Part shown: positions 1 to 64,000 of the stretch, in pieces
How positions within the stretch are numbered: the first letter of the stretch is position 1
Layout: each line of letters starts with the position of its first letter
DNA from: Polytrichum commune
Taxonomy: Eukaryota > Streptophyta > Polytrichopsida > Polytrichales > Polytrichaceae
Assembly: GCA_950295325.1 (NCBI GenBank)
Contig: OX485804.1
Coordinates: 16,740,001 to 16,804,000 of the forward strand
Direction: 5' to 3'
DNA length: 64,000 nt
Program-made: the position numbers and the translations under genes
Notes under the pieces: generated by a model
What the model saw: the letters and a program-made list of their open reading frames with translations, nothing else
Told to the model about the DNA's origin: nothing
Databases searched by the model: none

Positions 1-1498
1 TCATGGTCTTATTACAACCCATCTGATCCTCTTATGACTAAAACAATACTTAGTCGAAATTTCAGCATTGATACTTATTTTAAAATATATGTATAGGTAC
101 CAATTTCACGGGATTAAGCCCTTCTATATTCTTCTGAGCTTTTCTTACCAAGCAAAACTTTCTTTCAGTCATAGGACTATTCATACTACTCACAATTCTC
201 ATTTGTACAGGAGAAATTTATCTTTGAGAGGGATTTTATTCAAATTACTGAACTTAAGCTACAGATGAAAATGCATAGTTACAGATATCAGCTCCAGTAA
301 TATAATCCGAAGAGGTATCCTTCAGTAATTATAATCGGAGAGTTTATGGGTATTGATTCTCAGTCATATCCTCCTATCCACTTTCCATCTGGTCTAAGTC
401 ACAGATTGTATTTCTAGTAGTACTAAGTATATGTAATCGAAATCCCTTTTAATTGCTTATCACAGGTAAATTTGTGACTGATTACAAGCAGGAGTTATTT
501 TCAAAATATCACTGCACTGTAATAGTAACACAATATATTCATATTACCCATATAGCGAGTATTATTTTAATAAAAAATGTAGAGAGTATGAAGTTATTTC
601 ATCAAGAAAGATAGTATCATAGTTGTTGATCCAAATTTCAAGAAACAATTTCTTGTGGAAGAACTATGAATGGACTTTTCTTCGGAGTGTGCACAACACT
701 TGTAGAAGAGGTCCTCACCTGTGCCCATGCTCCCCACAATTACCAAAAAGTAAGTTAGTAGAGCGTACATCAGGTGTTAGCAGACCTCTTACTTGTTATC
801 GATGTCAACAAGGTTGTACCAATTCCTTGGAAAAAGGTAGAATAAGAAAATTAAACTCTCTTTATAAGTCTTGAATGAGAAAGATTAACATATATTAGAA
901 TAAGATATGAATAATCTCACATATATATCATGAATTCCTGTGTAGTATTTTTTCAAGAATATAATTCTTGTAACTAAGGGATAAAACCTTATAGTCATCC
1001 TTCGAGGATTTATTCTTGCTCATCCTTGCAGCAGCAATGATCACTGTAATTCTCTGCTCCTTACAGAAAGCTAAACCTCTCTTTATTCAGGAGAACAGAA
1101 CTTTCAAGAAACTACACTCTATTGCTTCTCAATAGTATGTGAGATCTCAGTAACAGTGTATCTGAATCACGCTAATGGCTCCGAATCCCAGTATTCTATG
1201 AAACTAAGTAAAACTGTTACAACAGCTTTATCTCTCTATGTTTCAATCACCCTCAGAGACCCATTCCTTCTCAAACAGCTGGAGATAGCCACGACACACC
1301 TCCTGGTTCTAATCTCAAGGCATCTGACTCACTGTACTGACAGACTCGGCTCCTTTCTGTTCTGATGAAAACGGCTATCAGAGGCCTTCCTTTTATACTG
1401 TAAATTTATGCCACATCGGGCAGCCCATATGGATATTTTTAGTATGGGCAGTCCTTTACGGGCAATCTTAGGGGTAACTTCTCTCTGCATTTCAAGAA

Positions 1499-1500
<2 letters not shown>
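1..1500. other. AT-rich intergenic DNA, no gene recognised
   Basis: No open frame here shows a recognisable domain or a convincing exon structure, and no RNA gene or terminal repeat was found. The stretch around 1020-1380 is less AT-rich and carries short open frames. They resemble nothing I can name and could be remains of an old retroelement. Confidence 0.4.

Positions 1501-1535
<35 letters not shown>
1501..1535. repeat. (GA)n microsatellite
   Basis: An uninterrupted AG dinucleotide run of about 35 bases. Confidence 0.9.
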
Positions 1536-1537
<2 letters not shown>

Positions 1538-1618
1538 CTTGCCAACACCTTAGGTTTTGAAAAAAACCAGATCTGAAATCTACGGTCCAGATCTGTTTTT
1601 GAAAATTAAATTTTTATT

Positions 1619-1707
1619 GAGTTGGGCTTCTCCGGCCTCAAGAGGCCGGACAAGAAACTCCTCCTCCAGAGAAGCCCAACTCCAAAAAGTGCCGCCATGT
1701 AGGCGGC
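1619..1707. repeat. Compound hairpin cluster
   Basis: Three nested or adjacent perfect inverted repeats. The outer arms are 14 bp (1619-1632 and 1669-1682, GAGTTGGGCTTCTC against its complement). Inside sits an 18-bp palindrome at 1632-1649 (CCGGCCTC, AA, GAGGCCGG). Immediately downstream is a 6-bp stem with a 5-nt loop at 1691-1707 (GCCGCC/GGCGGC). The cluster is GC-rich against an AT-rich background. It lies about 160 bp inside the element end at 1867 and may be part of that element. Confidence 0.7.
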
Positions 1708-1847
1708 CATGTCATTTTATCATCCATGAGAAAAGTTCACCACCATTGTTTTCTTCACCTAGTGTAAACACCCACCGGTCAAGAGTTGCATTTTCGACCA
1801 ATCACAATTGAGAAACGCCTTTTTTTTAATGATCGGTGGACTTCTCC

Positions 1848-1867
1848 ACCATAGTGTAAACCGGCCC
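1848..1867. mobile_element. Solo terminus of a GGGCC-type MITE
   Basis: The sequence ends ...TAGTGTAAACCGGCCC followed by TTA, which is the right end of the GGGCC...TTTACAC element type seen at 27747-28453 and 55555-56007. I could not find a matching left end, so only one terminus is claimed. Confidence 0.5.
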
Positions 1868-2582
1868 TTAACCATCTTGTACTAATCGTGTGTTTCATAT
1901 CCTAAGGGAAGTAGGTCAATCCTGAACAAGTAACCATTTAAGACCCATCTACCTTGCACAATGTGCATGACAAGTGTAATTAGGGCTGCATATTATTTTA
2001 ATGCATGTGGTTGTACATTGTGGGCCACACATTGTAGGGTTTCCCGGGACAAGTCACACTACATCTGCCCACACTATTTACCATAATCAGTCACCAGTGC
2101 AATATATGTCATGATTGCAATTTGCATAACAAAAAAATGTCTTTGGAGGGTTTGCATGGTCATAATAGCATGCCTCATACTGATACACATTGGACAAACA
2201 TCTGTACCTTAATTTAAATATTTACCATAAATAGTATTTTTACAAAATTTCTGTGGTCAAATTTGCTCTCAAAATTGCTGCACTTAGCACTGATGCAGGA
2301 GCAGCTAAGACTCCTCTCAATGTAGGCATATAATTGTTTTTGAAGAGCAACTGCACTCTTGTCAAAAGGATAAAATTTAATCCTCATCTTTGCGGCTATC
2401 TTTGGTTGCATGTCGGAGTCTCATGTTTCCCATAGTACATGAAATACATCAATTGTATGCCGACTTTTCTCTAAGGTGCTTTCAATGTGAAAGCGTTTAA
2501 CCTATTCCAGAACTGTCCATGCCTCCTTGACAGGGCTTCTGCAGAACTTTAGACTAATGCGGATGAGCTTGAGGAGAGTTTG

Positions 2583-4847
2583 TTACAACAAATTGGCGCT
2601 TTCAGCTGTGGCATACACTTCTTCGGTGGGCGTGTCTGTGTCCTTGTTTGCATGTGTTGCTTCAACTTCATTTTTCTTTGTGTCTTGAGTGGCTGAAATT
2701 GGCGCTGAAAATAATTCGTCTCCCTCAAACCTGGGAGCTGTTTTACTATCATGAAGAGAAGCCAACCTGGACTTGACAAATTGGGCCACTGTTGCAGTCT
2801 GTGCCTCATCTGCGAAAAAAGGAGTCAAACAGGATTTCAGGCTCATTATTCTGAAAGGGGGCGCTTCAGATGTTTAATTTGACTCTTTGATGCATGAATA
2901 CTACGCAATCTTTTTAATTTCAAAAAATGTAGTTCCAGTAATTCTATCTAAGTAGTTTTATTTTGTTGCATTTGGTTATTGACTTTGCATTATATGCATA
3001 CTATTGAGTAATGCTGAAATCAGATTTGAGGCGCACCTAATCTCGGAACAGTATGGCCATAGCGATGATTAATGATGAGTGGCTCGTCGAATGATTTAAT
3101 CAGTTCTTCGCCATGGGGTCTCAACCAGTCCTTCTCTCCTGTGGCCATATGTGAACATTAGCACAACAGTTAACAATACATATCATACATTCAAACTGGT
3201 CTCTCATCCATCAAATTCGCATTTACAGGTGCATGAAGGTACATTTTCGGGTGTAAGAATTTGACTATTGCACATGGGTTCCTGTAAGGAGGAGATGTCC
3301 ATACACAGAGATGCTTGAATATTCAGAGGAAAGTTTACCAGCGGGCGTTTGCTCAAACCAACCGGAAAAAGTTGGGAAATTATATTTTCAAGCAAAGGCA
3401 TGCATTTCATCTCGTACCTAGAAAAACCAAAGCAGGGCACTTAATAGCAGGCTCCTCGTAGACTGAGTAGTGTGGAGGTGGGCCTTTCGCAGGTGAGATG
3501 AGAATCATGAGACGAATGGGCGGGACATCGTAAAGCGCCAGCCCCTGTCACACCATGTACATTCATTCAAGGAATCAATGCACACTAAAGCATCCTGAAT
3601 CAAAACATCTGCTCTCAAGTTTTGAGGTTCAAATTCATAAATTCTATCTCAATTTCTACACTCTTGGGGCACTCTTGAATCGTAACCGAGATCGCCATTC
3701 CCAGAAGATTCTTAGGTCTTCGAATTCTGGACAGACATCTCCATGCACAGTGCATGGTAAGTACATTTTCTGCATCTCTTACCTTCTCTTGGAGTCCAGC
3801 GAGAAAGTTAGACAAAAGTGCCCCTTGTGAGAATCCGATGAGACCATCGTATGGTCCATTGAGCTTCAAGTGATTAGTTATGAAGGCAATCGCTTCATCT
3901 ACATACTGAGCTTCCGTATATCCCTGAGAGGCACAAACAAGGAGTACACACCTGTTTAGCAAAACGAAAAGCAACACTAGCATGAGCCATTCACATTGCT
4001 GCAACGAGATATAACTTCATCGTATTGACGATTTTATGGAGCAAGAATTTGGGGTAGTTGCTTATAATCTATTTATTTAAGATTGAAATGCTTAAACAGT
4101 GTTGCTTTTATTTGTGATGTGGCTCCAAATCTAAGTCCGTTCCACTCTATAAACTCAAAAAAAGAAAGTTACACATTGAACTCCATTCATCATGGACATT
4201 GTGAGTAGACTCACGGTCTATCTCAATAGAAAAAAAATCGTTTACTTGACTAACTTCACAGTGAAAAATGAAAGAACCATGGCACGGGATGATACGAACC
4301 TCATTATACCGGTACCATTCGTAGTAAGGACCATCGAAGTAGCCCTCAACATCTGACTTGCCGACAGCTGGGAGGGGCCCATCGATCGCATCCTGTAGGT
4401 TACATGTCCGTAATTCCAATTCATGTCGTTGATATATAAACTCCTCTTACCCGTTTCTCTTGAACAGAAACAATGTATTATGCAGCTCTCAGGTGCAGAT
4501 TCAATACAGACAATGCTACACAACTTATGGAAAAGCAACTAGGTTTCCTAGGCATGCAATATATAGGAGAAACAGCTACAGTGGATCGAAGGATGAATCA
4601 GTGAAAGGACATGGAAAGCACATCCCTGAGATGCAAACAAGTGAAACGGTCGCAGAGCTTTGTAGCATCCGGCAAATGCAGTTTGAGTTTAAAAGTAGGA
4701 GAGGTCCAATACCAGCTCGAAAAGATCAAGTATAGAGGAATTCCACTTCGAGAGCTGGCGGCGGAGGATATCGCCGCTTGTTCGATATCCGTGCAATCCT
4801 AGCAATTTCAGCTTTTTTGGCTCTGAGTGGCTGCTCTCATACCCCAT
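2583..4847 (-). CDS. FSH1/OVCA2-family serine hydrolase, six exons
   Basis: Predicted alpha/beta hydrolase of the FSH1 family (PF03959; OVCA2 in animals, FSH1-3 in yeast), probably a soluble esterase or thioesterase. Exons on the minus strand are 4847-4713, 4392-4300, 3923-3783, 3544-3418, 3138-3037 and 2809-2583. All junctions are GT-AG and the phases join to 825 nt, 274 aa plus stop. Residues 13-25 carry the N-terminal LGLHGYRTSG strand motif. The nucleophile is Ser108 in GFSQG, the acid Asp169 in GEKDW, and the base His194 in GHTVPRL, so the triad is complete. The family's PYYEW motif is in exon 2. After the fold there is a tail of about 60 residues, polar and acidic, longer than in most relatives. 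An in-frame ATG lies 57 nt upstream of the chosen start; 4847 puts the usual short leader before the conserved core. The physiological substrate is unknown. Confidence 0.88.
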
Positions 4848-5339
4848 TATAATCTGTGTCTCTTTTGAATGGCGGAATACGGTCCAGTATTTGAAATGGC
4901 GCAACTTTTTTCTATCTCAGAACCTACAATGGACGCGATCACCTGCTGGACAAGAGAGTAGTCAGCTACAGACACTATAAACTTGTTACTTCCAAGAAAA
5001 GAACGAAAGGACAGATAGCGAGACTACATGGTTAACAAAATCCTTGCTAAGAGACACTTGATCGATCTCCAGAGTGTAATTATAAGTCGAAGATTATAGA
5101 CATCATTGATTTCCTCCACGATCACATGAACAAAAAGCAGTGACACGGACAAGCGTAGTCAAGGACATGGCAGAAAACTGTCAAAAGAACACCAGAAACT
5201 GATACCAAGAAATGTGTGGATATGCAATTTAATTGCTTCCAGCCTCCACAGGATCACCAAATCATCAACACCAAATGACCAATTGCTCTACTCTCGCAAA
5301 GTGGTCTAGCTCAAGACGTAATGACTGACCTCACTTACA
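4848..5339. other. Spacer upstream of the serine hydrolase
   Basis: This should contain the hydrolase promoter and 5' UTR. I see no clear TATA box or other gene. The satellite-like array begins at its far end. Confidence 0.4.
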
Positions 5340-6705
5340 ATGTATAGACCTGGAGCGGCTCTCCCCAACCCGTAATTCATAGAGAAAACCGCCGCTCAAC
5401 GCACTCGTTACAAAGATAAGGGAAAGAGGCAAACAAACATACTTCGTCTAGTCTAGTTGCGACCGATGACAAATTGCTAAAACGGTCCACCACTACGGCG
5501 TAGAAATTTCGCCTCGTCGAATGCAAATCCTAAACTTTGGGGAATCTTTCGAGCATGATACAAGTACAGCAACGGACTAACTCAGGTGCACTCGTCCAAG
5601 GATCGATAATCTAAGGCTCTCATTACTCAACAAGGCTATAATTCAATCGACATTCATCCTGCATCAACGTCCACTTATGAAGCGATGATTTTCTCTCTTC
5701 CCCGAGCACGCGGAGGTTCCCGAGACTAGAAGTGACAACTAAATATACTTACAGTGTAAAGACATGAAGCGGTTTTCTTCCCCGCCCTAATTCCTCGACG
5801 AAACCACCGATCAACGCACTCGTAGTGAAGACACAATAAACACACGCACCAGAGGCGAACAAACGCACTTCGTCCAGTCTAATTGCTAGTATGGTCCAAC
5901 ATTACAAGATAGAAATTCACCTGGTCGAATGTATCCTAAATCTTTCGCGCATAAAATTATCAATCGCCACTCCTAGTAGATTGCCTTAAAAGCAACGCCG
6001 ATTAAGCAGCGTTACAAGTGCAAAGCTCTCGCTGGTCGAGAAAGCTACGTAGAATCAAGCGATGCGACGCCTGCATCAGCGTGACCTTATTGAACCGTCG
6101 ATATTTTCTCTCGTCCGGCCATGCGAAGGTTCAGCACTACGAGATAATAATTCACGTAGTCAAATGCACATCCCAAACTGCGAGGAAATTTTCGCGCGTA
6201 ATACGACTAAGGCTTTACTAGTGGAGCATTTACCTCGACAACAACGTCATATTTAAGCTGCAATTTTCGTCCAGCATAACAGTGAAACTGTAGTAAGTCT
6301 CTCGGTGGCCGACAAAGCTTAACATACAATGCAAACGATGCTTTCCCTGCACCATCAACGCGACCTTATTGAAGCGTCTATATCTTCTCTCCTCCGGCCA
6401 CGCAAAGGTTCAGCACTACGAGATGAAAGTTCACCTAGTCGAATGCACATCCTCAACTTCGAGGAATGTTTCGCGCATAATACAACTAAGGCTTTACTAG
6501 TAGAGCATGTACCTCGTCAGCAACGTCAATTTAGGTGCAATCCTCCTCCAAGCACAATATTGAAAGTGTAATAAGGCTCTCGGTGGTCGACAAAGCTCAC
6601 GTAGAATGCAAACGATGTACCCCCTGCACCATCAACGCGACCTTATGAGGCGTCGATTTTCTCCCTCCCCCAACGGACACGCGAAGGTTCCCGGGACTGT
6701 GAAAG
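5340..6705. repeat. Tandem satellite-like array (about 280-bp and 411-bp periods)
   Basis: A block starting near 6072 recurs at 6352 and, truncated, at 6632, giving a period close to 280 bp. Shared segments include CGCGACCTTATTGAAGCGTC, CACGCGAAGGTTC and CTAAGGCTTTACTAGT. Older, more diverged units are visible at 5657 and 5880. A longer repeat of about 411 bp links 5345 with 5756 (both contain CAACGCACTCGT). The array lies in the 5' flank of the serine hydrolase gene and shows no credible coding function. Confidence 0.8.
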
Positions 6706-7673
6706 AGCGCCTCCCTCCAGCCTCCCGCTTCCACGCCTAGTCTATTAACAAACAACCTCAGAAGTTGAGTCACGATCTCGTCAACCTACTAATCAGGCTT
6801 CCCAACCGATCACACCTAAGCTACAGTAGTTGTGCATACGTCAGGCGCGGTGCCCCGCAGAGTTAGGATCCGGGCTTCGGTCTATTTAGGCATCTTCCCC
6901 GAGCGAATTGCATCGCATATGAGATTCTGTGAGCGTGGCGGGGCCAGCGTGTTTTGTGTTGTAATGAAATTGTGTAGAAGTTTTGCATAATGATGGAACG
7001 CGGGAGGAGCGGCCGAAGCTTCGCTGACTCGTCTGGAGAGGTAAACACCAAGTCAGTAGGGGATTGATTGACTCGACCACACTAAAATTTGATATTAAAT
7101 TGAAGGAGTTGAATTGAGTGAAGACTCGACGGCAGACTTTGCTGTTGCGGTGTGCGCTTGGGCAACTAACGCCGGTCGGCGGTGACCTTGACCACCGACG
7201 AGCTAAACTCCGTAGTATTTCTAAACTCCGTAGTATCACACCTGTGGCAACCAAAAGTGCACGTGACATTACGGAGTTTTGTAGTGTGAACATGGATGCG
7301 TGATACTAGAGAATTAGTGTAGCATGTGACACTATGGAATAACACAAAGTGCAACATTTTTATGGTGTGGTGTGGTCCACTCCACTTGGCCTTCCTGGGT
7401 GATGTGGCTGACGCATGCACCAACATTCAACAAGTGCCATAAGAAGGAGAAGAAGAATAAGAAGGTGACACTCCACATACTGGCGCAATGCGAGGGTGTG
7501 GGTTGACTTCCTTGCATTAATGACAAAATTCGTGATATAAGAGAGAGAAAGGTGGCAATAAGGAGTGGGATTTGAACTATGAACATCCCTTCCCTAGGGT
7601 TTCGGGATATTAAAGAGTGAGTGACATTATGGGGGTTGGTATTACGGAGTTTAGGGTGTAGCTTTTTGAGCGT
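6706..7673. other. GC-richer intergenic stretch with short ACGGAGTTT repeats
   Basis: The part 6850-7200 is richer in GC than its surroundings. It includes a possible short first-exon-like frame (ATG near 6990, donor GTAAAC near 7040), but no following exon was recognised. Copies of CTAAACTCCGTAGTAT and its inverse occur at 7204-7235, 7268-7285 and 7640-7655 and look like remnants of a small inverted-repeat element. Confidence 0.3.
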
Positions 7674-7933
7674 AGGGTGGGTTTCCATGTAGGCCGCTCG
7701 CCCATTATATTCTAGATAATAGTGGGTCGGGGGTGAACCAACGTCAGTTTAGAACTCCATCCTTGATAACCAAGAGGAGGAGGTTAGTAGGTTGGGCCCA
7801 ACTTTGAGAAGATGGGAGTAGCTAGTTGGCACATATGAACCCTAACCCACCAGATTCCCTTTACATTTGCATGGGTTTGTCCTTATTCACACTAGAATCT
7901 TGTGGGGCAGCGGCCTATATGGAAACGCACCCT
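7674..7933. mobile_element. MITE, GGGTG-GTTTCCATGTAGGCC family, copy 1
   Basis: About 260 bp. The left end reads GGTGGGTTTCCATGTAGGCC and the right end is its near complement. The right flank is TAA; the left flank is TAG, so one base of the duplication seems mutated. It shares both ends and internal segments (GGAGGAGGTTAGTAGG, GTTTGTCCT..ACACTAGAATCT) with the element at 34373-34674. No coding capacity, so non-autonomous. The end structure and 3-bp TA-rich flank fit PIF/Harbinger-type elements. Confidence 0.75.
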
Positions 7934-8427
7934 TAATCGGTCGTTTTCCAAGTCCAACCGGTTACATGTTGGGATCTTGTAGTTTTCCTTTTACAAATTT
8001 AAGTTATATTGCATAGATTCTCTTAAATGAAATTAAACCCCCTTGTATATGAGAATTTATAGAGAAAAGAAATTCGTACTAATTGCATGCTAGAAAATAG
8101 ACTCGTGTATTCATACTAAGCTTTTCAGTTTAATGTGATAAATGCCTCCACTCCATATACAAGATATAAATCATGAATTAAATATGCCTCTATTACATAT
8201 AGAATCCACTTTCACTTTCCAATGAGAAAATCATTGAACAATTTTTTATCCATTACATGTAACTCAACAATTACATCAAACAAACAAAAACATAAGCATA
8301 ATAACTTAGCCACAATGTGGAGAGCAAAACCCGAGAGAGCCCATGAGCACTCCAGGAGCCTCTAATTTGTAAACATCTAGAACCCTAAATGAAAATCTAA
8401 CAAGAAATGGGCATGGTGGTCATTGAC

Positions 8428-8565
8428 ACGACACCATTTGTGGTATTTAGTGTCACATGTATAATAATGTCACGTACCCTATTTTGGAGTGTATGCTATG
8501 TTACATCGATGATTAATAACTTCGCCATAAGTGTCACCTCATGACACTTGGCATTCAAGTGCACT
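8428..8565 (+). repeat. Dispersed repeat, copy A (TGGTATTTAGTGTCA type)
   Basis: The segment beginning ACACCATTTGTGGTATTTAG is repeated in the same orientation at 10734-10870, with clear but imperfect similarity. Its first 35 bp also occur inverted at 9701-9735. It is probably a fragment of a transposon family duplicated within this block. Confidence 0.65.
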
Positions 8566-8580
8566 TACTAATATCTAGGC

Positions 8581-9341
8581 GGGGCCATTCACAGTTGGGG
8601 TACTACTTTTGGGACAAAGGACTTAAGGACTTTGTCGCATTGATCTTGGTTTTTATCATGATTTACTATTATTTGATCAATAAATTTTACATAAATAAGT
8701 AGATAGTCCATAAGCTTTATCAAGAAAAAAATTTATTATTATTTAATAATCACCCTAAACCCTAAACCCTAAACCCTAGGCCACATCAGTGGCATTTTTT
8801 TGCTATTTAGGTGTGCATTGGTGGTCAATTATTTCCTGTTATGTATCTTGTTACCTTGGTAAAAGTGTCATGTGTTCATTCATATAAATTTTTTTGTCCA
8901 ATTCTAATACTAGACGTTCCTTTTACGTGCGGCCGTGAGTATATGTATATTTGGACATGTTTGGTGCCACATGTAAAGTTGGGCAATTGCTATTCAATAC
9001 ATATTTGGTTCTATTGGTACACACTTGAACGATGAGTGTGAGGAAAAAAAATTGGGATCGTTTCGATTGATTCTTGTTGTCCTTTTCATTCCTTGATCCT
9101 AAGGTGAACAATTAAGATAGCACTCTTGAATGTCCTTTAAGGAATCAAAATGATATCTTAGATGACCCTATTCCTTCTAAATTAACTTTGTCAGTGTACT
9201 CGATATGGAGTATGAAATGTAGGTATGATCCAAAATATGCCTCACAATACAAATCTAAGCATACCAAGCATGTGAAGTTATCCAAAAAAGTCCGTTTTTC
9301 GTTAGACGGCCAAAAGTAGTACCCCAACCGTGAATGGCCCC
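8581..9341. mobile_element. Inverted-repeat element with GGGGCCATTCAC ends
   Basis: Terminal inverted repeats of about 32 bp with one clear mismatch begin GGGGCCATTCACAGTTGGGG at 8581 and end at 9341. The flanks share AGGC on both sides (8577-8580 and 9342-9345), a possible 4-bp target duplication. The interior is AT-rich, has no transposase and contains a short telomere-motif run. The superfamily is not certain; the GGGGCC...CAC start recalls the Harbinger-like MITEs nearby, but the flank is not TTA/TAA. Confidence 0.75.
8753..8779 (-). repeat. Interstitial plant telomere repeat
   Basis: Just under four units of CCCTAAA, the plant telomere motif (TTTAGGG on the other strand). It lies inside the element at 8581-9341, so it is probably carried by, or copied into, a transposon and does not mark a chromosome end. 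Confidence 0.85.
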
Positions 9342-9834
9342 AGGCATGAGGTTGTTCAATAGTGTTACAAGGTGTATACGTATCTAAGACAATGGTCTAC
9401 AAGTTGACTAAAGTGTACAAAAAATTTGACACTTGTCATTTAGATAGTGCTCAAGAATATCTTCCTCCTGCATACTAAAACGTAAACACACGAAACTTGC
9501 CATATATTAGCATGCTCAAAAATGTCTTCCCCTTACGCAAGACTATCATCTAACGTATCCCAATGTGCTACTCTAAATGCCAGAGTGTAGATATTTTTCA
9601 ATTATAGAAGTTGCTTATGTTGACTAATGGAATCATATTGGCAATTAGTGGGCATGACACTTTGAGACCTCTAGCCATCTAGTTTAGGCCCTTTGCAAAA
9701 AGTGTATGTGACACTAAATACCAAAAATGGTGTACTACCATATGACAATAGTGGATGAAAACTTGAAATGGATGAAACTAAGACATCTATTGTCAAGTCT
9801 TTGTCCAAACCTCAGGGCCCCTTTTTTTTTGTAC

Positions 9835-10997
9835 ATCTACTTGTACTTCATATTCCTTGATAGCCTTTTTGGATGTACACACTAGAGAAAATTTAAACTT
9901 CTCCCTTATGTATTCTAATGCCTCAAATAATACCCTTTCTAACACTCATGTTAGTTCGTATGTAGAATGAAGAGTCCACCGCCCAGGCATTAAGTGGTGG
10001 TGTGGACCCCAATTTTCTTGGACCCATACCCTAATGTACACTCACCCTTAGGGTGGGTTTACACTACCAAGGTCCAAGACTACACAAACTCTAGAGTTGA
10101 GCAAACCTTTTGGCCAAGGGTATATATTTGGACCCAAGTAGTTTATACTTATATATGAAGACCGCATTGTGATTGCCACACATCGTTTCTTTACAAGTAT
10201 ATGTAGGCAAATCAATATCATCCCCACCAAGTTTCTCTTACACTTTTCAATTGAAAATGCTTATGCAAAGCTCATAACCTTATATATAAGGTCGGGCCGT
10301 ACGGACGTGATCTTTGACTTTGTATCAACAATTTTGCTTCATGATGTTTCATAAAGTAAGCTTGTCCATCTTCTTTATGAATGATTTTATAAATACATAG
10401 AAATTTAGGGAATTAAGGGTTAAACACCTAAGGATCCCGGCATTGACTTTTTAACTTTAGTTGTCTATGTAATTTTTATGTAATTTTAGTTGTGCTTGAC
10501 AACTAAGACCCTATCTCAAATAAGTCATTCTACCTATTGTACTCTTCCATTTGGTCTAATACAATTATTTTGTTAGAAGGATCCCAACCGCAACCCTTAA
10601 ATCCAAGGTTTCATGTGGTGCATATTAACACCAAAGCAACTTCACCTCTTTCGTTTAACCGTCAAACTAATCTGTTGTTTCAAACAACGAGCTTGGAACA
10701 CTTTTATTCCAAGAAAATTATGTACATTTGAATGCACTACACCGTTTATGGTATTTAGTGTCATATGCATAACAATGTTACATGCTGCATGGTGATTCAA
10801 TGTATGCTAGGTTACACTAAAGATCAACAACTTGATCACTAGTGAAATCTCATGTCATGTATGAACAAACGCGATTGTAAGAAAGGGTATTATTTGAGGC
10901 GTTTAGCATACATACTATACATAAGAGAAAGCTTTTATATTCTCTAGTGTGTACATTTAAAGAGGCTTTTAAGAATGTTGAAGTAAAGATAGATGAT
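9835..10997. mobile_element. Long inverted-repeat (foldback) element
   Basis: The left arm is about 9835-9965 and the right arm about 10858-10997, inverted with respect to each other. Shared blocks include ATGTACACACTAGAGAA and GCCTCAAATAATACCCTTTC. The interior of about 0.9 kb has no recognisable gene. It contains a TTA-flanked terminus GGGTGGGTTTACACTACC at 10051, as if another MITE had inserted. Exact element limits are uncertain. Confidence 0.6.
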
Positions 10998-13600
10998 CAA
11001 AAATGAAAACATCACATTACATTTTGGAATTGAAGTTCAACATTAAATAAAACTTGTCAAACATACACATGGATTGGGACCCCCTATATCACATCCTCAA
11101 GTGATTCTAATTCATGGGAGCATGTTTTCTTCCAAGTGCGTGGTTCAATGAACGGGGAGTGCCAGTAATTACCTACAAGCTAGCCAATTGATTTTGAGAA
11201 TTTCCAAATGAAATAGAAATGTTTAGGAAGGGGTTCCAAACGAAAAATCAAGGTTTTTGGAAATGGGCTGATTAGGGGGAAAAAATGCCGGCATTTAGGC
11301 AAGCTACCCTAGGAGTATCCATGGCAAATTACCGATCGAAAGGCATTTTTCACGCGGGCAGCCGGCCAGAAATATATTTTTAAGGATTTTTTTAATACTA
11401 TGCATCATTGGAGACTTGGAGTTACCGTTGCCTTGTTGGCTTGTGGTTTAGGGTTAGCTACTTGCCGCCGCAGCTTGCATTCCGAGTTTACGAGTTTGCA
11501 TTCTAAGTTTCCAAGTGCTTGACATTTTGAATCGCTGAATCGTTGAGTGACTGAGTCTGTGTGAATCTTTTGTGCAGACTCCCAGTCGCAGGAGTTAAGG
11601 TTGTGTGCCACTCCCACATCTCTCATTTCACATCTAGAGCTCTCGGCGCACGGAGTCGCCGTTAGAGTTAGCCATTGTTTTGTTTTCTTGCAAAATACTC
11701 CTCTTGGTTAGCTTGTGATTGAGTCAGCCCTCGATGGATGTTGAGAAATGGTGCACTTGGTGAAGAGTCTTGCTTATCATGAGAGTTGGTGCAGTGTTTG
11801 TCCTTGGAGGTCACTCTAAAGCTTCTCTTTTAGCCCATTGAGAATACCATATTACACTAATTGGACCTTTGTGTTATGGTTTTGGCACTGCTTTCACGTA
11901 CTTGTGAGATTTGTAGTGTCATTACGTGAGGGAGGAGAGAACTTGCACCCTGGAGTACATTTTTAGTTTCATTTGGTTGTAAGCATGCATCTTGTATACA
12001 TTCAAGCTCAAATTGATGCATGCAAATGGATCTTACAATGTACTTAGTATATAGTCTGACTAAGTTGCACTAGTTTATTTAATGTGAAATACTAACTTGT
12101 ATTCTAAGTTAACGTAGTGTGACTGAGATTGTAATTTGCATTGTGACCCTGATGCATACAAGATGATCTTATGGTAGTTGTATGCATTTTCGTACAAACT
12201 GATCAAGTCAAGGTTAACTTGTGTCCTTAAAGACTATGTACATGTAAGGGTCTACCACTATTGTCGCGTACCTCTCCATGAGGAGTGCCTGAAACATCAT
12301 GGGCACCATGGGGACCCCGGAGTGACACCTGGGACTTGTGACGCCATTGGTGAGAGGGCCCAACGAATCTTAGTATGGGTGAGGGCCCCAGGCGTTGGGA
12401 ACGCCTCCCACCCATGAAGACTAGGAGTCATGAGGGTAAGGCCATGAGCTATGAGTAGCTTATGGCGTCCGGATTGTAGAATGCTCAAGAACACCTCAAT
12501 CGGAAGTGTGAGCTAGGATATATGGCAATTTGAGTGGGGCGTTGTCCCGGGATAACACCCTAGAACAACAGTGGCCTGCGAGTGGCTCATGGTGAATTAG
12601 TTAGTTTGCATCTACGTGAATAGTGGATAACGATGGAGTGGTTTCTTGATAGAAGCAAAGATCACATGACAAAGGTATGGTGGTCTGAATCTGTTGGGGC
12701 TTTCCAATCCCAACGAGTCAGTCTGCATCTACTTGGCTCCAACTCTTGGGAGAGAGACAAAAGATTTCTTGACAGTGGGGTAGGGGTCTTGCCAAAAATC
12801 CTAGAGGCTTATATGGGTGAGGCGGTGTGGCCGGCCAAACCCACCCGACTCCAAACGACACAACCTCCACGGGCATTGGCCCAACATGGGGACATAGTTG
12901 CCTAGTATGGTTCGGGTTGTTATAGTGTTGCTCCAGTAACGCGATGATCAACTAAAATTGGACTTCCATGGGTAGAAGTCCACATCTAACCATTGGTTAC
13001 CAATTAAGGGGAGAGCCCTAATGCAAGTGTAGGATTGTTGGTCCCCCACCTATGAGCTTAAGAGGTCCGCAGTGTGAAGAGCTAACCATTCGCATGGTGG
13101 AATGCGAAGGGTTTAACGCTCATGACCCTTACTAGAATTGAGAAATGATCAACATAGTTAAGGGGCGCTAGCAAGGGTTGCGACAATTGCGCAATTGCAA
13201 TGATTCTTCAAATAAATCTCTTAGACTACGTACATGGTCACTTGAATAAGTTATATATCTATTGATGTTTGTTTTGGTGAGGTGTCTTCATTATGGGACC
13301 TTAGGGTAGATTTGTAATTGTTGTATCGCAACTTGAGTCAGAGGCCACTTGTTGAGGTTTTTTTTCACTGGTGGGATTTTTTGCTTGAGATTGAAGTTTG
13401 ACATAGCGGTCAATATATGTGAAGCATGTAATTGATCTTTGCAAAGAAGGAATGAACATTGTGATGAAGTATGTTCTCATTCACTACAATTGTATGAAAA
13501 TAATGTTGGAAATCATGTAAGATCAGTGTTTGAAGTAGAGAGAAAAGGCATAGCATACATGTAGTAAGCAGAGTGGCCTACCTGCACAATTGTTGGGTTT
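10998..13600. other. Intergenic DNA, no gene recognised
   Basis: The part 12220-12960 is distinctly richer in GC than its neighbours and has several short open frames in both directions, none with a recognisable domain. It repeats short phrases such as TTTGCATCTAC and CCCAACGAGTC. It could be the non-coding part of an old retrotransposon, but I found no primer-binding site, polyprotein or paired long terminal repeat. Confidence 0.3.
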
Positions 13601-14280
13601 GATTTTAATGTTCCTTTGCAAATGAGGAAATCCTCTTGACTTTAGTGTGTTTCGCCATAATGAGTTGGTAATGCAAAGGATGATTAGTTGGCATCGGTTG
13701 AGATTTCATGATTCCAGTAAGTGAGATAGATTTATTGAGGTTGGTAGCCGCAAATGCCAGTATTGGAGATCAAATCAGCTTCCAAGATTAGTGATGTCTT
13801 TATCCAGTTATTTTCTTTTTTGTATGTTTGTTTTTAGTCATTTCTTCTATGCATTTTAACAGGTATGACTGCATAACTGCATTTCTCCACTAGTTCTTTG
13901 GCACTACCTTGAAACCCCAACGCCAATTTTAAATTCTACAAGTTCAATTTTCAAGTTAAATATCTCATGTCGGTAATTTTGTTTGTACGCTTGTGTACTT
14001 AATTTAGACTAGTTTGTCTAAATGTGCTTCGCAATAAGAACATAAAAACAAAAGAACAATTAGAGTCACTTGCAATAAACAATTTAACATTTGCACCACA
14101 CAACTAGAATCACTTGCAATGAACACAATTGTTAATTAGATGTTAATTCAAAAAAAAATGCATTGTCTAATTATTGATGTTTGCGAAAGCTCCTATTATG
14201 TCTAGCATATATCAAGACAAAAAAAATTTCGGTGATTTTATTTGGAGCAATTATTTAGTAATCCAAAAGAAAATAATTTG

Positions 14281-15868
14281 TAGGATTTAAAATTCCCCAT
14301 TCTTTGGCATTATAATTGATGAATCTACAAATTTCAATGTTCACTGGACATTTTGTCATGTTTGCAATGACTGTAGAAGAGGGTCTGCCTAAAATTGTTT
14401 TTTTAGGTCTGCTACAATTGGATGGTGGTAAAAATGAAATTTGCTTCAAATTTTGACTGCGTGATATCTTAACTGTGTTTGATATTTTAGATTTGTGCAA
14501 GTTTGTGACCTTCGGCAGTCATGGAACAAATAACATGGTAGATTGCCAAACCGGTGTTTCAACGTGACTCTGCAATGATATGAACTCATTTCTCTTGACA
14601 TGTCATTGTGTAGTTCATAGCACCAACCTTGTTACTTTGGATATTGCCAAAGTAAGAGATTGTAAGGTTTGTCCATTAAAGTAGATTCCTTGATAAAATT
14701 CAATTTCAAGTTTTTTTTTCACAAATTAGGTAAGCACAAGCATGCATTGATGGCCATGTGGAAACAATCCGTTGATTTTAAAAAGACTATGAAGTGCTAT
14801 GACTAAATTCGTTGGTTGAGTAGGTGACAGACAATCAATGTCTTTTGTGATTCACTAGAATCTGTACTTATTTGTTTTCAAGTGGTTGATGAGAATAAAT
14901 CATCTATTGCAAAGTTTGTTTTGAAGAAATTAGATCAGTTCAAGTATATCTACATTTTTTACTTTTTGGCTATCATTCTTCACTCGTTGGCCATGCTATC
15001 AAAAGTATTTCAACTAAAGTTTGTGGATATTACAACTATGGGCAGTATTGTGCATACTAAGGTAGCTCAAATTCGTATAATGTTCATTATTGATTCTTGT
15101 GATTTGAATGATGATGTCTTTAATGAATCTATTGGTTATCATGTTTTGTTCGATTATGGTCTTCACGATAGATACTTGACGAGGTTGCAGTCTAAGCTGA
15201 GGGGATCCATGTTTTACAACTTCTAAATGATACGGTCTAGGCTTGGTATTGACTTGGAGGAGGTATTGATGCTCCAAAAAAAATTTACATGGGTTGTTTG
15301 TTCCATCCTTGATGCACACTTTAGTGACAATGACTTGATTTCTTGCTTTAAGATTATGAACCCGATTAATATGCCTTTAGGACGAGTGGGCTTACAAAAT
15401 TGGTGTATCTCTGAATTCGATACTTTGTTGGACCATTATGGGGTAGACCGCTCACATGGAAGTTTCAAACTCTCTCCTCTTGTGGATCAGGCATCATATA
15501 AGCATGAGTTTTTAGCCTTTAAACTTTAGTGCACTACGGAATGGGAGAATAAGAATTAGAGGGATTTGTGGGGCATGATAACTTGGAATCATACTTTGCA
15601 AGCATGGTATCCCAACCTTCTCATTCTTGCAGAGTTAGCTTATGTGTAATGTGTTTTTACAATGACGTGTGAGCATGCTTTAAGCGTGCATAATTTGATC
15701 AAGACTAAAGTTAGAAATATGTTGGGCAATGAGAATCTTGAGGCAATGTTGCGAATTGCCTTGGAAGGGCCAGATGAGGGGGTAGATGTCATTATCAGTG
15801 ACGATATCCCACTTTGGAAGAATGACAATAAATACCGTTTTTGTATGCTAATACCTCTTCTTATTTAA
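14281..15868 (+). pseudogene. Degenerate hAT-superfamily transposase (ZMYM/ZNF862-like)
   Basis: Fragments in order match the RNase-H-like hAT transposase layout. At about 14307-14345 is FFGIIIDESTN, the first catalytic-Asp block. Near 14590-14660 is a CHCVVHSTNLVTLDIAK block. A long helical region follows (14882-15530; LHSLAMLSKVFQ, then a D-x-H-F-x-D segment). The C-terminal dimerisation region lies at 15662-15868 and contains ALSVHNLIKTKVRNMLGNEN and LLRIALEGP-type sequence. In-frame stops and frame changes interrupt it near 14386, 15226 and 15529-15655, so it cannot encode an active protein. The assignment rests on the order and spacing of these motifs; terminal repeats were not found. 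Confidence 0.75.
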
Positions 15869-17070
15869 ATTATCCTAATACACCAAGTGTGAGTGATGTG
15901 TCTTGTTCGTTTAGGGCAGTTGATACTAACGGCAATGGTACACACATTTCGTGACTTTCAATACTAACTAGCCTTCGGAAAATATTTGGACCCTTTGTGG
16001 GTCTTGTATTTTCTAAAGGCTACAACATCCTTGGCTCTAAGATGGTAGGGGCTTTGCCAGGTTCAAATCTTGCTAAGGATATTATTTAGACCAAAAAAAT
16101 AAAGAGCGAATGCCAACATTCTTTAACCCTAAATCCTGGATTTTTTATTTTTTATTTTATTTTTAAAAATGACAATGAAACTTAAAGGGAAAAAATGGGG
16201 AGGGAATAAACATCCACCACCAAAATACAAAACCGGCCCCATTTAGACATTCAGGAAACTGGATAAATAAGAAAAAGAAATGTCAGTTAATTGCCTAAAT
16301 ACATAAGGAAATGGGGGATATCAACCAACCAATAAAATTTGCACTCTCTAGGCCCACTTCCAGGTAAAATTTGAAAAATCCAAGCCACCTCCTAAAAGCT
16401 AGGAAATTGTCCGTTTTCTCCACAGAACTCCCCGGACTCTGGCATGGATCTGCTTAGAAGAGGAAAGATCATATAGTGAACACATGATGCCACACTGCAA
16501 GGCTTATTTAAAATTTGGGAAAGATAGGGTTAAACTTCATTTACAATTTCATGCAGCAATACTCTTCAACTCAAACATTGACGAGTCACACAGTAACTGG
16601 GCGCAGATTATGGTTGGACATACATTTTGCACAATGGTAGCCGAAAGAATGAATCACATTGTTATTGCTAAGGTAGGTATGTATGTGGGTGATATTTGGT
16701 TCATTTTTCATGTTCTCCAACTTCTACTAATTCAATTTACGCAACAAAATGTGTGTTACATTTTCAAATCTACAATGAAACATCTACAAAAATCAAATCA
16801 AAAATTGTATTTATCTTAATTTGGTTATGGTTATCAAAAGTGCATGTTTGTTGATTTCTTAACTAGATACATAAGTCCTCCCGATTGTGTTCACTATTAA
16901 ATATAGAATAGTTATTACTATTTAACAATATATTCCAATTTCTTTTCAACATGTTTTTTTATCATGTTTTCTCTTTGATCCTCACCGAACCATCCTCATT
17001 AATGCAACCAAAGCAATATCCGTTTTATTAGGCATTTTTAGCAAAGAGCAACGCTATTTCATAAAGCCAG
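15869..17070. other. AT-rich spacer with a dispersed repeat
   Basis: No gene is recognised. A segment at 16697-16805 (with TGTTCTCCAACTTCTAC and GAAACATCTACAAA) recurs in diverged form at 41796-41900. An open frame at 16484-16819 overlaps it but has no known domain. Confidence 0.35.
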
Positions 17071-17286
17071 GTGGACATGGATCTTAATAACCTCCGGTTC
17101 CAAACCCGCATGTATTACCCGCGGGATATTCGCTCGATCTACAAAATCACAGCCCACCGTCCGGAGGATAGTCAAGAGAAACCAGCAGATAAACGTTTTA
17201 CCCGGGGGTCCCAACCGCAGGTGCGTTTTCCACTCTTCGGGAAGCAGGAGAGCTCTTTCTGTGGAATTGCAGTAATCATCGCAGCG

Positions 17287-20200
17287 ATGGCTGCCGTCGC
17301 CCGGATTCCTTTCTACACTCGAGGCATTTCACATTCTCCAGCTGCCCGCAGTTCCGTCGCGCCCCCGTTTTATCAAAAATTGCAAGTGCAGAGAAAATTT
17401 GACACTGTCTCGAGGTCTCAGACAACCGGGGGGATTCATCAGGTCAGTGGATTTGCGTCCAATGTGCTTGTCTGAAAACAGGAGCTCTGTTTTAATTAGG
17501 GTTCCGGGTCGGCTTCCGGGTCGGCTTGGCCTTGACTTGGGTTCTGAATGGTCGAGGCTATGTTAGTATAAACTTACTATCCCACTGGGGTATGGTTGCC
17601 ATGGTGGCCAGTGAATTAGGGCTTGGAGCTTGGTCGGAAAGAGGCGGTGTCATTTCTTGATGTTAATCGTGGGCAATGTCTTGCTTCAATTGGTATTCCG
17701 CATTGGACCGATCATCGAGTCTGTTTGGATGTCATGGCAATACTTGCTTCATGTCCTGCATTTATGTATATGTGTGACTCGGAACACATTAGCGAGTCGT
17801 GTTTCACATTGTACCAATCCGATCTTCAAGTTTGTTTGGGTGTTATGGAGAAACTTGCTTCGTGTCTTGCATTTATGTATGTCGTAGCCGAAGCTTCGAA
17901 AGGTACCGGGCTTACCCTAAGTGGTCATCTGAAAATCAATGGTTTTCTCAAGGGAATCAAAGTGGACTTACATGAATTTCCTAGTAGCCTGATGCGACCA
18001 CGGCATTGGACAACCTTCATGGGTTTTCTTGTATGAAGGTTCAGTATCAACCAATGTTGAACTGGTGTGCAGGTTAATGCAGGGCATCAATATTCAATTT
18101 CAATAATGGTAGCAAAGAACTTACCGGACTATCAAAAGACGACAGTATCTTTAAATACCGTAGTCACTATTTGGGACAATACTATCTAGTACCACATCGA
18201 TACTAGAATGATTTTACCTAGGTATCAAGGTTCTCGCAAGGTATATAGACCTAAATGGTATAAAACCAAAACTTTTTCAAATATCATTGCTCTCCCCGTA
18301 CCAAAAACATGCAAAAACCTCATAATATATATTTGAATGGTGTCAAAAAAAGGTGATACCAATTCAACACTGGTTTCAGCTGTCATTGACTTCTACTGAT
18401 TTGGATGATTTTATGTGTGATTCAAACACATTAGCGTGTTGTGAATTAAAAGTTATCAAGTAACTTAGATGTTGGTTCAATTGAATCTCTCGTAATCTTA
18501 GCAGGAGGTTTGATTAATGACCATTCATTATTGGATTTTGGGTGCATCCTTGCAGGCTAGATGGCAAGCTTCATCGACATCAATCATAAGATGTAACGCT
18601 CACAGCAGTTACAATGAAAATGCACCATCACAAAACTCAACCACTGACAGTGAGTGGGTCAAGCCATGGACTGCCATCAAGATTGTATGTTTTCCAACTC
18701 TTTGGCTCATTGGAATAGATGTATGCAATTCCAACGCATGTCATATGTCTTTTGTTTGCCCCTTACCTTTTATAGGTCTAAGAGGCCCGATCTGGGCCTC
18801 CAGGTGTCATATTGAGGGAAGGGTGTAAGACAACTTCTTGATGTTTTAATCTAAAAGTGTCAAAAGTTCTCCCATCTTAAGTTAGCCCATTTATCATATG
18901 CATTGTTTGAAACGAAGCAGACATATATGTAAAATGAATCATAAGGAGATTTTAGCTTGTGTAAATGACCTGGACTTACATACATATCACTTACATCTTA
19001 TCACTGTTATCAATTGTGGCTTTATTTTCACTTCCTCTTCTTGATAGGTTGTACTACGCATGGATTCAATATCATAGACCAAATAAAATATCAATACTTT
19101 TTGAAGGTTGATTCAAATCATCATGTAATCCTGTATAAACCCACACACACCCCAGTCCTATAAGGGTTAACTCCAAAGGAATTGAATACACAATCATCAT
19201 GTTAAATAGGACAAAAGATTTGTTCATGTGCAGGGTGCTTTGGCTGCGGTACCACTTGTCATTGGGGCATTTTTCAGAACCACAATTGCATCCGCCGCAG
19301 CAGAGCATTCAATAGGAACGTCAAGCCTGGGTCTTAAAGTTGCCAAATATTTGCGAGGATCCGGCTGGTGTGACGAAGCCATTGTGGCATTCATAGCCAG
19401 CCTTCCCATCCTCGAGCTTCGTGGGGCAATTCCAGTTGGTTATTGGATGCAGCTGCCTCCTCTTAAAACCTATTTGTTAGCTGCTGTTGGGTGAGCCTCA
19501 TAATATTCTTTATTTTAGGTAGCTTATTTAGGTTCCAATACAAATGGAATAAGTCTTAGGTAATCCGAATAACCTAAGAACGATCCATGTGGATGCGACC
19601 TCTTCAATTGAATTCTGGTAGATGGAAAAAGGCTTTGTATCCGAAGATAGGCAACAATGACATGTTCATTAATGAGAAACTGCCACTTGATTATCCTTGG
19701 CATTCATGCATGCACTCAAGGACATTGATACTTGAAATTTTATTCTTGAAGGTAGAATAGAAAGAGAGCGTGCTTACACATGCTTACGAATGCTATGAGA
19801 ACTATCTATACGATCTCCATTGCAACCTGTAGTCTGTCAGGGAAGGCATTCTACCTCTCAAAAATTTGTGATTTCAGCACTCCCAATCCCTTAGTTAGGT
19901 GTGTACCATTCACCAGCTGCAAGAAGCAAATTTTTTGTAGCTTGATTTAGTGCAATCTTCTCCCTTGCACTAGTGTAATCACAAGTGTGCACTTGAGCCA
20001 TGTGGCCTGGGAACATGTCACTTTTGTCATGGCATAGATCCTTTTTTGGTTCTCTTTTCCTTTCGCTGAATCTTTTTGGCACAGGAGAGCGGTACTGGTG
20101 CTAATGAATCACGTTTTGAAGGGGAATTGGTATTTTCTAACTCATACCTATTGTTGTGCAGGAACATGCTTCCAGTACCATTCATAGTACTTTACCTGGA

Positions 20201-20582
20201 GAAGCTCTTCCAGTACGTGGCGGCTAGGAGTGAAGGGGGAAAGAAATTGGTAGACAAGATTCTTACGAGCACACGCCAAAAAGCAGAACCTATACAGGAG
20301 TTTCAATGGCTTGGCCTCATGTTGTTCGTCGCAGTTCCATTTCCTGGCACTGGTGCATGGACCGGTGCTTTTGCTGCGTCAATATTAGGGTTCACATTCT
20401 GGGATGCAATTTCTGCCAATTTTGTAGGTGTCTTGCTAGCAGGTGTGTTGGTGAATTTAGTTGTGAGTGTGGGCCTACGGGAGGCTCTGTTTGTGGGTAT
20501 AGGTCTCTTTACTTTGTCGACTTTTATGTGGCGGATCCTCCGGTTTCTTAAAAAGGGAAGAAGTCCGGATGCGCAAGGGTAA
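17287..20582 (+). CDS. Small multi-drug export family membrane protein, plastid-type leader, four exons
   Basis: Member of the putative small multi-drug export family (PF06695), an integral membrane family of unproven transport function. Exons are 17287-17442, 18556-18684, 19234-19490 and 20162-20582, with GT-AG junctions that join to 963 nt, 320 aa. The first 95 residues are rich in Ser, Arg and Ala with few acids, as in a chloroplast transit peptide. The family core follows in exons 3 and 4: LPILELRGAIPVGYW, then NMLPVPFIVLYLE at 182-194, then PFPGTGAWTGAFAA starting at 240, with hydrophobic segments between and after, and a basic C-terminus. The frame is open upstream to 17071, so a start 72 codons earlier is possible. 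I chose the ATG at 17287 because it gives a typical leader length. Transport substrate unknown. Confidence 0.85.
17700..17885 (+). repeat. Two-copy direct repeat inside intron 1
   Basis: A 62-bp segment near 17710-17773 is repeated at 17821-17882, a period of about 111 bp. Both copies end TGCATTTATGTAT. An open frame of 137 codons runs across it, starting at a non-ATG codon, and encodes the repeat as two similar peptides. I regard this frame as incidental. Another fragment of the unit (AACACATTAGCG) appears at 18426. Confidence 0.6.
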
Positions 20583-21145
20583 AGCAAAAAGAAGTGCACA
20601 CTGCACACACTAAGTTCATCTCAAGTAGAATCAACCTTTGTAATGCTGTGCCCATGAGTTTCCAGTTGCACTCGGAAGAACAAGTTAAGCAGAGTGTAGA
20701 AGGAATGCTACCAACATGTATTAGGAAGGTTTCACTCTATCGATGTAGTTACTATGCCACTTATTACCAACAGTGTGGATAATAGATAGGGTGGACCAAA
20801 TAAATTTTCAAATGCTTTAGAGTGAGACTGAAGCATGTATAATAGTGCCGCATCAACAAAATCAATAGGAGAATTCTCATAGGCTACAAGAAGCCTTTTT
20901 TCAATCGGGTGTTTAGTAAAGTCCACTTTACTCTTGAGCTGTCAACATGAGAGCTTGAACTTTTTACAATACTTACAGATGACATGGTGATGTACCCCAT
21001 GTAGAATGGATACATAAGCTTGGTGAAATTTTACAATCACTTAGTAAAGTTGAGTGACCTCATTGAGATTGCTTAGGTTTGCTGAAGTTTGAGCTAATTT
21101 TATGGGCCAATAAAAATAATTAGGTCCTATGAAGAATGTACTGAG
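20583..21145. other. 3' flank of the membrane-protein gene
   Basis: No further gene is seen. The first few hundred bases are the likely 3' UTR and polyadenylation region. Confidence 0.4.
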
Positions 21146-21903
21146 TAGAGTCTGCCCTCTATATTTGTTAACAATGGGGAGTGGAAATTTCCTTAACAAT
21201 GATAGAATGTTAACACTAATAGATGTAGAGTTTAATGAACAAGATAACTTATAAATGTGACGTAAACAAAAATAATTAGTTTAGCATAAAATGAATCTTC
21301 AAAATGAATGCCCTTAGATTCAATTGGAAGATAGTTGCTAAATTGAGTCTAAACCACATTGACAAAAAGTCTATCCAAAAACTTAAAACAACACCCTCAA
21401 AATTTCATAGACAAAACTTGCGGTCACTATAGGAGACTTGGAAGGCAAATTTTGGTCAAGCATAACTCACTCATTAGCTATCAGAATGCAACAAAACTAG
21501 TATAGTTGAAATCATCTTTTCTTACTTTCTAATGGTACACAATTTGACCTACAAGTTTAAAGTCAGAAGCAACATTCTCAAGATTTCAAGCACTAGCACA
21601 TTGTGGTTCAAGCAATTAAGGCAAACTGAGTTGACAAGACTTGAGGGAGACTTGCAATCATTTCTTTGACTTCATCATTTCTAATTGGGGTTTATTTGAC
21701 GTTCCATTTTATATGTTATATTGTATAGTGTTACTTACTATAATAGTAAGTTAACAAATATAGAGGGCAATTATACAAAGAGGGGAGTAGACATTCAGGT
21801 AACACTTAAGGTCTTTGTAGTCTCCCCAAGTAGGGAGTAGAAAAAATGGTAACACATATGGAATTTTAGTACTTATCGAGGTGCCAGGTATGGAGGGCAG
21901 ACT
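21146..21903. mobile_element. Inverted-repeat element with AGTCTGCCCTC ends
   Basis: The left end reads AGTCTGCCCTCTATA and the right end is the complement of AGTCTGCCCTCCATA. A second, internal inverted copy is perfect over 19 bp (GCCCTCTATATTTGTTAAC at 21153 and its complement at 21753-21771). No open frame has a known domain. The flanks give no unambiguous target duplication, so the superfamily is undetermined. Confidence 0.6.
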
Positions 21904-22374
21904 GTATATAGATATAAATGAAATTCACAGAGACGCAAAGCAGTGCAGTTTTATGAATGGATACTTTGAACAAAGAATACCAAAGGATGTACAGGATCAA
22001 CCCACTGCACATTAACTTCAATCTCTACATTGTGTCACTGAGAAAATTTATGGTGCTGTTTGCTATAATAAATAGAAGTTAGTGTTGAGTTGCTGTAGAT
22101 CTTAAGAGTGGTCATTAGCAGCACTAATTGCGAAGGATGTCACTGGTTGTTGCACCTTCCAATCTACAACTTGCATCTACTACCAAAAAGTGATATTGTT
22201 TGCCAATATCAGTAGCAAATGGAATTACAACACCAAGCACAACTTGGCAGAGGAGTTCATTGGTTTTTGAGCCATTGCATATAGATACGTCACCCTGTTT
22301 GTCATTCTAAAATGGGCAAATGAGCTTGACAATACAAACCAGCCAGGTGCTTGCTAATAGATATACTACCCAGA

Positions 22375-23026
22375 GTTCGGGAAGTTTTTGAAGCCTTGGT
22401 GGCTAATTGCCGGTAGTTGCTACGAAGGGTCGGATTTTTTCCAATTTACATCGGCAAGAGCTGGTCTTTTGTAAAATCAATCGGCCAATTGCCTGTATTT
22501 TCATATTTTCATTGGCCAATATCCGATTAAATGGAATTCATATCGACACTAATTGTTTAAATAATGTATGAAAAGTTATTAGAAATCATTTCTTAGTACA
22601 AAATCTTGAATAAGTGAAAAGAAAGGCATGTTCAAAACTTTAAATTTGAAGAGTTAATATCCTTAGCAGGAATTGAACCTAGCAATGCCTTCACCGCTTG
22701 AAGGTCAAGGGTCCCCCAATTCTTCATAGAAGCAATTGGATTTGGTCATGGAAAGGTTGCATAATTCAAAATGTTTAAGGTTTAGGGTACTTCCTCAAGT
22801 CCATCATCAGATGCCCCAGACAAATAGCGCTCTGGATGCTTCCGACTGAAACCCAGTAACTCACAAGAAGAATCGGCTACATTTCCGAGACATTTTCTGG
22901 TCCATCGGCTAATTGCCGGAGGATTGAAATTACAGTCGGATTGCCATCCGATGGTTGGAAATTTGGACCGGCCATGAGGGGAAATCCATCGGCTAATAAT
23001 GAACTAGCCGTCGGTTTTCCCCGAAC
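22375..23026. mobile_element. Possible inverted-repeat element with GTTCGGG ends
   Basis: It starts GTTCGGGAAG and ends CTTTCCCCGAAC-like (TTTTCCCCGAAC), and both ends lead into segments with GCTAATTGCCG or GGCTAATAAT-type sequence in opposite orientation. Just outside, ATAGATATACTACCCAG on the left and ATAGATACTACCACTGAG on the right look like a longer, imperfect flanking direct repeat. The interior contains several GGCCAATTGCC-like phrases. Moderate to low confidence. Confidence 0.45.
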
Positions 23027-23691
23027 ATAGATACTACCACTGAGTATAGAATCCCCAATAACAAGGCAGAGGATTTTATCTCATCTCTTCGTGCTATCCT
23101 ACATAAAATCTGATCTCGTTCTTTTCTTGGTAGGTATTTCTTTCCTCGCAAAGCTACAACATCCAAACTCCCTTTCATTCAGCTAAAATGTACATGAGAC
23201 TCCAATTATGCCTGAAAACCATGAGACTCCAATTGCAACCTGAAAATTTGCCACAAACGTGTGTAAGCCTATCTTACTGCTCCAGCAATTTTTTAAGTAT
23301 TCTTCCATCAACTACCACCTAAAATTAGGAAACTGTTTCAGACGTATCGTGTACAGTGGAATATCAGGTTGCATGAGCTTCCACCTTCAAAACTTCAAAT
23401 ACCTAACCAATTCTGGGAGCAACAAAAACAGCAGAAATTTGTCATCTGCAACTTGAAACTATCCTTGCAAGAGAATTCTGTTCACCCAGATCCTTAAATG
23501 TCAACATCGATATAAATTTGAATATCCTTGAATATGGTATAGCTCGCACTAATTAACAACACAGCTGCATTTTTGTCCAAAGATGATGTCTAGTTCATGC
23601 ACTCATTCAACTTGAGAAAGAATGTGCTTAATATCAAATGCCAATGAGCAAAGAGGTAAAGCATGTAATGGGCACAAGAGAAGAAAATACC

Positions 23692-25916
23692 TTAGAAGGT
23701 GTCTTTCAAACTAGAACCAAAATCAGGCTTGTTTGCATTCTGCCCTGTCCGGGCTTCTGTCCATGCCTTAGCTATAGTTTTCTTCATTTCATCGTCCCCC
23801 TCATCATACATGTTCTGCAGAAGCACACAGATCCTCATCAGAATGAGAGAGATGCAAAAGCTGGAGCCAGGCTCAATTGCAGAGCCACATACGCTCTTGC
23901 ATAAATCAGTGACAGACATGACTCAAAAATATCCTGAAAGTGACGAATGTCAGTCCACTTCAAATATTATTGGCTGCATTACCTTCATCAATCCCATAAG
24001 GCTTGCCATTGGATCTCCGTCCTTCTCCATAGATGAAGGTGGTTTAATCTGCACAAACCAAAAAACTGCATGTTGAAGTCTTATTGGCATTTAAAGAAAA
24101 TGGGTCAAGTATGAATATCTGATATGTGAAGGAAACTCTAGGTTAACTCCCTCCTCTCCCTCTCTTGCACATATGATCTTATACAACATCCTTTATGCTG
24201 AAATAGGCTACATTCACATAAATCTGGATCAAAAAGACTAGAATATCATACCTTCTCCTCCCTCTTTACAAGATCTAACCAGTTGCGGGAATCAGCCTTC
24301 TTTAGGGAAAGAATGATCCTCTTTGGTTTTACAATAACTCTTGAGGCTGTTGGTACAATTTCCTTGGACAGCTTTTGGATGCAGAAGTGATAGCTTTTCC
24401 CATTTACATCATGAACCTTCAAGTCCAACGAAGCAGTCTGGAAATCTACCACAGCTTTTTCTTGTGACGCACCTTCCAATGGAATATAAATCTGCCACAG
24501 TAAAGGACACATCAGTCCAGCATAAGAACGCAGAAGTACTGGTGTAAATAATCCTTGAAGCACAGGTCACTCTATTCCAAAGAAAGTGGACTGTTATGGA
24601 GGCCAGATGACACAGAATTCATGGATCTCCAGTATTCCCACACTGTAACATCCCTGCCCAATTGACCGATCACATAAGCTATGACTACACAAGTTAAGGG
24701 TGTGCATCTATTTTGAACTTCAAAGCCATGACAAACTTGGAAGTTATCATGCACTGTGAAACTGGAACATGTGCATTATGATGACCGACAGATACTTTGT
24801 GTCAATGTTCAAAGCGCTTCTTGTAAATATTAAGACAAGTGAAGGACCTTTCATCACACACGACAATTAAGGAGATGGTTATGCATATATGTAGCAACCA
24901 CAAAGAATGTCAAGAAAGAAACCTCACCTTCACTTTATCAGTATCTTGATCCCAGCTGAAAGTTGAGAGGGTGTTGTAACGAATGGTGGGCGGAGCTATC
25001 TTTTTCTCTGGAGCTGCAACCTCCTTAATGGGTGCATCCAGGGCTTTTAATCTTGCAGTTTGCTCTTCTACTGCTGCATTAGTTGATTGCTGGACCTGGC
25101 CAACATCTCAGTTGTAAGTATCCAGTTCTAGGATTCATTTAACAATCCATTGCAATAATATAGAACCCACGAATTAAGTCACAGATCCACAACACCTCAA
25201 GATGTGCACAAGGTGTGCTATACTGATTTCGTACCACTTCAAACCAAAGGCCCCCTGGAGAGTTTGAAAGTACAACAACCAATAATGGAAACACAAAACA
25301 AAAGGTAAGGAACAGACTTCAAGGATTCCTTGAAAATTGAAGTGACAGTACAACACTGCAAGAAGTGCATCATATTCAGGTAAGGTGGTAGGCTCATGTG
25401 AGACTCATCAAGAACTTACTAACAACCTTCTTGATTTAGGGCATGATAAATCCGACATCAACTTGTCATTTAAAAAGCATAGAGTCAGGAATTATGCCTA
25501 CCCTTCTGATCACAAACACCATCAACTCTTCGCAGAATTTCCTATATACCATTATTCCATCCTCTCTTGAAAGTCACTTATAAATATATTAGTCTTAGCA
25601 GCTGTATCTCAATGGTGGGGGAGGTGGCGATACTATGCATGAATTGTTCTGTGAGAAACAAATATTAGATATTGAATTTACACCAAGGAGATTACTTAAG
25701 AACCCCATGACTGTCTTCGCTAACAAGGACCAATCTTCAACTGATGTACAGCTTAACTCGTGACAAACAGAACTAGTATGCATCAACAAAGAGGAAAAAG
25801 ATCACCTTTTCCAAGTTGGCAATCTCAGTAGAAAGGAGGTTCTGAACACGAGGCCGCTTCGCATCGTGAAGAAGGCGCCGAAGCTCCTCAAGGTCATCCG
25901 CCATGTTTGCTGCCAT
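23692..25916 (-). CDS. CacyBP/SIP-like protein with CS and SGS domains, five coding exons
   Basis: Homolog of calcyclin-binding protein/Siah-interacting protein, a cytosolic and nuclear adaptor that in animals links E3 ligase components and S100 proteins. The CS domain is an HSP90 co-chaperone fold. Coding exons on the minus strand are 25916-25806, 25095-24928, 24491-24252, 24048-23983 and 23814-23692. Every junction is GT-AG in phase 0, and they join to 235 aa, close to the usual 220-230. Residues 1-45 form the helical N-terminal dimerisation region (DDLEELRRLLHDAKRPRVQN). Residues 77-173 are the CS domain (SFSWDQ-type start, LKKAD..NWLDL end). The C-terminal 60 residues are an SGS-type tail with DPMASLMGLMK and MYDEGDDEMKKTIAKAW. 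An intron splits the 5' UTR (acceptor before 25932, donor after 26885). A TATA box and a heat-shock-element-like site lie upstream. Confidence 0.9.
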
Positions 25917-26884
25917 AGCACCTTCGCTAGCCCTAAAACATAGGAAACGTTTTTAATCATGCTCATTGTGCAAATGTCATTTTATTCAATGTGCAAAGAA
26001 CAAGTCTTTTTGGTCATTCTGCAAAATATAAATTGCTTTTGAACGCAATTTCAGAACCAAAAAGACATGTGTTCAAAAGAAATTTACACTTTATGCAAAA
26101 ATTGTGCTCAAACCGCAATATCACACATCTGGGAATCCCAAACATGGAATTCAGACTGCTCACTTAACGATTGATGTCCTTCCATACAGTACAGATAACA
26201 GAAATGGCATTCAGGCTCAATATTCTTAGTGGCAAGTGTCCCACTACAATAAGTTTCGCCTGAAAAGTGACTCACAAGTGATTCAATGACAAGAATGTTA
26301 ATTGAAGCCCATCACACTGATACATCATCCTGGTATGTATACAAAATGATCGAGAGCCCCGGAACGAATTTGAAGAAAAGCTGTTTCTGGCAAGGCAGAC
26401 TGTTAATCACGGCCTTGAGTTTCAAATTGGATAATTGCAAGCGTCTAATTACCCCTCGCGCATACGGTGGCAAGACGGAGAAACACATGACATTCGCAAT
26501 GCAAAATCCTGACTCATTTCACAAAACCACATACACAAAGGCTGACATTCATTCATTCCATCCTGCCCGCCTCTATCTTCCCACACGACTGCAATGGACA
26601 TTAAAAACTCAACAAGAACACCATGAAGACATGATCCCCATGCAATCCAGCACGAGAGCTTCAGCTCGATTGAAAAAACAGAAAAATAAAAACTACAAAA
26701 CAAAAAAAACAAAAAAAACATAGAGGCACATAGACACATAAAATAAAATCCAACAAGCCATCCAAAAGGCTTAACCCTAAGACTCCCACCATGCGACTGA
26801 GAAGAAAAAAAGAGTATCATGAATGCTCTATTGAGGTGTTTCTTGAAGTAGCTCAACTGACAACAGGGAGACGGAGATGCTTAC

Positions 26885-26990
26885 CTCGTTTCGTTCGTTG
26901 CGAAGCAATCAATGCGCGATCGAAAAGTAAAAGAGCGAAGATGCAACACAAGGTGCGAGGGAATTGGAAATGCAACGGAGACGATGGAAG
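26885..26990 (-). other. 5' UTR exon of the CacyBP-like gene (inferred)
   Basis: A consensus donor (GAG then GTAAGC on the minus strand) at 26885/26884 pairs with an acceptor TTTTAG before 25932, which leaves a short untranslated stretch ahead of the start ATG. The upstream limit is set only by the expected distance from the TATA box and is approximate. Confidence 0.55.
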
Positions 26991-27015
26991 TTTGGAAGAG
27001 AAAGAAGGCTCAGGG

Positions 27016-27021
27016 TTTATA
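27016..27021 (-). promoter_or_regulatory. TATA box of the CacyBP-like gene
   Basis: CTATAAACC on the minus strand lies about 30 bp upstream of the inferred first exon and 130 bp upstream of its donor, a normal position for a plant TATA box. Confidence 0.6.
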
Positions 27022-27061
27022 GAGGGGGCAGTGCTGGTTGCCGATCGAGGAACCAGGCTTC

Positions 27062-27069
27062 TTCTAGAA
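27062..27069. promoter_or_regulatory. Heat-shock-element-like site near the TATA box
   Basis: TTCTAGAA, two perfect inverted heat-shock-factor modules, with a weak third (CTC two bases on). It lies about 40 bp upstream of the TATA box. The position fits heat regulation of a CS-domain co-chaperone, but a single 8-bp core also arises by chance. Confidence 0.4.
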
Positions 27070-27094
27070 CCCTCCGATGCATTCCCACGCCCAA

Positions 27095-27371
27095 GGGCCG
27101 GTTCACACGGGTCCCAAGTCCTATAAGTTCCAAGTATGACATGGATGCCTACATGGCAACACTTTTTGGATGTGAGGCTTGGGACTTGTGTTGAGACAGG
27201 GTCCAGCAAAAGCTAGACCCAACTTTTAATACAAGTCCTACGAGTTTTTTTGCATAAATTAATCAAGATCCAACTTTAATAAATTTAAATCATATTTTGA
27301 TGTTTTCGAGAGGCTCAACAGTTGGGACTTGCTAACATGAGAGGGATTTGGGACCCCACGTGAACCGGCCC
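27095..27371. mobile_element. MITE, GGGCCGGTTCACACG family
   Basis: 277 bp. The left end is GGGCCGGTTCACACGGGTCC and the right end reads CCACGTGAACCGGCCC, its near complement. The flanks are CAA on the left and TAA on the right, a one-base mismatch to a Harbinger-type TAA duplication. The internal block CAAGTATGACATGGATG...CTACATGGC is shared with 35780-35840. It lies about 75 bp upstream of the CacyBP TATA box, so it forms part of that promoter region. No coding capacity. Confidence 0.8.
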
Positions 27372-27746
27372 TAAGTTAACATGCACTTTAGATGGGGGGG
27401 GGGAGTTCCAAGGGTGAGGGCCCAGCAAAAAGGAGCAATCTTATTGTCCAAGAGGTTTAAATTGGACCAAATGCCTTTAGGGCCTAAGCACATGATAAGC
27501 ACTGAGTCAGCATCTCTTGGCTAGGAATTGGCCTATGAATCATGTAATGGTCCAAAGCAAGAAATGAGGATCAAACGAGAGTTCATATTTTGGATATTCG
27601 ACTTGGAAGGTAAGGTTAGGTTCAAGGGTTCGATTTGCCTCAAATTGCTTCCTATGTTCTTGAACCGTGGGCCCCCATCTAAAGCGCCCCTAAGTAAGGA
27701 ATAGTACTTACCTTATCAATGGTATAGTAAATGTATAAACATTGAA

Positions 27747-28453
27747 GGGCCGTTTACACTACAAAGGTAGTTGTGGTTGTGGCAATGGTTAACCACAATC
27801 GTAAACAAACTACAATCTTTTTCATTCATATTTGTCTTGTGTGAATCCTTGTGATTGTAGTTGATGATGGGGTTGCTCTTGTAATTCGCAATTTATCAAT
27901 GGTTTAGGTTTTGGGCTCAAGAGGAAATTATAGTGATTATTATCCTCAATGGCCTTGGATTGTATTGTTAAAGTGGTTGTCTTCTCAACTTTCTCCCCAA
28001 ATTTTAGCATTGATCTTCTCTAGCAATGCCACATGAGCATGAACAACAACCTCAAGAGGGGTTCACCACGTGGAGTAAGGGAATTGAAGGGGTAAGGGAT
28101 GGTTGTGGGGGCGGTTAGCATTTTATCATGGGATAGAGGCATTGTGGAAATTGCCTTTGAGTGGTAGTAGGACCTAGGTAATGCATGTAAAAACTTATTG
28201 ATAAGGATTGGTGAAGCTCAATGAAAGATCAATGGAAGCTTGGTGAAATTTCCAATTTGATGTGAACAGAGCTAGCAAATCAAAATCATCACTTTTAAAA
28301 TGTCATTTTAGGATAGAGCCTCTCATGGCAAAACCATGCTCCCTTGTTTGATTCTTTCTTTTGAAGATAGAGCCAAAGAAAGTGAACCGCTACCACTATC
28401 ACTACTAATTATCACTACCACTAACCCCCCCTACTACCTAGTGTAAATGACCC
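27747..28453. mobile_element. MITE-like element, GGGCCGTTTACACTA ends
   Basis: About 707 bp. The left end is GGGCCGTTTACACTACAAAG and the right end is the complement of GGGTCATTTACACTAGGTAG. The flanks are GAA and TTG, so no clean TTA/TAA duplication remains. The interior has several TGTGGTTG and CACTAC-rich stretches and no transposase. Confidence 0.6.
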
Positions 28454-28939
28454 TTGAGTATAAAATGCATGCATGTTGTTCCTAAACAGACAATTACAAT
28501 TAGCCCATGTATCCTAGGATCTACTTAAACGTGCAATTAGTGTGGGATGATTAACAAATCCAAATCAAGATTGCAGTTGTTTTACTCATAACTTTTGGAG
28601 GTCATATGAACATGTTATTTACTAACTATGTTGATGATTTTTTTAAATCTTTATGAATGGTCATATATAGACCCTCCAACTTGAATTATGTTGACTATTG
28701 AATCTCAAATACTTAACAAAACTTTGAGTAAGTAGTCCAACTTTCTCTTCTAAAAATGTCATGGATCCACACCTGATTGTATATCACTTGAATATAGGTC
28801 TCCGATAAAGATAAGTACCTAGATTAGGTGTACTTACCTTAATTGTGTAATGCACATAGAAATCTTCTTATTTGATGTTGGCATTATAGTATTTTGAAGT
28901 CCAATTTGAAGTTTGATGCACATGCATTGTTCAATTGGT

Positions 28940-29440
28940 GACAGGAGAATGGATGACAAGTTGCGATAGCAACAAGACATCCATCTACTCAACTTGTTTA
29001 TGGAACACAATTGGCCTTCTTACAGACATCTTCTAAAAGTTATGGAAGAATTGTAATTTATGTATAGGGAAACAAATAAGAAGCCATGGAAATGTGCTCC
29101 ACTTGGATGGATGATTGAGTATGAACTAGATAAGCAATGAGGGGAGAGTGGATGACGAGCTAGTCTCACTTAAGTTAGTTATCGGACATAGTTGATCAAC
29201 TCATGGATAGAATCTACAAATTATGGATGATATCACACCTCCACGGATTCCAATAACCCTTTTGCTCTTGAATGAGCAATCCATTATGACTCGATCCCAA
29301 AAGAGAACAGAAGTAATGGACTACATTACCATTGAGAGGAGAGTGGATAACAAGCTGTGGGAGCAACAAGTTGTTTATTGTTCACAACCAAATTTCAACT
29401 CATGAACATAATTTGAGATTTACATATGACATCATGCCTC
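28940..29440 (+). repeat. Degenerate tandem repeat, period near 196-199 bp
   Basis: The phrase GAGAATGGATGACAAG at 28946 recurs as GAGAGTGGATGACGAG at 29145 and GAGAGTGGATAACAAG at 29339. The phrase ATGATATCACACCTCCACGG at 29225 recurs as ATGACATCATGCCTCCATGG near 29424. Three diverged units. Confidence 0.55.
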
Positions 29441-29706
29441 CATGGATGAACTTTTGTGACGGGTTCCCATAAACCTTATGCTCTTAGGTAAGCGATTGGT
29501 TATGAAGCCAATTCCCTCATTCATCAAGAGTGCATGTATTGGTCGTTACATTTATATATTCTTTGTCATGACAAAATAATCTTGGATTCTAAAGTTCAAT
29601 ATCTTCAAATATGACGAGGTGTCTCCTTCTCAATTATTTTAGATCCCTCAATCTTTGTGTAAAGGTGTCATCTCACTCAAGCTTGCCCACCAAATCCTAG
29701 TGAAAA

Positions 29707-29750
29707 TCACTAGAATCTGGTGGGCGAGTGGCCTACATGTTAACTGACCC
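29707..29750. mobile_element. Solo right end of the GTTTCCATGTAGGCC MITE family
   Basis: Matches the right termini at 7933 and 34674 (ACTAGAATCTGGTGGGCGAG, then TGGCCTACATG) and is followed by TTA. The left partner was not found nearby, so the copy is truncated or rearranged. Confidence 0.55.
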
Positions 29751-30470
29751 TTAGCATGATAATGTCACCGTGACGCAATGCATCCCCCTAAGTTTGTGCA
29801 TAGACTTTCATTAGTCTCATGAAAACTTCTCTCTATCTCATGCACTGTATATGGAGGTTTTATTAGGTACAAAGTCCATTGGCATTTTCATTTGTTTGAT
29901 AAAGGATACGAAGCGCACATAAACATGTGGACCTTATTCCAAAGTAACCTTTTAGAACAAACGCCTACAATTTGAGCCATAATTTACGGCGCTAAACACT
30001 ACCTCTCCATTTGCTTAAACCCATGTATCTCTATATAGCCTTTCGTGCCATTGGAGATCTTCCCTCCATAATGCATACCGAAAACACACCGTGTCCAATC
30101 ATAAACACAATGATTTAATCACAATGGCCTAGCCAATCCCTCAAGATGAAGTTGTTTACGGTCCCCCATGGGGCATTGAAGTAAAACCTTGTATAGTGTA
30201 TGGATGATTGGTGAGAGAGAATTGTTGCATCTGAGTGTACTATCCTACTTGGGTGGCTTTGATGGGAATTATATCAATTCATGAATATCAAAATGTGAAA
30301 AGCATTTAAAGTTGTTTAACAAGGCTTTATAATAAAATATGGATTTAAAGTTTGTAATTTTTTATTTTTGAAAATAATTTGAATATTCAATTCTTGGATT
30401 TGAAACCGTCCAGGTAGGACAGTGCTTCTCACCCATTCACATAATATATATATGCACCACTTATATATTT

Positions 30471-31350
30471 GTGTTTAGACTCACTCAAGATGTATCTTGT
30501 TGCATTGATTTGAGGCCATTGAAGCGAATCCCAATGGCAAATAGAAGGAGGACTTCAATGGTGCCGCCAATGTGGATAATGGTTCATTCTCAAGTTGGTC
30601 TAAGTCTATATGTGAACTTTATCCAGGCATTAAGAGATCTAGAGAATGCCCGGAGACTATTATTGCCTTCTTTCAAAGATGAACACCTTGAACATGCGTG
30701 GACAAAGCCAACCAATGTGTAGTAAATCAATTGGATGAATGACAAATACACTCGCATGCGGTAATTCCCTCTTGCATTCCACCAACTTGAAGTTTTTTGC
30801 ACTAATGTAGTGGGATCTTTAATCCAACACCCACTCCTTGAAGCTTGCCACATGTCATTGCTATATTGATCGAGACCACACAAATCCCACGTGGCAACTA
30901 CATTCCGGCACTACTTACTAAAAATGAAAACAGAGAGGCCTCTACAATAATTGAATCACCCTGGATTGCAATGAAATGTCTGGCCTTCCCTTGGCAAACT
31001 ACCTATTCTATGTATACCAAATTTTTGAGAAGGAATATTATTGACTTGGGCCTAGTATTCAAGGCAAGATGACTTATTATTTCTACTTATTATTCGTTCA
31101 TCAGAATTGGCCGAACTTAAGTTAGCCCACAAAGGTGGGAACAGGGAAGAACCCAGGAACCCTTCAAACCCTAATGTCACGCACTCCACTAATAAGCTTA
31201 CTCTTCGCACTCTTTGAGACTTCGAAGCCTTCGCGACGCTTTCGCACATACACAACCACATCGCAAACTATCACGGCACCGCGAAAGCACTCGTGCACTC
31301 AAGTAATTCGCATGCGGAGATCAATAATTTCAAGCAGGCGACATGCACAG
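30471..31350. other. Spacer and upstream region of the first RER1 gene
   Basis: No recognised gene. The last few hundred bases become richer in GC towards the RER1 5' UTR and should contain its promoter. No clear TATA box was seen. Confidence 0.35.
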
Positions 31351-31425
31351 ATGCCGCTGAGGGACAGGATCGGGAGCCCTAGGGTTTCGGGCCGGGGGTT
31401 GTTGTTGAAGATCGAGGAAGCTTAG
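31351..31425 (+). other. uORF in the 5' leader of the first RER1 gene
   Basis: A 24-codon frame beginning ATG CCG CTG AGG GAC ends 90 nt before the RER1 start. The second RER1 gene has a uORF at the matching place beginning ATG CCG GTG AGG GAA. The beginnings are clearly related and the rest diverges in sequence and length. Whether it is transcribed and translated is unproven. Confidence 0.4.
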
Positions 31426-31475
31426 AGAGGGAGAGAGAGAGAGAGAGAGAGAGTGGTGGCAGAGAGAGAGAGAGA
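31426..31475. repeat. (GA)n tract in the RER1 5' leader
   Basis: A nearly continuous GA run interrupted by TGGTGGC. The second RER1 gene also has a shorter GA-rich tract in its leader (about 37156-37179). Such tracts can bind BPC/GAGA-type factors in plants, but that is inference here. Confidence 0.8.
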
Positions 31476-31515
31476 AGGGGGGAGAAGAAACGAGAGGTTT
31501 GAGTGAGTAGTAGGG

Positions 31516-33203
31516 ATGGATGGTATGTATGGTGAAGATGGGGGAGGAGCCGGTTCGAATCCGGTTGCCAAATGGAAAGACCAGATGGCTCGCAGGTTTC
31601 AGTACTACTTGGATAAGTCGACACCACATGCGGGGATGCGGTGGATAGGGTCATTCGTGGTGGCGTTAATCTACTGCTTGCGGGCGTATTATGTGAAGGG
31701 GTTCTACATTGTGACATACGGGCTGGGCATCTACCTGCTGAACCTGCTGATAGGTTTCTTGTCGCCTCAAGTTGACCCGGAGAGCGAGGGTCCTGCCTTG
31801 CCAACCAAGGGAAGCGATGAGTTCAAGCCTTTCATTCGCAGGCTGCCGGAATTCAAATTCTGGTGCGTGGGATGCATGTGCATGTCATCTTTAACCACAT
31901 AGGAATTTTATGGTTTAGGATTTCCAACCCCATCCCTGTCTGTTCTGGAGAATGTTATGTCGTTGTCGTCGCTTCCTTCCTACTCTTGTAGGTTTTACAG
32001 GTGGTTGAGTGGTGTGAGGGTTATGACCATGTGAGGGTTACATTTGACCAAATGGCAATTGGGGATTTTCTTTGAGAGATTCGGCAACGACCGTAAAGGA
32101 TGCTCTGGAGCTACCTGGGAACTGGTCTGAGGATAGATTCGTCCTATGTGGGTAGGAGAATGGCAATTGGCATGGCATAGCGCAAACTAAGAGATGGAGA
32201 ATGTTAGTGACATTTACCTGGATTTGACCACATCTTCTCTCCCGATCCTTGCTCTTGGGTAGAGGCTACAAGTATTACAAGTTCACGAGCTCGACTGTTC
32301 TATGGACTAGCTCTTCATGTGATGAAGATGTGCTCAACATGTCCGAAAGAATATTTGTGTCCTCAAGTTGAATACTGAGCACTGTTCTTGGCCTGATACA
32401 GTCAAAGCAGCCCTGTGTCTCTACTTTGACTGGCCTATCAATATTTCTCCCGTTTGAAGTCGTTTTTGTTTGTCTCTCTACATTTGTTTGTAAGTTTATG
32501 GGTCTCTCTGCTCTCGGTGGCATCAACAAGTGAAAATGTGAATGACTCAGGTAACTCTTCGTGCTGTGCAGGTATGCATTTACAAAAGCGTTGGTCGTGG
32601 CCTTCATATTGACATTCTTCAGTATATTTGACGTGCCAGTGTTTTGGCCAATTCTTCTGCTATACTGGGTTGTTCTATTTGTCCTGACAATGAAGCGCCA
32701 GATTCGGCACATGATCAAATACCGATACATTCCCTTCTCTTTGGGCAAGCAGGTATGCCATTTTCTATTTACCAGGTCAAGCAAAGATTTTCAAGCGTCT
32801 GAGCAATTTTCTCAATATCAATTGATGTGTAGCTCGAGTTGGTTTATGGAGTATGAGTGAAAGGATCATGTGAGCATACTTGTCATAGGTTCTGCCGCCA
32901 ACCAACCGGCTGTGTTTTTCCGATTGCCCATTTTGCACCTATTATAATAGTTCTGTACAATGTAATTTCTGGCAGCTGAGAAAATGGATAGGGTAGAACA
33001 GTCTAAAGGCCATAATATATTATCCTCTTCGGATCCAGTTAATCTCGTAATTGAGATATTTTTCATTATTAGTCAGAGAAGTGGAAGTCCCTTGTTCATT
33101 ATTGATGTCTGGTATAGAAATTGATCAATATTTCTGAATGCAGCGGTACACCGGGAAGAAGGCGGGGGATAAATCAGATAAGGCAAGCACTTCCAAGGAT
33201 TAG
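31516..33203 (+). CDS. RER1: RER1 retrieval receptor, first tandem copy, three exons
   Basis: RER1 proteins are four-span membrane proteins of the early Golgi that return escaped ER membrane proteins by COPI vesicles. Exons are 31516-31862, 32572-32752 and 33144-33203, with donors GTGCGT and GTATGC and acceptors GCAG. They join to 588 nt, 195 aa, the family length. The PVAKWKDQM and [10 protein letters not shown] segments precede TM1 and TM2 (about residues 43-81). The hallmark [20 protein letters not shown] links to TM3 and TM4 (about 119-158), and the cytosolic tail is basic ([20 protein letters not shown]). The paralog 5.7 kb downstream has the same intron positions and phases and differs at roughly twenty residues, mainly at the two ends. 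Confidence 0.95.
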
Positions 33204-34372
33204 TTTTTGCTCTGGTTTCCAAGGTAGAAATATGAATTTACTTAGTTCCTGAAACCCCCTAATGGGCGCCTGTCAGAAGGCTGCTGAGCTGCCAAACTCA
33301 GGTTTGAGGTTTAGGAGGCAATTTGTGTGGGTAAAGGTTCTTTTGGTGCTCACTTTTAGGAACCATTTTAAAGCTTTGTGGATAGTTCAGTGTGACTGTC
33401 AGTCAGTAGCTTATTCTGCACAGTGCTGAGGATTGCTTGGCAGCATCTTATGAGACCCATGATATTGGTTAATTTGACATTATTCTTTGGCATCCTCTGT
33501 GGAGAAAGTGGATGCAAGCTTACTGTCTCTATGTAAGTATTTTGGTATGAAATGCATGATGCTAGGGGGGTTTTCACTCTGTGGGTCACTGCTACTCATC
33601 TTCTATGCAGAGCAACTTGGATGCTAATTTCAGCTTTAGGATTGTGAATATATTTAAATTGGATGGCTTTCGTCAAGAGACAACATTTGGCCGCACATGA
33701 GTATAGGTGATTCAGATGCCAATCACTCTACTTTTTGTGTACACAGATAAGGCATTTCTTGTCCTTATATTTATTTGCCACCACATGCTGTGTTTGCTTT
33801 CAAATGCTTTCCCCCCTTGCAACCTTTCACGTCACTTGTAACCCTCTCACATCCAAGGCAGCCATTCACATGAATTGGAAAGCACTGATGAGTAAGAACT
33901 CAATTGATAAACACTATTGACTTTTCACCCTTTATGTTCTTTATAACCTTCTGAATCAATCAATGGCTACCAAATATGCTTTGTGTCTTCTGCCAATTCT
34001 GTAAAGAATTAGTGTGACTGTAAATATGTCATTCCATGGCATCTGGACCCTATAGGCCAGGTCTGAGGGATGGTTCACGAAAATAGGTTGCCTCAGTGAA
34101 CTTCAACTAGGCATATGGACTACCCTCAAGAATATTAGTAAGCATATACCTATCTGTTTGGTGAACTGCAGTTCTGACATAGTCCTTTGAGGCATTCGGG
34201 GTCCAGGTTACTTCTTTGCATCTGAAGTCAACACATGTGGAAAGAGGACTTAGGGAAGGTAAGCATGCCTAATTTGGTTACTTATCTTAATTGGACACCT
34301 CTATTTGAGTGATATATGGTTAGGTGTAGAAGGAAGAAGGCACCAAAACAATGCGTGATTTAGAGAGACTAA
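33204..34372. other. 3' flank of the first RER1 gene
   Basis: The first 160 bases or so match the same region after the second RER1 stop (shared GGTTTCCAAGGTAGAAATAT and GCTGAGCTGCCAAACTCAGG), so the duplication includes the 3' UTR. No other gene is seen. Confidence 0.6.
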
Positions 34373-34674
34373 GGGTGAGTTTCCATGTAGGCCGCTTGTC
34401 CACTAGATTCTAGAAAATAGGGGGCGGAGGTGTTTGCAAGCCACCATTCAACTAGATTTTGGTGGTCTGCTAGAATGTGGAGGGCTGTGGACATGGGCCA
34501 CTAGACTTTCATGTGTCCTCTAAAGAATCTTTAACCTACAAGTACTAGTCACTGATGGTTTTGACGATTGGTTTTAAAAGGTGGAGGAGGTTAGTAGGTG
34601 GGCCCGGATTTGGGTGGGTTTGTCCTCATACACACTAGAATCTGGTGGTTAGTGGCCTACATGGAAACTCACCT
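34373..34674. mobile_element. MITE, GGGTG-GTTTCCATGTAGGCC family, copy 2
   Basis: 302 bp flanked by TAA on both sides (34370-34372 and 34675-34677). The ends start GGGTGAGTTTCCATGTAGGC and AGGTGAGTTTCCATGTAGGC. This is the best preserved of three copies in the window (7674-7933 and the solo end at 29750). The 3-bp TAA duplication is the PIF/Harbinger signature. No coding capacity. Confidence 0.85.
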
Positions 34675-35653
34675 TAAGGTACATGTTGTAGTACCTTTAC
34701 CAATTTGGCACTATTGAGCTATTTTAGAAAACCTCCTTTTGGATTTTTTAATCTCAAAAATCCATATGGAAAAAATAAGTTTCCTTTAAATCTAGGATGG
34801 TGAGTCTTAAAAAGGAAATCTATAATAAGTATTTGCCTTAAATTAGCCAAAATGGTAAAGGCACTATGGCATATCTTATTTGGTTACTTTTCCTAATAGG
34901 ACACCTATATTTAAGTGGCATGTGATTTGGTGTGACTTCAAGAACAAATACCGAAAATACATATGCCCAAAATATGGTAACAAATCTAGGCTTAGTAGTC
35001 AACATCATTTGGGGGACCTTTATGACCGTTTGATGAGCACGAGAATCTTCACTTTGATAATAAATAAGATACTCATGTAAGCTTCAAAATTTATGAGGAA
35101 AGTTGCTATGGATTCAATGTGGATTTACTAAGCATCTTGTATTAATTACGTGCTTTATATCCTAAGAGAAGTGGACTACTTGGAGAAGTAAGCATCTACC
35201 TTACACTACATGCTCAAAATGTGTCAACTATTCTAGGTGCAACGATCAATGCATGTATATGGTAGGCATATGATCATCAAAGAAGACCAAAAAATTACTT
35301 TAAAATTAGATGATATATTCATGCCAACATGGAAAAATAAGAAGAAAATGGTTATGGCCTTGATTTGAACTTTCCAATCATCTTGTAAGGTAGATGAGGC
35401 TAATGTGGACACCTCCAGCTCTATGGAATCGTTTACTTGATAGATTCGAGCATTAGAAGCTTGAGCTTGTTAGCAATTGTGAATCACGACTAAAGAATTT
35501 GGAATCGTTGAAATCGGGAGTTGAGGAAGGTTGTATACATATAGTTTGCTCCATAAGGCGGGAAGGAGAACAGTTGCAAGATGTGGAAGCATGGAGGGAG
35601 CAAGGGGTTGGTCATAGGGTGTGGAAGCAACACTCTTCCTCCTCAGACGCTTA
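34675..35653. other. Intergenic spacer between MITEs
   Basis: AT-rich, no gene or clear terminal repeat recognised. Confidence 0.35.
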
Positions 35654-36857
35654 GGGTTGGTTCACACAAATCCCAAGTCCTAACTCCCAAGTCACTTGAG
35701 GTCAATCCGTGCAATCTCAACTCTTGAGAGCATTGAAGTTGGGACTTACCACTTCACATAGGTCCCATGTCCTAAGTCCCAAGTATGACATGGATGTCTA
35801 CATGGCGACACTTTTTGGAGGTGAGGTTCCGGACTTGTGTTGTGAGTTGGGTCAAGCAAAAAGCTAAGATAGAACAAAGGAAAAATGATGAAAATAAGAC
35901 GATTTGGTCATAAAGAGTGGCTTCAAATTTGTGCAATATTTTTGAGAGATGGACTAGAGAAAATGATGAGGAATGCAAGTTGTTTCAAAATTTTATTCCA
36001 TGTAAATAATTAGTTACATTTTCCCAAAGAGGCAAGCAAGTAATATTTCCTATTTGTATAGTAGAGTCTCCCTAATTTGAACATCAAAATCCTACTCTGC
36101 ACACAAAACGCTCAACTCAATGGCACCCAAAAGTGATTGCAAGTGGCGTGAAACAACACCTATTTGGCCATAATTGCATCCCACCTATCATTGCATCCTT
36201 TTCACGCCATCACTTTTACAATTGGCCATTTTGGGTCCACACAAGAATTATTCTACCCCTAGTCTAGTGCACTAGTAGTGATCATTCACTGTTTTTGATT
36301 TTTCTACCTTAGGGCCACTTCACACGCGAGATTGAGAGCATGTGACCATTACACTTCAAGCACTCTCATTGGTGGAAAAGGCAAAGCTAGTCCAAGTTCA
36401 TTTCACACTATGCTTGAGGGACCAACGGAGTATGTGAATGCCAGATGGATGTAAAGGCTACATGGATTCCTACATGGCATCAAATAGATCATGTTTCATG
36501 GTCACTTGAATTATTTTCAAGAAGCACCTCTTGGAGGTAGGCCTAATACAACACCGGGAGACCATGGCAATCCGAACGCTCATAACCGTTGATATATTCT
36601 ATTTAATCATGTGTGAAGACCGGCATGAATAAAAATTCATTGAAATAACATTTGGTTGAGGACCCGGTCACATATGACTTCACACTACATTTGAGGGTCC
36701 ATGAGCACACTACATGATTTTGGAGGTGTGTTGGGACGGCCTTTGGACACTTTCTTTTGGGCTCTCACAATTTCACGGTCACGGCTCTTGGGTCGTGTGT
36801 GAAGTGGCCCTTAACACGAGTGGGACTTGGGACTTGAGACCCCATGTGAACAGGCCC
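35654..36857. mobile_element. GGGTTGGTTCACAC element carrying a nested MITE
   Basis: The left end GGGTTGGTTCACACAAATCC is preceded by TTA at 35651-35653. The right end is the complement of GGGGCCTGTTCACATGGGG. Internal blocks (CAAGTATGACATGGATGTC, GACACTTTTTGGAGGTGAGG) match the MITE at 27095-27371, so it belongs to that family. It is longer because a second element has inserted at 36312-36810 and because of other internal sequence. The right flank no longer shows TTA. The right end lies about 225 bp upstream of the second RER1 leader uORF. Confidence 0.65.
36312..36810. mobile_element. MITE, GGGCCACTTCACAC family, with TTA duplication
   Basis: 499 bp with a perfect TTA duplication (36309-36311 and 36811-36813). 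Both ends begin GGGCCACTTCACAC, identical for 14 bp, then diverge (GCGAGATT against ACGACCCA). No transposase. It is inserted inside the larger element 35654-36857, which shows order of arrival. The TTA flank fits PIF/Harbinger mobilisation. Confidence 0.85.
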
Positions 36858-36938
36858 CGAGGCTGCTTCGGACACTGTCGCTCCGCGGGTCTGCTGGCTA
36901 TGGTGTAAGGAGTAAGTAGGCGTTCTTCTACCACCCCA

Positions 36939-36959
36939 GCTGCTGCTGCTGCTGCTGCT
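36939..36959. repeat. (CTG)n trinucleotide run
   Basis: About seven CTG units in the upstream region of the second RER1 gene. Confidence 0.85.
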
Positions 36960-37082
36960 TCAATCGCTCTAAACACACGTAACGCATTGCCATCCTGGAG
37001 CGGCACTCCACGGAGCTCCCGTATACAGCATACCCTTGGCCGCGGACATTCTGTCTCGATGTGTCAACCCTGATGCGCACAG

Positions 37083-37148
37083 ATGCCGGTGAGGGAAGAA
37101 TCGCAAACCCTAAGGGGTGGGGTTTGGAATTTGGAAGTGATCGGGTAG
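37083..37148 (+). other. uORF in the 5' leader of the second RER1 gene
   Basis: A 21-codon frame beginning ATG CCG GTG AGG GAA ends 69 nt before the RER1 start. It corresponds to the uORF at 31351. Only the first five or so codons are visibly conserved between the two copies. Confidence 0.4.
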
Positions 37149-37217
37149 GGCAGGAGACAGAGAGAGGGAGAGAGAGATTGATCGGGGCGTGGTTTGGTTT
37201 GGTTTGGGGTGGCCGCA

Positions 37218-39393
37218 ATGGAGGGCATGTATGGCGATGATGCAGTAGGGGGAGCGTCATCCAATCCGGTGGCGAAATGGAAAGACCAGATGTCGCGAAA
37301 GTTTCAGTACTACTTGGATAAGTCGACGCCGCATGCGGGGTTTCGGTGGCTAGGGTCGTTCGTGGTGGCGGTAATCTACTGTTTACGGGCTTATTATGTG
37401 AGGGGGTTCTACATTGTCACGTATGGGCTTGGTATCTATCTGCTGAATCTATTGATAGGGTTTCTGTCGCCTCAAGTCGACCCAGAGAGCGAGGGCCCTG
37501 CGTTGCCAACTAAGGGCAGCGATGAGTTCAAGCCTTTCATTCGCAGGCTCCCGGAATTCAAATTCTGGTGCGTTGCATGCCATTTCTCGCATTACCTTTT
37601 GCATTACTATTTTTCTCTCTCTGTATTTTGTGAATAATTTCTCTTGGTTGTGCAGTTTGGATTATGTTTTAAATTTGATGGAGTGATGGACCTGCCTGCA
37701 GCTGTAATTCTGGAGGAAGGTGCATGAGTTATTTATTTATTTATTCATTCTGGGAATGTTAGCCATGCCTGCCATGTTTCTCTTAATTTGGAATGGTGCT
37801 AGAAAAGTGACCTAGAAAATGATCCAGGGGCTGGTGTATCCTCTCTGGAAGAGGAGAGAGTGGTTCAAGTGATTGATAGAACGAGGATTATTGTTCTGAA
37901 TGTGTAACGATTCTCTGTTTCATAAGAATCCTGATTTCTGAATGGACCTGCCTACAGCTCTAATTCTAGGAGGAAGGCATATGGTTTTTTCTTTTATTTT
38001 CTTTTCTTTTCTTTTCGTCTGGGTATGTTAGCCATGCCTGCCATATTTGTCTTAATAGAGGAATGGTGGGCTAGAATTGACCTAGAATTTGATCGAGGGG
38101 CTGGTGTGTCCTGTATGGGAGAGAAGACAGTGAATCAAGTGATTGATAGGATGAGGATTATTATTCTGCATGTGGAACTGTTGAATTGAGCTTTGCTAGC
38201 CATTCTCTGTTTCACTTGAATACTGACATGTGATGGACCTGCCTACAATCCTAATTCTGGGAGGAAGGTGTATGGATTTTTCTTTTCTGGGAATGTTAGC
38301 CATGCCTGCCATGTTTCTCTTCATCTAGAATGGTGGGCTAAATTGACCTAGAATTTGATCACCAGAGATAGTGAATCAAGTGATCGATAGAATGAGGGTT
38401 ATTATCTTGAATGTGTAACTCTTGAATTCAGCTTTGTAATTGATTCTCTGTTTTACTAGAATCATGACATTTGTCATCTGTTCTTGTTGTGTTGCAAATA
38501 TGTGTGTGTGTGTGTGTGTGTGTGTTTGTGAGTTGGTCCTATGTGCTTTTAAGAAAAGAAGGAAATCTTTTTTGTTGCTTTGGATACAGTGAAGGTGGTT
38601 CCATGTGTTTGGTTAGAGTTTGTATGATTTTTACTGTATTCATCTTCTGGATGGGGTAGGCTTAACATCATAACATACTTGTATCCAAGTGTCTGTGCCT
38701 GTTGGTGTCTCATATGAAGTGTACCACTGCCCTCGCTATGCTTGAAGATTCACATACTTGTGCTTGATTTGGGTGTTTCTCTGTTGCTTTGCAGGTATGC
38801 ATTCACAAAAGCGCTTTGCGTGGCGTTTGTGCTGACATTTTTCAGCATTTTTGACGTGCCAGTGTTTTGGCCAATTCTCCTACTATATTGGATTGTTTTA
38901 TTTATTTTGACAATGAAGCGCCAGATTCGGCACATGATCAAGTATCGATATATCCCCTTCTCTTTGGGCAAACAGGTTAGTCTTTCTCTATAGCACATGG
39001 AGACAGTGAAGCCTCTGAATGAATTTGAGAGTGATTCTTTGGTAGTGTTCAAGTTGTATGATGTTTGGTGAATTGTGTGTTTTCTGAACATGTTTGAGTA
39101 GCTCTCTGCCACTCACTGACCACTAGTTTGTGAGCATTAGCTGTTATTCAATAAGATATCATGAGTAGGTCTTACCAGACTGTAAATGTGGCTTTGAGGT
39201 TGTTGCAGCTGCCTCCCTTCATACCCCATGTGCTTTTCACATCACTTCGATGCAGATAATTTTAACAATGTGAATGCAAATTGTCTTCTTCTGAATGATT
39301 TTAAATTCTGGGCTGGGATGGTTTTCTTGGATGCAGCGATACAGTGGGAAGAAGGCAGCATCACCAGATAAGGCAAGCACTTCCAGAGACTAG
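37218..39393 (+). CDS. RER1: RER1 retrieval receptor, second tandem copy, three exons
   Basis: Exons are 37218-37567, 38795-38975 and 39337-39393. They join to 588 nt, 195 aa, the same length as the upstream copy although exons 1 and 3 differ by one codon in opposite directions. Same intron phases (TG/G inside a Trp codon, then phase 0). All hallmark segments are present: [41 protein letters not shown] and the basic tail. Substitutions against copy one are mostly conservative (for example Lys to Arg and Val to Ile) and nothing suggests inactivation. Intron 1 is longer (about 1.2 kb against 0.7 kb) because of a three-unit tandem repeat. An upstream in-frame TTG at 37194 is not a credible start; the ATG at 37218 matches the paralog. 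Confidence 0.95.
37684..38470 (+). repeat. Three-unit tandem repeat in RER1 intron 1
   Basis: Units begin with TGGACCTGCCT at about 37687, 37942 and 38233. Each contains GTTAGCCATGCCTGCCAT, a (T/A)GAATGGTG phrase, and a GATTGATAGAA or GATTCTCTGTTTCA-type ending. Spacing is roughly 255 and 291 bp. The other RER1 copy lacks it, so it expanded after the gene duplication. Confidence 0.75.
38501..38525. repeat. (TG)n microsatellite
   Basis: About 12 TG units in intron 1 of the second RER1 gene. Confidence 0.9.
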
Positions 39394-42300
39394 TTGGTGC
39401 TTTGGTTTCCAAGGTAGAAATATCAGTCTGAATTTCCAGTAAAACTGGAAGACGACTTTACTTAGTCCCTGAGACCCTCAATAGTCTGCCTGTCAGGCTG
39501 CTGAGCTGCCAAACTCAGGTCTGAGGTTCAGGAAGCAGGTTAGGTTAGTGATATGTTTTAGATGGTCACTTTTCTGGGGCGCATTCTATTTTTGAGGATT
39601 TGTCATTGTGCATGTTGGTCAGTTCTCCGTTCTCTGTAGTGCTGAGCTGCCTGACAGCATCTCATGTGATATATGACTTTGCTCAAGTCCTTGGCATGAT
39701 GTTTGGAAGTATAGATGCAAGTTACAGAGTCTGCTGCAAATTGGTATGGAGTCCATTATCTAAGAGGCCCTTGAGCTGCCAAAACGATGGAGTTGAAGTT
39801 GGGTGTTGAAGTTCATTAGTAGGTTCTTGAGTTGGATGGCTTTTCCTTCATTTTCTTCTGAATTTATTTTCAGAAAAAGGCCCTACATAATTGTGAGAGA
39901 AATCGAGTTTTAAAATGAGGGCAGGAGGCTAACAAGCATGCTGAAGTATCAAAAAATGTTCAGTCGGATTTACAACGAAACTTATTAAGAAAGTATCTTG
40001 GCAGATAACCTGTAATTTGATCACACATGTGTCTATAAAGCATATTGATACAGGGTTGTCTGCAATGACTATGACATTGTTAATACTGTAGACCACATCA
40101 GCCAATTACATGGGAATGAACTAATTATATACTATCATACCAGTTCTTTTTACATAGAGTTATATTTGGCTTGAGCTTAGTCTCCAGGTTGTAAATTGTA
40201 CATTTTGGACCTTCTAGTAACCTTATATTTCCTCATCAGACTGAGGCATTCCAGTATAGTTCTCATGTCCCTATGAGTAAGCTGAAACCCAAACCAAATT
40301 AGGTTGTCTGATACCTGGATTGGTGTTTTGTTGTTGTACAAACTTAGCTATTGCTAATTTTATTATAATAAAAGCTACATGGAAGGGTCCGTTTCATAAG
40401 TAGTGGGAAATGGCAGTTTTCCAATGCTTTGTTTGAAGCAGATTTTCCTTCTGAAAGAATTTTGGCTCACTGTAGGATAAGTTTCAGGTTTGTCAAAAGC
40501 GTGTTCAAAACAACCTGCCATCTTACTGAGGATATTTGGTGGCTGAACCAGGTTGTACCAGATTTTAACAGGGAGTCATCTGATGCAGCAGTGAGCTTGC
40601 AAACCCTATCCTCTGCCGAGGAGGGGACTATTTTGAGTGGATCCCAACCTATTGCTGTACCACCTCTATAGGCGTCAAGGTCCTTGAAGCAATGCAGGAG
40701 CCTCTTTGCATTAGATGACTCCTCAGCTGACTTGTATAGGTAGTGGGAGTTTAGTATCTCTTTCCCGTAGAGAGTTACCACCCAAGATTTGGTACTCGAA
40801 TGGTAGAGGCCCTATGTGTTCTTGAAGATGATGGGTGGGTGTGTTTTCTTTTTTAAGACACCCTCACCAATGCAAACCTTCTCTTCCTTTACTTTATTGC
40901 ACCCTTTTCTTTCACTATATTTCTGATTACATTCTTTTTCCAACACTAAGGTTCTTAACCTATTAGATATGCGTATTTATATTTACTCAGTAGGTATCCA
41001 CACTACTTTGCATCATTTCATCTAGATTCTCAGGCTTGTCACGTGGTGCAGACCTCTTATTATAGTGTTGAAAGGTAGATGCATTCAGTCCAACTCGTTG
41101 AAATATTTCCACTGCAATGAAGTATTGTTCTTGCACTTGTGAATATGTGAGTATTCTGCTGCACTGCAAGGTTGTGCGGGATACTCCTGCTAATCTCTGT
41201 TATCTTTTGTGTGGGGTCTTATTCCAAGATCTGTTGCTTGACCTAGAGTTGTAGCTTGCTTACATATAGTTTTATCATCAGTGCACATTTCCATGTGGAA
41301 GGAGGTCCAAATTTTTGTCAACTAATGATTTTTGCCAACTTTGTTGGCACATGGAAATGTGTTCTAAGTTATGTTGACTATTGAGCCTAGAATGGTTAAC
41401 AAGTTTTAAGCACGTACTTCAATTTCTGTCAAACACATCATTTTTGTTCATAAAAAAAAGGTGTCCTTGCATCCTTTGCTTGTGACTCCATTCCCTCAAA
41501 TTGGTGGACAACTGAAGAAATGGTATTGTCAAGTTTTTTGTGATATGTTTTGAAGTACGAAGAAGCAGGAAGCATGTGTTAGCATGCTTGAAAACCTCTT
41601 TGCTTCTTTCAACATTCATCTCATGTTATCAAGTCTTTCATGTATTTTGGCACCTTTCTTAGTTGGTTCCTTGGACTTCTTTCTGGTTTTGCATATGTGC
41701 AAGGAATTTTGAGAAAGAAGAGACTACTAAGGAGGAATAAGAGGGGGATGAGAAGGATTTGTGTGCCAAAGGTTTTGTGTCAATCTAGTGTCTGGGCGTT
41801 TTTCATGCTCTCCAACTTCTACCAGTTCGAATTACACAACAGAACTTGTGTTGTATTAGCATATCTACGATGAAACATCTGCAAATCCCGGATCAAAAAT
41901 CAGTCCTCTTTTGATTTAGTGAGTAGACGATTCATTTACTTCCTCCAAATTACAACAAAACCTTTGCCGGGAGAATATGTTTCGTACTTGACCATCAAGT
42001 CTTTCTTTCAAATACACCATCAAGTTGACATTAGTTTTTATGGAGGCTACTGCACTCTGCCACTCTAGCGAATTAGCTTATTTGAAACAATTGTGATGTA
42101 CTTTTGATCCCTTTAGCCTTTTCGGCTTCCCAGATTTTTTAATCATTTTCATTTCATTTCATTTCACTTGAGCTAGATGCCAGGTCTTGACATCTTGACA
42201 TCACTGTAAGCTAAATATTGAGCTAAGGTGTAAAGTTTTTTTTGTTGAAAGCTCACATGACAAGGTTTGTCACATTAACTGGTCCAGATTGACCATGTTG

Positions 42301-42956
42301 CTCAAGTATTCATCAACAAGAGATTTTCATTTTTCCACCTGAAGTTTTACACGTTGAAGCACAAATTTTAAACATGTCCGCCTCACTCAAAAAAAAGTTA
42401 TGGTCGAGTAGATTGGTTATTACGGTTCTCCAATGATATGCATAATTTGTTTTCAATGAAAATTATGTTAGATATTGGCCATTGAGGTGGAGCTGGTAGT
42501 TGCCCAATGATCGTTGTCTAATACTTCCCATCACTTTCATAGGATGCCCATAATATATTCAATGTTCAACCACTGAGTGGACAACATCAACAATTCAATG
42601 AACCCCTAAATGACATCCCCTAGTACCGTGTGGTCAAAATGTGGTCCTTGTGACATACACCCTTTCAACATGATGTTACTTGGGTCAACTTGGTTCATGT
42701 TGAAGAGAATTACATATCCTATCGATGTTTTTGAGTCACAACAATAGAGCACGTAACATCCTAGAATTCTGCATTCCTTTTATTTCTCAATTTGGTTAAT
42801 ATTTTTTCTTTATACTAATACCCATGAATACGCCTAAATTGGATACTTGGTAACACCGATTAGATATTTAGTTAAATATTAATGAAATGAATATGCTTTG
42901 GGCATGGAAGAAAGATGATTTATAACAAGAAGCAATAAGATGAGCCATTACGACCA
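39394..42956. other. 3' flank and long spacer without a recognised gene
   Basis: The first 170 bases match the 3' UTR of the first RER1 copy. Beyond that I recognise no gene. A minus-strand frame at 40467-40781 and a plus-strand frame at 41640-41873 have no known domain; the second overlaps a dispersed repeat shared with 16697-16805. A perfect 14-bp hairpin lies at 41284-41361. Confidence 0.4.
41284..41361. repeat. Hairpin with 14-bp perfect arms
   Basis: CACATTTCCATGTG at 41284-41297 is the exact inverse of 41348-41361, with a 50-nt loop. Confidence 0.65.
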
Positions 42957-43102
42957 CATAACATTATTCAAATCCATAATAGTGTTTTGTGGGACTGATA
43001 GTATTCCTCAGAATATTCCCCATATTCAGTCTGACATGGGAAATCTTTTGTGGAATACTATTAGTTCCACAGAACATTGTTATGGATCTGAATAATGTTA
43101 TG
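42957..43102. repeat. Long foldback hairpin, about 65-bp arms
   Basis: The arms 42957-43020 and 43038-43102 are inverted copies with few mismatches around a 17-nt loop. Both start CATAACATTATTCA. A decayed relative lies at 48664-48775 (shared AATGTTTTGTGGGACTGACA-like core), so this is more likely a small foldback transposon than a unique locus. As RNA it would form a miRNA-precursor-sized hairpin. Confidence 0.75.
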
Positions 43103-43287
43103 CAAATCCACTATATATATTGCCCTTATGGCACCATTGTGGCAATTTGCACTTTATACACTCCATAGTTAATTTCCTATGTTGTAGTGTTTTGCTTGTC
43201 TTAACTATCCGATTGTTGCTAGGTATTCGAGATAATAATCTTTAGACCTCTAGTCTTGGTGAAAAGGAGATGAGTGTCGAGCTCGCA
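43103..43287. other. Short spacer between hairpin elements
   Basis: Nothing recognised. Confidence 0.4.
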
Positions 43288-43978
43288 AACAAATAGAGGG
43301 TAGGTGCATATAACCGATCACTTAAGAGATTTTGTACCAAGTATGGAGAAGTGTAAGGTGGTGCAAAATTTTCCCATGTAGATAGAAATCAAGAGGATTG
43401 CAAATTTTTTAGGTAATAAATTGAAATTACTGTAAATTTGTGAAGTCAAAAGTTGGTCGGAACATGTCATCAATGTCTAGAGTCTACCATAACCACTCAT
43501 TCCTCCTCACTTTAGCACTCAAAACTAGGACAAGTGTCATGGCACTATTGGTTCCGGCCTAATTGAAATTGAGTCCCAATCTGATTGAAATTACACTATC
43601 TCATAGATTGAGGACGGGGTTTGATCTAGAATAGGCACGTATTGATCATGTTGGGACTGGATTTCAATCAAGCCATAAACCGATAGTGCTATGACACATG
43701 TCCAGATTTTGAGTGCTAAGGTGAGGAGGAATAAGCGAAGTAAATGACTGGTATGACAGACTCTAGACATTGGTACTATATTCTAGCCAACTTTTGGCTT
43801 CAAAAATTGGTAGTAATTTCAAATTAATGGGAAAAAAATTAGGGGAAAAATTGCATTCCTCCTGATTTCTATCTTCCTACACGTGGAAAAATCACACTGC
43901 CTTGTACTTCTCCAGATCTGGCACAGAATCTCTTATGTGATGGGTCAGTTATGGGCGCCTCTACTCTATTACCAAGTG
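43288..43978. mobile_element. Foldback element with arms of about 320 bp
   Basis: The left arm (about 43288-43600) and right arm (about 43650-43978) are inverted with clear but imperfect similarity along their length. Matching blocks include AATGTCTAGAGTCT, TTCCTCCTCAC, TTAGCACTCAAAA and GAAATTACT. The central loop is only some 50 bp. No open frame is shared or conserved. A transcript would form a long double-stranded RNA. The superfamily is undetermined. Confidence 0.75.
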
Positions 43979-45046
43979 GCCATTTTCCTTGGTTGCCACC
44001 CAATGATTTCAAGATAGTTAACATGAATCGATGATGAATTCTAGGCACACTACATCGATGAATTCTAGCCTCCATAGCATACACAAGTGACAAATTCTAG
44101 GCAAAGGGTTCGTGTCAGCCATGCAAGCTTTGAAGACTTCAGAGTCATCTTGCGTTTTTGCTTTAAACTCTATTCTCTGCATAGAGAGTACACTTGGTGG
44201 GCACCAGATTCATGGCAACCATGTAAAAAGGTCCAGTAAAAATATGAGCCCCTGAAGGTTTATGGTTGACTCATCCCAGTGTTCTTGGATTTTGTGACAA
44301 CCACATCAGGAGGTGTATTACATATATATCTCCCTTACAGGTCTGTAGTTGATTCATCCCATCTTACCTTTACCCATATTCAGGAACTCTGATGTCAATT
44401 CCAGCGTCAGATGAGCTCATATCATAGTTTCCTGGCGTAAGAAATTCCCAACATTTTACTTTCAACTTGAATGGTTGCTATGTATCCCAAGTCCCGCATG
44501 ATTTCGGTCTCATTAAGAATAGAAACAACCTGTCTCCAAGTCAATTCTGTGGATGGCATTGCAAACCCTGTGAATCCAGCCCTTCGATACAAGGCCTTAT
44601 CAAACTGAGCATACCACACACTTCGATATTAGCTAAAAAGAGAGTGCAATTCCTGATGTTAATGTAAAACAAATGCCCCAAAAACTGGAGACTTTCAGGC
44701 ATTAGAACCACAGATGCCACAACCCAGTTGAGAAGCAGCCAATAATCTTGAGCCGAAAAATATAAATTGCTGCATGTGATTTGCAAGTGGATTCACACAA
44801 GTCACTACCTGTATATATGGACTTACATAGTACCCATGATTTACAGAAAGATACCCCACGGTAACCTCCCTCCCTACCAGGAGGTACAGACCTGTAGTTT
44901 AATCTCATAGTCCTACTCAAATGATTATTCCTATTAACAAAACTTCTCAAGTTGCATTACTTCAGCAGAACTGTGTACAAAGGAGATAGAAGTCATAAAC
45001 TATTGATGCATACTGCATAAGCATCAAAACTTCAGCTGACATGAGA
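43979..45046. other. 3' flank of the REF/SRPP-like gene
   Basis: No other gene recognised. Two similar phrases (ATTCATCCCA and GACTCATCCCAG, 44270-44360, each near a TGTAG/TATGG motif) suggest a small local duplication. Confidence 0.35.
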
Positions 45047-46673
45047 TTACTGTGCAGGGACAGCAGGAGCTGGAGTGTTCCTTGAGGCCTCCTCAATTCT
45101 TTCAATGGGGACCAATGGAATGTACGCGGACAGAGGTACGTTCCTCCCCTTCAAAACTGAAGCAATGTTGTTATACTGTTGAGCTCCAAACTTGGCCGCG
45201 GGAGCAGCTGTGTGAACCACCTGAGGCACGTAGGGCACAGTCAAAATCTTCTGCCAGGCAGCATATGTGAACTGCTCAGCTACTGGCTCATACCTCTCAT
45301 AGTAAGATGATGCAGTCTCATATAAGCCTTGAGACTGCACATCAGCAACAACTGCCCTGGCAGCATCTGGGGCTTGCTTCGCTACATCCAGAGCTTTGTA
45401 TGATGTCTCCTTTACGTACTGGGGCATAACACCATCTACATATGCCAATGTCTCATCAACCTGTTGAATAAAGAAGCACACCATGAGTGGACAAATCATG
45501 TCCGGGGAAAAATATACATCTGTTTTTGTACTACAGACACACCACAATAAGTGCTATGTTTACAAAGTCCAACCAAAAGGTCGATCATTGCTTATAAATT
45601 TTTTACAAGTGCCACATATAACCGACATGTATATGATTCACCAATATTGGAGATGGCAAATCTCATGCAGTTATATGGTTACAAGACCTATGCGACATGT
45701 ACAAAAGATCACTGGAGTTTGCACAGCACTGCCCGTGACAACCAAGTTCAAATCACTTGATGACATACATACCTTGCTATCGACGTACTGCAAAATCTCC
45801 AAAGGCTTTCCCTCTATCTTTTGATAAACAGGGCCGACGACAGTCTTCACGGTGCCCTCAACATTGTCAACCCCAGGCTTCAGAGGACCTGAGCTCTCTT
45901 TCGCGTATGCGTAAAGTTGTGCAAGGTAGGCAGTGGCCTGAAGCACAAGAGCGTGCACAAGGCCGAGATACTTCAAGTTAGGTTCCTGAGACTGCAAACA
46001 GAACAACACTTAGGTGAGATCATCAACGGAGACGCATTGATGTCAGCACAGGTATATACATAGATCCTTAAACAGCCGAAAAAGTTCAACTACAACAAAT
46101 GGTGTCCCTCTAAACAAATAAGTCTCATGTACACATTTTAAGCCACCTTGCAGGTATCAAACGGAGTCCGGAGCCCCTTATGTAACATACCAGAACGGGA
46201 CACTTTGTAGCTCGACTAAGGCACAGAGAGGCATAAGGTTATGTCTACGGGAAATTATAAAAGAAATCGACCGACAATACTATGCAAATTAGAAATGGCC
46301 TCTTACTACCGAGACAATAAGTAGATCTGCTCTCCCTCCGCATACTCCACATACCTAATCAGAAGCCAATGGAAATTGGAGGAGAGAACGAAGAAAATGA
46401 AACGACACAAACTACAGAAAAAAAAATTCACGCGGACGGCGACACTAATATTCCTACGTAAATGGCACGGGCTGGAGCTTACTAAGGACCTCCTCCAACA
46501 CAACAGCAAAACAACACCACAATAACTAAGTCCAAAACAGAACGGGGGTTAAAAAATTTGACGACGAACAGAAACTAAGCGACATTTGCAGAACACCGAC
46601 AGAACGAAGAATTGATTCAACATCGATCCAGACGAAGGAGGTGTGCAGAACGAACCTTATTTACTTCCGCCAT
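45047..46673 (-). CDS. REF/SRPP-like stress-related lipid-droplet protein, three exons
   Basis: Member of the rubber elongation factor/small rubber particle protein family (PF05755), plant proteins that coat lipid droplets or rubber particles and are linked to stress. Exons on the minus strand are 46673-46656, 45991-45773 and 45460-45047, GT-AG, all phase 0, giving 216 aa. Exon 1 encodes only MAEVNK. Residues 12-70 hold the conserved start (LKYLGLVHALVLQATAYLAQ, then AKESSGPLKPGVDNVEGTVK and VVGPVYQKIEG). The middle is amphipathic (VDETLAYVDGVMP, APDAARAVVADV). The C-terminal part has the family's Tyr- and Pro-rich stretch (YERYEPVAEQ, VPYVPQVV) and ends in a short Ala/Pro tail. A heat-shock-element-like array lies about 300 bp upstream. 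No signs of damage. Confidence 0.93.
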
Positions 46674-46965
46674 GGCTGCTGCTGTGCAACAAAAAAGAAG
46701 TCGATAATCGAGACTTCAAATCGCGTTCCTGGATGGTTTTGAATGAGGGAAGTGGCAGGAGTGATCGAAGGACGAGAGGAGTGCAGTTTTAGAGTGTGCG
46801 ACAGGAGCGAGCGAGGAGAGCGAGTAGTAGAAGCTCGTCGGGCGATACAATCGGAGGAGAGTGTGACGAGAGGCCTGTAGAGCACGGCACCGTTTGGAAG
46901 GAACGGCCAGGCTCGGCACTGTGGGGCCCTGCTCTGGTACCGACCCTCTGGTCCCGACCCTGGCT

Positions 46966-46983
46966 TTCTCGAGCCTTCCCGAA
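46966..46983. promoter_or_regulatory. Four-module heat-shock-element-like site
   Basis: TTC-TC-GAG-CC-TTC-CC-GAA matches the alternating 5-bp heat-shock-factor pattern at four modules with one base off (GAG for GAA). It lies about 295-310 bp upstream of the REF/SRPP-like start codon. Binding is inferred. Confidence 0.5.
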
Positions 46984-46999
46984 CCTACGGAGCGAGTCG

Positions 47000-48840
47000 G
47001 TCTGCTACACTAAATATTGCATTTATTAGTGTCCTATGGTATTTTATCTCACTGTGGTGACTTTGTTATGAATAAGTTTACAGATACTGTCATGGATGAT
47101 TGACATTTGAATAAATTCCATGTAGACTATTTAATAGTGTTGGTATACTTTTCATCTCAACATTTTTGTAATGAAATATTGACATGAATGAGTAAAATTT
47201 GGATGATAAATCACTTAGTAAGTGACAACAATTGCAACATTGTAACTCTATAATGTCCAAATTTATTTTACAAAGGATGAAAATAAATTTTAGGTTTACA
47301 TTTAGTGTTGGAGACACTACAAGGATGTACTATTATTAGTATTTATTAAAATATATATATAATTGGTGACACTATATACATTATTTACAGTACATTTCTT
47401 GGTCACCGTAGCAAGCTCCCCATACACTGCTGACATAGTTGATTTAGTGCATTGACATCGGTCTTATACATTTGAATTAGTGCGGCATAACATTGGTGTA
47501 TCATGGTAAGGTATATTGGGTATTATTTGGTAAGTTTTTCATGTTCTCAATCTTCTTATGAGGAATCTCATGAGAAGATCGATGAAAAAGCCTCATCAAA
47601 AATTATATTGAGGAATAGAAATTCCATGAAATTAGTTATGACACTTAAAATTGTTGATTCTTCAAAATAATGCATAGTCAACCACTATCCTCCCCCAATT
47701 AAATTGTGTTGACTATTGGGTCTAGACTAGTTATCGAAATTTGAAGATCTAGTACAATATTTTTTATAAACGTTTTGCCCATGTCCATTTTTAGATGTGG
47801 ACACCTCACCACAAATCACTCCAAAGACATGAGTCTGATTGAAAGAAGTAATCAAGTAACTCATGCATGCCTCGTAGCATTGGTCTTTAAGACTTGTCAT
47901 GTAGAAGGAAGTGTTATGCGTCATTTTCTTTGGCACTTTTATTGTGTTGTCACCCAATAAATTCAAGTAAAAATAATGCATACAATCAGTCATGAATGTC
48001 ATAGAAATACTATTATGAGCTATTGCATGCAATAAGAAAAAAAATCACCTATTTCCATTGGACTACAACTACCATAAGTTATGGTTTTGTGGGATGTATA
48101 AACGTATATGGATTTAGATTCCTTATTTCCTAGACAATTGGATACCATTTAAATCACAACAGATGATACGAATTTTAGAACAACTCTACATTGATATATG
48201 CAATTGGGTTGCCCCATGCTAAATTTATCGCCATTCCACAATGTTTTGGATATTTGTTGTTACAATGACAAAAATTGTGATGTATCAGAGTTGTCATACA
48301 ACCTATTAAAACATTGTTATAAGTACTTGTGATTTGATTTTGATCCAAGGTACTTTGCATGGGTAAAGAAGCAACCTATTTGTGAAGGCAATCTACATAT
48401 CATGAGGGGTTGATCACACCGGCTAGTTATGACACCATCCATCGCCATCTCCGGCTACAATAATGTGAAAAAGTGATGGGCCAACATCAATTTCTGAACA
48501 TAATCCCCAACAATCTCACGGTTGGAACCGGACGGAAAAGTTTGTGTGATCAGGGCATGAGTCATGAACTCACTCTCTAATAAATCACTTTAACCTATTG
48601 ACCCCATACGTCTTAGGAAAAATCATTCATATTAATAATAATGACAAGAGACGAAACATTCATAATATTATTCGCATTCATAATAACAATGTTTTGTGGG
48701 ACTGACAATATTCCACGAAATATTTACCACACTCGCTCTGCATGTGAGGAATATTCTGTGAAATATTGCAATGTCATGTTAGGTTTCCGGGAGCAAGAAG
48801 CATCTGAATGTAAACCCTAAATGTCATAATTGATGAAACC
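47000..48840. other. AT-rich intergenic DNA, no gene recognised
   Basis: Includes a copy of a dispersed repeat (TGTTGACTATTGGGTCTAGA at 47707) also found near 28690, 41370 and 49855, and a decayed copy of the 42957 hairpin at 48664-48775. Confidence 0.4.
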
Positions 48841-50007
48841 CTATTAATGGGCTCCAGCCTCCTGGCATTCAAAAAGTATGCTCATGATGAGGTGGCAGGG
48901 AAAAGGACCGGAAGTATCCCGGCGACTGCGTGAGCTGGCAAGGGCCGGGTGGCGAAAGCCCAAAAGGACGGGCCAGGTGGCACAGGCGTCATAGGCGAAC
49001 GGGCGGTGCTCCAAGTCCTCCCAGATTCCTCCGCACAATCAGCAGACACGTGGACACTCCCTGCGTGGGTCCCCCCTCCTTCTGGAATTTTGTCGAAGTT
49101 AATTCACCCAGGTCAAGCCGTAGGATGGGTGGATGGATGAGCTACCAACTTATCATCCATCCTCCACGCACTTCGAGGCCCCGTGTTTGCATCCATCCGT
49201 CCGTCTCGGGTTTTATCCTTGGTGTTGGGTTACTTTATTCGGATTGCTACCGTACAATCGAAGCGTACCTCCTATATATTCATCCAACATAAATACTTTA
49301 ACATAGTATATTTTCCGGATGTTACTTCTTTTTGGTTGATTTGACACCGGAATTAGGTTTACATGAATGGGGAACAAACATATAGGGGTCAAGTTTTCAT
49401 GTTGGATGGATGAGAGATACACTTGCGTACAATGTTACTCATCCTCCTCACAATCAGTCCCCCCTTTTCTTTTTCTCTCAAATTTCTAAGAAGTCGAAAC
49501 AACAACAATCATTGGAGTGATAAAGCTACATGTGGATGGCGTTACAAAACATCATCCAAACTTTGATGATTATATTCCTTTTTGTGTTTATTTGGAATGT
49601 TTATGGCGAATTCATCAATGAAAAATAATGGAATATTCGGGATTCCATTTTAAAAAAATTGTGCCATCTTTTTTTGCATCTACAAAAGAGGGTTGGTTAT
49701 TCTCGGATTTGCAATGTTGGAAGTTTTGAGCTCTGCAATCGTATCCGGAGAAGCCATAATTTACCCCATCAATTTGTGGAGTTGATTTCATTTCGTTATA
49801 AATAACCAATGCCCACTGACAATAAGTCGTGAGAGAAGCTACATAGGTCCCTATTGAACCTAGAATGGTTAACAATTTCGGAGCATGTGGTCCAATCTCT
49901 TTTAACCACTTGGTTTGTTTGTTTATGTTCTTGGAATTTGCACCTAACTGCCCAAAACTCAGAAAGTTAACCTCCTATATATCACTCAATTATAAGTGTG
50001 CAACTAA
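48841..50007. other. GC-rich patch and spacer before the Harbinger element
   Basis: 48850-49140 is strikingly GC-rich, with an ACACGTGG G-box-like motif near 49049. It could be a promoter or CpG-rich relic, but no linked gene was recognised. A 10-bp perfect inverted repeat GGATGGATGA/TCATCCATCC lies around 49130-49162, and related ATCCAACAT arms occur at 49280 and 49400. The rest shows no gene. Confidence 0.35.
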
Positions 50008-50654
50008 GGGGGCCCCCACACATACTGACAGCGAGCGGCAGCGAACGGGCAAATTCAGCTCGTTGCCACCAGCATGTGTGGGGGTAGCAAGCTTTTAAAT
50101 TACTGCACACAGGTAATAGATTTCACCACAGGAAATAAAGCTGCGAGATTGTTTTCCGAAAAGCGGTTAGGTTGGTGAAATTTGGGTTTAGGAAGCTAGC
50201 AACTTGGGCAGGAAATAATGAATTATAGTTTTGACCATATTTCCTGGAAATTATTGACTCTATTTGCTTAAAAAAAATATAAATAAAATTGCGTTGGCTA
50301 GTCACCCAAGTTACTGCCCAACTTTGAGATATTATTTTTCAAATTGCTTAATCACTTTTTGCACTTTAATTATTTAGTAAACAAAACAGTGCCCAAGCTA
50401 CCATAATAAACATGTCTAATATAAATAAAAACAATACCATAAGAAGTCAACATGTCAAACAATAATAACACACAATTAGGCCATCTTTTAATATATAATT
50501 AACATGTTCATATTCTATCATTGAAATCATGACTAGTATCATGATGGCCAAATAATAGACAATATCACATGCTATTGATAACCAAAATATCTATTTACAA
50601 AAATCTACAATTAAGCCGATTATTTTAGATTATAAACCTAAAATATTAAAAAAA

Positions 50655-51596
50655 TCAAGTAGGTCCACTTTTAAGCTGTGCCTTCAACTTTTGAATTTCT
50701 AGTTGAAAGGCCAAATTTTGTGCGGCAATTCTTTCGTCACTTTCTCTCTTTTCTTTTGCTCTCCTATCTTCTGCCTCCTCTTTTTCTTTAGCTCTCCTAT
50801 CTTCTACCTCCTCCTTCCATTTCATCATGGTTAATTCCCTATCGGCCCTATCCGATTCAATTTTAAGCAACATTTGCGATCTAGTTTCTTCTATCTTCAA
50901 CAAAGCCTGTGCGAACCCTTCCATTCCTTTCAATACATTATCCTCGGCGTCATAATATGTTCCTTTCCTCTTTTGAGCTGCTTTCCGTCCCGATACATTA
51001 GGAGAGATTGTTGCCCTGGTCCTCGGTGTTAGCGTTTTTGGAGGTGTTTTATCAATGTTAATCCGTCGTCGTGGAGATTTTCGTGGGGGAGTCGTATATG
51101 CATCCACTTCAATGGGTTGGTTCAAATCCAAACCAGTCGGCTCACTGGGACCTCCAACATGTTCAGCGTCAACATCCTCCTGTGAATCTCCAACATCTAT
51201 TGCACCTTGGATACCTTGGGTTTTAGGTGTTCGACCTCATATTCTATCGCATGTATCAAACCAAATCCATATGGAGGGTGTGCCACATGTTGTACTTTTT
51301 CCCTTTTTCTCTGCTTTCCATTTTCTCTTCAAACTGTCAATTTTTGAAATTAAGTTATCCCTATTGAATTGCACCTTTCCCCTTTCATTGAACACAGGTA
51401 ACATTGTTTGCCATTGAGACTTACCTATGGGATTATAGTTTTGACCTATGTATTTCTCCTCATACATAGACAACAAAATCTCTATCAACGAATCAGTCCA
51501 AACTACTCCACGACTTAACAAAGGCTCGGAATCATCGGTGTTACCCCGACCTTCACCTCGACCACCTCTACCTCTACCTCTACCAACATTAGCCAT
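50655..51596 (-). pseudogene. Harbinger Myb/SANT-like accessory protein with one in-frame stop
   Basis: The second gene of PIF/Harbinger elements encodes a DNA-binding partner that helps transposase reach the nucleus and the element ends. The frame here is 314 codons with a single TGA after codon 119 (51237-51239); both sides stay in the same frame. Residues 1-22 are Gly/Arg-rich (GRGRGRGGRGEGRG). Residues about 30-110 form a trihelix-like SANT domain (VVWTDSLIEILLSMYEEKY, QWQTMLPVFNERG, IDSLKRKWKAEKKG). Beyond the stop are a basic Pro-rich linker (PPRKSPRRRINIDK) and a charged coiled coil with an internal repeat (EDRRAKEKEEAEDRRAKEK). The stop may be a recent mutation or may be spliced out or read through. 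Its lone occurrence suggests recent decay. Confidence 0.82.
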
Positions 51597-51945
51597 GTTT
51601 GAACAATAATGACTTTCAATAACAATATTAGTTTAGGGTTGCTTTATATACATAAGTGTGATTCTCACTTTTGAAAAAAAGAATGTAAAAATGTCATATA
51701 TAAAAAAAGATACATAAAAATATATATAAAAGTAAAGATAAAATATATACCTATAAAAAAAACTTATATATAAACTAAAAGACTCATATCTAAAAAAAAA
51801 CTTATGTCTAAGATTAATTATCTAATAAACAACTTATGTCTAACACTAATTATCAAATAATTGAAACTCATGAATCAATTAGGTGATGTTTATGACAGTT
51901 TTTTTCAAAAAAAATTCACTTCAACGATAAGAGCGTGCCAAAACA

Positions 51946-53181
51946 ATGGATCTTGATATTCGTGACTTTCAAAATGACAATGAGGTGTATCCAATATTAT
52001 ACATAATTTGGATACTTGCATGTGTGAGGAGTTTGAGACAAAGACGAAGAAATGTACATCTTCCAAGAGAATGGTGGGTTTACCCTAGATCGTTGCATCG
52101 ATGGACAGCAATGTACAACAATGTTTACAACATGAATGAAGGAGTGAGGGACAGATTGTGGATTCGCGACTTTCGGATGAAGTATGTTACATTCTTGGAG
52201 TTGGTTGAGGTTTTAAGGCCATACATTCAACATCAACACACACGATACAGAGAAGCACTTCCAGTCACAAAAGCAGTAACCATGGTATTACACAAATTGG
52301 CAAAAGGTCTCGATAATGTGGAGGTGGGTGAAATATTTGCATGCGGGAGTTCCACTGTGTACAAGTACACTTTATTAATATGTCATGCATTGGCCGATAA
52401 GGACAAATTGTTAAAAACATATATCAGCTTACCTTCAGGTGCTAGGCTTGCCAATATCATAGCAGGCTTCCACAATATCACTGGGCTACCAAATATGTGT
52501 GGGGCAATAGACGGAACACATTGCAAATTAAATCGGAAACCACCACAATCATTTATCCCAAGTGATTATTGGTGTAGACATGATATTTATAGTGTTTTAC
52601 TGCAAGGTGTGTGTGATAGTGAGAAGATTTTTTGGGATGTATGTGTGAGAGCTCCAGGAGGGACACATGACGCGGCTCACTTAAGGCAATCTTCTTTCTA
52701 CAATAAATTGATGAGGAAGGAAATATTGCAAGAACATGTTATCACAATTGGCGGACAACGAATCTTACCATATGTAGTGGGTGACGCTGCTTATCCTATC
52801 TTGACACAAATTCAGAAGCCTTTTAATGCAAGAACGACAGGAAATGCTGATCAAAATGCATATGACGAGAACATGAGGAGAGGACGAACGACAATTGAGA
52901 ACGCATTTGGAATATTGAAAAACAGATGGTTCATTCTTAAAAATATAAATGTGGGGGTACAATATGCTCCTCTTATAATGGTTGCTTGTTGTGTTTTACA
53001 CAACTTTTGTCGTATTAAAAACGATACTAGAGTTGTGGAAGGAGAAGAATTGGAAGATGCAACATTGAACAACATCAACCCAAACAAACCTAGACAACCT
53101 CTATCCGAGCAAGCTACATCTAGAGCAGGCAATAGGATAAGAGACAATTTATTTAGTTATTGGGAGGAAAATTTGAAATGA
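51946..53181 (+). CDS. PIF/Harbinger DDE transposase, uninterrupted
   Basis: DDE_Tnp_4-type nuclease that cuts and pastes elements with TTA/TAA target duplications. Uninterrupted frame of 411 aa. Residues about 107-149 form a helix-turn-helix (VTKAVTMVLHKLAKGLDNVE, then SSTVYKY). The catalytic residues are Asp189 in GAIDGTH, Asp280 in VVGDAAYP and Glu318 in RTTIENAFG, with family-typical spacing of 90 and 37. ENAFGILKNRW and VACCVLHNFC after the Glu are also hallmarks. No intron is needed. The start ATG at 51946 follows a purine-rich leader. It is transcribed away from the Myb-like gene. Nothing seen would disable it. Confidence 0.95.
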   Translation: MDLDIRDFQNDNEVYPILYIIWILACVRSLRQRRRNVHLPREWWVYPRSLHRWTAMYNNVYNMNEGVRDRLWIRDFRMKYVTFLELVEVLRPYIQHQHTRYREALPVTKAVTMVLHKLAKGLDNVEVGEIFACGSSTVYKYTLLICHALADKDKLLKTYISLPSGARLANIIAGFHNITGLPNMCGAIDGTHCKLNRKPPQSFIPSDYWCRHDIYSVLLQGVCDSEKIFWDVCVRAPGGTHDAAHLRQSSFYNKLMRKEILQEHVITIGGQRILPYVVGDAAYPILTQIQKPFNARTTGNADQNAYDENMRRGRTTIENAFGILKNRWFILKNINVGVQYAPLIMVACCVLHNFCRIKNDTRVVEGEELEDATLNNINPNKPRQPLSEQATSRAGNRIRDNLFSYWEENLK

Positions 53182-53744
53182 ATTTGATTTTATATTTGCA
53201 TAAAACATTGAGAGGATATTGATGTATTTTACCTTATACTAATTGATTGTAATGGTTACTAATAAATTGTTGGTGTTATTAGGGTTGTTTATCTTAATTA
53301 CATGTTGATTTCATCACATCTAGGGCCGAATATCATCGAGTTCTAGGCTTTAGACTTTAAATTACTTGGGTGGCTAGCTAACCCAATTTTAATTTTTAAT
53401 TTTTTGAGCAAACAAAGTCAAGAACTGCCTAGGTGTTAAGGCACACTTGGTAATAATTATTTTAAGCCTAAGCTTCTAGTAACCTACGGTAGGATTTCAA
53501 CCAATATGCCCAAAATTTTCCCCGAACACGGGCCAATGAACTCAAACGGCCGTTGTCACTCTTGCGCACTTTAGTAAGTTTCTGGTCCTAAACCCGAAAA
53601 CTTACCCGGGCTACCTGCGAACGGCCAAATATTAAGGGCCTTGCGCCCAGTCGCTGGTGGGTCAACTTTTTGGACGAAAAGTCCCTCCCTGCTGGTGGGG
53701 GCCTTCCACTGCCTCGCCCACCAGCAGGTGTGGGCAGGCCCTAA

Positions 53745-55554
53745 GACGAATAACCGAATAAAATCCAGCTACCTTGAGGATTATGTTGTCTATGTAAACT
53801 CATCCGTTGTGGATGAAGAGGCTCTAGTGAAGACAACCCCCAATTCGTTCCAATTGAACTCCAATACTATAGATTAATTCATGATCTTTGATACTATTTC
53901 CGGATTCCATTACTCTAAAGGTAGTCATTTGCATGCCACATTATACTACATTTTCACCTTTTCCCAAGGATGAGTGTACGGAGACACCATGAATCCCTAT
54001 CCGCATAAAATCTTGAATGTATGCATAAACTAGTGGTTGAGGACATGTTGGTTAGGTAGCTTGGTCAAAGTGCCAACCATTGATACATATCAAAATCGTA
54101 GTAAAATAGGACAAGGCACTAATCCAACCATGATGTGCAACTAAGGTCAAGGCATCTATAACCGATAGAATAAGAGAGTCGGGCATATATTTGGGAGGAG
54201 GAATAGCGGGGCATTATTTTTCTTGTGAAGAGAAACATATTCTAAGGAGAATGCAGTTTTTATTATTATAAAAATAATGAGTATCGAAGTTGCTACAAAT
54301 TTCAAAGCCTGTATTTTAGGGTTAGTCGAACTATAGGTTAACCCATAACCGCTCATCTCAATGCTACTCCTTGGCTACAACTGTCAGAACTCTTATGAGG
54401 ATAACCAATCACAGGCCGTCAACACATAAACTTTAACTTTCTTTGCCAGAAAAACCATAGATCTCACCTATGTCGGCAATACGTGACCTTCTTGAACCGT
54501 GAAACAGAGCACCTTCAACCAAGACAACCCCAAAACCAACACCCTCAAAATCTTCAAATTATTAAGTACATGTTGATTTTGAAAATGTTCACCACGTGAA
54601 CATCATACCTCCCTAATGGTTTTGAGTGCCTGAACAAATTTTAATGCAAAAAAATTCATTGATTTCAGCACCGGGAGGAGGGGAGGGGGGATTTGTTTTG
54701 GTATTGTGGGCCCAATATAATAAGCCAAGGCGATCCAATGATCGGAACTGCCTGTAGAGTGGGAAGTATATAGGGCCACAAATCTCATTGGATCCCTTCC
54801 AGGCCTGATTTTTCACAAAGTTTTTGTCCGTCCATGTCCAAAAACCTTGAATTGAAAGGCAGAAAAAATTGCACCCCGTCCATGGAAAGGTTAAAGAAAA
54901 AACAACCCGTCCCAAAACCGGTTTGAAAATGAAAATACCCATCCACAAGAGGTATAAATAAGTTTGTTACAATGTTGGTAAATTTTTTTTAAAGAAAAAG
55001 TAAAAAAAGTAAAAAACCGAAAGATGTCGACATGTGACTGGTTGCACTTGGAAACAATAGGATCTTGACAAATTATGCCTTCAATGTTCGTCAGTTATCT
55101 GTCTTTTGTTGTTGATTCTCATCTTTCCAGTACACCCCATTCTAAATTTTGTGGTTGATAAATTAATGTGTGCAGGTGAATCAAGCACTTCAAGATTGAT
55201 ATTTTGATTGGGTATTAGTGGTTTGATTGCATTATGCTTATATTCACATGTCATATGTGACATAATGTAACTGATGTTTGTACCATTTATTTTTTTTAGA
55301 AAAAATTATAAAAAAATGGTCATTTTTAGAACCCGTCCATTGGAAATGTTTGTTTTTTATGAACATGTCCCTGGACATGTTAGGGACCTTGTGAAAAATC
55401 ACCAATGATCCCTTCTATACATATTACAAGTGCATGTAGCAAGTATAATAGATACACCCATACGTCTTACAAGGGCATGTGACAATTCGCAATGGGTACA
55501 ACTAAATTTGATGATTGTGGATTATGTTAAGGGATTATGTTTAGGGTATTGTTA
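53745..55554. other. Intergenic spacer with one probable inverted-repeat element
   Basis: No gene recognised. The phrase TGATTTTTCACAA at about 54808 recurs inverted at about 55390-55402, and both lead into GTCC-rich sequence with CCCGTCCAT. This suggests an old element of about 600 bp between 54803 and 55405, whose limits I could not fix. Confidence 0.4.
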
Positions 55555-55823
55555 GGGCCCCTTTACACCTAGAGGCCGGGCCAATTCCCCTTGAGGCCGA
55601 TTGCACGAAAATTCAACCCCTTTTGGGTTGGAGGCCGGCCCCAACTACACGTTATAATAAGATTATAATGGGGGGCAATTTTCCCATATGTAAAGGTCTT
55701 AGGGCCAAGAAGCTAGGCCGATTCAATGAAATCTTGCATAATCCAACGGATCTAGCATAAATCTAGCATAGAGCCGTTCAAATTCCCACATAATCCAATG
55801 GATATGGTTTGCTAAAAAAATAA

Positions 55824-55857
<34 letters not shown>

Positions 55858-56007
55858 TGAAATCTGACGTTGGCCCGGAGGCCAAGAATTGGCCTTCCAT
55901 TTTGGGTGCACCCAGTTCAATGAGCCCGGGCCGTGTTAGACCGTGCATTTTTTGATTAAAAAAATCATACCACCAAATCGGCCCGGCCTCTAGGTGTAAA
56001 GTGGCCC
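55555..56007. mobile_element. MITE, GGGCC-CTTTACACCTAGAGGCC family, with TTA duplication
   Basis: 453 bp. Perfect TTA duplication (55552-55554 and 56008-56010). Terminal inverted repeats of 28 bp with one mismatch (GGGCCCCTTTACACCTAGAG against GGGCCACTTTACACCTAGAG). Further internal GGCCGG-rich inverted segments. The interior holds a TTA microsatellite (55826-55857) and no gene. The 3-bp TTA duplication and GGGCC...ACAC ends match those of the Harbinger element upstream in style, though not base for base. Confidence 0.92.
55826..55857. repeat. (TTA)n microsatellite
   Basis: About ten TTA units inside the MITE at 55555-56007. Its composition may reflect repeated Harbinger target preference or simple slippage. 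Confidence 0.9.
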
Positions 56008-56508
56008 TTAGATCTACCACGTGATTTGTTAAAATGACCACAAAGACACATCCCACAATCTTGATAGCTCAGAGGCAACTTCGTTCCACTAATGCATAGC
56101 TAAGTGCCATCACATGAAGTAATTTTTCATCGACGTTACCCCAAAGGATTCTACAAACCCTAAAACGCAGTAATGTGTAGTGTGGTCGCTCCTCGTTGCC
56201 AACGTGATATCCTGCCAAAGATGCCTGGCCCTGTACCTTTTATTTAAACAAGTGTGGGGTGAACGCGTGATATGATAATTCTATTAGAAATTTTTAATTA
56301 TAGAGATTATAACAATGAGTAAGCATAGGCCAAATGTAGCTGACATGGTTTGTTTTCAAAGGGTAATTGCGGAGATGCTGCTCCTCGGGGCAATGGAATA
56401 TGTGACCTTGGGTTCATGGAGTCCTCTCTTGTGCACACGAGCGCCATCGCACAAACCGACCAATCTCCAATGTTAGCAAAGGATTCTATGGACTGCACAA
56501 CACACAAA

Positions 56509-56920
56509 TATGTATTAGGTAATCGTTTTATTGGAAAGGTTATCGGTGCAGAACCGGTTCTGTCAAGGTGGCGAGCCCGCGAGGGCGAGCCAGTTGGACA
56601 GAACCTGTTCTGCACTGATGACCGGTTCCAATAAAACGATTACCGGACGTAACCGGTTGGCCGCTTTGTTGAGCTGCGCAGGTGACCTAAACAGTGGGTC
56701 ACCTGTTGAAATTTGAGCATCCTTAAAATGCCACGTGTCGGAATAGTTCTCTTATTCGTTTCAAATTGCTTATAACCGGCTTTAAGTGATTATGTAATCT
56801 GTCTATATCCGATTTAGATCATAAACGGCTGGGATGTCGAGGTTATCGTCTGCAAACCTGTGTGCTCAGAGCCAATCGTGTAGTGCCACCTCGGCGAAAC
56901 AAAGCGGCCAACCGGTTACG
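56509..56920. mobile_element. 412-bp insertion, copy 1
   Basis: Starts TATGTATTAGGTAATCG and ends GGCCAACCGGTTACG. It has two palindromic parts. The first (about 56519-56642) has arms GTAATCGTTTTATTGGAA and inverse, with an inner GCAGAACCGGTTCTG palindrome. The second (56648-56920) has 23-bp perfect inverted ends beginning CGTAACCGGTTGGCCGCTTT. A second copy of exactly the same length lies at 57402-57813 with about nine substitutions. No coding capacity. The superfamily is unknown. Confidence 0.8.
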
Positions 56921-57401
56921 TACATGGGCGTTCTTTGTTGATCAGGCGATACTCAGCCAAGGGCCATAACCTCTGTCGGTGAAAATTATAACACCAAACA
57001 AGAACATATTGACACACCACTGACATACCAAGCATGACATGTTTTTATGCAACTGACATGGTCTGTTCCAGAGGGTAATGGCAACGATGCTACTCCCCAG
57101 GACAATGGAATATGTCACCTTGATTCATGAAGACTTCTTCTGTACGCAAGTGCGTAGGAGTGTCATCACACGAACCTATCGATCTCCAACGTTAGCAAAA
57201 GATTCTACAGATCGCACGGTGCAAGTGTAAATGGTAGGCAACACCCCGCCAAAGAGGTTATCCCCCGTCATAAACGATATGACCCCTAGATTGTTAGGTT
57301 TTAAACACTAGACCTAAATTGTAAGTGTCTAGATCATGTAAGTAACATGGATAATTTGAAAGACGCTACTCCCTAGGACAATGGAATATGTAACTTTCAT
57401 T

Positions 57402-57813
57402 TATGTATTAGGTAATCGTTTTATTGGAAAGGTTATCGGTGCAGAATCGGTCCTATCAAGGTGGCGAGCCCGCAAGGGCGAGCCAGCTGGACAGAACCTG
57501 TTCTGCACTGATGACCGGTTCCAATAAAACGATTACCGGGCGTAACCGGTTGGCCGCTTTGTTGAGCCGCGCAGGTGACCTAAACAGTGGGTCACCTGTT
57601 GAAATTTGAGCATCCTTAAAATGCCACGTGTCAGAATAGTTCTCATATTCGTTTCAAATTGCTTATAACCGGCTTTAAGTGATTATGTAATCTGTCTATA
57701 TCCGATTTAGATCATAAACGGCTGGGATGTCGAGGTTATCGTCTGCAAACCTGTGTGCTCAGAGCCAATCGTGTAGTGCCACCTCGGCGAAACAAAGCGG
57801 CCAACCGGTTACG
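57402..57813. mobile_element. 412-bp insertion, copy 2
   Basis: Same length and structure as 56509-56920, roughly 98 percent identical by eye. It interrupts a unit of the surrounding repeat array: the left flank ends TTTCATT and the right flank resumes GAAACATCTCATG, which join to resemble other units. High identity against strongly diverged surroundings implies recent movement or gene conversion. Confidence 0.8.
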
Positions 57814-58777
57814 GAAACATCTCATGCACACAAAAGTGTACACAAACGCCATCACATGAACCTATTTCTCTTCGGCATTGGCAGAGGACTTTGGACCACA
57901 CTGCACAACATATGTGTGTGCATCGACGTTCTTTATTGCAAAGGTGACACGCCACCAAGGGTGCCAACCCCCCTTGATAATGAGTAAGGTAGAAATACCA
58001 TAACCCGTGAAAATAAGGTGATTCGCATTGAAGATCTGGTCTGACAATCATGAGATAATTTTTCAAGGTAGACGAGAAGGATCCATGAAGAATGCAAGTT
58101 GTTCCATATTTTTTTGCCCTATACAAAAAAATGCTACAAATTTTCAAACTGGAAAGTTGTCCAAATCCTTACTCGTTCACTAGATTCTCCCTACACCGAA
58201 CATGGTAATCCGCATTTCCATACAGAACATCCCCTAAATCGGTTACCTCATGAGTACATTAACACTTGACTCCCATTGGCTACATTAAGTGTGAACACAT
58301 TGAAGTTGCCACCAAGCCATGATCGGTTTTAGAAATGGCACTTCACCATTATGATGGCGGTCTAGTGCATGGCTAGAGGGTGGTTAACAAGTTATGCTGT
58401 ACTGTGCAACCCAATACGATTTTATCACTCTAAGAGAGATGGTCTGTCCCAAAGAGTAATTGTAGTGACACTGCTCCCCGGGCAATGGAATATGATTCTT
58501 TCTATCATGGAGACGTCTCATGTACACAAGTGCACAATAGCACAAGGATTGCATCATTGTAAAACTCAAATTCTCATGTACGTTTGGATTATATTTCACC
58601 TTAAGGCGCTCTCTACATGTTCTTTGAGGATCTTGTTCAATAATCATGGTGTATCTATATGAGCTTTCTACTAGTGCTGGAATGCACCTCGACAATTCTA
58701 TTTTTGTGAACTTGCAAGCTGGTAGTTCTACAAGGGATGTAGCAAATGAGTTGTAGGTGACCCAAAGTCATGTTGCA

Positions 58778-59330
58778 TGCATTAGAGAGAAGAGATTGTC
58801 CAAACTTGGAGCTAGTAGTGGCGGTGGACCACAAATGCTCATAGATGCACACAAAAAGAGTATGTGCCAAAGCTGGTACATCAGGAGTTTGCGGCGTAAG
58901 TTGCCCAACTTGTGCATAAGGAATGCCAAGAAACTGTAAGTGTTGATACAATGATAAGGGCTTTGCATATTGCAAGGCTTACATTGAAAGTGACGTAGAA
59001 GAAGCCAAAATTGAACCATAGGCACATCAAGGAGCGCCTTGAATTTGCTAGACGCCATGAACATGGAACCATTTGTGACTGGGAGTGCGTTACCTTCTTT
59101 GATGTGGCGAAGGTGAATCAAATTTGCTTAGATGGTTGTGGTCGATATTGATTTATGATGGATAATTTCAATAAATTTTGGTGGTGATTCAATGATGGTG
59201 GGGTTGCATGACGTTCCAAGACCCTAACATCATTTGTAGAGTTGAAGGAATAATGGATCAACATCAATACAAAGAAACTTTGGGCGCAAATATGGTCAAG
59301 TACACAACTCCATGACCTTGGATAGGTTTT
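58778..59330 (+). pseudogene. Degenerate Tc1-like (Tc1/mariner) transposase
   Basis: In one frame from 58900 to about 59150, with stops, the translation gives VSVDTMIRALHIARLTLKVT, stop, then KKPKLNHRHIKERLEFARRH and DWECVTFFDVAKVNQICLDG. This is the order of the Tc1 helix-turn-helix end, the KKP-L---H---RL-FA linker and the first catalytic block (usually W--V-FSDE). The catalytic Asp aligns with FFDVAK. Further on, near 59222-59285, VEGIMDQHQYKETL in another frame matches the Tc1 segment usually reading -GiMd---Y--iL. Stops and frame changes make it non-functional. Terminal repeats and the last catalytic residue were not located. Confidence 0.72.
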
Positions 59331-61727
59331 AAGCAAAGGTGGTTCAAAATTATATACAAACTTTGAATTTTGTGGAGGAAAATATCATAAACTTTTGTGA
59401 AATACATTGATCTTCAAAGCCCAACAATTTATGTTGACAAATGTTTTTTCATGAAGATTCTACATATTTTCAAAGATGTTGCAAGTAGTGTGCAAGTAGG
59501 TATATTCAACACGTAATTGTCTAAGATATGTTTAAAATATGAGAAAATTACATTAAATTGATGTTTTTTTATACCAAAAATTGCAATGATGCCCTCAAGA
59601 TTATAATGAGTTTAGGAATCATGAAAAATAATCCAACTTCAAAACATGTAAGGTCATAAAATCTACCTCCAAAACTAGATTTAGCCATCACCTTTTGAGC
59701 AATACTTTTAATGATACGTTTTGAAGATCTCATTTTGATATTCTATATTTGAGTACCTAACACAACAATAAAGGGCGCCATGAAAAATAATTTAATTTTA
59801 ACAACACTTTGCTACTACTTTTAGGTGTTCGATCAAAACATTTATGGTTTTAGTATACCGGAGCATTTTTCTATATACTTGACCGTACTTGCTCCCTCTT
59901 GCAAAGAAATTTATTATACAATGTGATGGCTTATGATCTTGATCTTGTCCATTTGATTTTTTAAGTATAATAATGATCCCCAAAGTACAACAAAAATGTC
60001 CGCCAATAGTTGAGATCACAATTTTTTTTCCCAAAGTGGTCCTCTCGGATGATCCTCTGATGGATCCTTCAAAAACAAATTTATGGTTTTTTTTTTTCAA
60101 TGAATGGTTGCCGTCGCGTATAATGAATATCATTGTGTTGTATTTTATTTTATATTATGAAATTGAACCTTCTCTCACGATCAAATGGTTATGCTTTTCT
60201 TTATCAACTCCCTCACCTTTTATTTCTAATGGCTCATGTAAAGACAACCGGATCAAACTGACACCTTTGTCATTTGTCTCGAAGTTGGATTTGAAGTCAA
60301 TGAAGTTGACTCTCATGTAATGAGAATTGTGAGTATTTCACGCAAACTATAGCATAATTCTAGCCATGTTTGATTAATTGTGTTGGAACGGCAAAACTCA
60401 TCAAATCAATATGTTATGTATATGTGGATACATGTTATCAGATCAACAAGTTTGTGTTAATAAACCAATTGGATTAACTAATCGAATAGAGATTCACAAA
60501 ATTCATAAGTGATAATCCAATCGAATGGATGCAGAACAATCACATACTGATATGAATGGTAAATTATAATGAATCAACATAATCATTAGACATAGAAAAA
60601 TCTCATAACACCACGTCAATTACTAGCATATAATCGAATTAAGTGTGATCATAAATACTCATGCACAACCTACAAATCATATGAGCATAGGTACAAAACA
60701 AGAAGGTGTTACACTGAGCTATAAAATCCTAACATCACAGGCTTAGAGAGGAAGACCACTTGACTATAACCACTATTTGTATGAAATAGTTGTGCACACT
60801 AACAAGTTCCGATCCATTAATTTTGTTACATATCAAATTTTGGATTCGGTGGATGACACATTTCAAGATCTCGATATGGTACACAACACATTCTTGGATT
60901 TGATGTATGACACAATTATGGATCTAGTGCATAACATAATCATGGATATGGTGCATGACACAATTTTGGATCTAGATCTGAAACTGGTGTATAACACATT
61001 AGCAGACTCGTTTGCATAACATAATAACAAATTTGATGCAAATTCAAGGAGATGGAAGGAATGAATGTTCACAATGCCCAATGAAGATATGTGGCTCAAA
61101 GGATGACTAATGTGGTTGGAGCTGACTCCGTCCATGGTTTTGTCTGGTCAAACAAGCTACGGGCAACAACATGGACAACACCAACAAATTTTGGTCTAGG
61201 CACCAACAAGTGGACCAAGGGCAATGGATTCTTAGGCAGACAAAGCTCGATAGGGGCTCTTTAGCGTCCAATGAAATTTATGGACAAGTAGTGAGCATTG
61301 ATTATTTTATAAGAGGTTACTCCTCTTTGCTTAATTACGGAACATTGTCAAATTAACCTTGTTCCATGTGGACAAGTCATTTTGTTTGGTCCACACATTT
61401 TTGTTGCAAAAATTATTGATGGTGTAATCATTGGGGATTTTATGTGAGTGTTGATGTTTGATGGTCACAAATATGAGGTGGCTTGATTGAGGAGATCATC
61501 AAGCATTAGATCAGGAAAGCCCATGTAGTGTGCACTAAATCATAAGTGGTGTAGTTTCAGAAAGATTGAAGACCCTTTGCTGGGTCGAAAGGTCTACTGT
61601 GTCAAGTCAAAAGCCACTGCCTCACAGCCACATTTTATGAGTATTTTTAATGCTCATGATCCACTGGGAATTTTATTTATTTTTTGTTTCTGTCAGTACC
61701 CTTGCCCCACAACACTGGTACACAACA
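59331..61727. other. AT-rich spacer, no conserved gene
   Basis: Open frames at 59973-60320, 60777-61019 and 61171-61356 have no known domain. The second is built from a short tandem repeat. The last few hundred bases before 61727 are the likely 3' UTR of the methyltransferase. Confidence 0.4.
60840..61010 (+). repeat. Minisatellite-like repeat of about 30 bp
   Basis: Variants of GGAT(C/T)TAGTGCATGACACAAT recur five to six times, so the overlapping frame reads as repeats like DLVHNIIMDMVHDTILDLD. Repetition explains the open frame better than selection. Confidence 0.6.

Positions 61728-64000
<2,273 letters not shown>

Follow-up and report, generated by a model that had tools for sequence, protein, structure and literature searches.

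Positions 50008-53741 of a 64,000-nucleotide stretch of Polytrichum commune DNA (GCA_950295325.1, OX485804.1, contig C2; hereafter the window) are occupied by copy A, a 3,734-bp PIF/Harbinger element. This identity was proposed in a preliminary description of the sequence and is borne out by the Pfam matches, the catalytic triad, the TAA duplication and the Myb/SANT partner presented below. The element carries two divergent genes: the transposase ORF on the forward strand (51946-53181) and the Myb/SANT-like partner gene ORF1 on the reverse strand (50655-51596). Judging from these coordinates, the 349-bp spacer between them (51597-51945) is presumably a shared promoter region. Two near-identical coding copies, B (C5, 11.03 Mb) and C (C5, 23.00 Mb), were found elsewhere in the genome. 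A scan of 5 of the window's 25 open stretches gave matches to Rer1 (two), REF, FSH1 and Sm_multidrug_ex, so the surroundings of the element, previously described as much decayed, do not consist of decay only. A search against Rfam at gathering scores gave no match anywhere in the window.

Copy A is flanked by identical TAA trinucleotides (50005-50007 on the left and 53742-53744 on the right), in agreement with the perfect TAA flank described previously and with the 3-bp TTA/TAA duplication of PIF/Harbinger elements. The terminal inverted repeats, at 50008-50027 on the forward strand and 53722-53741 on the reverse strand, correspond to the 14-25 bp inverted ends of this superfamily. The matching ends noted in the preliminary description hold as an inverted match at 14 of the outer 20 bases, a value reached by 3 of 20,000 same-letter shuffles; the match is imperfect, with a conserved inner core, and the plant-PIF motif G(N)5GTT is missing. 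Both ends can also fold back on themselves: in the left-end foldback (50013-50084), positions 50013-50027 are inverted relative to 50070-50084 (93% of 15), and in the right-end foldback (53688-53728), positions 53688-53699 are inverted relative to 53717-53728 (12/12). Further inward, a subterminal inverted repeat of 66 nt pairs positions 50246-50311 with 53364-53429 at 79% identity (both arms given on the forward strand).

The family ends, GGGGGCCCCC, TACCCTCCCC (the start of copy C) and GGGCCTGCCC, contain no G(N)5GTT. Their outer six bases differ within the family (GGGGGC, TACCCT, GGGCCT), and the core CCCACAC-T-CTG is kept. By contrast, L063, a relative (49% identical) from the same genome, has the canonical plant-PIF end GGGCCGGTT, and its ends GGGCCGGTTCACAC match perfectly over 14 bases (14/14) and are accompanied by TAA. 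Since this relative has canonical ends, the lack of G(N)5GTT seems to be specific to the family of copy A. As a control, canonical ends were sought at four other coding loci (L063-L066) with a threshold of 12/14 next to TAA/TTA, and matching ends were found for L063 only and for none of the other three. The ends of copy A itself score 10/14, below this threshold, and rank second when it is lowered to 9; failures at the three control loci therefore say little.

The transposase and its partner gene

The transposase ORF is a single uninterrupted frame of 411 aa, and its product matches DDE_Tnp_4 (9.8e-20, 71.2 bits, cut-off 24.8) and Plant_tran (5.1e-13) in Pfam. The catalytic residues of copy A are Asp189 (codon at 52510-52512), Asp280 (52783-52785) and Glu318 (52897-52899), all on the forward strand, which confirms the intact ORF with three catalytic residues described earlier. 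They are separated by 90 and 37 residues, in keeping with DD(34/37)E, given as the PIF/Harbinger triad motif in the cited part of PMC4565680. When A, B and C were aligned with nine sequences picked from the 104 transposase matches of the same genome, both Asp residues were invariant, the Glu was kept in all 11 rows that reach its column, and all 12 sequences matched DDE_Tnp_4.

Searching solved structures with the transposase sequence gave no match at E up to 1, and a Foldseek search of its AlphaFold2 model (mean pLDDT 72) against the PDB gave none at E <= 0.001. A second look with the model found Tn5 transposase at Z 9.7 (rmsd 5.7, 256 aligned residues) and retroviral integrases at Z about 8. 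Z scores of 7 to 8 are common even for models that lack a clear match; this predicted likeness, which would fit a DDE enzyme, is therefore taken as supporting only. The differences among the three transposases are mostly nonsynonymous (nonsynonymous:synonymous 10:0 for A-B, 11:2 for A-C and 7:2 for B-C) and give no sign of purifying selection.

ORF1 of copy A comprises 313 codons plus a stop (codon 314) and is interrupted once. Its residues 33-97 (51306-51500, reverse strand) match the Myb/SANT-like domain PF12776 (Myb_DNA-bind_3; 2.5e-6, 28.8 bits, cut-off 23.6), so the second, Myb/SANT-bearing ORF of PIF/Harbinger elements is present in interrupted form. The premature TGA lies at codon 120 (51237-51239, reverse strand), in accordance with the one stop previously noted in the divergent Myb-like partner. 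In B and C an amino acid is encoded at this position, and their premature stops fall elsewhere, at codons 61 and 177, respectively (B was read only up to an insertion). The truncated product of copy A, 119 aa, retains the Myb domain upstream of the stop, and that of copy C is 176 aa long. In A and C the stop comes only beyond residue 97, so the truncated ORF1 products might still work, an observation that sits uneasily with the explanation preferred below; the stop of B falls inside the domain. In copy B, moreover, ORF1 is broken up by ~11.5 kb of inserted DNA with identical outer stretches of 2,152 bp at its two ends; read at these ends, the insertion showed no clean target duplication. Because the stops occur at three different codons, it is unlikely that they are spliced out.

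Five ORF1 genes were read at >= 79% (A, B to the insertion, C, L031 and L032), and none of them is whole. L031 and L032 are ORF1-only elements of ~2.1 kb with ends related to the copy A family; L031 is flanked by TTA on both sides, and L032 shows no clean duplication. Both are broken in this assembly, ORF1 of L031 being frame-shifted and that of L032 having one stop. Further ORF1 matches, at 78% (C7, 30.38 Mb) and at 82% over the C-terminal half (C3, 47.32 Mb), are frame-split or stop-bearing. When the DNA of the C-terminal half of ORF1 was used as the query, with all 20 candidates scored, the near-identical copies were A, B and C only. Changes to a stop make up nearly the same fraction of all possible changes in the transposase and in ORF1 (transitions, 3.1% vs 3.4%; transversions, 6.4% in both), and three stops against none are consequently suggestive at most; selective loss of ORF1 is not claimed.

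Copies in the genome and their insertion sites

The transposase search of the 408-Mb genome listed 104 matches, from 101 of 1,193 candidates scored. The transposases of B and C are 98% identical to that of A and open over all 411 residues. Among the matches listed, the next are partial or interrupted pieces of 51-83% identity; those at or below 49%, of which many are open, belong to other lineages. No fourth near-identical coding copy was found among the listed matches of the transposase and ORF1 searches of this assembly, which has gaps. Over the 3' 2.6 kb, the three copies are 0.8-1.5% apart (substitutions 20/2,642 for A-B, 40/2,641 for A-C and 37/2,640 for B-C). Similarity is lower over the left 1.1 kb (A-B 20/1,093; A-C 94/1,086), the latter mostly owing to the different left end of C, which from about base 76 carries a high-copy repeat of ~300 bp (a 400-bp query gave 909 first-look candidates); this stronger divergence on the left is not what the preferred explanation would lead one to expect. 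In a distant lineage, L064 has a transposase 40% identical and an ORF1 26% identical to those of copy A. Both of its frames are open (474 and 338 codons), so superfamily partner proteins may still be made in the genome.

Searching with the 3' end of copy A retrieved seven full-length non-coding elements of 1,089-1,098 bp (L014-L020). In all seven, the final 414 bp share 98.8-99.8% identity with the corresponding end of copy A (53328-53741, forward strand), and the first ~380 bp share 93.4-95.8% with copy C. Among the best 40 of 909 candidates scored, at least ten elements besides C share the C-type 5' end; three of these (L021, L040 and L041) are not full-length and were excluded from the pairwise and target-site counts. 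Pairwise substitutions among the seven range from 0.09 to 1.09%, with a median of 0.55% (21 pairs, indels set aside). At substitution rates of 0.7-1.3 x 10^-8 per site per year, which may not be those of the host, this median corresponds to roughly 0.2-0.4 million years, and the A-B divergence of 0.76% to roughly 0.3-0.5 million years. Two other subfamilies, L033-L039 (seven loci with a similarity of 96.7-99.0% across the best block they share) and L022-L024 (mutual similarity about 98%), are about 80-86% like copy A in the shared end parts and lie outside the count of ten insertions below.

Each of the ten insertions (A, B, C and L014-L020) is bordered by an exact 3-bp duplication, which reads TAA six times, TCA twice, and TTA and TTT once each. 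TAA/TTA thus accounts for 7/10, and A, B and C are each flanked by TAA on both sides. The target preference extends beyond the duplication, with C before it in 8/10 and G after it in 9/10 (binomial 7e-5 and 4e-6, for positions selected after looking at the ten insertions). Maize PIF has a nine-letter target motif, for which a literature search found no paper. In comparisons made within each group, the flanks of the three coding copies are mutually unrelated, as are 13 flanks of L014-L020 (the 1-base left flank of L014 was left out). Empty-site counterparts were recovered for L017 and L018 (10 and 34 rows, respectively), to which every empty-site row among the best 40 of 3,955 candidates belonged. 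Four empty sites were read for each, and 8/8 are continuous across the junction; the L017 type has TTT once (4/4), and the L018 type has CAA (4/4) where L018 has TAA. For copy A, the 40 bases adjacent on the left and the 380 adjacent on the right matched only themselves, with 40 candidates scored per side, and no empty site was found.

Near-identical copies at different places, exact 3-bp duplications and empty sites together support recent movement of the family by transposition. The search for other copies proposed in the preliminary description thus yielded two coding and seven non-coding relatives, mostly flanked by TAA/TTA. The single old copy that it named as the opposite outcome was not encountered: three near-identical coding and seven near-identical non-coding copies, inserted recently at different places with unrelated flanks within each group, reject a single old relic.

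Autonomy and the source of mobility

By analogy with Ping/Pong and Harbinger3_DR, from which the roles of both proteins are inferred, the Myb/SANT partner ORF1 would bind the element ends and recruit the DDE transposase. In a cut-and-paste reaction, the transposase would then cut at the ends and insert the element at a 3-bp target, which in this family is mostly preceded by C and followed by G. Proteins of the same kind would also have mobilised the shorter non-coding derivatives. Given ORF1 from elsewhere, copy A could donate transposase or be moved itself.

Both proteins are required in Ping/Pong and zebrafish Harbinger, according to the cited sections of PMC2836001 and PMC10288884. Since ORF1 is broken in A, B and C, and both proteins are needed in Ping/Pong, copy A, in which the two genes are not both intact, is probably not autonomous. 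We consider it quite probable that copy A is one of three young, nearly full-length PIF/Harbinger copies, probably non-autonomous and a possible donor or substrate in trans. It is most likely a transposase source that needs a partner in trans, or else recently immobile, and is best read as a transposase-only survivor; a need for ORF1 and a present inactivity or trans-dependence of copy A are likewise inferred. The earlier view that only the TGA of the partner argued against autonomy was too hopeful, as the partner is broken in all three copies and the transposases give no sign of purifying selection. That the DNA of copy A is still mobilisable is plausible, since near-identical ends moved recently.

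Recent movement required working proteins, yet genome searches (the best-scored transposase candidates, and ORF1) found no copy of the family with both genes whole, which counts against the preferred explanation; the true source may thus be lost, unassembled or more distant. There is nearly an even chance that A, B, C and the non-coding copies were moved by another two-gene relative, absent from the assembly or more distant. This would agree with the lack of an intact ORF1 among the five closest read, and with the non-coding elements, whose 5' ends are C-like yet 4-7% different and whose 3' ends are nearer A, so that none of A, B and C looks like a direct parent. It would also agree with the open frames of L064, and with the cross-mobilisation of mPing by Ping and Pong at 62% ORF1 and 77% transposase likeness (PMC2836001, in the part cited). 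However, L064 is far under this identity and gave no matching ends in the search described above, and the listed transposase and ORF1 matches hold no further near-identical coding copy.

It is unlikely that the family is still autonomous, with a Myb-retaining truncated ORF1 product (119 aa in A, 176 aa in C) and an intact transposase being sufficient. The stops of A and C lie beyond the end of the Myb match, the transposases of A, B and C are all open and the family moved recently, but three different stops resemble ordinary decay, the stop of B interrupts the Myb domain, and Ping/Pong required functional copies of both proteins in the cited part of PMC2836001. It is likewise doubtful that a Myb-only ORF1 suffices, or that transposase and partner are split among elements (A, B and C; L031 and L032) that persist by cooperation, none of them being autonomous. 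Domestication of the 411-aa ORF as a host gene, rather than a mobile transposase, is very improbable: all three coding copies keep the ORF intact, but it lies within inverted ends and a target duplication at three unrelated places, and its mostly nonsynonymous changes are the opposite of what a conserved gene would show. An origin of the copies by segmental duplication rather than transposition has next to no probability and is rejected, as no point in its support was found and it is contradicted by the unrelated flanks, the exact duplications at all ten insertions and the continuous empty sites of the two testable insertions.

Copy A thus belongs to a real, recently mobile, yet ordinary PIF/Harbinger family, of a kind carried by many plants. 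The family offers a compact and clearly resolved example of a young two-gene DNA transposon: each of the three coding copies has an open transposase and a broken partner gene. With this pattern, the requirement for the second protein and the onset of trans-dependence can be tested directly. In addition, the ten exact insertions, together with the empty-site counterparts of two of them, are clean targets for insertion-polymorphism typing.

Comparison with known elements

In the cited parts of their descriptions, PePIF1 of Phalaenopsis, MtPH of Medicago and Pifvine of grapevine share with copy A a DDE transposase of ~400 aa, a Myb/SANT ORF1, a 3-bp TAA/TTA duplication, inverted ends of 14-25 bp, a typical length of a few kb and non-coding derivatives (PMC6327408, PMC2213677, PMC2528002). 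On the other hand, plant PIF-like elements differ from the family of copy A in their ends. An inverted repeat beginning with G(N)5GTT served as a search criterion for the Medicago elements (PMC2213677), and the motif is present in six tabulated element ends (PMC6327408), as given in the sections cited, whereas the family described here lacks it, and its outer six bases differ between ends and subfamilies. The gene arrangement is also distinct: in the excerpted descriptions, PePIF1a has three exons and the ORFs of PePIF1 run head-to-tail, whereas the transposase of copy A is one open frame and its ORFs are divergent.

The rice elements Ping/Pong and mPing, as presented in the cited part of PMC2836001, are similar in that a two-gene coding element is accompanied by recently multiplied non-coding derivatives, with a 3-bp duplication and an extended target preference; the 9-bp preference of PIF and mPing given there resembles that observed here. 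Unlike Ping/Pong, no whole two-gene copy was found in the family of copy A. While mPing is 430 bp long and reaches up to hundreds of copies (PMC6327408, PMC10288884, sections cited), seven full-length derivatives of ~1.1 kb were found here. A TCA target occurs in 1/46 mPing insertions in the cited portion of PMC4561436, where mPing with TCA duplications still excises, and in 2/10 here. Similarly, mJing of rice is a young non-coding family, with TAA/TTA at 67.36% of its insertions (PMC6850418, part cited) compared with 7/10 here, whereas Jing, in its excerpted description, has other ends and one ORF with both a Myb-like and a transposase domain. Overall, copy A conforms to PIF/Harbinger in its transposase, triad spacing, duplication, second ORF and extended target preference, and the family of copy A is a putative new family of a known kind, distinguished by ends without the usual plant PIF motif.

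ORF1-only and more distant PIF-like elements

Two elements of about 2.1 kb, at L031 ~804-2965 and L032 ~909-3060, are 81-82% like the PIF/Harbinger element of the window (element A) and have related ends. No transposase match was found in either element, and their sequences indicate that ORF1, the Myb/SANT-like partner gene, is carried separately from the transposase.

Open ORF1 frames are seen at two more distant PIF-like loci of the same genome. The element at L063 2137-7641 (5,505 bp) has perfect 14-base ends and a TAA duplication; its ORF1 frame is open over 309 codons, and its transposase starts in one frame and continues in another, the latter encoding the part around the catalytic Glu. 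At L064, an open transposase frame of 474 codons (2706-4127, + strand), with IDGSH and IENVFG-type motifs, converges with an open ORF1 frame of 338 codons (4342-5355, - strand). A search for at least 12/14 matching ends beside TAA/TTA, a score that A's own ends (10/14) do not reach, found no element ends at L064. This locus is a candidate two-gene element of another, distant PIF-like lineage.

Insertions and repeats within the copies

In copy B, a near-identical coding copy of A, ORF1 contains an insertion of about 11.5 kb (G000 C5:11020042-11031551), both ends of which share an identical 2,152-bp repeat. The insertion is probably very recent and of LTR type. Directly inward of the 5' end of copy C, the other coding copy, and of the non-coding copies lies a high-copy repeat of about 310 bp (L009 ~521-818; L015 ~158-467; also L044-L046), with 96-98% identity among the matches listed. 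Because at other loci this repeat runs on into sequence that looks tRNA-derived (GGTTCAATTCC, which we take to be a B-box), it may perhaps be a SINE.

Gene-like stretches and tandem repeats of the window

Matches to the Rer1 family occur in open stretches at window 31507-31902 (1.4e-39) and 37182-37637 (2.5e-39); the two lie about 5.7 kb apart on one strand and are probably a tandem gene pair. Another open stretch matches the rubber elongation factor family REF (45047-45553, - strand, 8.6e-37), and exon-like open stretches match FSH1 serine hydrolase (3618-4016, 2.6e-11) and Sm_multidrug_ex (20070-20579, 5.1e-30). The window also holds a 279-bp unit in tandem (6025-6690, 2.4 copies, 80% matches) and, away from the chromosome ends, 3.9 copies of ACCCTAA (8752-8778), the plant telomere unit.
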